From the IMG/VR virus record IMGVR_UViG_3300029258_002032, positions 1-39,381 of that record: a stretch of DNA of 39,381 nucleotides; one strand, given 5' to 3'. This document shows positions 1 through 39,381 of the stretch, one piece after another; positions within the stretch are counted from its first letter, which is position 1, and each line of letters starts with the position of its first letter. The position numbers and the translations under genes were made by a program. This DNA is from a virus. Under the pieces are notes generated by a model that had not been told where the DNA came from, made no database searches, and saw nothing but the letters and a program-made list of their open reading frames with translations.

Positions 1-144
1 GCGAGTGCGGTAGATGCGGTTGAATCGTCGCGGCTGGGCACGCTGGGGGCCGCCGGTATCGGCGGGGGGGGTGGAATGAACGGCTTGTCCGGGGCTTTGT
101 CTCCGCCTCCGCCTCCGCCGAAAATTCCGGCGATCGCGTCAATG
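1..144. repeat. Terminal direct repeat, left copy
   Basis: These 144 bases are identical to 39238-39381. The repeat lies inside a coding sequence (the gp7.3-like gene) that stays in frame when the two ends are joined. The simplest reading is overlap from assembling a circular or circularly permuted molecule. A true T7-type terminal repeat inside a gene would be unusual. Confidence 0.95.
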
Positions 145-155
145 ATTACGCTCAT
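1..155 (-). CDS. gp7.3-like virion/tail assembly protein (5' part; gene crosses the contig join)
   Basis: The ATG is at 155-153, three bases after the terminase stop, with a GAGG Shine-Dalgarno inside the terminase 3' end. The frame runs to base 1 and continues at 39237 down to a TAA at 39123, giving 89 aa in total. The N-terminus is a short hydrophobic segment followed by six glycines and a proline-rich stretch (PPPPP). The C-terminus is basic and carries GGRSTILGG and a KKKK patch. Size, composition, the GRSTIL-type motif and position shortly ahead of the portal resemble T7 gp7.3 (tail assembly/host range). The assignment rests on context and motif, not strong similarity. Confidence 0.75.
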   Translation of the reverse strand, partial: MSVIIDAIAGIFGGGGGGDKAPDKPFIPPPPPIPAAPSVPSRDDSTASTAL

Positions 156-158
156 GGG

Positions 159-1685
159 TCAATACCTCGATAGGGGGCTATAGTCGTCGGTCCCGGTGGA
201 ACTCTGGTGCATTATCATCGCCATCGGGGCCATGTTTTCAGCGTAAGTTACAGCATAACGCAACATCATCAGGGCGTACCGATTCGCGGATTCGGCGTCG
301 TCCTTGATATCGACGATCACACCGTCTTTCCGGTGCAAGCTGCGTACTTCCTTCAGGAATGGCTGGCATACATCCTCGAAAACGCGGAAGCGTCCCGTCT
401 TCATGCGGTCGAGCACATCGCCGGTACCGCGTTCGCGTGACTGAGGCCCGCCGATTGCATCATCGAAGCGGGCGGACAGGGGCAGGACGTTGCATCCGGC
501 GTCGATAAAGGGTTGAATCACCTGCTCTCCGGAGCCTTTGTCGCGTTGATAACCGTCATGGGGGAACGCAACCGGCCAGTTACCGCGTGCTAGCAGGGCT
601 TGGGCGTGAACCGGGGCCGCTTCACCGGCCATCTTGTAAACGTCGTAGAGGTAAGCGATGTCATTATCGCGGTCGTGAGCGATCCAGCACGCGGCGAAGG
701 GGTGGCCGATGCCGAAGTCGATGCCGGTTATGCGGGCGAAGTGGTTGGGGATCTTGAAGGGGCGACAGGTGTAGACTGATTGAGCGATCGGATAGACAAG
801 TCCGGAGCCGAGCAACGGATCACCGGCCATTCGGGTTTCGCGTTCGTGCTCCGGAATCAGCTCCAACATTCGCTTGCGAGCTTCTTCGTCAAGGTGGGGA
901 GCTTCATCCCAGCTCGCTTGTATGTACCACGTTCCCGGCGTGCCGTCGAAGAAGTGTTCAACGGTTTCGCTGAGGCCGAAAAGGGGCGTTCGGGACAACA
1001 TCAGCAAGCCGTTCTCATCCAAGATTCGCATCTGGCATTCAGAGTAAATCTTGTGGTCCGGCGGTTCTTCATCCAGCCAGACGCCGTGACGGGAGACGCC
1101 TTGAAACTTCACATCACCCATCTCGTAGGTCTTCATGCTGACCATTGACGAGCCGCCGGTGACGTGCTTCACCTTGGCGTAGTCCATCACGTTCACCACG
1201 CCGCACTGTCTGAAGGCGAAGTCCTGAATGCAGCTCTTGGGGATCCAGCCGGTGCCGTCCGGAACCCGCTCGCCTTCCTCCATCCCGCCGAATAGAGCTG
1301 CCTGACAGATATCGCGGGTGGTTTCGTTGGTGGGTGAGGCTACGATCCATCGCGTAGGCTCGTTGAATCGGCGGCCCCTCCACCAGTCGGGATAGAGCCC
1401 GGTAAGGTGAGTCGCAACCTCGGCGGCGCAGGTGCGTGTCTTGCCCGTCCGGTTGCCCGCGAAGATCGCACGCTCGGTAGTGTGCTCTCCGACGTCGTGA
1501 AACTCCTGTTGCCATTCATAAGGGCCGCCGGGGTGGCCGTCCTTGGCAACCCCGGCGTACTCCATCTGGAGCCTGTTCGTGGAGGCTGACTTCTTGATTG
1601 CCGCGATCAGCTTCATGGCCCGCCGCTGAACCTCGCTCGGCAACCCTTCGCACGCATGTTTGAGGGATTCGGCGGTAAGCATCAT
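159..1685 (-). CDS. terL: Terminase large subunit (DNA packaging ATPase/nuclease)
   Basis: This 508-aa motor protein pumps DNA into the procapsid through the portal and cuts the concatemer. The N-terminal ATPase has the Walker A motif GNRTGKT (about residue 78) and a Walker B motif VWLDEE. The C-terminal RNase H-like nuclease has GIDFGIGH and a later conserved-looking DDAESANRYALM segment. The length is normal for the family. The start at 1685 overlaps the preceding stop (ATGATG), which suggests translational coupling; an upstream in-frame extension to 1712 lies inside the preceding gene and is less likely. It is followed three bases later by the gp7.3-like gene, then by the portal genes. The likely small subunit is far away at 34674 on the other strand. 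Confidence 0.95.
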   Translation of the reverse strand: MMLTAESLKHACEGLPSEVQRRAMKLIAAIKKSASTNRLQMEYAGVAKDGHPGGPYEWQQEFHDVGEHTTERAIFAGNRTGKTRTCAAEVATHLTGLYPDWWRGRRFNEPTRWIVASPTNETTRDICQAALFGGMEEGERVPDGTGWIPKSCIQDFAFRQCGVVNVMDYAKVKHVTGGSSMVSMKTYEMGDVKFQGVSRHGVWLDEEPPDHKIYSECQMRILDENGLLMLSRTPLFGLSETVEHFFDGTPGTWYIQASWDEAPHLDEEARKRMLELIPEHERETRMAGDPLLGSGLVYPIAQSVYTCRPFKIPNHFARITGIDFGIGHPFAACWIAHDRDNDIAYLYDVYKMAGEAAPVHAQALLARGNWPVAFPHDGYQRDKGSGEQVIQPFIDAGCNVLPLSARFDDAIGGPQSRERGTGDVLDRMKTGRFRVFEDVCQPFLKEVRSLHRKDGVIVDIKDDAESANRYALMMLRYAVTYAENMAPMAMIMHQSSTGTDDYSPLSRY

Positions 1686-2176
1686 TCGACTCGCTCGACA
1701 ATGATCTCGCACTGTGCGTTGATCGTGTTGATGGTGTATGAGGCGTCGCTGTCGTCAACCTCGGTCTGGATCTCGATGTAATCGCCGTTGCTGACGTCGA
1801 TTTCCGTGCTGATGTTGAGGCTGATGTCGCCCCAGCTTGATCCGCGTGAATAGTTGCGGGCGACGCAACGTAGGTTTTCATCCGATCCGTTGGTGCGGAT
1901 GTAGAGCATCAGTGTCGTTCTGGCTGAGCCGCCCTGAGTGCATGAAATGTTCGCCTTGATCTTCACGCGGCCGTCGAATTTGCATCCGATGCGGCTGGGG
2001 TTAAGTAGTGGGCTGTGGTCGAACCCGCTATCCGCTCGGAGTGCGTTGTCCCACCGGATCTGCTGCTTCGTCCCGTTCGCTCCGCCACAGTTGTCGGTGA
2101 CGCTGGTTTTCCCTAGGTGGATGATCGGCCGACGTCGCAACAGGGGGGTATTGAAATGGTGTGGGAAGACGCTCAT
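1682..2176 (-). CDS. Small beta-rich virion protein, possible head-fibre or receptor-binding jelly roll
   Basis: This is a 164-aa protein whose ATG overlaps the end of the preceding gene and whose TGA overlaps the terminase ATG. Residues about 50-164 read as alternating short beta strands (for example GRVKIKANISC, TTLMLYIRTN, DYIEIQTEVDD, NAQCEIIVERV), the look of a TNF/C1q-type trimeric jelly roll seen in phage fibre tips and head decorations. There is no catalytic motif. Its place between the tail fibre genes and terminase supports a virion surface role. The fold is inferred from pattern only. Confidence 0.7.
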   Translation of the reverse strand: MSVFPHHFNTPLLRRRPIIHLGKTSVTDNCGGANGTKQQIRWDNALRADSGFDHSPLLNPSRIGCKFDGRVKIKANISCTQGGSARTTLMLYIRTNGSDENLRCVARNYSRGSSWGDISLNISTEIDVSNGDYIEIQTEVDDSDASYTINTINAQCEIIVERVE

Positions 2177-2895
2177 GTACGCGGTACTCCAAAGACGGTG
2201 AAGGTGACGGCGTTTGCCGTTCCGTTCTGGCAATGGAGTTTGCCACCAGAGGCGAGGGGCCAGTAGTTGAAGGCGTTTTCGGGTACGCGATGGTGCGTCT
2301 CGTTCGCTCCGATGGGCAGATCCCAGCTAATCGAGTGCTCCTCGGCGGCGGCAGAGCCGTCCTGTGCCATTGACAGGCGGTAGGTGGTCGCGGCTCCGCC
2401 TGTCTCGGAGACGATGATCTCGTGGATTCTCGCGCCTCTGGCGGATGTCGGTGCGGTGTAAAGGTCGTGCGTGCTGGTGTCGTTGTGCCGCTGCTGGGCA
2501 AGTTCTTCAAGGTCGTGCGCGGGATGGGCGGATGTGAACGCGAGGCCGGTCAATGCAATTGATCCGGCGGCGACGTCCTGGGTGGAGACTTTGCCGCGTA
2601 CCTGGGTGAAGCGGGCGATGTCGTAGGTCTTTGGGAGTGTTGTCGCGGAAAGCTCGTCGATCGTCTCCCATTCGCGGCCATCGACCGAGCCCTGAATTGC
2701 GACCACGGCAGAACCCCATACGCCGGAGTTCTGCGTCACCTGAACCGCGAGACGGTTAGCGTGCCGGACATCCCAATTGGTTGCGAAGGTATCGTTGGCC
2801 GATTTGAGGTCAACGGTCTGGATGTCCATGAGGGTTGAGGTTGTTGAATCCGGTACATAATTGCCGGATTCGTCCGGTGGGGGTAAGGCTGACAT
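2173..2895 (-). CDS. Virion-associated protein downstream of the tail fibre, function unknown
   Basis: This 240-aa protein starts three bases after the tail fibre stop, with GGAG as Shine-Dalgarno. The middle part (residues about 40-110) is beta-rich, with strings such as LAVQVTQNSGVWGSAVVAIQ and RFTQVRGKVST that resemble a beta-sandwich domain. The C-terminal half has a second beta-rich block. No enzyme motif is visible. Tight coupling to the fibre gene on one side and the jelly-roll gene on the other suggests a fibre, adaptor or head-surface component. Confidence 0.7.
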   Translation of the reverse strand: MSALPPPDESGNYVPDSTTSTLMDIQTVDLKSANDTFATNWDVRHANRLAVQVTQNSGVWGSAVVAIQGSVDGREWETIDELSATTLPKTYDIARFTQVRGKVSTQDVAAGSIALTGLAFTSAHPAHDLEELAQQRHNDTSTHDLYTAPTSARGARIHEIIVSETGGAATTYRLSMAQDGSAAAEEHSISWDLPIGANETHHRVPENAFNYWPLASGGKLHCQNGTANAVTFTVFGVPRT

Positions 2896-2898
2896 GGT

Positions 2899-4479
2899 TT
2901 ACAGCTCCGCGTCTGCGGTGTGGGTGACGGCAGCAGGGGTGCCCGCATCTTGGTAGTATCCGATGTTGGTAATTCCGCCGAGTGCTCCTGCGGTGGTTGT
3001 CATGGATGGAGTGCCGAGCATGGGCACGGGATGTCGGTACATGATGGTTTGGGCGGTGAAGCGTTGGAGCACGGATTTGTGATAGAACCGCTGGCAACGT
3101 GCCAGCTCGTCCACGGGCTTTTGAGCGACGTAGGCTGATGCTTTTTCGCGTCTTTCGAGTTTTACATTACTGATGTGAATGCGATCATTGGCTACGCAGT
3201 CGTCATCGTCCACCCATATCAGTACCGCGACGTTCGTTGCGGCGGGCGGAATTGTCATACTTTCGAGCTTGAACCGTTGCCATGATGTGGTGAGAGCGTG
3301 GTTTGTCGGCGTGCAATCCGTTGCGTAGAACCAGTTGGGGGCGACGAGTGACGGATTCGACCCGGAGCCGGGCCACGGTGTGGCGATGCAGTCGCTTGTT
3401 ACCACGTCGGCGGTGCCGTCCCAATAGAGCACGGCCGATCGCAGGTTGTTGACCACTTGGCCGATTTCGGTCCTGGCAAAGAAAGAAAGCGATACCTTCT
3501 GGCCGATTAGTTCGGCCGCGTCCTCGTTTGGAAGGATTTGGAGGATGCCGAATTGCTTGTTCGGGGTAACTGTGTCGATTTGGATGGAGGTCCGGCCGCC
3601 GTCCGGGGTGGAGGTGCTGCGGTAGACGTCCACAACACCATTGCCGTCGCTGAGAATGATCCAGCGATCGGCGCAGTAGGTATCGCTGTTGGGGGCTGCG
3701 AATGCCGTATTCCGCTGCCAGACGTCCATGCCGCCGTTAATCAAGAGGTTCGGCATCAGGGGGCCTCGCCACGCCCAATCGCCCCACGCATCACCTGTGC
3801 ATTCGAGTTGCTTGTCCTCATCGTCGCCGCCCGCGTCCGGCAGGGGGATGGTGGCGTACCAGTCGTAGGTATCGGCGGCCGTCGCCATGAGCATCTTGTA
3901 GGCGTCGCCCGCCTCGGTGATTGGTACAGCTCCAACCATCCAGTTCCACGCGGAAGCCGCCGTTGCCATCAGGATCTTTCGGGCGGCCGCGTCTGCTGCG
4001 TCCGGGTTCGGCACATCGCCGGTACCGGCAATCGCCTGAGCGTTCACCCATGCCTTCGTCGCCGCGTCCTGATTGTCCTCCGGATCCTCAAGGTTGATGA
4101 TGCGGCAATCGTCGGCATCAAATTCCTCGTGGGTGGTGCCGCCGCGACGGATCGCGTTGATAAGGCCGATGGCGAGCCGGTCGCATACTTCCTGAAAGCT
4201 GTCCGAGGAAAACTCATCGACAGCGCCGAAGTTCACGAGCTGGGTCCACGGGGGCACGCGGACGATGCGGATGGTGGTGCCTACCGGGGTGGTGACGAAA
4301 CTCACCTGCCCGCCGGTTTCTTCTCCGGCTCCGGTGACGGTGTAGTCGGTGCCGAGCGTCTGTGCCACATCGTCAAGCAGCACAAGCAGCTCGGCGTTGG
4401 CGAAGAATTTGAACGGGACGGCGTAGTCATCGCCGCTGACGCTGTAGCTGATCTCGTTGGTGGTGTTGCTGATGGTCAT
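2899..4479 (-). CDS. Tail fibre protein with T7 gp17-like N-terminus
   Basis: This 526-aa protein begins with a domain like the T7 gp17 tail-attachment module: beta-rich, with a YAVPFKFFANAELLVLL segment at about residues 18-34. A linker follows (residues 130-235) with two ILMATAA / MLMATAA repeats. The second half starts with NLLINGGMDVWQRNT and continues as a beta-sandwich like the carbohydrate-binding domains of many phage fibres; the C-terminus has the common CQRFYHKS segment. It should bind the host surface and attach to the tail tubular proteins. There is no reverse transcriptase or repeat to suggest a diversity-generating cassette. Confidence 0.85.
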   Translation of the reverse strand: MTISNTTNEISYSVSGDDYAVPFKFFANAELLVLLDDVAQTLGTDYTVTGAGEETGGQVSFVTTPVGTTIRIVRVPPWTQLVNFGAVDEFSSDSFQEVCDRLAIGLINAIRRGGTTHEEFDADDCRIINLEDPEDNQDAATKAWVNAQAIAGTGDVPNPDAADAAARKILMATAASAWNWMVGAVPITEAGDAYKMLMATAADTYDWYATIPLPDAGGDDEDKQLECTGDAWGDWAWRGPLMPNLLINGGMDVWQRNTAFAAPNSDTYCADRWIILSDGNGVVDVYRSTSTPDGGRTSIQIDTVTPNKQFGILQILPNEDAAELIGQKVSLSFFARTEIGQVVNNLRSAVLYWDGTADVVTSDCIATPWPGSGSNPSLVAPNWFYATDCTPTNHALTTSWQRFKLESMTIPPAATNVAVLIWVDDDDCVANDRIHISNVKLERREKASAYVAQKPVDELARCQRFYHKSVLQRFTAQTIMYRHPVPMLGTPSMTTTAGALGGITNIGYYQDAGTPAAVTHTADAEL

Positions 4480-4488
4480 GGCTCGTCC

Positions 4489-7400
4489 TTACATTGAAAG
4501 CCCGGCTGAACTGCCGCCGCCGTTGTCGTCGCTGAGGATCTGATTCTCTACAAAGTCGCGGGCCATTCGGAACGCGGCGGTAAACGGTACGCCGCTGGCC
4601 GCACTGATGGATTCGGCAAGGTCGATCGTGGCATTCCAGAATTTAGGATCGGTAAGATCCGCGTTCTTTCGCAGCGTCCATCCGGCTCGTAATGTGTCCT
4701 CGATAACGCCGCTGATAGCACTGAAGTCCGAACCGTACATTCTCCGATCCGGCTGGATCATTACCTGCGTCAGAAAGCTGATCGGCTCGCCGAAGTAAAG
4801 GTTGCTGATGGTGACGTCGGCGAAGTCCGCCGCGAGTCCTCGCCAGCTCTTGTCATCTTCATCCTCATCCTTGCCGAGTATCCGCTGCCACAGCTCCTTG
4901 ATACCCATGATGAAAGCGGTCTGACCGATAATCACAAGGCTGACGTTCTTCATCTGCCGGAGCCGGTTCGCCCGACTCGAATCGCGTGATGCTCGAATTG
5001 CCGAACGTGCGACCATGTTGATGTTCTGGTTCCGCTGGCTGTGGAACATTGTCGCGGCTCTGACCCATGCGTTGCGGCGGCCTTCAAGGGCGATTCCGCT
5101 CATGTGCATGGTGTCAAAGACCGGTTGGGTGCGGTTGATGGTGCGCTCAGCGATCGTTCTGACGGCTTGCACATAGGCATCGCCGGTGAGATTCGGCATT
5201 TCCGCGCGTACCTGAAGCTCTGAGGCTCGCCAGATAGCACGGATCGCCATCCGGTCGCACGCGGAAATCCCCCGCATGAAGAGTTCATTCTTGGGTTTGA
5301 AGCCGAGGATCATTTGACCTGGCCCGCCCGCCTCATTCAGCAATCCGTGGGCGGATGCTTCTATGCGTGCCCGGATACGCGGGCTCCCGGCTCGCATCCG
5401 ATCGTCTATCCGGCTGTTGAGCATTGAGGCGGTTCCGACCGCCTTCAGGATGTACCGTTCCGGAATCTCGGTACTGGCGAGCAAGAGCGATGCGGGCTGG
5501 TACATCCAGACGCGAGGGTTGAGGCCCAGCAATCCGACTGTGAGCCGGTTGGTAATGTCGTTCACGAAGCCGGTGGTCGGTCCTCGCAACGTCGGGCCGC
5601 CGACCGATTCACGGGCCAGCTCATCGAAGTGGCTTTGCCAGTAGGCGAGTAGTTTGGAGCCCCGCGTGTTTCGGATCGCATCCCTTACATTCGGGTTCTC
5701 CAACGTCTTGCGGGCGGTGGTCAGTGCGGGCTCAAGCTCGCTGAGCGAGTAGGACGCCCACGCGAGATTGTTAAACTCTGAGAAGATATCGCGGATCTCG
5801 ATGGGGCTGGTGCGGTCATCGAGCCGTTCCTGCACATAGCCGACGCTGCTGAGAGTCTGTTGGATGTATTGAGTGGAGGTCATCGCCTGCTTGTCGGCGA
5901 CGATTCCGGCCCGGTGTCGCGGGAAGTAAAGGGCTTCGTGCGTGATATCATAACCGAGCTTCCACACCGACCATTGGCTGATCGCTTCCTTCAGCTCGGT
6001 ATTGATGTACCGCATCAGTGAATCGACGATCGCCTCTTCCTGCCTGATCTTCGCCGCGTCGCCGTGGTTGAGAATTGCCTGAACGTCGGCTTGGGTGAGC
6101 GTGTACGTCTGGCCCGCCTTGTGAGTGCGGATCTTGATCGGCACGCCTTCAAAGAGAATGAGGTCGCGGGTGGCGACGTCCTGAAGCGTCGCCCGGAGAT
6201 ACATCCGATCGCCGCGTGTCATCTTGATCGTGCGGCCTTTGGACAGGCGGATGGTGAGGATTTCGGCCTTGGTCGCCTTGGCGAGTGACGGCTTGCCCTT
6301 GATGGTCGCCTCCGCTCGGCCGTATCGCGGTGCTAGCAGGCGGGACATCGTTGCAAGGTCGCGGGAGCCGAGCTGCAACCCGGCGGCCTCGACGGCGGCG
6401 GTGAGTGCATCCTGTGCGTGCTGGTATCGTCCGAGCCGGTTGTCGGCGGCGGCGTTAAGCTCGTCATACCAGATTCGATGCGTGTCGGTGTGCTCTCCGC
6501 CGCTCATGCGTTCGGCCATCAGATCCGGCTTAAAGTTCGCCTCCTGCGACCACGGGAGTCGCCATATGCCGCGTTCCTGTTCCGGAGCGATGTCGCCGCT
6601 GGGCAGTTCGCGGCGTTCCCGCATGGTCGTACTGATCTCGCGGGCGACGCTGTTCGCGGTGACGTTGGCGTTGTACGCTCGTCCTTTGCGAATCAACACG
6701 TTCACCATTTCGTTCATCTTCAGAGCGTGCCTGACGCCGTTGGTGAGCGTCCGCAGCTCGTCGGTGGTGAAGCTCTCGGTGTCGCCTGCATACTTCAGAG
6801 CGAGCCGGTCAAGTTCCTCGATCATCGTCGCGGGCAACAGTGTTTCGGGGCTGACGCGCAGGAAACGAACGAGCGTCTGTAGTCGGCTCTGATCCGTCTT
6901 GTCCAGCTTCTTTAAGTCGATCTCGCCCGTCGCCTCGATAATGGCATCGCGGTATTCGGGGCGGAGTTTGCCGAGCTGGAAGGATCGCATCGTGGCCTTG
7001 AACTCGCGCACGGCGATGTCGTGCTCGTGCTTCGTCAAAGCCTCGCGTACCTTCCGAACGCCTTTGGCGAGCTGGCCCATCGTTCGGACGTTGGCGACGT
7101 CGTTGAGTAGTCGGCCCTGTTCCGATTTGGGCAGGTGCTCTTTGGCGATGCGGGCCAGTTGGGTTCGGAAGCCGGTGAGCGTCGCGTCATCTGCACGCTT
7201 CTGAGCCTTCATGGCGAGCCGAAGGTTTGAGAGTTGCGCCTTGCCCTGTGCGATCAGGATGCGGGCGGTGCGCTGCTGGGCCTTCAGTGACGCCTTGAGG
7301 GCATCGCGTTCGGTAATGGTGGGCTCCTGCTTCGGGCCGATGATTGCCTCGCGGATCCGGGTCTTGACCGGCCTTTGCCTCGCCTGTCCGGTTCGCCTCA

Positions 7401-10266
7401 TGGCGTTGTCGCGGAGCTTGGTCAACGCCTGCTCGAACTTCGCCGGGTCAACGCGGTTGGTTTCCGGGTCGATGGAGTGAGTTACCAGCTTGCGGACGTT
7501 GCGGATGATGAGGTCAAGGTGCGGGTGAAGGTGGGGGGCTCTGGCGTGGATGAAGGCCCTGACCATCTGCGTCAGAGCACGGCCGCCGAGTATGCCGCGT
7601 TGTAAAGCCCGCGCCGAGATGTAAACGGTTGCATCGAAGATATCCCCGAAAATTGGGGCACTTCCGCCGCGTGCTCCCCCCGCGCCCCGCTGTTGCGAGG
7701 TCATCGGGCGTTCGCGTTCGGCCATGTTCTCTTTCGCTCGCTGGGCGACGCGATCAAGGTACTGGTAGAGCTTGCCCTGATCGGGTTCTTCGGCGGCGGC
7801 TTCCTCGGCGGCGGCCTGTTGAGCCGGGGATGGTGGAAGTGGGGCCGGTTGGGGTGTCTCCCGAAGGCTTGGGGCGGCCATTGCCGCTTCCATCCATGCG
7901 TCTTCCTTGGCTTCGCGGGCGGCGATCTCTTCGGCGGTGAGGGGTTCGTAGGTGATTGAGTCAAGGTCGATCGGTACTTCATTGAGTTCCGATGCGAGGA
8001 TGTTGCCCTCGAAGCCGTCTTCGGTGGCGAGTAGAAGTCGGCCCTCGTCGTCGATGATCGTTTCAAACTCGACGCCGAAGATCGTAAAGCGTGCGCCCGG
8101 CCCCAGCTCCGCCGGGCTGTGAAACTCCATTTCCGGCAGGTCGGTTTTACGGCGTTCGCGTTGCTGGCGGCGTTCGCGTTGTTCGTCGGTGAGGGGTTTG
8201 GTGGTGCCGCCTCGTCGGCGTTCCGGTTGACGCTCGGTGATTTGCTGGTGAAGAAAGGCGGCCATCACCAGATTGGGGTTAGCGTGTTCGGGTGATTCGA
8301 GTAGGTCCGCGATCAGTTTGCGGCGGCGTCCGGCCTTGCCGTGGATCGCTTCGTCCTTGGCGGCTTCATAGAGTGCATCGCCAAGAAACTCCCGAAGCGG
8401 TTGCGCCTCTTCGGTGACGTTTGCCCGCTGGGAGAATTGGCGTTTCTCCTGTGGGCTGAGCCCTTCGTACTCGTCCGGTTCGATGGCGAACCATTCGCGG
8501 TCGATGGTCCCTCGACCGTAGCTCCATTGCTCGCCCCGGTTGAGTAGTTCATCCTCGACCTGTGACAGTGGGCCGGGAACAACGTCAAGCCATTCGTCCA
8601 GTGTCGCTTCGACCTGGCTGAAGGTCGGGCGGGCTAGGCGGAGCGGGATTGGCCGGGCGGTGGGTTGAGGGGAGACAGGCGGCTGCCGACTATCGGGCGG
8701 CGTAACAGTCGCTCCCGGCGTTCCTGCCGTGCGGTCTTCGTCCTGCTCGGCTCGGAGTTCGGCTCCGGTGGGCTGCTGCTCTGTGGGTTCGACGGGTTCG
8801 GCGGCGTCTTCGGCTTGCTGCTCTGCGGCATATTCGGCCTCCAACTTCGATGATAGCACGGTGAGAAGAGATTGAGCCTGTTCGATTTCCGGTTGGCTGA
8901 GGTCTTGGTTCGTCTCTGGATCCATACCCTCTGATATGATGATCCGGAGATATTCAACCGAGTCTTCCAATTCGGTAAGCGTTAGGGTGTCAAGGTCGTC
9001 GGGCAGGGCAAATTCCGGTCCCTCGTCAGATTCGGCCGGTTCCGGGGCCGTCTCCTGCGTCTCCGGGCTGATCTCGGATATTCCGGCCTCCGGGGCGGCT
9101 ACGCTCTCCGGCTCTCCTGTGGCTTCCTCGTCCGCCTCGTCGGGGGAGACGTAATCCTCCGGGGTGACGTCCACGAACGAGTCGGGAAGAATCCAGTCTA
9201 CTTCTTCGCCGAGGTCCGCTACCGGGGTGTCCGGGGAAAAGGCGGCCATCGCTTCGCGGGCGATTTCGATATCCCGTCTGCTGGGCGGCCGGTCCGGCCC
9301 CTTCAGCATCGACCGGCCTTGGGGGGAGAAAAGGGCCGGGGCGGTGAGTAGGGTGCCGCCCGCCGCTCCGAACGCGAAGGCTTCGGGCACACCGGACATC
9401 GTTGATCGGGACGGATCGAAGGGGTCTACGGTGTAGAGGCCGGTATTGGCGATGGCGTTCTGTGTAAGCTGGGTAAAGGCTTCCTCCAGACCTTCAACCG
9501 TCGCGTTGGTGGCGATGCCAGCGGTTATCCGGGCCGCGTCCGCCATCCGTCTCTCAAGTATCGCCTCGCTGATCTCGCGTGCGATCTTCGGTGTGACCTT
9601 CTTGCCGATGATGTCGAGCCCCAGCTTTTCGGAGACGACTTCGACTGAGCCGTAGCCGATGCCCACGAGCAAGGCATCAACTTCATCGGGTTTGAGGCCG
9701 CGTGCGATCATGGTTTCCCGGTAGTCCTGAGCGCCCGCACCGAGCGACTGAATGCCGTAGTATGCGAGGATGGGGCCGGATGCTCCGCCGGTGGTGAAGA
9801 GGCTGATCGCGCTGGGGGCGATGCCGCCGACCAGTTCACCGGCTCCGGCCGCGAAGCCGCCTTCAGCTCCCATAGCTCCAAGGCCGCCCGCTTCGTGCTG
9901 GCGGACGATGGTGCTGCCCGCCTGACGGAACGACTCGGCAAGCTCCGGGTTGCCGAAAAGATCCGCGAGCGCCGCGTTGGCCTGAGCGATCTTCTCCGCC
10001 GGTTGAATCAGGAGCCCGGTTTCAAGGCCGCCAAGGAATCGACCTGGGGCACGGACGATGCTGGTACCGAGTGATTCGCGGTTTGGGGTATGGCCGAGCA
10101 CGTTGCCGGTGGCGAGGGCACGGCGGTAGAGGCGTTGCTGCTCCTGTCGCCGGGCGGCGGCTTCACCGAGATAGTCGTCGGTGACGAACGCTCCGCCCTG
10201 TTCGGCAAGTCGCTTGTCGCGGGCGGCCTGAAGATAGGGGTCGAGTTGTTCAACGGTGTTCGGCAT
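4489..10266 (-). CDS. Very large internal virion (ejection) protein, gp16-like / polyvalent protein
   Basis: At 1925 aa this is the largest gene, in the position of T7 gene 16. The ATG at 10266 has an AGGAG site and overlaps the end of the gp15-like gene; an in-frame start at 10329 would lie deep inside that gene. The N-terminal 330 residues contain glycine/alanine-rich hydrophobic stretches (around residues 130-200) that could be membrane-active. Residues about 350-580 and 800-870 are acidic and low-complexity. The C-terminal 300 residues (with TQPVFDTMHMS, FHSQRNQNINM and an IIGQTAFIMGI hydrophobic helix) resemble the ends of podoviral internal proteins and large polyvalent proteins ejected with DNA. 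No transglycosylase motif was found. Confidence 0.85.
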   Translation of the reverse strand: MPNTVEQLDPYLQAARDKRLAEQGGAFVTDDYLGEAAARRQEQQRLYRRALATGNVLGHTPNRESLGTSIVRAPGRFLGGLETGLLIQPAEKIAQANAALADLFGNPELAESFRQAGSTIVRQHEAGGLGAMGAEGGFAAGAGELVGGIAPSAISLFTTGGASGPILAYYGIQSLGAGAQDYRETMIARGLKPDEVDALLVGIGYGSVEVVSEKLGLDIIGKKVTPKIAREISEAILERRMADAARITAGIATNATVEGLEEAFTQLTQNAIANTGLYTVDPFDPSRSTMSGVPEAFAFGAAGGTLLTAPALFSPQGRSMLKGPDRPPSRRDIEIAREAMAAFSPDTPVADLGEEVDWILPDSFVDVTPEDYVSPDEADEEATGEPESVAAPEAGISEISPETQETAPEPAESDEGPEFALPDDLDTLTLTELEDSVEYLRIIISEGMDPETNQDLSQPEIEQAQSLLTVLSSKLEAEYAAEQQAEDAAEPVEPTEQQPTGAELRAEQDEDRTAGTPGATVTPPDSRQPPVSPQPTARPIPLRLARPTFSQVEATLDEWLDVVPGPLSQVEDELLNRGEQWSYGRGTIDREWFAIEPDEYEGLSPQEKRQFSQRANVTEEAQPLREFLGDALYEAAKDEAIHGKAGRRRKLIADLLESPEHANPNLVMAAFLHQQITERQPERRRGGTTKPLTDEQRERRQQRERRKTDLPEMEFHSPAELGPGARFTIFGVEFETIIDDEGRLLLATEDGFEGNILASELNEVPIDLDSITYEPLTAEEIAAREAKEDAWMEAAMAAPSLRETPQPAPLPPSPAQQAAAEEAAAEEPDQGKLYQYLDRVAQRAKENMAERERPMTSQQRGAGGARGGSAPIFGDIFDATVYISARALQRGILGGRALTQMVRAFIHARAPHLHPHLDLIIRNVRKLVTHSIDPETNRVDPAKFEQALTKLRDNAMRRTGQARQRPVKTRIREAIIGPKQEPTITERDALKASLKAQQRTARILIAQGKAQLSNLRLAMKAQKRADDATLTGFRTQLARIAKEHLPKSEQGRLLNDVANVRTMGQLAKGVRKVREALTKHEHDIAVREFKATMRSFQLGKLRPEYRDAIIEATGEIDLKKLDKTDQSRLQTLVRFLRVSPETLLPATMIEELDRLALKYAGDTESFTTDELRTLTNGVRHALKMNEMVNVLIRKGRAYNANVTANSVAREISTTMRERRELPSGDIAPEQERGIWRLPWSQEANFKPDLMAERMSGGEHTDTHRIWYDELNAAADNRLGRYQHAQDALTAAVEAAGLQLGSRDLATMSRLLAPRYGRAEATIKGKPSLAKATKAEILTIRLSKGRTIKMTRGDRMYLRATLQDVATRDLILFEGVPIKIRTHKAGQTYTLTQADVQAILNHGDAAKIRQEEAIVDSLMRYINTELKEAISQWSVWKLGYDITHEALYFPRHRAGIVADKQAMTSTQYIQQTLSSVGYVQERLDDRTSPIEIRDIFSEFNNLAWASYSLSELEPALTTARKTLENPNVRDAIRNTRGSKLLAYWQSHFDELARESVGGPTLRGPTTGFVNDITNRLTVGLLGLNPRVWMYQPASLLLASTEIPERYILKAVGTASMLNSRIDDRMRAGSPRIRARIEASAHGLLNEAGGPGQMILGFKPKNELFMRGISACDRMAIRAIWRASELQVRAEMPNLTGDAYVQAVRTIAERTINRTQPVFDTMHMSGIALEGRRNAWVRAATMFHSQRNQNINMVARSAIRASRDSSRANRLRQMKNVSLVIIGQTAFIMGIKELWQRILGKDEDEDDKSWRGLAADFADVTISNLYFGEPISFLTQVMIQPDRRMYGSDFSAISGVIEDTLRAGWTLRKNADLTDPKFWNATIDLAESISAASGVPFTAAFRMARDFVENQILSDDNGGGSSAGLSM

Positions 10267-12634
10267 CGCGTCGCTCTCCTGTCTCGATCGACCATCCGGG
10301 CCAACCCAGCTCTTTACGGTGTAAGTCAACCCGCCGCCAGAAGTCCGGATCGTTCATGTCCGGCTCGACGTGATACTCTTCAACCCAGCGCCAGTGCTGG
10401 TAGTTGATGATGCGATCGCGGATGCCGCCGCCGCCGGGAAAGAACTGCTGATCGAACTCCTGCACCGACCGGACGCCGTACTGCTCGCTGTAGCGGAGAT
10501 TCGCATCAAGCCTCAGCTCCGACCGCTCGATCCGATTGTTCATAAGGCCGGTCAGTGTTTCATGCAGAAACGCATCGCTGTCCGGGGTGAACGTGTTGAA
10601 GGTGTGGCCGGTGACGTTCCATGCCATCCAGCCGGTTATCTCGCCGTGGATGATGGCGGGGATGAATGCCTCGCGGCCGAGCCTGACGCGAAGGTCGGGG
10701 CGGATGGTCGGCTTCGTGCCGAAGAATCCGTAATTCTCGTTGAGCTGGTCCTGCCATTCGGAGAAGGCGTCTTTCAGCAGCTCTTGGGCGTGCTCGAAGG
10801 GTTGGGCGATGGAGCCGACGCCAAGGTCGGCGGGAACCATCCAGTCATCGCCGCTGGCTCTGACCTCGAAGTATTGATGAGCAACGCGGGAAGCGGCATC
10901 CGTCGCGGCCTGATCCTTTGGATCATCATTGTTGTAGACGGTCGCCTGTTCGGTGAAGGCATAGAAGAACTCGTTTTTCCAGTCGCGGATAAGGGTGGCG
11001 GATGGCGTGTCCGGCTTGATGTCGGCTTTCTTCAGGTATCCGACATAATCGAGCCGGTCGCTCTTGTCCGCCTTGGTGCCGGTCAGTGCCTTGTGGGCCG
11101 TGGATATCAGGGCCGGGTTGGCTTTGCTGAGCACACCGAGCACTTCCTGATGTTCCGGCGATCGCGGATCCAGTCCGATCGTCTTGTGGTAAGCGACTTC
11201 GGCAAGCGTGCTGTTGTCGCTGCCGCTGGCGACGCGGCGGGCCATGTTTTCGTTGCCCGCGTCGGTGATAGCACGAAGTACCTCGACGCCTCTCTCAAGG
11301 TTAAGCGTCTGCCAGTTGAAGTCGCGGTTAAGATCCTTGAGCATGTCGCCGGGAAGATCGCTCTTGTTGACGACAAGCCAGTGGGCGACGTCGGCGGGAT
11401 TGGCCCGGCGTCGCTTCTGCTCTTTCCAGAACGCATTGAGCGTACCCTGATCGCGGGGGATGTCGGCGGTGGGGATCCCCTGTGAGTATCGTCCGGTGAG
11501 ATACTTGATGGCCGCCTTCTGCTTGTCGGCATCGGTGGCGGTGCGAGCTAGCACGGCCTTTGCCCGGTTCCGCAGCTCGTCGGCGGCGGCGTTGTCGGGC
11601 AGGGCCTTCATAAGTGCCTCCGCCTTCAGCTCGCGGCCCAGCTCATTGCTGTAAACCGTGTTCATCAGCTCGTCGTTCACGAGTGCGACAACCAACTCTT
11701 CGCGGGTAATACCGCGTTCTGATCCGAACGCACCTTTGACCTTTGCGCCGGGATGTTCATTGATCGCTGTGACCATTTCGCCGATGGCCTGATGAATTCC
11801 CTCGGCGGTGACGGCGAAGGCTTCCTGATTCATTTCCCGGTGAAGTACGTTCTTCGCGTTCTGCAACATCTGCTCGGCATCGCGGGCAAGGGCGATCTCG
11901 TGTTGCGCCTTGGCTTCCTCGACGCGACGCATTCGCTCCGGTTGCGGCATGTGAAGTTTGGCGTACTTGTCATCCGCGATGAAGTCGGCGGCGGCGGCGG
12001 GGTTGTGTTCCCACAGATAGGCGTACTGCTCTCTGACGGCGGCAAGGGCGAAGTCCGCTTTGCGGTCCTCGGCGGATTCGGCGTTGTACGCGGTGCCGAC
12101 GCCAAGATCGACCTGGGCTTCAAAGCCGATGATCGCCTCGCGGGCGGATATCTCCCCGCGACTGATCGGCAACAGCATCATTTCCGCCGTCTGGTCGTGG
12201 GCGGCACGCATTCGGCGGGCCTCTTCGTGACGGGCATAGCGTTTGAGCCGCGAGGCCGCGTAGACCTTTAGGGCTCCGTAGCGTTCGGATACGCTGGCCC
12301 TGAGCACTTCATCGTCTATATCGTCGATCTGTTCCTCAACCGCTTCCATCTGCGTATCGAAGAAGGGCAGGGTTTCGGCGGGGTCCACCTGTTCCGCCTG
12401 AAGCTCGGCATCATTCACCTTCTGCATGATGTCGTTGGTGTATTCGCCGAACTGCCGGGCACGGCGGGCCTGACGCTCAAGCTCGCCGATGTCGGACAGG
12501 GTTTCGCCCAACTCTTCAAGCCCCGCACCGAGCGCTGATCCGGTGGTGACGCGGGCGACGGGGGGCACGGTGGATGGGAGATTGCCGAGTGCCGGAGCGC
12601 TGAGCTGTGCATTGGGTACGTTAATTCGTGACAT
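10250..12634 (-). CDS. Internal virion protein, gp15-like
   Basis: This 794-aa protein is largely alpha-helical and charged. It starts at an ATG with GGAG eight to nine bases upstream and ends 17 bases inside the following gp16-like gene. The N-terminus (SAPALGNLPSTVPPVARVTTG) is typical of podoviral core proteins, followed by long coiled-coil-like helices (residues 40-300). Position between gp14-like and gp16-like genes suggests it forms the inner core and is ejected into the cell envelope to build the DNA channel. Assignment is by order, size and helical character. Confidence 0.82.
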   Translation of the reverse strand: MSRINVPNAQLSAPALGNLPSTVPPVARVTTGSALGAGLEELGETLSDIGELERQARRARQFGEYTNDIMQKVNDAELQAEQVDPAETLPFFDTQMEAVEEQIDDIDDEVLRASVSERYGALKVYAASRLKRYARHEEARRMRAAHDQTAEMMLLPISRGEISAREAIIGFEAQVDLGVGTAYNAESAEDRKADFALAAVREQYAYLWEHNPAAAADFIADDKYAKLHMPQPERMRRVEEAKAQHEIALARDAEQMLQNAKNVLHREMNQEAFAVTAEGIHQAIGEMVTAINEHPGAKVKGAFGSERGITREELVVALVNDELMNTVYSNELGRELKAEALMKALPDNAAADELRNRAKAVLARTATDADKQKAAIKYLTGRYSQGIPTADIPRDQGTLNAFWKEQKRRRANPADVAHWLVVNKSDLPGDMLKDLNRDFNWQTLNLERGVEVLRAITDAGNENMARRVASGSDNSTLAEVAYHKTIGLDPRSPEHQEVLGVLSKANPALISTAHKALTGTKADKSDRLDYVGYLKKADIKPDTPSATLIRDWKNEFFYAFTEQATVYNNDDPKDQAATDAASRVAHQYFEVRASGDDWMVPADLGVGSIAQPFEHAQELLKDAFSEWQDQLNENYGFFGTKPTIRPDLRVRLGREAFIPAIIHGEITGWMAWNVTGHTFNTFTPDSDAFLHETLTGLMNNRIERSELRLDANLRYSEQYGVRSVQEFDQQFFPGGGGIRDRIINYQHWRWVEEYHVEPDMNDPDFWRRVDLHRKELGWPGWSIETGERRDAEHR

Positions 12635-12645
12635 CGTTTGCTCCG

Positions 12646-13209
12646 TTATCCGTGCTTGTACTGGTAGTAACCCTTGAGCGTGGTCGTGCCTGCCTGCATG
12701 ACGGCTCCCAGCACGGCCGCATCCGCCTGGGCTTCGGCGGCGGTGGCGGCGGCTTCGCCTTCGTACTCCGCTCCGATGGCGGCCAGCACTTCGCGGCGTG
12801 ATAAAATCTGTCCCTCAAGTTTCGCCTGCTTCGCCGCCTCTTCCCCGGCCATCCGGATCATAAGTGCATCCTGCTCCGACTCCATCGCCTGATCGGCCAT
12901 GATGTCTATGGGGGATCCGGCGTAGGCGAAGCCGGAAGCCCCGAAGGATGTTCGGATCTGTGACAGGCGGCGGTCTTCGTTGCGGCGGAAGCGTCGTTCT
13001 TCAACCTTGGCCGTCTCTCGTGCCGTCTCGGCGTTACGGGTTCCCAGCTCGGAATAGAAGGCGGCGTTGGCGTGGCTGATCTCTGATCGCATTTCGGCGG
13101 TGCGGCGTGCGACCTCGCCCTGAAAGCGTGCCTGCGACGCTTGGGCTCCGCCCTTGAGAAGCGAACCAAATGCGCTCATGCCAGCGGACGCGAGTATTAG
13201 GGTGCTCAT
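12646..13209 (-). CDS. Internal virion protein, gp14-like
   Basis: This 187-aa protein is alanine-rich and helical, with the segment FGASGFAYAGSPIDIM in the middle, a pattern common in podoviral gp14-type core proteins. A short hydrophobic N-terminus (LILASAGMSAFGSLL) could insert into membrane. The ATG overlaps the stop of the GNAT-like gene (ATGA). In T7, gp14 leaves the virion first and lodges in the outer membrane; the same role is inferred here. Confidence 0.83.
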   Translation of the reverse strand: MSTLILASAGMSAFGSLLKGGAQASQARFQGEVARRTAEMRSEISHANAAFYSELGTRNAETARETAKVEERRFRRNEDRRLSQIRTSFGASGFAYAGSPIDIMADQAMESEQDALMIRMAGEEAAKQAKLEGQILSRREVLAAIGAEYEGEAAATAAEAQADAAVLGAVMQAGTTTLKGYYQYKHG

Positions 13210-13676
13210 GGTCTGATCCGTGAATAGAGGTAATAATCATCGCCCGCCGCGTCGTAGGCTCGCATCAGCCCCTCGCGTGTGAAGCCGAGCAATTCGATCC
13301 ATCGGACGGCTTCGGGGAAGTCGGTGCGTACCGCCGTTTCCAGACGGCGGAAGTTGAGGGGGGTCAGTGGGTTCATGGCGGTGTGGGCGGCTAGGACGGC
13401 TTTGCGATGAATGTAAAGCATTTCCTTGCGGCCGACGCGGTTGGAGAGAAGCGACCATGCCATTCCTCGGCCGGGCCAAGCCTCGATGAATCCGAACGCG
13501 GCAATGGGGGTTAGGTCGGCATCGACAAATGAGTATGAAAAAATCTGCTTCGCCACCTTTTCCCATGCGACACCGTTCCATATAGACATCGCTCCGTCCT
13601 TCGCCTGTCCCTGTTGGATGTTGGCGAGGATGTGTTCCGCGTGTTCGGGGTCAAACCGTGTGGGTTTAAGAATCAT
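13206..13676 (-). CDS. GNAT-fold T7 gp13-like protein (DUF2833 type)
   Basis: This 156-aa protein shows the acetyltransferase-like fold signature at its end (GFTREGLMRAYDAAGDDYYLYSRI), which is usual for GNAT proteins, and an N-terminal half matching the gp13/DUF2833 layout. T7 gp13 is needed for assembly of the internal core although it is not a known acetyltransferase. The start overlaps the last bases of the tail tubular B gene, and its stop overlaps the gp14-like start, so the three are probably co-translated. Confidence 0.82.
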   Translation of the reverse strand: MILKPTRFDPEHAEHILANIQQGQAKDGAMSIWNGVAWEKVAKQIFSYSFVDADLTPIAAFGFIEAWPGRGMAWSLLSNRVGRKEMLYIHRKAVLAAHTAMNPLTPLNFRRLETAVRTDFPEAVRWIELLGFTREGLMRAYDAAGDDYYLYSRIRP

Positions 13677-15744
13677 CGACGACGATCTCGGCGGTCATGG
13701 AGAGTACGGTCATGGGCAGGGGCGTATCCTGCTTCACGAAGACAGTCACCAGCTCGTCCGTGCTTTGTGGGATGGAGACGATCTTGTAGCCGGTGAACAG
13801 TGACGGGGCGGTGTCCATCGAATCCCCGGCCTTGTGGTACTGCAATTCTTCCCATTCACCTTCATCGTCATCATCGTTCACGGGAATCGAGCCGACGCGA
13901 CCGCCTAGCGTGTTGTGGAAATAAACCTTGACCTCGGCAACCCGGAGCTTCTGACCGTGCGAGCTGATGCCGCCGCGACCCTGAAGCACGAAGGGCATCG
14001 GCTCAAGCTCGCCGGTGTAGGGTAGGCCGACGTGAACAACGCTGTATTCATCATCAAGTGTTATCGCGCCGTCTACAACGGCGCAATCGGGGTGTACGGC
14101 CCCATCTGCCAGCACGGAAACGGTTTCGCCTTCAAGGTGGTCAAGGCCGGAGAACTCGTCTTCAGGGGCTCCGTCGTAGCTGATGCCGCAATCAACGTGG
14201 AAAGCGTCTTCCTGTTCCGAGTTGGGGGTGAAGAGGGGGTTCATCCATTCAACGTACCGGCGTTCCTGACCGTTGATCTTGCGTTTGACGATCAGGTAAA
14301 GAATGTCGTTGGTGCCCTCGCGGATGCACGCGACCGATTCGACCTCCGCGTGATTGCGGGTGGGGGATGATCCGCCCAGCAGGTGACGGTGCCAAGCGGT
14401 GACGTCCTCGGCACGTTCGTAGGTGAAGCCCACGAGCACGCCGTCGTCGCGTACCGCCCATAGAACCTGATCCGCCTCTTCCTGATAGGCGGCGTCGATG
14501 GCTCCCTTGGCGGTAATGTGTTCGGATCGGAGCGACAGATTGCGGGCGACAAGCCCATCATCCTGAAAAGAGTACCGCAGCTCCCGAAGTCGGCGGCCGC
14601 CGTTCTGCCAGAAAAGCAGCTCGGAGCCAGCGAGGGTTACGGGCATGTCCACGGCCGTCGCATAGCCGGTGTGCTTCTCAACGTAGAAGTTGCCCGGCGT
14701 GATTGCCTCGTACTCGCTCTGTGCGCTGCCGGTCCATTCGCCCGCCGTGGTGAAGAGGACCATTCCCTTTCGCTTCGGGCGGATGTTTACGATGCCGTTC
14801 ACTTCGTTGTCATAGAGGAAACGAACGAACGCATCATGGTCCCTGACCGATCCGTCGCTGAACTTGCTCTGCTGATAGCGGTAGTAATTGGCGAACTGTG
14901 AGCCGACGATAATCATCGGGTTCGCGTTGGTGCCGCCCCAATAGAGCCGTTCCTGAAAGATCGCAACGCACCAAGGCCAGCCGGTAGTGTTGCTCCACGC
15001 ACCGAGTCGCCAGTCGGTTGTCGCGGCAAGGGTGGCGAAGTTTACAATCACGTCGGCCGTGACCTGGGTGGCGCTGACGTAGGCGGTTATCTTCGCCTCG
15101 CCCCATATTTCGACGCCGGAGCCGGAATTGGAGAGACGGATAAGGCGATCAACGTCGGTAGACTCGAAAAGGTCATCCGACGCCGTGATAGTGATTCCGG
15201 TCCCGGTGGCGGCGGATGGCGTGAGCGTCAGATCCGTCGCGTTGATGTCAAGGTACGGCCCCCATTCGTAATCGAAGGCGGAAAGATCCCACGTCGCGGG
15301 AAGCGAATCGTCGCCCGCGAGTCGCTTCAATACGCGGGGGGCGACGTCGGGGTGAGCGATAAACATCACATCCGCCTGTTGAGCGACCTTGAGCTGTCGG
15401 ACCTGATCCGATGTCCACGGGGTTGCGATCTCGGTAATCGTGCCGCCGTTGGCGAGCTGACCCTGATCGCGGAAGATCCGCATGTATTGATGGCCGAACT
15501 CTAAAACGTAGGTCTGCTCGTCGGAAAAGTTGAAGGGGATGAGGACCGCGACCTTGTTCTCGTTCTTCGTCGGGCCGATGTAGTAGGTGCCTGATCTGAA
15601 GATCGCTCCGCCGTGGGCCATCGGAATGAAGTTGACCAGCGTGCGGCACGAGCTGTAATACTTTTCCAGATCGGATCGGCCCAGCAATCGCGGGGTCATT
15701 TCGCCGCCGGTGAAGCTGTTTTGGATGGCGGGATAGAGGGTCAT
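13666..15744 (-). CDS. Tail tubular protein B (tail nozzle)
   Basis: This 692-aa protein begins with FTGGEMTPRLLGRSDLEKYY, the hallmark start of podoviral gp12-type nozzle proteins, followed by an FIPMAHGGAIFRSGTYYIG segment. The rest is beta-rich, as expected for a beta-propeller tail nozzle; WVKRKINGQ-like strands and ERRYVEWMNPLF lie near residue 500. It forms the distal tube that contacts the tail fibres. The start overlaps the tail tubular A stop (TAATG). Confidence 0.93.
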   Translation of the reverse strand: MTLYPAIQNSFTGGEMTPRLLGRSDLEKYYSSCRTLVNFIPMAHGGAIFRSGTYYIGPTKNENKVAVLIPFNFSDEQTYVLEFGHQYMRIFRDQGQLANGGTITEIATPWTSDQVRQLKVAQQADVMFIAHPDVAPRVLKRLAGDDSLPATWDLSAFDYEWGPYLDINATDLTLTPSAATGTGITITASDDLFESTDVDRLIRLSNSGSGVEIWGEAKITAYVSATQVTADVIVNFATLAATTDWRLGAWSNTTGWPWCVAIFQERLYWGGTNANPMIIVGSQFANYYRYQQSKFSDGSVRDHDAFVRFLYDNEVNGIVNIRPKRKGMVLFTTAGEWTGSAQSEYEAITPGNFYVEKHTGYATAVDMPVTLAGSELLFWQNGGRRLRELRYSFQDDGLVARNLSLRSEHITAKGAIDAAYQEEADQVLWAVRDDGVLVGFTYERAEDVTAWHRHLLGGSSPTRNHAEVESVACIREGTNDILYLIVKRKINGQERRYVEWMNPLFTPNSEQEDAFHVDCGISYDGAPEDEFSGLDHLEGETVSVLADGAVHPDCAVVDGAITLDDEYSVVHVGLPYTGELEPMPFVLQGRGGISSHGQKLRVAEVKVYFHNTLGGRVGSIPVNDDDDEGEWEELQYHKAGDSMDTAPSLFTGYKIVSIPQSTDELVTVFVKQDTPLPMTVLSMTAEIVVDDS

Positions 15745-16370
15745 TACGCATCCCCATCTGAGGGTAGGGTGTGGTACTTGCGGGTTCCGTCAAGCTCGCG
15801 TGCTCCCGTCCACCGATCGGGGCCTATCTGCTGCTGGTGTGACGGCTGCTGAATCGAATCCTGCAACATTGCCTCGGCGATCGTGTTCTCGTGCTGCGTT
15901 TCCAGATCCGCCTTCTTCTTCGTGTTGCCGGTGAGCGTCGCGCAGGTGTCCGCCGCCAGCTTGGTTGCGATAGCCTGCTTCAACAGCTCATCCATTTCCG
16001 ATGGGTCATCCATCCGCTTGACGTAGGCGAGATAGATTTCGTCAAGATCGCTGACGATGGTTCGGCCTTCGATCTTGTATTCGTTCTTTGGGTCGTCGGT
16101 GTAGCCGAGCCGGATGTAATCGCTGGGGAGCTGAAAAGCGTTGTCCGGCCCCCAATCCGGCGATGTGCTGAGCGGTGAAAGGGTGGTGCGTTCGATCGAG
16201 CAATTCCAGACGTGTCGAGCTAGCACCAGATCGCGTACCTGGGCATAGTTGGCGTTCATCGTCCGGGCACGCTTGTTGTTCTCGCTGAGGCTGGCGATGG
16301 ATTGCTGCCCCAGCAAGCTAAGGGCCTTGTTAGCGATGTCGGTTTCGGTAGTGGCCGGGGTGCTGGTCAT
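15744..16370 (-). CDS. Tail tubular protein A (gatekeeper/adaptor)
   Basis: This 208-aa protein has the standard gp11 opening (ETDIANKALSLLGQ) followed by ARTMNANYAQVRDLVLARHVWNCS, typical of the family. It joins the portal ring to the nozzle and fibres. The ATG at 16370 has an AAGGAT ribosome site inside a CAAGGATA motif that could also bind CsrA. A strong hairpin (16388-16417) lies just upstream. Confidence 0.93.
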   Translation of the reverse strand: MTSTPATTETDIANKALSLLGQQSIASLSENNKRARTMNANYAQVRDLVLARHVWNCSIERTTLSPLSTSPDWGPDNAFQLPSDYIRLGYTDDPKNEYKIEGRTIVSDLDEIYLAYVKRMDDPSEMDELLKQAIATKLAADTCATLTGNTKKKADLETQHENTIAEAMLQDSIQQPSHQQQIGPDRWTGARELDGTRKYHTLPSDGDA

Positions 16371-16387
16371 CGGGCTATCCTTGAAAG

Positions 16388-16417
16388 CGCGGCACGGGCG
16401 ATGCCACCCGTGCCGCG
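16388..16417 (-). terminator. Intergenic hairpin upstream of tail tubular A
   Basis: An 11-bp perfect inverted repeat (arms 16388-16398 and 16407-16417, loop of 8) lies between the 128-aa gene and tail tubular A. On the minus strand it is followed by GCTTTC rather than a real U-tract. It could be a weak terminator, a 3'-end stabiliser or a processing site that sets different expression of head and tail genes. Confidence 0.5.
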
Positions 16418-16460
16418 ACCGCAGATCCAGCTCTGAGGGGAACTGTTGCGGGGGAGAGGG

Positions 16461-16847
16461 TTAGGTGTGTACGGGCGGGGCGGCCTTTCCGGAAAGGCTG
16501 ACGATGACCCAGCCGAGCGTGTCATCCATGTAACGCAAGAGGGCCGCATCACCGGCATCCGCGAAAACGATCGTCGCCCAGCCGTAGCTTGTGGTCGGGG
16601 TGAGCGTACCTGCGCCGCCGCCGTCAGTGTCCAGAACGACAAGAAGCTCCTGACCCGGCGTGCCGTTGGCGAGGGTGAGGGCTTCCGCATCGCCGCCGGT
16701 GGTCTTCTTGACGACGCCATTGGTGACGGGGATCGCAAGCTCGTCCGCCGCGACGGCTACGCTGCCTGCTTCCTGCCAAGGCACTACGGCGATTCCTCGC
16801 TCCGACAGCTCCTTGGCGAATTTCAACATCAGGTCTCTCTGTGCCAT
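16461..16847 (-). CDS. Small virion protein after the capsid gene, possible decoration protein
   Basis: This 128-aa protein has an AAGGAG ribosome site eight bases before its ATG. Residues 20-125 are beta-rich, with glycine/threonine turns (LANGTPGQELLVVLDTDGG and a later YGWATIVFADAGD). It sits two genes after the capsid gene and before the tail tubular genes, flanked by hairpins on both sides. This suits a capsid decoration or head-completion protein. No sequence family was recognised. Confidence 0.65.
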   Translation of the reverse strand: MAQRDLMLKFAKELSERGIAVVPWQEAGSVAVAADELAIPVTNGVVKKTTGGDAEALTLANGTPGQELLVVLDTDGGGAGTLTPTTSYGWATIVFADAGDAALLRYMDDTLGWVIVSLSGKAAPPVHT

Positions 16848-16880
16848 CTTCGACTCCTTTGCGATGGGTGAGAGTGTGAA

Positions 16881-16918
16881 TCAGGGGCCGCCCGGTGCTG
16901 ACAACGGGCGGCCCCTGA
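16881..16918 (-). terminator. Long perfect hairpin upstream of the 128-aa gene
   Basis: A 14-bp perfect stem (arms 16881-16894 and 16905-16918, loop of 10) fills the gap between two structural genes. There is no U-tract after it on the minus strand. It may reduce read-through after the highly expressed capsid region or protect an mRNA end. Confidence 0.55.
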
Positions 16919-16935
16919 GCAAAGTAGGACCGTGG

Positions 16936-17481
16936 TTAATCGACAGTCCAGAGGATCCGCGAACAGCATTCGGACGCGGCATCGGCCGTGTCGCGCGTGG
17001 TGTAAAGCAGATCAATCATGGCGGGGGCATCCTCGCGGTTGGAATAACCGCACAGCTCCCAAAGGGGCTTGCCCATTTCGGCGGCCGTGACGGTGCCGTG
17101 GCCCCAAAGGTCATGCCATCCGCCGGTGGCGTTGGTGTCGTAGCCGTCCACGAGGGCGTCGTCGTCGTTGCTGCAACCGAAGTCAAGGTCTGCGATATCG
17201 ACGGCGGCCGTCTCGATGAAAAGCTGAAGATCCCAAATCACGGCGTCGCGGGGCAACCTGTGGCATGTGTAGGTACTGCCGGTGGTAACACCGTTGGCGA
17301 TGGTGAAGTTGTCGGCGGAAATTCGCAACCGGCCGTTGTGCCGCGACGCATCGAGCTGCGTCTTGGGCGAAGCGGTCAGGAGGGTGAGATTGTCCGCCGT
17401 GACGGCTTCGGTCGCAAAGAGCCCCCGGCAGATGATGACTGCCAGAAGCGACGCGACCAGAATCACGATTGTCTCGAACAT
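16936..17481 (-). CDS. Membrane-anchored or exported protein downstream of capsid, function unknown
   Basis: This 181-aa protein starts at an ATG with GGAG upstream. Residues 1-22 form a hydrophobic helix (FETIVILVASLLAVIICRGLF) like a signal anchor. The remainder is beta-rich and contains six cysteines, including SECCSRI near the end. A signal-like start is unusual directly after a capsid gene. It could be a minor virion protein processed or inserted in membrane, or a lysis or superinfection factor read with late genes. Confidence 0.65.
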   Translation of the reverse strand: MFETIVILVASLLAVIICRGLFATEAVTADNLTLLTASPKTQLDASRHNGRLRISADNFTIANGVTTGSTYTCHRLPRDAVIWDLQLFIETAAVDIADLDFGCSNDDDALVDGYDTNATGGWHDLWGHGTVTAAEMGKPLWELCGYSNREDAPAMIDLLYTTRDTADAASECCSRILWTVD

Positions 17482-17557
17482 TGGGGTTTACTCCGTTAAG
17501 GAAAGTGGGGGGACCGTGTGTGCTAGCTCAACAATCAGGCCGCATCAGCGACGTCGA

Positions 17558-18463
17558 TCAGGACGCCTCGACGCAACTGATCTCGACGACTTTCTTTTCC
17601 TCCATGCGGACCGCCCCGATCGTCATGCAGTTGTAGACGTAGGGGTTGAAGCGCTTGCCGGGGTGCTTGGCGATCATCTCGACCTTGGGCTCCTTGGGGA
17701 ATCCGTACTTGATGCCGGACCGCTGCCAAGCGAAGCACGTCCGAACGAGCGTGCTGGTGTTCTTGGTCAGAATGTCGTTGGAGATACGGATCCAAGTGAA
17801 GCCGAGGAAGTAGCGGATTTCACCGGCGATCAACGCCTTGATGTCACCGGCGTAGTCGCCGCTGGTCGCCTCATCCTCGCGGAGCATGTCATGGAGCTGA
17901 TTGCTGCCGATGATGATGAAGCGGTCTTCCTCATCGACGTCGTAGCCGTTGAGGATGGCGCTCGCCCGCCGGACCTTGCCGACCGTGAGGCCGCTGTCGG
18001 TGGCGGTGCCTTTCTCGACGTAATCCTTCGCAACCTTGTTGGCGGCGGCGAGGGTGTTGGACGTCGAGCCTTCCTTGCCGCTGTACGCGGTGGCGTTGGC
18101 GGCGAGATAGATAACCTCGTCGATCTTGCGGCCGAAGCCGCCGGACATCGCCTGCACGATGTCGTTTTCAGGATCGTCGAGAGTGCGGAACTTGTCCGGG
18201 TTGTCGATGACTTCGCCGTCTTCCCAATCCTTGAAGACGCACATCCTCCGGTCATGGTCCTGATGGATGATGGGGCTGTCGCCGTGACGGTCCGTGATTT
18301 CCTGGGGTTCACGTTTCCCGTACACGTCGATGAAATACTTTTCGCCCTTGGCTTCGGGGTCAAGGGTCACAGTCCTGCGAAGCCTTGACTTCTTCTGCTG
18401 GGCGACGTGGTACACGTTGCTGGCGTATCGGTTCTTGAACGCCGTTGTGATCTGGCTGGGCAC
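17558..18463 (-). CDS. Major capsid protein
   Basis: The 301-aa protein is placed at the GTG at 18463 because GGAGG lies exactly eight bases upstream; an in-frame TTG at 18478 would remove that ribosome site. The sequence (opening PSQITTAFKNRYASNVYHVAQQ, with GGFGRKIDEVIYLAANATAYSG in the middle and EIRYFLGFTWIRIS later) looks like the HK97-fold capsid proteins of marine and proteobacterial phages. It follows the scaffold gene and has its own leader of about 250 bases. The identification comes mainly from position after the scaffold, length and these segments. Confidence 0.85.
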   Translation of the reverse strand: MPSQITTAFKNRYASNVYHVAQQKKSRLRRTVTLDPEAKGEKYFIDVYGKREPQEITDRHGDSPIIHQDHDRRMCVFKDWEDGEVIDNPDKFRTLDDPENDIVQAMSGGFGRKIDEVIYLAANATAYSGKEGSTSNTLAAANKVAKDYVEKGTATDSGLTVGKVRRASAILNGYDVDEEDRFIIIGSNQLHDMLREDEATSGDYAGDIKALIAGEIRYFLGFTWIRISNDILTKNTSTLVRTCFAWQRSGIKYGFPKEPKVEMIAKHPGKRFNPYVYNCMTIGAVRMEEKKVVEISCVEAS

Positions 18464-18715
18464 GGGTAGGGCCTCCAAAGCACATTGAGTTGCTTCGGAT
18501 CCGATACCCGTTCACATACGGACGGTTCCTGCGATTTACACCTGCTCGGTGACGGTCTTTCCCGTCGTCAGGCCGGACGACTCAAGAGTCGATCCCCGGC
18601 CTCTCTCTCTCCCCTCCGGGTAAGCCGGGCAGGAGGGCCGCCACCCTCCTGCCTGCCGTTGCGACTAGCACACGAATCCTCGTACATCAGAACGCTAGCA
18701 CATTCTCGATTCGTG
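18464..18715 (-). promoter_or_regulatory. Structured leader of the capsid gene
   Basis: These 252 bases between scaffold and capsid hold no gene. They contain a promoter-like site overlapping the scaffold stop, a 10-bp hairpin, a smaller CGACTC/GAGTCG hairpin at about 18578-18593, a CT-rich tract and a TCGGATCCGA palindrome near 18495. Such a leader is often seen before very abundant mRNAs, where it aids stability and translation. Confidence 0.5.
18628..18653 (-). terminator. Hairpin in the capsid leader
   Basis: The perfect 10-bp inverted repeat GGCAGGAGGG/CCCTCCTGCC has a six-base loop and lies about 165 bases before the capsid start codon. No U-tract follows in the minus direction, so an mRNA-stability or processing role is as likely as termination. 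Confidence 0.5.
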
Positions 18716-18719
18716 TCAA
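18692..18719 (-). promoter_or_regulatory. Sigma70-like promoter for the capsid gene
   Basis: A perfect TTGACA (minus strand, 18719-18714) overlaps the scaffold TGA stop. Sixteen bases later is TAGCGT (18697-18692), preceded by TGC, giving an extended -10 pattern TGnTAnnnT. The -10 core has only the three most conserved positions, so strength is uncertain. The position, just before a long leader and the capsid gene, favours a real late promoter. Confidence 0.42.
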
Positions 18720-19711
18720 CCCCTTTTTTCAGCGGGGAGGTTCATAAGTGAACCCAGCTCATCGTCTCCTTCTTCGTTGGGCCAGACCATTTCATCCAGT
18801 TCACGCACCCGGTCAACGACTTCCTTATGTCGCCGATGGCTGCGGTCGTGGTAGGCGGCATCGTTCTCCTTGTCCGCGAGAAACACATCGCGCTCGCGCT
18901 TCGCCTCGTCGGGGGTGAGCTTGCCCATCTGGCGACGGGGGCTCCGGCCGTGGATGGTGTCCTCGCCCAGCGCCTTTGCGACCTTGCCGAGCACACCGAT
19001 AACCGCCGGGTTGCCAAGAGCTAGCACGGGGCTGCGTTTGTCGCCCTTCGGCATTGCGGCCATGAGGTCTTTAATAAGATCCTCGCCGCCGTACTCCGCG
19101 AGCATGTCTTCGATCTCGGTCAGCCGGTCATCGTGAGCTTCGCCGAGTACCTTGGTGACGGCCGCCTCGGTCTGCTTGAACGCCTCGGTTTCACCTTCGC
19201 GGATGGTCTGATAGGCCGCCTCGATGATCTCGGCATCCCAGCGGAGAAGCCCGGCGAACTGGCGTTTGCTGAGTCCGAGCTTGTGTGCGATCTCGCGGAA
19301 GCCGGTGACTCTCGCATCGTCCGCCTTGAAGCTCTCCGGCATGTCCTTCGCCGGGATCTCGTACCCATCCGGCTCATCCGGACGGCCGAGCTGGGAGTGA
19401 AACGCATTCCAGTCGTCTTCGCTGGCGTCGGTGGTGGGGATCTTAATGCGATCGCCAAGTGAACGCTCGGCGTGCATCGTCTTCTTGGCGAGGTCGGAAA
19501 CGGTCTTGATGTCCTTCAAGCCCGCGTAGGATCTCACTTCCTCGTCTTCGATCCCGTTGAACCAGTTGTCCGGCAGATCGTTGGTAAACGTAACCTGCTC
19601 GTCTCCGCCTTCGCCGATATCGCCGGTATCGCCTCCATCTTCCTCTCCGCCTCCGCCGCCTCCGCCTTCGCCTTCGGGGGCGTACAGTATTCTTCTGAGC
19701 CATAGCGGCAT
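18716..19711 (-). CDS. Scaffold (capsid assembly) protein
   Basis: This 331-aa acidic, helical protein starts with a short hydrophobic piece and a Gly/Glu-rich tract (GEGGGGGGGEED), then a typical scaffold layout: WFNGIEDEEVRSYAGLKDIKTV, GRPDEPDGYEIP and long charged helices, ending in a basic/helical C-terminus that would contact the capsid. It lies immediately before the capsid gene as in T7 (gp9-gp10). The ribosome site is a strong AAGGAGG within ACAAGGAGGT. Confidence 0.9.
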   Translation of the reverse strand: MPLWLRRILYAPEGEGGGGGGGEEDGGDTGDIGEGGDEQVTFTNDLPDNWFNGIEDEEVRSYAGLKDIKTVSDLAKKTMHAERSLGDRIKIPTTDASEDDWNAFHSQLGRPDEPDGYEIPAKDMPESFKADDARVTGFREIAHKLGLSKRQFAGLLRWDAEIIEAAYQTIREGETEAFKQTEAAVTKVLGEAHDDRLTEIEDMLAEYGGEDLIKDLMAAMPKGDKRSPVLALGNPAVIGVLGKVAKALGEDTIHGRSPRRQMGKLTPDEAKRERDVFLADKENDAAYHDRSHRRHKEVVDRVRELDEMVWPNEEGDDELGSLMNLPAEKRG

Positions 19712-19729
19712 CTGGATACCTCCTTGTGT

Positions 19730-20323
19730 TTAGTTCCAAGTGTAGTGTGATGATGGGAGCCGCCGCATTCGCCGGGTCCGATGGCGCATGGGCGGGGTGT
19801 GATAATAAACGCTGAGCTGAACATGATCCACGGACGGTTCGGAGCTGACCCCGGATGCGGTGGCGCATTGGGTGTTGAGGCTGAAGCTAGCATCCTTTAG
19901 TTTGGCCGGGGTGGGAGCCCATGTCCATCTATCATCCGCATCGCCGTACTGCTGGTGGGCATCGGCGGCGGGCAATAGCTCGTTATCGGCCTTGTCATCG
20001 CCGATGTCGCCGCCGCCATATGCGAACTGCATCTTGACGCACTTGCTCGCTTCGGCGGCAACGGCATCGTGCCATTCGATGTCAACCATCAGCCCCTCTA
20101 TGGTCGCGTTGTCGGGGAGGCGTAGCATCCGGCCTGATGCTCCGTCGTAGGTGCATCGGAGGTCGGTGGTGATACCGAGGAACCCGAGCGCGGCGTAGGC
20201 GTACTGATTGTTGCTTGCCAGTGCATCGGAAGCGTTGGTCCATGCCGTCAGTGGGCCGGGGAAAGTTACCATTCCTGTCGGGGTAATGTTCAAGTGCGTC
20301 AGTTTGGTGGGGGGCAGGGCCAT
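19730..20323 (-). CDS. Beta-rich virion-like protein upstream of scaffold, function unknown
   Basis: This 197-aa protein has an AGGAG site before its ATG. The middle (residues 60-175) alternates beta strands and acidic loops (LMVDIEWHDAV, CVKMQFAYGGGD, VDHVQLSVYYH) and ends with an arginine-rich tail. The composition is that of a structural or surface domain, not an enzyme. It sits between the two membrane-associated proteins and the scaffold, so it may be a head or fibre component. No family was recognised. Confidence 0.65.
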   Translation of the reverse strand: MALPPTKLTHLNITPTGMVTFPGPLTAWTNASDALASNNQYAYAALGFLGITTDLRCTYDGASGRMLRLPDNATIEGLMVDIEWHDAVAAEASKCVKMQFAYGGGDIGDDKADNELLPAADAHQQYGDADDRWTWAPTPAKLKDASFSLNTQCATASGVSSEPSVDHVQLSVYYHTPPMRHRTRRMRRLPSSHYTWN

Positions 20324-20333
20324 CGGTGACTCC

Positions 20334-20945
20334 TTACAGGGGGGAAACGAAGCCGGTTTCGGTGACGGCGTTGACGAGCTTCCGATTAGCCTTGCCCATC
20401 TGATAGAGGGCGGCTGAGATAGCGTCGTCTTTGAAGCTCATGTCAAATTCCGTACTGCTCCGCTTCGCCAGTTGGATCGCGTCGATCATCTGAACGTGTT
20501 TGCGGCGGTTGTACGCGGCTCGCCCGATACCCAAGGCTCCGAGCACGAGCGAGCCGAGCGTGCCGTAGGGCGGCGGGATGAAGGGGATGATGGAGCCGAC
20601 CACATCAACGCTGCCATCCTCAAGTACCTTCGCACCGGCGATCAGCTCGTTTGCTTTCTCAAGTGCATCATGCGTCGATGACAGTCCGGCGGTGGCCTTG
20701 TCGATGACCGCGAGGGCGGCGGCCTTCATTTCGTCATCCTCGATCTTCTCCGCCTCCGCCCGTTGTGCTTCGACCATCGCTTCGTGTTCGGCGATGGTTT
20801 CCTCAAGTGCGGCGGCATCCGCCTTGATCGCCGCGTACTGCTCGGCGGAAATCTGCGGCGTGCATCCGACGTCGTTGAATGCCGCAAGGGCAATGAGAAT
20901 CAGGACGGCGAAGACAATGGGCCAGTGGTTCTTTCGTGGCGTCAT
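20334..20945 (-). CDS. Membrane/lipoprotein-like protein, candidate spanin or lysis protein
   Basis: The start is placed at ATG 20945 (203 aa), which has GGAG seven bases upstream; a longer in-frame extension overlaps the preceding gene and is basic junk-like sequence. Residues 8-23 form a hydrophobic helix ending at NDVGC (Cys28), an atypical lipobox, so a lipoprotein is possible but not certain. Residues 35-110 are a coiled coil. A second hydrophobic stretch (YGTLGSLVLGALGIG) follows. Small size, coiled coil and its partner upstream suggest lysis or envelope function. Confidence 0.6.
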   Translation of the reverse strand: MTPRKNHWPIVFAVLILIALAAFNDVGCTPQISAEQYAAIKADAAALEETIAEHEAMVEAQRAEAEKIEDDEMKAAALAVIDKATAGLSSTHDALEKANELIAGAKVLEDGSVDVVGSIIPFIPPPYGTLGSLVLGALGIGRAAYNRRKHVQMIDAIQLAKRSSTEFDMSFKDDAISAALYQMGKANRKLVNAVTETGFVSPL

Positions 20946-20955
20946 AACGTAACTC

Positions 20956-21297
20956 CTATGGGGTGGGGGTTTGACTGACAGCTTTGGACAGAACCGCGAA
21001 GGCTGCTCCGGTGAGCGACACGAGCACGGCTCCGACGATGATGGATAAAGCCCATGCGGGAAGTCCTCGGATTCCCTCGACCTTTTCCTTCGTCTCGTCC
21101 GCAACCTTCTCGACGGCTTTTATTCGTGCCGCGTGATTGACGCATGAGAGATTGCGGACGGTCTTCTGCGTCTCGTTCGCGGTTTGCTCAAGGCTGGATA
21201 TCCGCCCGACGATGCCGGGCTCCTTGGTGGTGCCGCGCAGCGCGGTGTCGATTGAATCGAGCTTGTCGTGAATCGGTCCTAGGTCATCGTTGGTCAT
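20956..21297 (-). CDS. Coiled coil plus C-terminal membrane helix, holin/XhlA-like
   Basis: This protein of about 113 aa starts at one of two adjacent ATGs; the second (21297) has better spacing from GAGG. Residues 5-78 are heptad-like and charged, and residues about 80-105 form one hydrophobic helix (WALSIIVGAVLVSLTGAAFAVL) with a short periplasmic or cytoplasmic tail. This is the layout of XhlA-type haemolysin/holin accessory proteins. It precedes another envelope-type gene, forming the best candidate lysis pair in the genome. Confidence 0.6.
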   Translation of the reverse strand: MTNDDLGPIHDKLDSIDTALRGTTKEPGIVGRISSLEQTANETQKTVRNLSCVNHAARIKAVEKVADETKEKVEGIRGLPAWALSIIVGAVLVSLTGAAFAVLSKAVSQTPTP

Positions 21298-21308
21298 CAT
21301 GGGCCTCG

Positions 21309-23798
21309 TCAGAATGGAATCTCGGGCGTGGATTCCTTGGGGGGTGGGTCGTTCTCGGCCGATTCCTCTTCCGAGTAGTATCGGCCGCCGGGTAGCTGTT
21401 GCTGGTTTCTCGGCTGATCCGGCGGGCCGTGGTCGGTCATGTCATAATCCCATGAGCCGGTGTCCTCGGCCGGTGCGCTCTCGCCGATCCAAAGCCAGCG
21501 ACGTTCGCTGCCATGATGCGGATCGTCGTGTAACGGCTTCAACGGTTTGAGGCCGCGAAGTCCGTCGATCCACATCGTGGTACCCTTCAGCGACTTTGTG
21601 TGAACTATGGTGCCTTCGTGGACCAGCCAAGTGCGAAGATCCTTCTTGCTTACCGATAGGCGGATCTCATCAGCGTTGAGGCCCATCCGTTCGGCGATCA
21701 GGTGGAAGATCCGACTGATCTCGATGGCATCATTCAGGTCTTGGTCAACCTCTGGGCGGCCCGACTTGATGTAGGAAGCCAGCTCGTTAGCGTTGGGGAA
21801 GCAGCATAGAACGCTGTCCTGCCACAAGCCCCAGCGATCGCGCAGGGCCGGATCCAGCTCGGCAACGGGGCCGCGTTTGAGAATGTCAAGGGCGTCGGCC
21901 ATAAGTTGTGCGCGGTTCTCTGCGATGAATCTGGATGACCAGTCCTCGAAGTCTCCCGCGTCGTGTTTGGGTTTGCCGACCTTGATGACAACCGAGCGAT
22001 CGGCAAGGTCTTTGCTGAGCGCCGGGGTGTTCGCGGTGATTAACCAAGTGAGAATGTTCGGACGTGAGAATTGTCCGAGATACATTCGTTTGCCGTCGAT
22101 TACTTCGCTGGTGACGGCGGCTTCCAGTCCGGAGCGGGCCAGCTTCCCGCGTACATTGTCGATGATGACCGCACGCTGTCTTAGAGCGCGATCATCAAGT
22201 AATCGAGTGCGGACGGTTTCCCAATCCTCGTGCTCCCCGGCGGTGAAGGCTCCGCCCCACGGCTCGGCGAGCAAGAGTACGGTCCGCGTTTTGCCGGAGC
22301 CCTGTCCGTGGTCCGATGTGTAGACGAAGGCGGGACGTCGGCCGGGAGGGCCGCCCCATGCCATCGTGAGAAAACATGCGATCATCAGATCGCGGTCAAG
22401 GTCCGTCTCTGCATTCAGGTGTTCGCGCAGCTCCTTCAGGGCGTCGCCGGTAGCACGGGGGAGCCGCATGGGTTGGTAGTAACAATTCTGCCGGGGTGGC
22501 TCGTGCGGCAGGAACTCGATGGATTCGTAGTTGGGTGTCGCTTTGGCTTTCATGCTGGCAAAGAACTCTCCTTTGGTGGGCGGGTTGCGAACGTCGCCGG
22601 TCAATTGGTCCTCCGCTTCACGCTTCGTCCATCTGACTTCGGCTTCTTCGCTAAGGTAGGCAAAGAGTGAGTCGGCTCGGTCCAGTGTCCAGACGTCATC
22701 AGGGTCGGGCAATTCTCCTTCAGGTGGTGCTTGTACGGGTGCGGTGAATAGAAGGCCGTTGCATCGCCGGGGCCAGTTGCCGGTAATTCTGAATACCTGA
22801 TCGCGGATCAAGGGCATGGGGATGGCAATCCGTCGTTTGCCTTCCTCATCCTCATCGTCGATTACGTTGGTGATTAGCGCCCGGCCGGTGGCTTCCGCGA
22901 GGGTGGCGATCTCCTGGGCGAACTCGCTGACGAGTGCTCGGAGCCGGTTGCCGACTTCGCCGCGATCGTCATCTTCCCCGCAGTTGTTGCCGATCCATTT
23001 GCGACAGTCCTTCGTCTTCTCAGGCGGCATCGCCCATCTGACGGGATGGCCCCAAGCCTGTGCTAGCCCGCCGGTTATCTTCTTCGCTCCATCCTTGCCC
23101 GGCGTCTCTCCTTTCTGCGTCATGTCGAACTCGCCGATGACGATGATCTCGCGGTCGCGGAGTAGGGGGATGAGCTGAGTCAGTCCGCCGGTGTCGTTGG
23201 TTCTGCCGATGGCGGGTATGCCGACCGACAGGCACGCGGCGGAATCGCTGAACCCTTCGACGGCGAAGATCGGGCCTCGCATCTTTCGCCAGTCGTGGTC
23301 TACCGGGATGTAGAGTCCGTTGGCGTAGTCCGATGACTTCTTGCGATGGTCCTTCGGGATCAACCATTTCTCGCCGTTCGGGGCGCGACAGTGGATCCCG
23401 CAGATATCACCGTTGGCCTTGCGAAGCGGGACGGTGAAGCACTTGTAATGCTTCTTGCCGTACCATTCACACCAGCCGGGTTGAAATGGTTTGATGGCGG
23501 CGATGGGCAAGCCTAGACAGTGGGCCAGCTCGCCGAGTTTGGAGGCGTCGAGTGCCTTGCGGAACTCGGTGTGAAGATCATCCCAGCTCGGCCCGCCATA
23601 CTTTGGCTCGTTGCCAACGCGGTAGATGCCGCCGCGTGCGGGTTTCTTCTTCGACTTCTGACGATGCCAACCCGGCGGCGGGTGCTCCGTGTTCATGCAG
23701 CAAACAACGTCGCCGTTCTCCGCCGTGCTGCAATACTTCTTCGCGCCGCAGAGCGGGCACGGTTGGCCTTGAGTTACGCGGGTCCATCCACCTGCCAT
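21309..23798 (-). CDS. Primase/helicase: zinc finger, Toprim and AAA+ helicase in one chain
   Basis: This 829-aa replication protein has a zinc-binding start (Cys14, Cys17, Cys23, Cys33/34). A Toprim-like domain follows, with EGFSD at 181-185 and EFD at 223-225. The C-terminal helicase has Walker A GQGSGKT (498-504), Walker B VIIDN (544-548), sensor WLITAN (585-590) and a possible arginine finger in DLADRS. It should prime and unwind phage DNA; the polymerase must come from the host. The chain ends in EIPF after an acidic, proline-rich segment, like the C-terminal tail of bacterial SSB. The ATG is five bases after the csrA stop, with a GGAG inside csrA, so the two are coupled. Confidence 0.9.
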   Translation of the reverse strand: MAGGWTRVTQGQPCPLCGAKKYCSTAENGDVVCCMNTEHPPPGWHRQKSKKKPARGGIYRVGNEPKYGGPSWDDLHTEFRKALDASKLGELAHCLGLPIAAIKPFQPGWCEWYGKKHYKCFTVPLRKANGDICGIHCRAPNGEKWLIPKDHRKKSSDYANGLYIPVDHDWRKMRGPIFAVEGFSDSAACLSVGIPAIGRTNDTGGLTQLIPLLRDREIIVIGEFDMTQKGETPGKDGAKKITGGLAQAWGHPVRWAMPPEKTKDCRKWIGNNCGEDDDRGEVGNRLRALVSEFAQEIATLAEATGRALITNVIDDEDEEGKRRIAIPMPLIRDQVFRITGNWPRRCNGLLFTAPVQAPPEGELPDPDDVWTLDRADSLFAYLSEEAEVRWTKREAEDQLTGDVRNPPTKGEFFASMKAKATPNYESIEFLPHEPPRQNCYYQPMRLPRATGDALKELREHLNAETDLDRDLMIACFLTMAWGGPPGRRPAFVYTSDHGQGSGKTRTVLLLAEPWGGAFTAGEHEDWETVRTRLLDDRALRQRAVIIDNVRGKLARSGLEAAVTSEVIDGKRMYLGQFSRPNILTWLITANTPALSKDLADRSVVIKVGKPKHDAGDFEDWSSRFIAENRAQLMADALDILKRGPVAELDPALRDRWGLWQDSVLCCFPNANELASYIKSGRPEVDQDLNDAIEISRIFHLIAERMGLNADEIRLSVSKKDLRTWLVHEGTIVHTKSLKGTTMWIDGLRGLKPLKPLHDDPHHGSERRWLWIGESAPAEDTGSWDYDMTDHGPPDQPRNQQQLPGGRYYSEEESAENDPPPKESTPEIPF

Positions 23799-23802
23799 CG
23801 GC

Positions 23803-24039
23803 CTACTCCTGTTCGGGTGGGCCGAAGCCGTTGGTTAGAAGGGTTCGGGCGGCGGCGGACAGCTCGCTTCGGACAATGGCGATATCCGATGGGAAGTTGA
23901 GCCGGAGCTGTGCTCCGTCGCGGCAGGTGGAGACTACCTCGATCTCACCGATTGGTCCGCTTGAATCTGAGAGTAGAATCTTCTCGCCTACTCGGCGGGT
24001 GAGCACAAGGCCGCGTGCTGGTGAGGGGTCGCGTGCCAT
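23803..24039 (-). CDS. csrA: CsrA-family RNA-binding translational regulator
   Basis: This 78-aa protein contains the CsrA core LVLTRRVGEKILL at residues 11-23 and IAIVRSEL at 53-60. Arg15 and Arg16 match E. coli Arg6 and Arg7, and Arg57 matches Arg44, the residues that hold the GGA motif of target RNA. It has nine or ten extra N-terminal residues before the first beta strand, and a Val where E. coli has His43. The ATG is chosen from the GGAGG six bases upstream. It is the first gene after a strong promoter and is coupled to the primase/helicase. Its own leader carries two CAAGGATG elements, so autorepression is likely. Confidence 0.9.
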   Translation of the reverse strand: MARDPSPARGLVLTRRVGEKILLSDSSGPIGEIEVVSTCRDGAQLRLNFPSDIAIVRSELSAAARTLLTNGFGPPEQE

Positions 24040-24077
24040 CCTTGGCCTCCATCATCTTGTGGTCGTGTTCATCCTTG
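24037..24077 (-). promoter_or_regulatory. Two candidate CsrA-binding sites in the csrA leader
   Basis: CAAGGATG occurs at 24077-24070 and again at 24044-24037, where its last three bases are the csrA start codon. This equals the core CARGGAUG of the known CsrA consensus. A third GGA is the Shine-Dalgarno itself (GGAGG, about 24050-24046). The two full sites start 33 bases apart, within the range known to allow bridging by one CsrA dimer. Confidence 0.6.
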
Positions 24078-24094
24078 ACGCAACGCATGGGGGA

Positions 24095-24123
24095 AATCTA
24101 GTGATTCGGAAATTCGATGTCAA
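24095..24123 (-). promoter_or_regulatory. Sigma70-like promoter of csrA and the replication unit
   Basis: On the minus strand TTGACA (24123-24118), a 17-base spacer and TAGATT (24100-24095) form a near-ideal sigma70 promoter. It lies directly after a U-tract terminator, so it starts a new transcription unit. The predicted leader is about 48 bases before the csrA ATG. Confidence 0.75.
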
Positions 24124-24142
24124 TGCGTACAGAATGCGAACG

Positions 24143-24175
24143 AAAAAAACGGCGGCCCCCAAATGGACCGCCGCC
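24143..24175 (-). terminator. Rho-independent terminator after the recombinase unit
   Basis: A 9-bp GC-rich stem with one G-U pair (minus strand 24173-24165 with 24158-24150) and a six-base loop is followed by seven Ts (24149-24143). It ends the unit that runs from the HTH gene through the 213-aa gene. Confidence 0.85.
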
Positions 24176-24185
24176 TCATACGCTG

Positions 24186-24204
24186 CCCGGCGACGTTCGC
24201 CGGG
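24186..24204 (-). terminator. Hairpin directly after the 213-aa gene stop
   Basis: CCCGGCG/CGCCGGG form a perfect 7-bp stem with a five-base loop immediately downstream of the stop codon at 24205-24207. With the U-tract terminator just beyond, it makes a double hairpin at the end of this unit. Confidence 0.5.
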
Positions 24205-24846
24205 TTAGGCCGTGGTGACTGGCGCTGGCCGTGGTTCTTTGCGCAGTACGATGTGGCGATCGCAATCGGGATCGTAGACAAGCAGTAACCGGCCCTTGGG
24301 GTGGCGGTCCTTCTGCTTGAAGTGGGGCAGGGCGTCTTCGAGTTTCTGTCGGCAGACGACGACTTCAAGCAGGTGTCCGTCTCCGCAGATCGCGTTGGCT
24401 TCCTTGACGGTGAGGGCTCGTGGTGGTTTGCTCATGGCGGCTCCTACGGCGGCAAGCATCGCGTTCTTCAGCTTGTCAACCGTGATAGCATCCTCCGATG
24501 CATCGGGTTTGAGTTCGTGTGTGTCATCACCGAAAACGTATTCGATGATGCCGGGGAGGGTTTCGTGAATGAACGTGTACGCTTCCTGAAGCCGACCGCG
24601 AAGTATCTCATTGCTCATGCGTGCGGATTCAAGGCGGCCGGTCTTCTCGGCGATGGCGTCGATGTGCCAGTCCGCAACCGACAGCCAGCCAAGGTAAATC
24701 TCCGGCGACGACTTCGATGGATTGGATTCGTCGCCGGTGGCAAAGAATGGTGGGGCTTTAACGAATACTTCGCGGAGCTGGCCCGCGATCAGGTCGCGTA
24801 TCGCGTCGTGGGCGAAGGCTTTGGAGGTTGAGTGTGCATCAGTCAT
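24205..24846 (-). CDS. Unknown 213-aa protein at the end of the recombinase unit
   Basis: The ATG at 24846 overlaps the end of the preceding gene and has no obvious ribosome site, so re-initiation is likely. Residues 1-120 are mainly helical. The C-terminal part has basic and beta-strand segments (GRLLLVYDPDCDRHIVLRKEP near the end) and a CGDGHLLEVVVCRQ motif with two cysteines. I do not recognise the family. It is the last gene before two stacked hairpins and the terminator. Confidence 0.7.
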   Translation of the reverse strand: MTDAHSTSKAFAHDAIRDLIAGQLREVFVKAPPFFATGDESNPSKSSPEIYLGWLSVADWHIDAIAEKTGRLESARMSNEILRGRLQEAYTFIHETLPGIIEYVFGDDTHELKPDASEDAITVDKLKNAMLAAVGAAMSKPPRALTVKEANAICGDGHLLEVVVCRQKLEDALPHFKQKDRHPKGRLLLVYDPDCDRHIVLRKEPRPAPVTTA

Positions 24847-25174
24847 GGGGTTTCGTGCTCTTTGTTGGAGTCAGTATGAAATTTGCCGGGCTGCTGCTGC
24901 TTCGCTGGCGGATGATGAGCTGCTTGGCGTCGGGGGGAAGGTCGAAGCGGTAGGTTGTGGCGGTGGTGGGGAAGTGAATCGCAACTCTGCCCTGGCTGAG
25001 CGAGCGTGGGATTTCGATACGTTCCTTGATCTCCCTTGCCATCTGCTCATCAACCAAGGTTCGGAATCGCTCGACGGTCAACAGGGTTTCGGCAGGGGGC
25101 AGGCTGATCGTCTGCCGGTTGAACGCCTCAGTTGCGGTGAAGAGTGAGCGGCGGTTCTTCTTCATCTTCTTCAT
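24839..25174 (-). CDS. Unknown small basic protein overlapping the acidic-tail gene
   Basis: The start is uncertain. ATG 25174 (111 aa) has AAGGGA six bases upstream, while in-frame ATGs lie at 25189, 25177 and 25165. The N-terminus MKKMKKNRR is strongly basic and is encoded by the same GA-rich bases that encode the acidic tail of the preceding gene in another frame. The rest has a helical segment (FRTLVDEQMAREIKERI) and a beta-like end (TYRFDLPPDAKQLII). No domain was recognised. Confidence 0.6.
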   Translation of the reverse strand: MKKMKKNRRSLFTATEAFNRQTISLPPAETLLTVERFRTLVDEQMAREIKERIEIPRSLSQGRVAIHFPTTATTYRFDLPPDAKQLIIRQRSSSSPANFILTPTKSTKPHD

Positions 25175-25577
25175 CATCGTTCCCTTCATCCTTGGATCCG
25201 CAGAAGCCGAGCCCCATACTTTCCAGCTCATCATCAGGTTTGGCGAAGTCGTCTACTTCGATCTCGGCACGTTCCCACCAGCGTTCATCCGGGCTTCCGT
25301 ATTCGCTGAGCTGGCCCGCATCAACCATCGTGATAGCAGCGGCCCGGCACAGGTCGCATCGGCACTTGAAGGTAAACCCCGGCTTGATGTCGGCGAGCTG
25401 AACAAGGTGAGCGAAGCCCGCACCCTGCATGTGGGCGACGTTGAGGGCTTCCTGCATCTGTCCGTTCTGCTGCATCGCTCGATCGAGTCGGGCTTTCGCG
25501 TCATCCAGTCGCCGCATCGTCTTTGCAAGCTGCTGTTCCAACTGGACGATGCGTTGTGTGGCCCATTTGTCGCTCAT
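25128..25577 (-). CDS. Unknown coiled-coil protein with a Cys cluster and acidic tail
   Basis: This 149-aa protein starts within the recombinase stop (ATGA). Residues 8-50 are a clear coiled coil (IVQLEQQLAKTMRRLDDAKA). A CRCDLC cluster at about residue 72 could bind metal. The C-terminus is very acidic (GNDDEEDEEE), a tail often found in DNA mimics or proteins that hold basic partners. It may act with the recombinase, whose gene it follows, but that is only positional. Confidence 0.68.
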   Translation of the reverse strand: MSDKWATQRIVQLEQQLAKTMRRLDDAKARLDRAMQQNGQMQEALNVAHMQGAGFAHLVQLADIKPGFTFKCRCDLCRAAAITMVDAGQLSEYGSPDERWWERAEIEVDDFAKPDDELESMGLGFCGSKDEGNDDEEDEEEPPLTLHRN

Positions 25578-26197
25578 GCTGAACGCCTTTCATAGCAGCT
25601 ATCCGCCGCCGCTTCCTTGTCTTCGTGCATGACACCTGCGTACATGTTTGCGGTTGTCTCTACGCTCTGGTGCCCTAGATGATCCTGAACGTGCTTGATG
25701 TTCTTCGTGGTGCGGAGCATGAAGGTCGCGCAGGTGTGGCGGGCTGAGTGTATTGAAAGGCCGGGGTCCAGTCCGGCCTTGGCGATGGCCGTCTTCCATA
25801 TCTTCTGAAGGCCGGAGACTGACAGGCGGCCGCGTTGGCCCACGAATAACGCATCCGTCTGGCCGACGCCTTCGCCGTGCGCCTTCTTCCATGCGATAAA
25901 CTCGCGCAGGTGGGCCGTAACCTTCTTGCCGATGACCACGGTTTCATAGCCGGGCTTCTTCCGCTTCGACCTGTAGGCGAGAATTGAATTGGTGCTGTGG
26001 TGAAAGTCGGAGACGTTGAGCCGTGCTAGCTCGTTGACGCGGAGCCCGGTAATGAGGGCAAGGTCAACGAGCATCCACGAGATAACACCTTGGCGGCGGC
26101 CGTGCTTCAAGTCGTGGATCGACCACAGTTCGGCGTTCTCTCGCAGGCGGGTGACTTCCTCTTCGTTCATATACTTCGTGCGTTCGACGGCGGGCAT
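25574..26197 (-). CDS. Tyrosine recombinase, compact (catalytic domain only)
   Basis: This 207-aa recombinase has all catalytic positions of the family: Arg53 in TGLRVNEL, lysines at 78-81 before the second hairpin strand, His150 and Arg153 in HSARH, His176 in LGHQS and the nucleophile Tyr186 in NMYAG. It would cut and rejoin DNA for integration or dimer resolution. The ATG at 26197 has AGGAG six to seven bases upstream. The usual N-terminal core-binding (SAM-like) domain is absent, so it is about 100 residues shorter than XerC/D or lambda-type integrases. The genes around it overlap or nearly touch, leaving no room for a conventional attP next to it. Confidence 0.88.
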   Translation of the reverse strand: MPAVERTKYMNEEEVTRLRENAELWSIHDLKHGRRQGVISWMLVDLALITGLRVNELARLNVSDFHHSTNSILAYRSKRKKPGYETVVIGKKVTAHLREFIAWKKAHGEGVGQTDALFVGQRGRLSVSGLQKIWKTAIAKAGLDPGLSIHSARHTCATFMLRTTKNIKHVQDHLGHQSVETTANMYAGVMHEDKEAAADSCYERRSA

Positions 26198-26206
26198 GTT
26201 CAACTC

Positions 26207-26623
26207 CTAGAAAAGAAAGATAGGGCGGCGGCCTTCGTCAAGTAGTCTATCGTAAAGCTGTTGGGCCTCGAAAACGGTGCGTTTGGTGTAGATGGGGAGG
26301 CCGGTCCAGAAGGGGGTCGGGATCTGCTTTATTGTTTCTGGTTTAGCGGCGATACGGCACAGGTGTTCCATCCCCTTGTCGGTGGTGACAACGCAATCGA
26401 CGGCGGCGTGGGGAATCTTCTTCAACAGATCATTGTGAAGCTCGCTGAGGGTCTTCAGGAAGCTGACGCCGGGGGTGTGCTCCGGTGGCGGGATGTTGTC
26501 GGCGTCGAACGGATAAAACCTGTAGTTGTCGGGGTCGATCATGTGAGTCCAAGCCTCTTCGCGGGTGAAAGGCCGGACGTTGGCCGGTGGCCGAGCGTCC
26601 GGTGGTGGGTGGATGCTTAGCAC
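26207..26623 (-). CDS. Unknown 138-aa protein upstream of the recombinase
   Basis: The start is probably the GTG at 26623, overlapping the preceding stop. The protein is proline-rich at the start (HPPPDARPPANVRPF), then mixed helix and strand, and ends in IFLF. A region about residues 70-100 (AAVDCVVTTDKGMEHLCRI) holds two cysteines. I do not recognise it. It is in the same operon as the recombinase, nine bases before it. Confidence 0.6.
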   Translation of the reverse strand: MLSIHPPPDARPPANVRPFTREEAWTHMIDPDNYRFYPFDADNIPPPEHTPGVSFLKTLSELHNDLLKKIPHAAVDCVVTTDKGMEHLCRIAAKPETIKQIPTPFWTGLPIYTKRTVFEAQQLYDRLLDEGRRPIFLF

Positions 26624-27219
26624 ATCGCCCGTTCGCCGTCAGTGACGAGCCGATACGCCGTCTCGAACTGACTCTTCGGGCTCCAGCTCTCGTAGTTGTC
26701 CGGCGGGTAAACCACGAGATAACCGTCGTCGTCGGCCTTGTCGGCGTTGCACGCCTGATCCTTGCGGGCGCAGTAATCGCCGTACTTCATCGGCTGGGCC
26801 TGAATGATCTTGCTGCCGATGTAAGTTTCGAGCTTGTCTATTTGCTGATTCTCCTTTGGTGTGAGGGAAGGCTGAGACTTCAGGTGAAGCCCCAGCTTGG
26901 TGAGTGATTCGGGGTACGTCTCCGGATAGAAGGGGTGGACGCCTGCCAGCTCGCGGCAGATTTGAGCGATGGCCTGAATTCCCAGCTCCTTGACGGCGGC
27001 GATGGTTTCCCGATTGGAGGTAATCATGTCGCCCATCGAGCATTCTTCATGCAGCTCATTCAGGCTGGTGCGAAGCGAGGCGATCTCCATCTTCATCTTC
27101 TGATGATGATCCAGTGCCCGCTTGGCGTTCTCGCTCATCGGCCGTTCATCATCGAAGTTGCCGACGATGAATACCTCGGTGACGTCAAGCCCTTCATATG
27201 GGTCGGATATCTCGCCCAT
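26617..27219 (-). CDS. Phage early protein with a SWSPK..FE.AYR C-terminal motif
   Basis: This 200-aa protein has AAGGAG nine bases before its ATG. The N-terminal half is helical (residues 35-60 coiled coil). The C-terminal part, from KYGDYCARK through GYLVVYPPDNYESWSPKSQFETAY, matches a motif common in small phage early proteins of unknown function. It is probably a nonstructural protein expressed with the regulator and recombinase. Confidence 0.72.
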   Translation of the reverse strand: MGEISDPYEGLDVTEVFIVGNFDDERPMSENAKRALDHHQKMKMEIASLRTSLNELHEECSMGDMITSNRETIAAVKELGIQAIAQICRELAGVHPFYPETYPESLTKLGLHLKSQPSLTPKENQQIDKLETYIGSKIIQAQPMKYGDYCARKDQACNADKADDDGYLVVYPPDNYESWSPKSQFETAYRLVTDGERAMC

Positions 27220-27232
27220 CTGTCCCTGCTCC

Positions 27233-27526
27233 TTACAGTTCGGTTATCTCATCGCGCAGCTTGCAGACTTCCTGATGAAGCTCATCGCAAAGAGTGATAA
27301 GCATGGTGATTTTGGCGGGGTTCTTCGGGGTGGTGGGTTCCGGCTTCGGCTCGCCTACGCCGAATCGGGTATCCGCCCCATAGAGCGATTGATTAAGGTG
27401 GTCTACGCGGTGGCGGGCTCCGTGGGCGATGCCGAAGGTGGTATCGAGCAAAGCGAGGGCGTTGTCGATGCCGTTCTCGATCTGCGAGCTGGCCTCGGCT
27501 GTTCCTGTGGTTGGTGTGCTGGTCAT
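27233..27526 (-). CDS. Unknown small helical protein
   Basis: This 97-aa protein starts in an ATGA overlap with the preceding stop and has GGAG upstream. Residues 15-50 and 70-97 are helical, the second being a heptad-like segment (LITLCDELHQEVCKLRDEITEL), with a proline-rich linker between. This suggests an oligomerising adaptor or regulator. No family was recognised. Confidence 0.65.
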   Translation of the reverse strand: MTSTPTTGTAEASSQIENGIDNALALLDTTFGIAHGARHRVDHLNQSLYGADTRFGVGEPKPEPTTPKNPAKITMLITLCDELHQEVCKLRDEITEL

Positions 27527-27804
27527 TTCAGGTACTCCGTTTCACCTTTGCTGCTGAGTTTGTAGATGAGAAGTTGGTAAGTGCTGCACTGTTCGCGGCG
27601 ACTGATCTTGATCCATCTTCGCCGCTTCAATGAGCGGAATGTCTTATGATGGATGGGCTTCCACCCTTCCTTGCCGTGGATGATGCCGGTTTCATCGTTG
27701 ACCGGCATCAGGGTTGGTTGAGTGTAGATGTAATGACGGATCCGCTGTCCACGGTACAGCATTTCCATCAATTCCATCTGCTTCGGCGTCGGGCGGCGGG
27801 CCAT
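27523..27804 (-). CDS. Winged-helix-like small protein
   Basis: This 93-aa protein shows a pattern like a winged helix: two helices, then HHKTFRSLKRRRWIKI as a recognition helix and wing, ending YKLSSKGETEYLK, which resembles the C-terminal strand and helix of MarR/PadR-like domains. It is basic overall. A DNA-binding role is plausible. The Shine-Dalgarno GGGGAG overlaps the stop of the preceding gene. Confidence 0.6.
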   Translation of the reverse strand: MARRPTPKQMELMEMLYRGQRIRHYIYTQPTLMPVNDETGIIHGKEGWKPIHHKTFRSLKRRRWIKISRREQCSTYQLLIYKLSSKGETEYLK

Positions 27805-27806
27805 TG

Positions 27807-28607
27807 TCAGTCTCCCCAGCCTTCAGCGATCGCGGTCGCGGCCTTGGTGAAGTGTTTATCGACCTCGGGGATGGGGATTCCCTTGTGTGACCATCGCCAG
27901 TTCGACCACATGCAGATCCCGAAGCGGTCGGGGTTCTGCGGATCGTAAAATTCATCCCGCAACCGTTCGGCGAGTTCGGACAGCCATGAGGTTGAAAGCC
28001 GATGGTTATCTCTCGTGCCTTCGGGGCACACCCAAGCCCTGACCGGGCCTTCGGTGAGTGTCATTGCGTTGGCGACGTTGGCGATGGCGTAGCCGAGTTC
28101 CTTCTTGTCGGCACGGTGGTAGTACGCGGACGGGTGGACGGAATCGCCGTACATCGCTCCGGCGTTCCGCCAAGGGTGCGGGCGGAAGTTGCCGCTTCGA
28201 TCGCACTTGGGCGTTCCCCATAGCCCCCATTTGATAGGGCCGACGCTGAAGGTCTTGATGAGCCGGGTAAACATAGTAATCTCATCAAGGGCGACGCGGC
28301 GGGCATCGTCGGTGGTGGCGCACCATTCCATCCAAATCTGTTCTTCCTCCCGGTTGACGCATCCGGCAATATCGAAGGGCTCGATCGGGTGAGCCTCGGC
28401 CAGCTCGATTGCCTGTGCTAGCAGGAAAGGTGAATACGGAATCACCTTGTATCGCTTCGCCTTGGGTAGAGCCTTCATCTGCTCGTGGTAATCCGGCTCA
28501 ACATAAAGGTGTTCCGTAATCCAAGGCATCGACTTGAAGCCGAGGTCGAGGATGGCCTTCTTTCCGTCCTCGCTCGTCTGGTTGAAGACCATTGTTGATA
28601 GTGGCAT
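27807..28607 (-). CDS. Unknown 266-aa protein, possible TIM-barrel fold
   Basis: The start is ATG 28607, with AAGGA at good spacing; an in-frame TTG upstream is less likely. Strand-like segments recur with acidic or aromatic ends (YKVIPYSP, IKWGLWGTPK, VRAWVCPEG, RFGICMWSNWRWS), a rhythm seen in TIM-barrel glycoside hydrolases. Trp/His/Asp-rich loops (FRPHPWRNAGAMYGD, YYHRADKKE) could form an active site. No endolysin was recognised elsewhere, so a glycan or cell-wall hydrolase is one possibility, but its place among early genes argues for caution. Confidence 0.7.
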   Translation of the reverse strand: MPLSTMVFNQTSEDGKKAILDLGFKSMPWITEHLYVEPDYHEQMKALPKAKRYKVIPYSPFLLAQAIELAEAHPIEPFDIAGCVNREEEQIWMEWCATTDDARRVALDEITMFTRLIKTFSVGPIKWGLWGTPKCDRSGNFRPHPWRNAGAMYGDSVHPSAYYHRADKKELGYAIANVANAMTLTEGPVRAWVCPEGTRDNHRLSTSWLSELAERLRDEFYDPQNPDRFGICMWSNWRWSHKGIPIPEVDKHFTKAATAIAEGWGD

Positions 28608-28737
28608 TCGAGTTCCTTTCAAGGTTCATGGCGGTGTGGACCCAGCCGAACGGAAGCCAGAAGGCGGCCGCGATCGTCGGTGCTATCACCGTCCAGTAGA
28701 TGATTGAGTCAAGAGCCTTCTTCCTTCGTTGGTTCAT
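28498..28737 (-). CDS. Possible small single-span membrane protein overlapping two genes
   Basis: An ATG at 28737 opens a 79-aa frame containing one hydrophobic helix (SIIYWTVIAPTIAAAFWLPFGW) after a basic start (NQRRKKALD). It overlaps the end of the zinc-finger gene by 29 bases and the start of the 266-aa gene by 110 bases, and fills the only gap between them. A GAGAAG ribosome site is weak. It could be a holin-like or superinfection protein, or a chance frame. Confidence 0.4.
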   Translation of the reverse strand: MNQRRKKALDSIIYWTVIAPTIAAAFWLPFGWVHTAMNLERNSNATINNGLQPDERGRKEGHPRPRLQVDALDYGTPLC

Positions 28738-29350
28738 CAGTCTTCTCGATGGGTACGGTGGTTCGGTCAATGGCACGGACAGCGTTCAACGCGAGGCCGC
28801 TGATTTGGATGAAGGTATGGCGGGCGGCCATACGGTCTTTCTCGATCGCGGCGTGGTCTATCCGCATCAGGTACGTCTCGATGAAGTTCGCCCATTCGGT
28901 GAGGCTGTGATTATCGTCATGGGACAGGCCCCATTTCTTCAGGGCTGATTCAGCTTCTTGGAACAGGTCAAGTAACGCCTGATCCGGCTGGACGATTTTG
29001 GGCGGGCGGTTGTCGATAAGGATCTGCCCGGTACAGTGTGGATACTGTCGCTCCATCCATCGACGGAAGTTCGGAGCGATGCCGGGCCATTTAAGGTCCG
29101 CCGGAATCGTCTTGGCATCCGGTGAGCGATAGAGCGTGTAACAGGTGCTAGCGTACATCTGCCGGAAGGTGCTGCCTTCATCCGCACTGAGCCGACGCCA
29201 GCCGTTGAAGGTGACGGTTGACGTGCCGGTGCAAGCGATCAGCTTGCCGCCGGGGTGGCTGAGGCATTCGCCGGAATTGTCACAGACGGGGCATGGTTGC
29301 TCATCCGTGGCTTCGGTCCATGCGGGGCGGTCGAGGATCGGGATAGTCAT
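28709..29350 (-). CDS. Stand-alone primase-type zinc finger protein
   Basis: This 213-aa protein has an N-terminal zinc motif with Cys20, Cys23, Cys29 and Cys40 and a following GW. The spacing and surrounding residues (QPCPxC, then G and C, then GW) closely match the zinc finger of the primase/helicase at 21309-23798. The remaining 160 residues are helical and unlike Toprim or helicase. It may bind single-stranded DNA or modulate priming. The ribosome site AAGGAG is good. Confidence 0.75.
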   Translation of the reverse strand: MTIPILDRPAWTEATDEQPCPVCDNSGECLSHPGGKLIACTGTSTVTFNGWRRLSADEGSTFRQMYASTCYTLYRSPDAKTIPADLKWPGIAPNFRRWMERQYPHCTGQILIDNRPPKIVQPDQALLDLFQEAESALKKWGLSHDDNHSLTEWANFIETYLMRIDHAAIEKDRMAARHTFIQISGLALNAVRAIDRTTVPIEKTDEPTKEEGS

Positions 29351-29359
29351 TTCAACTCC

Positions 29360-29593
29360 TTATCTGCGGCGGGTTTGTCTGAGTGCTTTAACGGCGGGGT
29401 GTTCTCCGCCTAGATGAAATTCTCCAAGTCTCTTCAGCCATTGGTGGCCGCTGTTGTTCAATGGTCGCCTTCGACCTGGGTTCACTTTGCGTTCTCTGAT
29501 GAAGGTCCATGAGTTCGGGTGAATCCTTCGCCCGGCGGGTTCATGGCCGTGGTCCCACAGTGCATCGACTAGGGCCTTTTCCGTCTTGTTCAT
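29360..29593 (-). CDS. Unknown small basic protein
   Basis: This 77-aa protein is rich in Arg, Lys and His and has no hydrophobic segment. The pattern (ALVDALWDHGHEPAGRRIHP, then RRRPLNNSGHQWLKRLG) could be a small nucleic-acid-binding protein. The ribosome site AAGGATG lies across the stop of the HTH gene and also resembles a CsrA site. Confidence 0.62.
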   Translation of the reverse strand: MNKTEKALVDALWDHGHEPAGRRIHPNSWTFIRERKVNPGRRRPLNNSGHQWLKRLGEFHLGGEHPAVKALRQTRRR

Positions 29594-29605
29594 GGTGCTG
29601 CATCC

Positions 29606-29857
29606 TTACAACAACTCCGGGGTTTCGTTGGCGTCGCGGATTTCTTCGAGCCTGTCGAGTGCCGCCTTGATGCGGTCAAGCCAGTCGCATGTCGGGTTGC
29701 CGCCCTTATTTAGAAACGTGCTGAGCCCGCACCGATTCACTTCAGCCAGCTCGGCCAGCTCGGTTACGGTGACGTTCGGCAGAAACTTCAACCGGCGACG
29801 TATCGCGCGGCGGTGCCGTGCTGCGGATGGTTCGCGGGTTGTCTTCTTCTTCGCCAT
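29606..29857 (-). CDS. Small HTH regulator, candidate repressor/Cro
   Basis: The ATG at 29857 (83 aa) has AGGAG nine bases upstream; a longer in-frame version lacks a ribosome site. Residues about 28-52 (VTVTELAELAEVNRCGLSTFLNKG) form a helix-turn-helix like small XRE/Cro proteins; the N-terminus is basic and could contact DNA. It is first in its unit, behind a terminator and its own promoter. A 16-bp operator-like sequence in that promoter recurs (13 of 16 bases) over the -10 box of the early promoter at 34590. Confidence 0.72.
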   Translation of the reverse strand: MAKKKTTREPSAARHRRAIRRRLKFLPNVTVTELAELAEVNRCGLSTFLNKGGNPTCDWLDRIKAALDRLEEIRDANETPELL

Positions 29858-29878
29858 CGAGATTGACTCCTTGGCGGA

Positions 29879-29907
29879 ACCGTAGATTAAAACCAACACT
29901 TCCGCAA
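29879..29907 (-). promoter_or_regulatory. Candidate promoter of the HTH gene
   Basis: Minus-strand TTGCGG (29907-29902), 17 bases, then TACGGT (29884-29879). Both boxes are imperfect, but the site is located just after a U-tract terminator and 22 bases before the HTH start codon, and it overlaps the operator-like sequence 29882-29897. Confidence 0.45.
29882..29897. promoter_or_regulatory. Operator-like sequence at the HTH promoter
   Basis: GTTGGTTTTAATCTAC (minus strand) differs at only three positions from GTTGATTTTATTCAAC at 34586-34601. It overlaps the presumed -10 box of the HTH gene, as expected for an autoregulated repressor. Confidence 0.5.
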
Positions 29908-29917
29908 GTCTATTCTG

Positions 29918-29953
29918 AAAAAAAGACCGGCCCCGCTTTCGCGGGGCTCGGTC
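29918..29953 (-). terminator. Rho-independent terminator of early unit 1
   Basis: A 12-bp stem with one bulged A (29953-29941 paired with 29936-29925) and a GAAA tetraloop is followed by seven Ts (29924-29918). It lies 17 bases after the stop of the 187-aa zinc-ribbon gene. Confidence 0.9.
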
Positions 29954-29969
29954 CGTCGCTCGCTTCCGA

Positions 29970-30533
29970 CTATTCGGAGTCTACCTCCAGAGTGGGGGAG
30001 TTTGCAAGGAAAGCAGCACGAATCCAGTCGGGTCCGTGTTCGCGGGCGTCGCGTGCTAGCTCCTGAAAACGTGTGGACAGCTCAAGCCGCATCGCAAGGG
30101 GCAGAAGCGGTCGCCAGTACGGCGAGCATCCGGAAAGGTTGACGGGGTGAAGCAGCTCAAGCAGAGCCGCACAGTGGGGACAGGCGTAGCCCTCGGCGTC
30201 GTAAAGCTCTCGTGCCGCGTGCTGGGCAACTCCCGGCGATACCTCAAGAAAACAGACCGGACAGGGTAACGGGTGGGCGTTGCGTTCTTCGATGAATGCT
30301 CTCTGCTGGTGAATTGGTCCACGGTCTGCCTCGCTGGCGGTTGCCTTCTCGATTGAACGGATAAGATCGGTCCATGCGCTGACGGAATCAACTCCACAAG
30401 CCCACGGGCGCAGGTTGGTGAAGGTGTGCCGGGTGCGTTCGATCTCTTCTCCCGACGTGCCGCGAAGCGTGGCGATGAAGGGGCGGGCGGTCTGCTCCAT
30501 CTGCTGTCCGTTGTCAGTCGCTACGGTGTTCAT
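29970..30533 (-). CDS. Zinc-ribbon protein of early unit 1, function unknown
   Basis: This 187-aa protein has AGGAG upstream of its ATG. A CPVC at about residue 91 and a CPHC at about residue 119 form a probable zinc ribbon. Flanking regions are helical, including a hydrophobic LLPLAMRLELS segment. It is the last gene of the operon that starts with the 100-aa protein and the MoxR ATPase. A role in nucleic-acid or protein binding is inferred from the zinc ribbon only. Confidence 0.68.
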   Translation of the reverse strand: MNTVATDNGQQMEQTARPFIATLRGTSGEEIERTRHTFTNLRPWACGVDSVSAWTDLIRSIEKATASEADRGPIHQQRAFIEERNAHPLPCPVCFLEVSPGVAQHAARELYDAEGYACPHCAALLELLHPVNLSGCSPYWRPLLPLAMRLELSTRFQELARDAREHGPDWIRAAFLANSPTLEVDSE

Positions 30534-30570
30534 GGTTTCTCCTGTCTGAGTGAGAATGAAGTGAGAGAAT

Positions 30571-30596
30571 CGCGGCGGCCGACGTCGGCCGCCGCG
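30571..30596. repeat. 26-bp perfect palindrome between methyltransferase and zinc-ribbon genes
   Basis: The sequence is its own reverse complement over 26 bases, made of two 13-base arms with no spacer. It lies in the 75-base gap between two co-oriented genes. On the minus strand it is followed by ATTCTCTC, a weak U-rich end, so it may be a partial terminator; a protein-binding site is also possible. Confidence 0.7.
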
Positions 30597-30608
30597 TTGC
30601 GTCGTCTC

Positions 30609-31976
30609 TTAGATGTCGCTGGTATCGTCGATGATGATGATGCGGGTCTTAACGCCAGTCGCGGGGAGAAAGGCTCCGGCGGGGACGTCGATTACCGCGT
30701 GTTCTTCGTTTTCCAGCCATTCGCGGAAAGCCGTAGCTTTCTTGTCAGTGCGGAAGAAAAGCCCCTCGGAGCAAATCGCTACCATGCGGCCGCCGGGGGC
30801 CAGTCGTTGTCGCATGTGGCGGATATGGTCTGCATCCTGCCCCTTCTCAAAGGGCGGATTCATCACAATTCGATCGTAGTGGCGGGCCTGAAACGTCAGA
30901 GCGTCGGCGGTTTCTACATTGTGCCCCTTGAGGGTCAAGAGTTCTGCTAGCTCGTGATTGATCTCGACACAATAGACGCGAGCGCCGATTGCGGCGGCCG
31001 CGTCGGCGAGCCGTCCGGATCCGGCGGACGGCTCTAATACTTCGGAATCCGGTTCGATCTCGGCATACTCGATAACCTGGGCCGCGATATCCTCCGGCGT
31101 GGGGAAGTAGCCGGGGATTTTGGCAAGTGATAGCTCGGCCTCTTTGCGTCTGATGTCGGCGGCCTTCTGCTTCGCTTCCCGGCGTCGCTGTTCATCAGGC
31201 GGCGTCGGGTTGCCGTTCATCAGTTCCGATAGCATGGCGAAGCGTTCGGCGTTGGCGGCGCTGTATGCGTCCGTCGCTTCCTCGGCGGCCTTCCTTGTGC
31301 GGATGTCCGCGAGTTCGGGCGGGATGGTCCCGGCGTCGTGGTGGTCCGCGAGGGTAAAGAGGGCCTGTTGTGTGAGTTCCATCCGCTTAGCGTCTTCCCG
31401 CATAGATGCGGCGATCCGCAAGCGTCGCGGCGTGGGGTTCTGGTGAGCTATCGCGGGGTTTTCCTTCGCTTCAATCTGCGGCGTCATGTTGTAAGCGAGG
31501 GTTCGGAGTTTCCGGGCGATCTCCGGGCCGTCCGTGGGCCGTGGTGACGGTTTGGGCTTCGGCCGATCTGCGGGGCGGGGTCGCGGGCGGTCGCTCTGGT
31601 TGGCGGTCTGGCGGTCAAGCCATCGCTCTAGCTTTGCCTGAAGTCGCGGGGGGAGCGGTTCGGCGGGATTGAGGGGCCGCGTCTGGTCTTCGTGAAACAA
31701 TACAACCCGCGATCGGCGGAAGCCGGTAGGCTCGTCGGCTTCGTTGAAGCCGGTAGGGGTGAGCATGTCAACCCGTGTACCGTGCTCTCCCTTCTTAACT
31801 ATGCGGCCGCAAGCGAGCCAAGGTGTAAACGCTAGCACGTTGTAACGTGGGCGTATTTCAGTGGTCTTGTATCCGGCCTCGTGAAAGGCGGCCAGCGTCG
31901 CGGCGTCATTCTTCGCCGATGGATGCTGGCGGATGCGGCGGATAGCTTCGGTGGGTGTTAGTCGCTCGGCTACCAT
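30609..31976 (-). CDS. ArdC-like N-terminus fused to N6-adenine DNA methyltransferase
   Basis: The start at ATG 31976 (455 aa) has AGGAG seven to eight bases upstream. Residues about 25-100 (NVLAFTPWLACGRIVKKGEHGT) resemble the ArdC single-strand DNA-binding domain of plasmid antirestriction proteins. A proline/arginine-rich linker and helices follow. The C-terminal domain is a gamma-type adenine methyltransferase: GYFPTP at 289-294, SAM motif EPSAGSG at 315-321, catalytic NPPF at 373-376. It would methylate adenine in phage or host DNA, probably to evade restriction or mark sites. No cognate nuclease is present. The target sequence is unknown; GCTAGC is a candidate worth testing. Confidence 0.87.
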   Translation of the reverse strand: MVAERLTPTEAIRRIRQHPSAKNDAATLAAFHEAGYKTTEIRPRYNVLAFTPWLACGRIVKKGEHGTRVDMLTPTGFNEADEPTGFRRSRVVLFHEDQTRPLNPAEPLPPRLQAKLERWLDRQTANQSDRPRPRPADRPKPKPSPRPTDGPEIARKLRTLAYNMTPQIEAKENPAIAHQNPTPRRLRIAASMREDAKRMELTQQALFTLADHHDAGTIPPELADIRTRKAAEEATDAYSAANAERFAMLSELMNGNPTPPDEQRRREAKQKAADIRRKEAELSLAKIPGYFPTPEDIAAQVIEYAEIEPDSEVLEPSAGSGRLADAAAAIGARVYCVEINHELAELLTLKGHNVETADALTFQARHYDRIVMNPPFEKGQDADHIRHMRQRLAPGGRMVAICSEGLFFRTDKKATAFREWLENEEHAVIDVPAGAFLPATGVKTRIIIIDDTSDI

Positions 31977-32028
31977 GATGTTTCTCCTATGGCGGTAGGG
32001 TTTCAAGTTGAAAGCCGGGCGGCGGCGG

Positions 32029-32925
32029 TCAAGCCGTCGCCCGGTCCAAGTCGGTGCTAGCTCGGTTCACGGCCGCGAGGGCGGCGGCCTCGGTGCGGAT
32101 GTCGGTATCTAGGATGTAATGAAAGCCGGAGCGGTCCGCGTCGGGAAGCGGGGCCTCTGATCCGAATAGGTCGCATATCTTCACGGGTGCGAGCCGGGCC
32201 GATGCGGTCATCATCAGACCGCGAATAAATCCGACGTCGCATAGAGCCGTTGCAAGGGCGGAAACGTCAAGCGGTTTCCCGGCGGATTTGATGATGATGT
32301 ATTGTAGAAGGTGGTTAAAGCGTTGAGCGTTCCGGCGATCGTGTCCGAGATTGGCGGCGGTGTCGAACGCTACGATTTCAACGCTGTAACCGGCGGCCGC
32401 GTACCTGTCGGCAAGGGCAAGGGCGGCGGCTCCACGATATAAAAGCTCGTGCGGTTTACGCTTCGCGGAGATACTGAGATTAACGCCGATCCGGACTAGT
32501 GAAGCGGGGGCGGGTTCGCGTTGCGCTTCGCTCCATCCGTTCGGCAACCGGCAAAGGTGGGCGATGGGGTCTAGCTCTGAGCCGTACTCGCGGAAGTGCC
32601 GGATTCTCCGGCGGGGACGTCCGGCGATGGGGGCGGCCGTGGTGATTCGGTCCGCTATCGCTTCGATGGTTTCTAGGATGCTGGGGCGGGGCGTTATCAA
32701 CGCTTCGCGGAGTGATTCGACGGTATGGCCGCCATAGAATGACGAGTCCGGCCGCATCTGGCGAAGGTGCATATCAGCGAGCACGCGGTTATGTCCCTTG
32801 CGGTTACGCTGAAGGGCGAAGCCGTCGCGGGTGGCGAAGTTAAAAAGGTCGGTAGGGCTTTCCCATTCCCAGCGGTGCCAACCGTCGCGGCCGCGTTGAA
32901 TTTCGTCGGCGGTGGTGGGGTGCAT
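32029..32925 (-). CDS. VWA-like partner of the MoxR ATPase with degenerate MIDAS
   Basis: This 298-aa protein begins directly at the stop of the ATPase gene (TAAATG), which signals a functional pair. Residues about 140-290 look like a von Willebrand A fold: a strand LVRIGVNLSIS, then RGAAALALADRYAAAGYSVEIVAFD. The usual metal-binding DxSxS is NLSIS here (Asn149, Ser151, Ser153), so the first Asp is replaced. Later IIIKSAGKPLD and ALCDVGFIRG fit the remaining strands and helices. MoxR ATPases typically work on VWA partners, as in CobS-CobT and CbbQ-CbbO. The fold is inferred by eye. Confidence 0.65.
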   Translation of the reverse strand: MHPTTADEIQRGRDGWHRWEWESPTDLFNFATRDGFALQRNRKGHNRVLADMHLRQMRPDSSFYGGHTVESLREALITPRPSILETIEAIADRITTAAPIAGRPRRRIRHFREYGSELDPIAHLCRLPNGWSEAQREPAPASLVRIGVNLSISAKRKPHELLYRGAAALALADRYAAAGYSVEIVAFDTAANLGHDRRNAQRFNHLLQYIIIKSAGKPLDVSALATALCDVGFIRGLMMTASARLAPVKICDLFGSEAPLPDADRSGFHYILDTDIRTEAAALAAVNRASTDLDRATA

Positions 32926-34026
32926 TTATTCGTCCCTCGCTTCTGCGCGGTTGCGTTCTTCCTCGCTCCAAGGCTGGAAGTATTCAGCCTTCACGGTCGC
33001 CAGTGTTCCCCCTGCTAGCAGTTCGCGGGCGGCGTTAATGACAAGCCGAGTAGAAGCTACGCGGCGGAGTCGATGGCGTTTGATCGCGTCGCGGAGTGAT
33101 TCGATCCAGTCGAGTAGTTCGGCGGCGGCCGATGTGGTTAGATTCTCGTGCGCTATGGCGTGCTCTAACCGCCGATCATAATCGACCGTAACCGTTGCCA
33201 GTGTGAAGCGATCCAACGTGGCGGCGTCAAGCGGATTCCGGCCGACGTATTGGGCATCGGCTCCGGTGCCGTAGGTATTGGCGGCCGCGACTATCACGGC
33301 GTCGGGGTGGCGTTCGATGACGTCGGCGGGATCGAACGGGTTGGAAAACTGCCCGTTTGCAAGTGCCGCATTGATTGAGACGAGCACATTAGGGTCTGCG
33401 GCGTCGATCTCATCCAATAAGAAAACTCCGCCATTGCGGAACACTTCGATGAAGGGTGTCGGCTGATGTTTCCATGAACCGTCTGCCTGTGGCATCGGCC
33501 GCCCGGCTATGTGGTGCTCACCTACTCCGGCCGACAAGCTGAGGAAAGCGAAGCGGGGGGCCTCGATCGCTTCGGCGAAGTGCCGGGCGGCGGTGGTCTT
33601 TCCCGTTCCGGCGGGGCCGACTAGATATAAGTTACGATGACCCACGAGGTATTTATGAGCCATCGTCTCTACGGCTTCATGTGAGCCGGTGGGGACAGTC
33701 ACCACGGCATCAGGGGCGGTGAGTGTTACGGGCTTCGGCTTCGCGGCGGCGATCTCTTCGCGTGCTATCACCCTCATCCGCGTTTCGTGTGCTAGCTTGT
33801 CGATGTCGGGGTTTCCGGCTTCGGCGGGGGTGCTAGCTTCGATGGCGGGAAGGTCGGGGCGGTTGAAGCTGGTACGCTTGCCGGTGAGCAGGGCGATTAG
33901 ATCGGCCTTGGTTGCCGATACAACGGCGGCTCCGCGTGCTAGCTGCTGCTGCCGTACCATCTTGCGAAGCTGGGAGACGGTGAGGGTGTCTAGCTGTTCT
34001 GGTGGGTGTGTCATGGTGGCGGCCAT
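32926..34026 (-). CDS. MoxR-type AAA+ ATPase with N-terminal SAP-like segment
   Basis: The start at ATG 34026 (366 aa) has AGGAG ten bases upstream; the longer frame runs through a hairpin and is unlikely. Residues 12-49 (LDTLTVSQLRKMVRQQQL... KADLIALL) resemble a SAP DNA-binding motif. The AAA+ domain has Walker A GPAGTGKT (137-144), Walker B FLLDEID (202-208), sensor Asn250 in AAANTYG, an arginine finger in LDRF (271-274) and a sensor-2 Arg near 327. It belongs to the MoxR/CobS/NorQ group, remodelling chaperones that act with VWA proteins. In this phage it heads the early operon, with the methyltransferase just downstream. Confidence 0.9.
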   Translation of the reverse strand: MAATMTHPPEQLDTLTVSQLRKMVRQQQLARGAAVVSATKADLIALLTGKRTSFNRPDLPAIEASTPAEAGNPDIDKLAHETRMRVIAREEIAAAKPKPVTLTAPDAVVTVPTGSHEAVETMAHKYLVGHRNLYLVGPAGTGKTTAARHFAEAIEAPRFAFLSLSAGVGEHHIAGRPMPQADGSWKHQPTPFIEVFRNGGVFLLDEIDAADPNVLVSINAALANGQFSNPFDPADVIERHPDAVIVAAANTYGTGADAQYVGRNPLDAATLDRFTLATVTVDYDRRLEHAIAHENLTTSAAAELLDWIESLRDAIKRHRLRRVASTRLVINAARELLAGGTLATVKAEYFQPWSEEERNRAEARDE

Positions 34027-34053
34027 TTCGTTTGATCTCCTGTTAGTCGTGAA

Positions 34054-34085
34054 GCGTGCCGCAAGCCGGTAGGCTGGCGGCACGC
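34054..34085 (-). terminator. Hairpin between the 100-aa gene and the MoxR gene
   Basis: GCGTGCCG/CGGCACGC arms (34054-34061 and 34078-34085), with an inner AGCC/GGCT pair, form a long stem. No U-tract follows in the minus direction. It may tune expression between the first gene and the ATPase. Confidence 0.5.
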
Positions 34086-34102
34086 GGGGCCGTGGTGTGC
34101 GG

Positions 34103-34405
34103 TTAGAGGGTTTTCCATGCGCCCTGGGCGTTGCGGTACTGAATCTCGGTGCATCCAGCGTTCGGCGAGCCGTAGTTGTCGAGCGGGGCGAATTCGCGCT
34201 CATCGTCGGGGCCGAGATATAGGCCGTAGTAATAGATATTGCCATCGTCGTCGAGCATCCGGAACGGGCGGCCGAGCTGCTTAATCTGTTCGGCGGTGGC
34301 GGTGGCGGTGGCGGTACTTGGGCCGATGACGCCTACGGCGTTGCCGTCGTCGATGTTGTCTTTCGTGATAATCCATCCAAAGGGTGCGGGGGTGTTGTTG
34401 CTCAT
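34103..34405 (-). CDS. Small conserved-looking phage protein, first gene of early unit 1
   Basis: This 100-aa protein starts at ATG 34405; a longer upstream frame is low-complexity and lacks a ribosome site. The sequence (FGWIITKDNIDDGNAVGVIGPS at the start, FRMLDDDGNIYYYGLYLG in the middle, PLDNYGSPNAGCTEIQYR at the end) looks like a compact acidic beta-rich protein; similar small proteins occur in other bacteria and phages without known function. A Thr-Ala tract comes from four GGCGGT repeats. It is the first gene downstream of the early promoter. Confidence 0.7.
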   Translation of the reverse strand: MSNNTPAPFGWIITKDNIDDGNAVGVIGPSTATATATAEQIKQLGRPFRMLDDDGNIYYYGLYLGPDDEREFAPLDNYGSPNAGCTEIQYRNAQGAWKTL

Positions 34406-34585
34406 TGTGTGCTGCTTTCTACCGCGTCGCGGGCGGCTCTGAGGGTCATTGCGTCGGCTTGGCGGAGCCATAGCGCAAGGGGTGCAATTCGTTGGGTTGG
34501 TTTCGCTGATGTGCGGTTTCTGGCCGATCATGGGCGAATCCGTCTCTGTGGTGCAATTGCCATTTCTGGACCGTCCCCCGATACT

Positions 34586-34601
34586 GTTGATTTTATTCAA
34601 C
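34586..34601. promoter_or_regulatory. Operator-like inverted repeat at the early promoter
   Basis: GTTGATTTTATTCAAC has perfect five-base arms and covers the -10 box of the early promoter. The same sequence with three changes is found at the promoter of the HTH gene (29882-29897), which suggests that the HTH protein binds both. Confidence 0.55.
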
Positions 34602-34617
34602 TGTCGGCATTGTGCAA
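34590..34617 (-). promoter_or_regulatory. Early promoter (minus strand) for unit 1
   Basis: TTGCAC (34617-34612), a 16-base spacer and TAAAAT (34595-34590) lie in the divergent gap upstream of the 100-aa gene. The -10 box matches at five of six positions. The predicted leader is about 180 bases. The operator-like repeat sits directly on the -10 box. Confidence 0.6.
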
Positions 34618-34673
34618 GCTGAATCTGAGAGAATGTGTTGTTTTTTTTCATCGCGGCGAGGTAAGCTGTCCGC

Positions 34674-35267
34674 ATGAGTGAAGAGAGCTATCTATTGCCG
34701 GAAGTAGGGGCGGAGGATGCGGCACGAAGGGCAGAGCGTGCGGCCGCGTCGCGTGCGAATCTGAAGCGGTTTCAACCGGGGGAAAGCGGCAACCCGGCGG
34801 GGCGTCGCTCTGGTGGTGCTTACGTCACAGAATGGATTAACGCTTTTCTAATTACTGATGATGAGGGGCGGCCGCGTTACACTCTCGCGGATCTTCGGGC
34901 GATCGTGGAAGATCCGAACGAAGCACCCGCGCGGATACTTGCCGCGCGGCGGATCCTGTCGGCGTGCCGCGATGGCGAGAAGTGGGTGATTGACCGAAAG
35001 GGCAAGGCACATCGGGGCGGAACGGACAGCGAGCCGGGGCGTGATTTCGATCGGATCGCGGATAGGCTCGAAGGTAAGCCGGTGGCGTCTGTGAACGTGC
35101 ATAGCACGTCTGACGAGCCGGTAGGCGAGTTGATAGACGAGTTACGCGGGTTGATTGAGTCTCATCCCGTGCTGGGTCTGGTGCTGGGCGACACCCTGCC
35201 CGATCTGGCGTTGCCAGCGAAGCGTGTCGAAAACTCGGCAGAGTTAGATGATAGCTCGGCAGAGTAG
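34674..35267 (+). CDS. DUF5681 protein, candidate small terminase; only plus-strand gene
   Basis: This 197-aa protein has the DUF5681 signature FQPGESGNPAGRRSGG at residues about 34-49, followed by a helical domain. DUF5681 proteins are small, often lie near phage packaging genes and are thought to include terminase small subunits, which bind the packaging start site. It is divergent from the early operon and convergent with the portal operon. Directly inside and after its 3' end are three phased CTCGGYAGA repeats, then the GGGACA repeat cluster, which would suit a packaging site. The ribosome site (GAGG) is rather far from the ATG. The small-terminase role is inferred. Confidence 0.72.
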   Translation: MSEESYLLPEVGAEDAARRAERAAASRANLKRFQPGESGNPAGRRSGGAYVTEWINAFLITDDEGRPRYTLADLRAIVEDPNEAPARILAARRILSACRDGEKWVIDRKGKAHRGGTDSEPGRDFDRIADRLEGKPVASVNVHSTSDEPVGELIDELRGLIESHPVLGLVLGDTLPDLALPAKRVENSAELDDSSAE

Positions 35268-35296
35268 CCGGGGGGATCGCGGGGTAACTCGGTAGA
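35234..35296. repeat. Three phased CTCGGYAGA repeats
   Basis: CTCGGCAGAG at 35234-35243 and 35255-35264 and CTCGGTAGA at 35288-35296 start 21 and 33 bases apart, which is two and about three helical turns. A fourth copy, CTCGGTAGAG, lies at 35940-35949 at the other side of the gene-free region. The first two are within the 3' end of the DUF5681 gene. Confidence 0.65.
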
Positions 35297-35358
35297 TTAT
35301 TGTAGTTTCCTTCCGAGCTAGCATGAGGCCGCGTCGCCTTGGCTCGCCGGGGAATTTT

Positions 35359-35399
35359 CGTGCCGCGAGGGCCCGGGGGGGGGTCCCCCACGCGGCACG
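35359..35399. repeat. G-rich hairpin
   Basis: CGTGCCGCG (35359-35367) and CGCGGCACG (35391-35399) pair perfectly around a core containing nine consecutive Gs and a CCCCC run that can extend the stem. A further G-rich tract follows (35400-35415). It could form a very stable cruciform, RNA hairpin or G-quadruplex. Confidence 0.65.
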
Positions 35400-35495
35400 C
35401 GGGGGGGCGGGGTGCCGAGCCCGTCCATATTCCGAACAAATCTGAATCCTCGACCTCTCTCCGGTTCTCAGGTTCGGTCTTTGTCCGGTTCTCTT

Positions 35496-35805
35496 GGGAC
35501 AGATGGGACACAAGGACAAGTCAGGGGGACACATGTGGGACACATGTTGCGAATAGGCGGGACATGCTAGAAGGCCCGTAAAATGGGCGAAGTAGGCGGG
35601 TGGCTGGGGGCTGGGGACGAATGGGACGATTGTTACCTACGACTCGATCACTTTGGGGGCGGGGGGGTTTTGTTTGTAGTGGTTGACATAGGAACTCTGC
35701 GTCCCATGTGTCCCACGGAGGAGGGTAAAAGGAGCGATTCTGCCCGAAGAATGGGCAGAATCGGACGATTTCATGGCCGGGACACATGTGTCCCACATCC
35801 GTCCC
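35496..35805. repeat. Iteron-like GGGACACATGT repeat cluster
   Basis: GGGAC starts forward at 35496, 35505, 35526, 35537, 35559, 35614 and 35623, and as GTCCC at 35701, 35710, 35790 and 35801, with one more forward copy at 35779. Two copies of GGGACACATGT are in perfect tandem (35526-35536, 35537-35547). GGGACACATGTGTCCC at 35779-35794 is a perfect 16-bp palindrome. Many spacings are about one or two helical turns (11, 21, 22). This is the layout of a protein-binding array. Confidence 0.8.
35735..35763. repeat. 11-bp inverted repeat inside the repeat cluster
   Basis: CGATTCTGCCC and GGGCAGAATCG pair perfectly with a seven-base loop. It lies between the inverted GTCCC copies, and no U-tract follows on either strand, so a structural DNA element is more likely than a terminator. 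Confidence 0.6.
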
Positions 35806-35978
35806 AGCTCACCGGGGCGATTTGGGGCTCTGGTGGCGAGCGCTACGGCTCCGCCGTGACGAGCCGATGCCCACTTCACCTGGTCCTGTTAGGAGTTGTG
35901 TTAGGGTCTGCCGCCGGGGAAAGCGGCCGGAGCGCTGAACTCGGTAGAGAACAACGCTCCGGGCCGCCGGAGTTGCGA

Positions 35979-36494
35979 TCAGAAGAACATGATCTCACAG
36001 TACGCCGTGGTGGCGTCCGCGGAGCCCACGAGTGCCGTCTTGACGGCCAGCACGACCTCGTTGCAGCCCATCAGATCGAAGGTCAGAAGATCCTCGTCCG
36101 GATGGGTGTAGTGCATCGTCCCGTCTGTGACGTCGGCGGCGGCGTCCTGAAGCGTCATGTCGGCCGCGTTGGACCGATTGTGAAGCCTCTTCCATTTCCC
36201 GTCGGCATTGGTCCGGCCGAAGGCTTGGATCACCGGCGGCGTCCCGACGGCCGCGTCCTCGTAGGCCATACGGATCTGGCCGACCGTGCCTTCCTTGATG
36301 TGGTAGACCGGCCGTGTCGAGTTGATCTCGGAATCCGGATCCTGAATGTCGGCCCCGGCATTGTCGGCATCGTCGAGCTGGGTCGCGGCAATTGCCGTCA
36401 CCCATTGAGAAGCGATCCCGGCCGGGCGGGTGACGGTGCCGATGCTGAGGTTGTCTACGTTGTCCCGATACTGAGTTGGTGTAGGGAGGGCCAT
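35979..36494 (-). CDS. Beta-rich virion-like protein at the end of the portal operon, unknown
   Basis: This 171-aa protein has AAGGA before its ATG. It starts with a helical turn and then alternates strands and acidic loops (RPVYHIKEGTVGQIRMAYED, LLTFDLMGCNEVVLAVKTAL), with aromatic residues at the end (YCEIMFF). The look is that of a capsid decoration or head-associated protein. It is the last gene before the gene-free region and follows portal and Bbp19. Confidence 0.68.
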   Translation of the reverse strand: MALPTPTQYRDNVDNLSIGTVTRPAGIASQWVTAIAATQLDDADNAGADIQDPDSEINSTRPVYHIKEGTVGQIRMAYEDAAVGTPPVIQAFGRTNADGKWKRLHNRSNAADMTLQDAAADVTDGTMHYTHPDEDLLTFDLMGCNEVVLAVKTALVGSADATTAYCEIMFF

Positions 36495-36512
36495 GATGTT
36501 TCCTTTGTGCTG

Positions 36513-36824
36513 CTACCTGATGGGCTTAAACACGTCGTACTCTTCGCGTCCCTCTCTGGCGGCCGCAATGAACTCTTCGGGGGTCATCGGGTGTTCACCC
36601 TTCTGAAGTTGCGACAGGATGTAGAGCACCACGTTACGTTCGCCTTCGTTGAACGCGATTGCATAGGGGTCCGGCTGGGGCGATGTGCGGAAGATATGAA
36701 ACTGCCCCATCAAATGCCGGAGTACCGTCTGCCCGTTCTGTGAGCTGAACAGCTCGGCATATGCCTGCTGCATTTGCAATTCAACGTCGGCCTGATGTTT
36801 GAGTTGGTCCTGATCTTTGCTCAT
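36513..36824 (-). CDS. Bbp19-like protein
   Basis: This 103-aa protein matches the small Bbp19 family first seen in Bordetella phage BPP-1: a segment like NGQTVLRHLMGQFHIFRTSP, then PYAIAFNEGERNVVLYILSQL. These proteins are encoded next to the portal in many podoviruses, and their exact function is unknown. The ATG overlaps the portal stop (ATGA), which shows coupling to it. Confidence 0.85.
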   Translation of the reverse strand: MSKDQDQLKHQADVELQMQQAYAELFSSQNGQTVLRHLMGQFHIFRTSPQPDPYAIAFNEGERNVVLYILSQLQKGEHPMTPEEFIAAAREGREEYDVFKPIR

Positions 36825-38443
36825 ACGGTGTTAAGATCCTTCTGTGCGCTCGCGGCGTCCTTTGCGGCTCCGGCCATTCCCTGCGCCAGCTCCGTTCCGA
36901 TCGCCAGTTGTTCGGTTTCCTCTCGCTGTTTTCGGAGACGCTTCACATCCTTGGGGCGGCGGAGCACCTTCGGGTCAACGCCGTGGGCGTTGATGATGTG
37001 GCGGAATGCGTAATCGGGGTCGATGTTGTCGGTGACGTCGGCACGCAGGGCGATAACCTCGGTCGCGTCGTTCATCGCCGCCTTGAATGCACCGGCGGTA
37101 CCGGCCTTCTGTGACAGGGCCATCGGTGACGTGTAATGCACGTCCAGAGTCCGGCCCTTGAGGCTTGCCGGTTCCGGCAACAGCATTCGTCGCTTCTTCA
37201 TAAAGCGGTAGAGACGATGCACGGCGGGGGTTAACCATTCGCCGAAAAGCCGACTGAGTACGGCGGACGTTTGGAGCAAACCCTGCTGGCGGCGGGTTAT
37301 GATCTCTTCCGCCGTCATCCGATCCCGCTCCGGCATTCGGATGGCATCCAGATAGAACGCCTTTTCGATCTTCGCCTCACGGTGTTGAATCAGGTCCAGT
37401 CCGATACCTGGGTTCACGCCGGTAAGCATGGGTTCGGGACGATCGCGGGTGCCGAACTTGTAGTAATTCGCGGCTCCGGGTGCGGTTCTGACCGGGCCTT
37501 CCATGCCTCTCGCCGGGACCATCATGGGCGGCCGTACCGCCAGCTCTCCGGCCATGAGCACATCGAAGTCCATCACGTTCACTGTCTTGACGCCGGGCAG
37601 GGCCATCATGCCGGGTCCGCGTCCGTAGGGTTCCTCGGCGGCTTTGCTCCATCGCGGCGTCAGATAGGGCCATTCGTTGAAGCCTGATTCGCGTAGAAGG
37701 TGGTGTCCCTGTTCGGAAAGAATGTACCGGCTGGCGATGGGCTTCGCCTTCGCTCCGCTCTTGCCCTCGCGTTCATACATCGGCCGGTACGTTACCTCGT
37801 GGACGATGATGAACTTGGTCCAGAACTCCTTTGGATCCTTCGCCTTCTCGATAATGAACTCCGGCACGTTCTTGTCGTCGCCGAACATTTCGAGAATTTC
37901 CATCGCGGTAAGCTCGAACTCCCTGAAAACTCCGATCACGTCGCCGATGTCATCGCACGCGAGATAGAAGTTGGACAGGTCGCGGGCAATGAACTTGAAC
38001 GTATTGCCCTTTTCGAGAATCTGAACGCTGCCCGTGCCGAAGCCGGACAGGTCAAGGCAAAGCTCGTGGCTGGACGTGGGGAAGCCGCTGTTGGCTCTGG
38101 ATGTGAATGCTAGCATCCGCGTCGTGCTGTCATACAGCCAGTCCTCAAGCTCATAGTCTGGCTTGTCGGATTCGTCGGGGACATCCAACTGCATCCAGCG
38201 AATTGAAGGGTTGGAGAGAAGGCCGTGCAAAGCGGCGGCGAGTGATTCGCACGCGAGGACCGCTGTTTCGTTGTAAATCTCGTTACGTCTCGGTGCGCCG
38301 GAGACGTGTTTGACGGTGAATGCACGGGTGGGCAGGATGAGATTCGCCACACTTTGCCAGTGGGTTTCCCATGCCGATCGTACATTCTTCGCTTCGTTGA
38401 AGCGGGCCATTGTAACGTCTGCGGGTGGAATCTTAGCGGGCAT
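36821..38443 (-). CDS. Portal protein (head-tail connector)
   Basis: This 540-aa protein forms the dodecameric ring at the packaging vertex. The start is ATG 38443, with GAGG eight bases upstream; a GTG nine codons earlier lacks a ribosome site. Family marks include ARFNEAKNVRSAWETHWQSVANLILP at the start, FGTGSVQILEKG, YGRGPGMMALPGVKTVN in the middle and RMTAEEIITRRQQG, all typical of T7 gp8-like connectors. Its neighbours are the 191-aa gene before and Bbp19 after. It lies 17 kb away from the scaffold/capsid genes by the minus-strand path, with the early region in between. Confidence 0.94.
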   Translation of the reverse strand: MPAKIPPADVTMARFNEAKNVRSAWETHWQSVANLILPTRAFTVKHVSGAPRRNEIYNETAVLACESLAAALHGLLSNPSIRWMQLDVPDESDKPDYELEDWLYDSTTRMLAFTSRANSGFPTSSHELCLDLSGFGTGSVQILEKGNTFKFIARDLSNFYLACDDIGDVIGVFREFELTAMEILEMFGDDKNVPEFIIEKAKDPKEFWTKFIIVHEVTYRPMYEREGKSGAKAKPIASRYILSEQGHHLLRESGFNEWPYLTPRWSKAAEEPYGRGPGMMALPGVKTVNVMDFDVLMAGELAVRPPMMVPARGMEGPVRTAPGAANYYKFGTRDRPEPMLTGVNPGIGLDLIQHREAKIEKAFYLDAIRMPERDRMTAEEIITRRQQGLLQTSAVLSRLFGEWLTPAVHRLYRFMKKRRMLLPEPASLKGRTLDVHYTSPMALSQKAGTAGAFKAAMNDATEVIALRADVTDNIDPDYAFRHIINAHGVDPKVLRRPKDVKRLRKQREETEQLAIGTELAQGMAGAAKDAASAQKDLNTV

Positions 38444-38504
38444 GATTGAATCCTCGTCGCCGCGATGCACGGCCTTGTTTGGTTACGTCGTAGCCGTGGT
38501 TGGG

Positions 38505-39080
38505 CTACTTTTTGGGCTTCGACTCGGCGGCCGACAACTCGGCCATGTATTCGATGTGAGCCTTCAGCTTCGATGCGTGACTTGAATGCGTCGCCATGCA
38601 GAACGCGAGCGACTTCTTGATCTGAGCCGGTTTGACCGGCTTCTTGCCGGTGATATGGTCCCGCAGGTGAGTCGTATCGGTGATTGAGTGGCCCTCAAAG
38701 TAGTTAAGGGCCTCGTTGACCTCGCGGGTGGTGGGCACACCGACCTGAATCGCCGAACGCTCCGGAGCGAGCTTGTGCGTGAGCCGATCAAGGAAATACT
38801 GAATCAGCTTGTGGAAGGTGTCGTTCTTTGTGAAGGTGTCTTCGGGCACTTCGTACACACCGAGTACCTGAAGCACGCGATCGCGGAACTCCTGGGTATC
38901 GGGAAGCGGGGTATCCGGCTCGAAAGCCGACTGTCCGACAACCGTATCCATCGCCGCACCGACTACGGCGTTGCCGATCATTGCCATCGGATCATCGAGC
39001 ATGATCCCGGCGGTGCTCGGCAGGGGCTTGACGTCGGGAGTTTGGGCGTCTCCCGCGTCGTTGGGGGGTGTTTTTGCCAT
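38505..39080 (-). CDS. Unknown 191-aa protein upstream of portal
   Basis: This protein has GGAG about nine bases before its ATG. The N-terminal 60 residues are flexible and include a hydrophobic stretch (MAMIGNAVVGAAMDTVVG). The rest is helical (DTFHKLIQYFLDRLTHKL, REVNEALNYFEGHSI) and ends with a lysine-rich tail (SKPKK). It lies between the gp7.3-like gene and portal, so an assembly or packaging accessory role is plausible. No family was recognised. Confidence 0.68.
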   Translation of the reverse strand: MAKTPPNDAGDAQTPDVKPLPSTAGIMLDDPMAMIGNAVVGAAMDTVVGQSAFEPDTPLPDTQEFRDRVLQVLGVYEVPEDTFTKNDTFHKLIQYFLDRLTHKLAPERSAIQVGVPTTREVNEALNYFEGHSITDTTHLRDHITGKKPVKPAQIKKSLAFCMATHSSHASKLKAHIEYMAELSAAESKPKK

Positions 39081-39122
39081 TGTTTGTAACTCCTATGGCA
39101 CGTTTGGGGTTGATCTTCCCGG

Positions 39123-39381
39123 TTACGATCCGAGAAGTTTCTTCTTTTTCGCCGCGTCGTCGGATCCGGTGGATCCGCCGAGTATGGTTGACCGGCCGCC
39201 GTAAGCAGCTCGTCGCCGTTCCTGTTTCGCGGCCTTGGCGAGTGCGGTAGATGCGGTTGAATCGTCGCGGCTGGGCACGCTGGGGGCCGCCGGTATCGGC
39301 GGGGGGGGTGGAATGAACGGCTTGTCCGGGGCTTTGTCTCCGCCTCCGCCTCCGCCGAAAATTCCGGCGATCGCGTCAATG
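39123..39381 (-). CDS. gp7.3-like protein (3' part; repeats most of the 5' part)
   Basis: This is the continuation of the gene that starts at base 155. The right end of the contig lacks only the first 11 bases of the reading frame, so nearly all of the 89-aa protein can be read here, ending ...KKKKLLGS before the TAA at 39123. The 191-aa gene follows after 42 bases. It is the same gene as the entry at 1-155 and should be counted once. Confidence 0.75.
   Translation of the reverse strand, partial: IDAIAGIFGGGGGGDKAPDKPFIPPPPPIPAAPSVPSRDDSTASTALAKAAKQERRRAAYGGRSTILGGSTGSDDAAKKKKLLGS
39238..39381. repeat. Terminal direct repeat, right copy
   Basis: This is the exact copy of bases 1-144. It marks the point where the assembly closes on itself and gives a unique genome length of 39,237 bp. 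Confidence 0.95.

Follow-up and report, generated by a model that had tools for sequence, protein, structure and literature searches.

A previously undescribed phage carries a csrA-family gene whose leader holds two identical CsrA-type motifs, one of them over the csrA start codon, and self-repression of this gene is likely from the anatomy of the locus. In our preferred reading, to which we give a probability of roughly 60%, a CsrA dimer seated on the start-codon site and bridged to the upstream site would repress translation of csrA and of the 829-aa gene that follows it. Neither csrA genes in phages nor autorepression by CsrA is new; this unit is ordinary in kind and has unusually clear anatomy. 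The window analyzed here is the whole 39,381-base IMG/VR virus record, in which the features of the unit are as follows.

24146..24177, minus strand: strong intrinsic terminator (13-pair stem and T tract) ending the upstream operon
24095..24123, minus strand: sigma-70-like promoter TTGACA-17-TAGATT, 10/12 consensus matches
24040..24088, minus strand: csrA 5' leader, some 49 nt long with +1 taken as 24088 (placed by distance from the -10 hexamer and by sequence)
24070..24077, minus strand: site 1, the upstream CsrA-type motif CAAGGAUG, exact match
24046..24053, minus strand: Shine-Dalgarno GGAGG in the stretch AUGGAGGC, the third leader GGA
24037..24044, minus strand: site 2, the CsrA-type motif CAAGGAUG over the csrA start codon, exact match
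23803..24039, minus strand: csrA-family gene, 78 aa (Pfam PF02599; PHROG 9500, CsrA-like)
23778..23791, minus strand: candidate CsrA site, a GTGG-ATGGAC-CCGC hexaloop hairpin at about +11 of the 829-aa gene
21309..23798, minus strand: 829-aa gene, 4 nt after the csrA stop, described from motifs seen by eye

The csrA leader and its motifs

Beyond the end of the upstream gene at 24205 come first the 13-pair terminator (24177-24146) and then the promoter (24123-24095), so csrA very likely opens its own transcription unit, a fuller picture than the first-pass annotation gave, with a +1 that likely falls near 24088. The promoter reported in the first-pass annotation was found where it belongs and is the best of four promoter-like matches within 20000-39381, a region in which such sites are no more numerous than in shuffles.

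That annotation had also described two perfect motifs 33 bases apart, one on the start codon, and a GGA in the Shine-Dalgarno, and both descriptions were correct. Exact copies of CAAGGATG occupy 24077..24070 and 24044..24037 on the minus strand, 33 nt start-to-start, and the Shine-Dalgarno AUGGAGG places its GGA 6 nt 5' of the csrA ATG. The window holds six copies of CAAGGATG against 1.05 expected, and the four beyond the leader pair are all inside genes. Under an order-3 Markov model of the same strand, two CARGGATG within 52 nt have a P of about 5e-6. Among 2,274 gene starts (genes of at least 80 aa from the window and the contigs fetched for comparison, csrA itself not counted), nine had a single CARGGATG in the -60..+3 region and none had a double. 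When the -45..+25 region of 37 gene starts in the window was scanned for ANGGA, only the csrA start had three such motifs.

CARGGAUG corresponds to positions 4-11 of the 12-nt SELEX consensus RUACARGGAUGU (PMC7652899); the SELEX-invariant ACA is incomplete in both leader sites, where UCA and CCA precede RGGA. The range over which CsrA can bridge two sites has been published as 10-63 nt (PMC7652899). The 33-nt spacing of the two leader sites, one of them on the AUG, falls inside it.

Predicted folds place site 2 in a GCC-AAGGAU-GGC hairpin, which forms the ANGGAN hexaloop preferred as an Rsm/Csr ligand, with a hexaloop-closing pair probability of 0.44-0.98 depending on folded length. The corresponding probability for site 1 was 0.06-0.47 on an irregular stem, and this site was often paired in longer folds, while the Shine-Dalgarno GGA was mostly paired. 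Exposure of the GGA in a hairpin loop is thus predicted for site 2 and variable for site 1. The fold of the leader taken whole showed no gain in stability over shuffles (z +0.9 to +2.2), and stability is accordingly no evidence either way.

Two short reading frames also open in the leader (24055-24088, minus strand). An AUG near the predicted +1 begins a 47-codon ORF that has no Shine-Dalgarno and overlaps csrA out of frame, and the AUG of site 1 begins a 6-codon ORF (MNTTTR) that shares the csrA frame and stops short of the Shine-Dalgarno. CsrA control coupled via a short upstream ORF is described for E. coli iraD in work cited in PMC7652899.

The CsrA protein, the downstream gene and other candidate targets

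The csrA product matched Pfam CsrA PF02599 (E=1.3e-7; 31.9 bits, exceeding the curated cut-off of 27) and belonged to PHROG 9500 in PHROGs. It scored 25.8 bits against NCBIfam TIGR00202, the csrA equivalog, below the cut-off of 70.1, which makes it a divergent family member and not a canonical orthologue. Residues L13, R15, R16 and R57 align to L4, R6, R7 and R44 of E. coli CsrA, as expected from the earlier identification of a CsrA core with RNA-contacting Arg15, Arg16 and Arg57, and L13, R15 and R57 are invariant across 38 phage CsrAs. L4 and R44 of the E. coli protein are reported to be particularly critical for RNA binding (PMC7652899). Judged by this alignment, the RNA-contact core of the phage protein is intact. 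The LVLTRRVGE core is preceded by a 9-residue N-terminal extension, compared with 0-2 residues in 37 other phage CsrAs; the extension adjoins the RNA-binding strand beta-1, and the central loops carry changes. The 13 best PDB matches to an AF2 model were all CsrA/RsmA structures (probability 0.69-1.00), the model being monomeric and of modest confidence (pLDDT 65) with a best E-value of 0.009.

A 4-nt gap separates the csrA stop from the next ATG, that of the 829-aa gene, and translational coupling of the two genes is plausible. By eye, the 829-aa protein has a Cys-rich N-terminus/Zn-ribbon, a Toprim-like stretch and a Walker A motif (GQGSGKT). Searches of Pfam, PHROGs, NCBIfam and PDB gave no match over cut-off, primase, Toprim and helicase entries included, and a single-sequence structure prediction was unusable (pLDDT 35). 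With its motifs seen only by eye and no family match, its assignment as a primase/helicase is an informed guess. Of the initial proposal that csrA is coupled to a primase/helicase, the coupling stands as plausible given the short gap, and the family searches left the identity of the partner unconfirmed.

Other candidate CsrA targets were looked for in the phage. The ATGGAC hexaloop near the start of the 829-aa gene formed in a 31-nt fold and not in a 71-nt fold. The gene at 29360-29593 has a TGTTGT-AAGGAT-GCAGCA hairpin over its Shine-Dalgarno (29596-29613, minus strand; six pairs, ANGGAN hexaloop), which is the best-looking further candidate target. A phage CsrA regulon read from an excess of ANGGAN hexaloops at gene starts was considered and set aside, the signal being marginal with automatic gene calls (p 0.02-0.12). 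Such hairpins occurred at 3/38 window genes vs 20/2,466 (p 0.005), a count that includes csrA among the three and depends on thresholds set post hoc. The csrA-positive phages as a group had no ANGGAN hexaloop excess at gene starts. A search for a CsrB-like sponge RNA returned no Rfam match and no GGA-dense intergenic stretch besides the csrA leader.

The phage and other phage csrA genes

The record carries a 144-base terminal direct repeat and is therefore probably a complete genome. Its capsid and connector genes group the phage with HTVC010P-like podoviruses; the capsid has about 39% identity to that of Pelagibacter phage HTVC010P, and capsid alignments extend to distant members of the group. 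CsrA was found in only one of the 43 IMG/VR records searched (G009, locus L092), where its context differs. In IMG/VR no close relative turned up for csrA, the 829-aa gene, the capsid or the gene upstream of csrA, and phage and plasmid collections likewise gave none for csrA.

Elsewhere in the genome, a tyrosine recombinase is encoded at 25574-26203. A 711-nt gene-free stretch (35268-35978) contains repeated palindrome-like GGGACACATGTGTCCC units at 35526, 35705 and 35779 that are a possible operator cluster or origin. In the early region, an AAA_5 ATPase gene (MoxR/CbbQ-like) adjoins a DUF7192 gene (32029-34245, minus strand). ARAGORN called a tRNA-Ala at 7056-7141 on the plus strand, antisense within a 1,946-aa ORF, which is probably a false positive.

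CsrA-family genes have been reported in 30/2,517 phages (PMC7366521). Phage PTXU04 forms smaller plaques when its csrA is knocked down (PMC11879866), and a tentative detection of CsrA in virions is on record for phage JC1 (PMC9144972). Like the gene described here, phage CsrA/RsmA genes often lie in an early DNA-metabolism region (PMC7366521; PMC8450108; PMC11879866; PMC9144972). The present protein shares at most about 45% identity with the other phage CsrAs fetched, and its N-terminal extension and leader motif pair set it apart from them. No CARGGATG occurred in 42 other non-redundant phage csrA leaders, most of which had one or two GGAs, usually that of the Shine-Dalgarno. Phage csrA genes therefore do not share the motif pair as a rule, a result that says nothing for or against a function of the pair in this phage. 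A divergent phage CsrA (MRHLVLTRRVGERLFLH..., with a long inter-strand insert) was also seen at locus L095 (3940-4255), and it too lies shortly downstream of a GC-rich stem and T run.

The genomic neighbors of phage csrA recur. The gene adjoins a YqaJ exonuclease (L146, L099), SSB (L130), RdgC (L161) or RecT and YqaJ (L209), and at L006 it is also beside or near a gene from this set or an exonuclease gene; in VvAW1 it lies near an exonuclease and SSB. These recombination and replication neighbors suggest that phage CsrA is tied to early DNA metabolism, and they fit a role there without proving it.

Self-repression and its alternatives

Two CsrA-binding motifs, one on the start codon, suggest that the phage CsrA, like its E. 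coli counterpart, probably shuts down its own synthesis. We envisage that dimeric CsrA would be made from the gene's own promoter and that, as free protein accumulates, a dimer would bind the AAGGAU hexaloop containing the csrA start codon and bridge to the identical site 33 nt upstream. The bridged dimer would block ribosome access to the Shine-Dalgarno and AUG, so csrA translation would shut itself down and be self-limited. The 829-aa gene would be lowered too through translational coupling, perhaps also through its own hairpin. Binding, repression and coupling are what we infer from sequence. The translational self-repression first suggested for this locus is well supported by its anatomy, namely motif quality, start-codon position and 33-nt spacing, together with the hexaloop-capable hairpins, the separate promoter and the predicted RNA-contact core. 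Weighing against it are the incomplete ACA of both sites, the lack of extra stability in the whole-leader fold, the frequent pairing of site 1 in longer folds, the divergence of the protein with its extension beside beta-1, and the absence of the pair from the 42 other phage csrA leaders.

Known systems offer close parallels. E. coli CsrA represses its own gene via four leader sites, one of them over the Shine-Dalgarno (Yakhnin 2011, as reviewed in PMC7652899); the phage gene likewise has a multi-GGA-site leader with a site in the ribosome binding region, and the same self-repression would be expected. It differs in having two exact CARGGAUG cores, one with the start codon, a single promoter seen, and an operon with a replication-type gene. 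The phage leader also shares with the hcnA mRNA bound by RsmE/RsmA (ANGGAN hexaloop at the Shine-Dalgarno; PDB 2JPP) a C-G closed hexaloop, AAGGAU, at the initiation site, whereas the phage stem is only three pairs and the loop takes in the AU of the start codon.

Other explanations of the leader were weighed against this one. The sites could be targets of host CsrA, gating the phage operon by host physiology, with the phage protein working chiefly on mRNAs of the host or on other mRNAs of the phage. Phage csrA presence does correlate with csrA-bearing hosts (PMC8450108), and the leader motif is the general Csr consensus that host CsrA would bind equally; however, the capsid relatives of this phage point to a mixture of Alphaproteobacteria, Gammaproteobacteria and other phyla, so it is not a given that the host has a CsrA. 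We regard this as unlikely, and it is compatible with self-binding as well. The motifs might instead not be CsrA sites at all, with the AAGG by the ATG serving as a secondary Shine-Dalgarno-like feature that was duplicated, or with both motifs being Lys-Asp codons of a leaderless ORF. Both copies do sit within a longer imperfect repeat of 17-18 nt (CAAGGATGaACACGACC / CAAGGATGgcACGCGACC), matched in quality by 5/1,000 shuffles, and may descend from one local duplication, an origin that would make the two motifs weaker as independent evidence. The genic location of the remaining four CAAGGATG copies points the same way, and both leader motifs read as AAG GAT in the 47-codon frame from 24088. 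Yet csrA already has a good GGAGG 6 nt upstream of its ATG, whereas the AUG at 24088 lacks a Shine-Dalgarno and its ORF crosses csrA out of frame. A pair within 52 nt would be rare even at the coding-sequence rate of about 4 per 39 kb, and we find this account quite improbable.

CsrA is able to activate some targets, and positive feedback could arise here if the protein opened the leader or protected the RNA. The Shine-Dalgarno GGA is mostly paired in predicted folds and could be exposed by protein binding, but binding over the start codon is the arrangement classically associated with repression, and we consider activation very improbable.

Repression by the gene's own product remains the preferred reading. 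A further step, possible and on balance doubtful, is that phage CsrA is a dedicated regulator of a replication operon, its level sensed by the two start hairpins as a timer that would end early replication functions. The earlier ideas that it sets replication timing or redirects host mRNAs are speculative. If self-binding is true, a textbook self-binding csrA leader joined to a replication-type gene would provide a concrete and inexpensive test of CsrA acting on a phage's own messages. More widely, phage csrA genes recur in recombination and replication operons and may be as much a means of controlling phage genes as of taking over the host.
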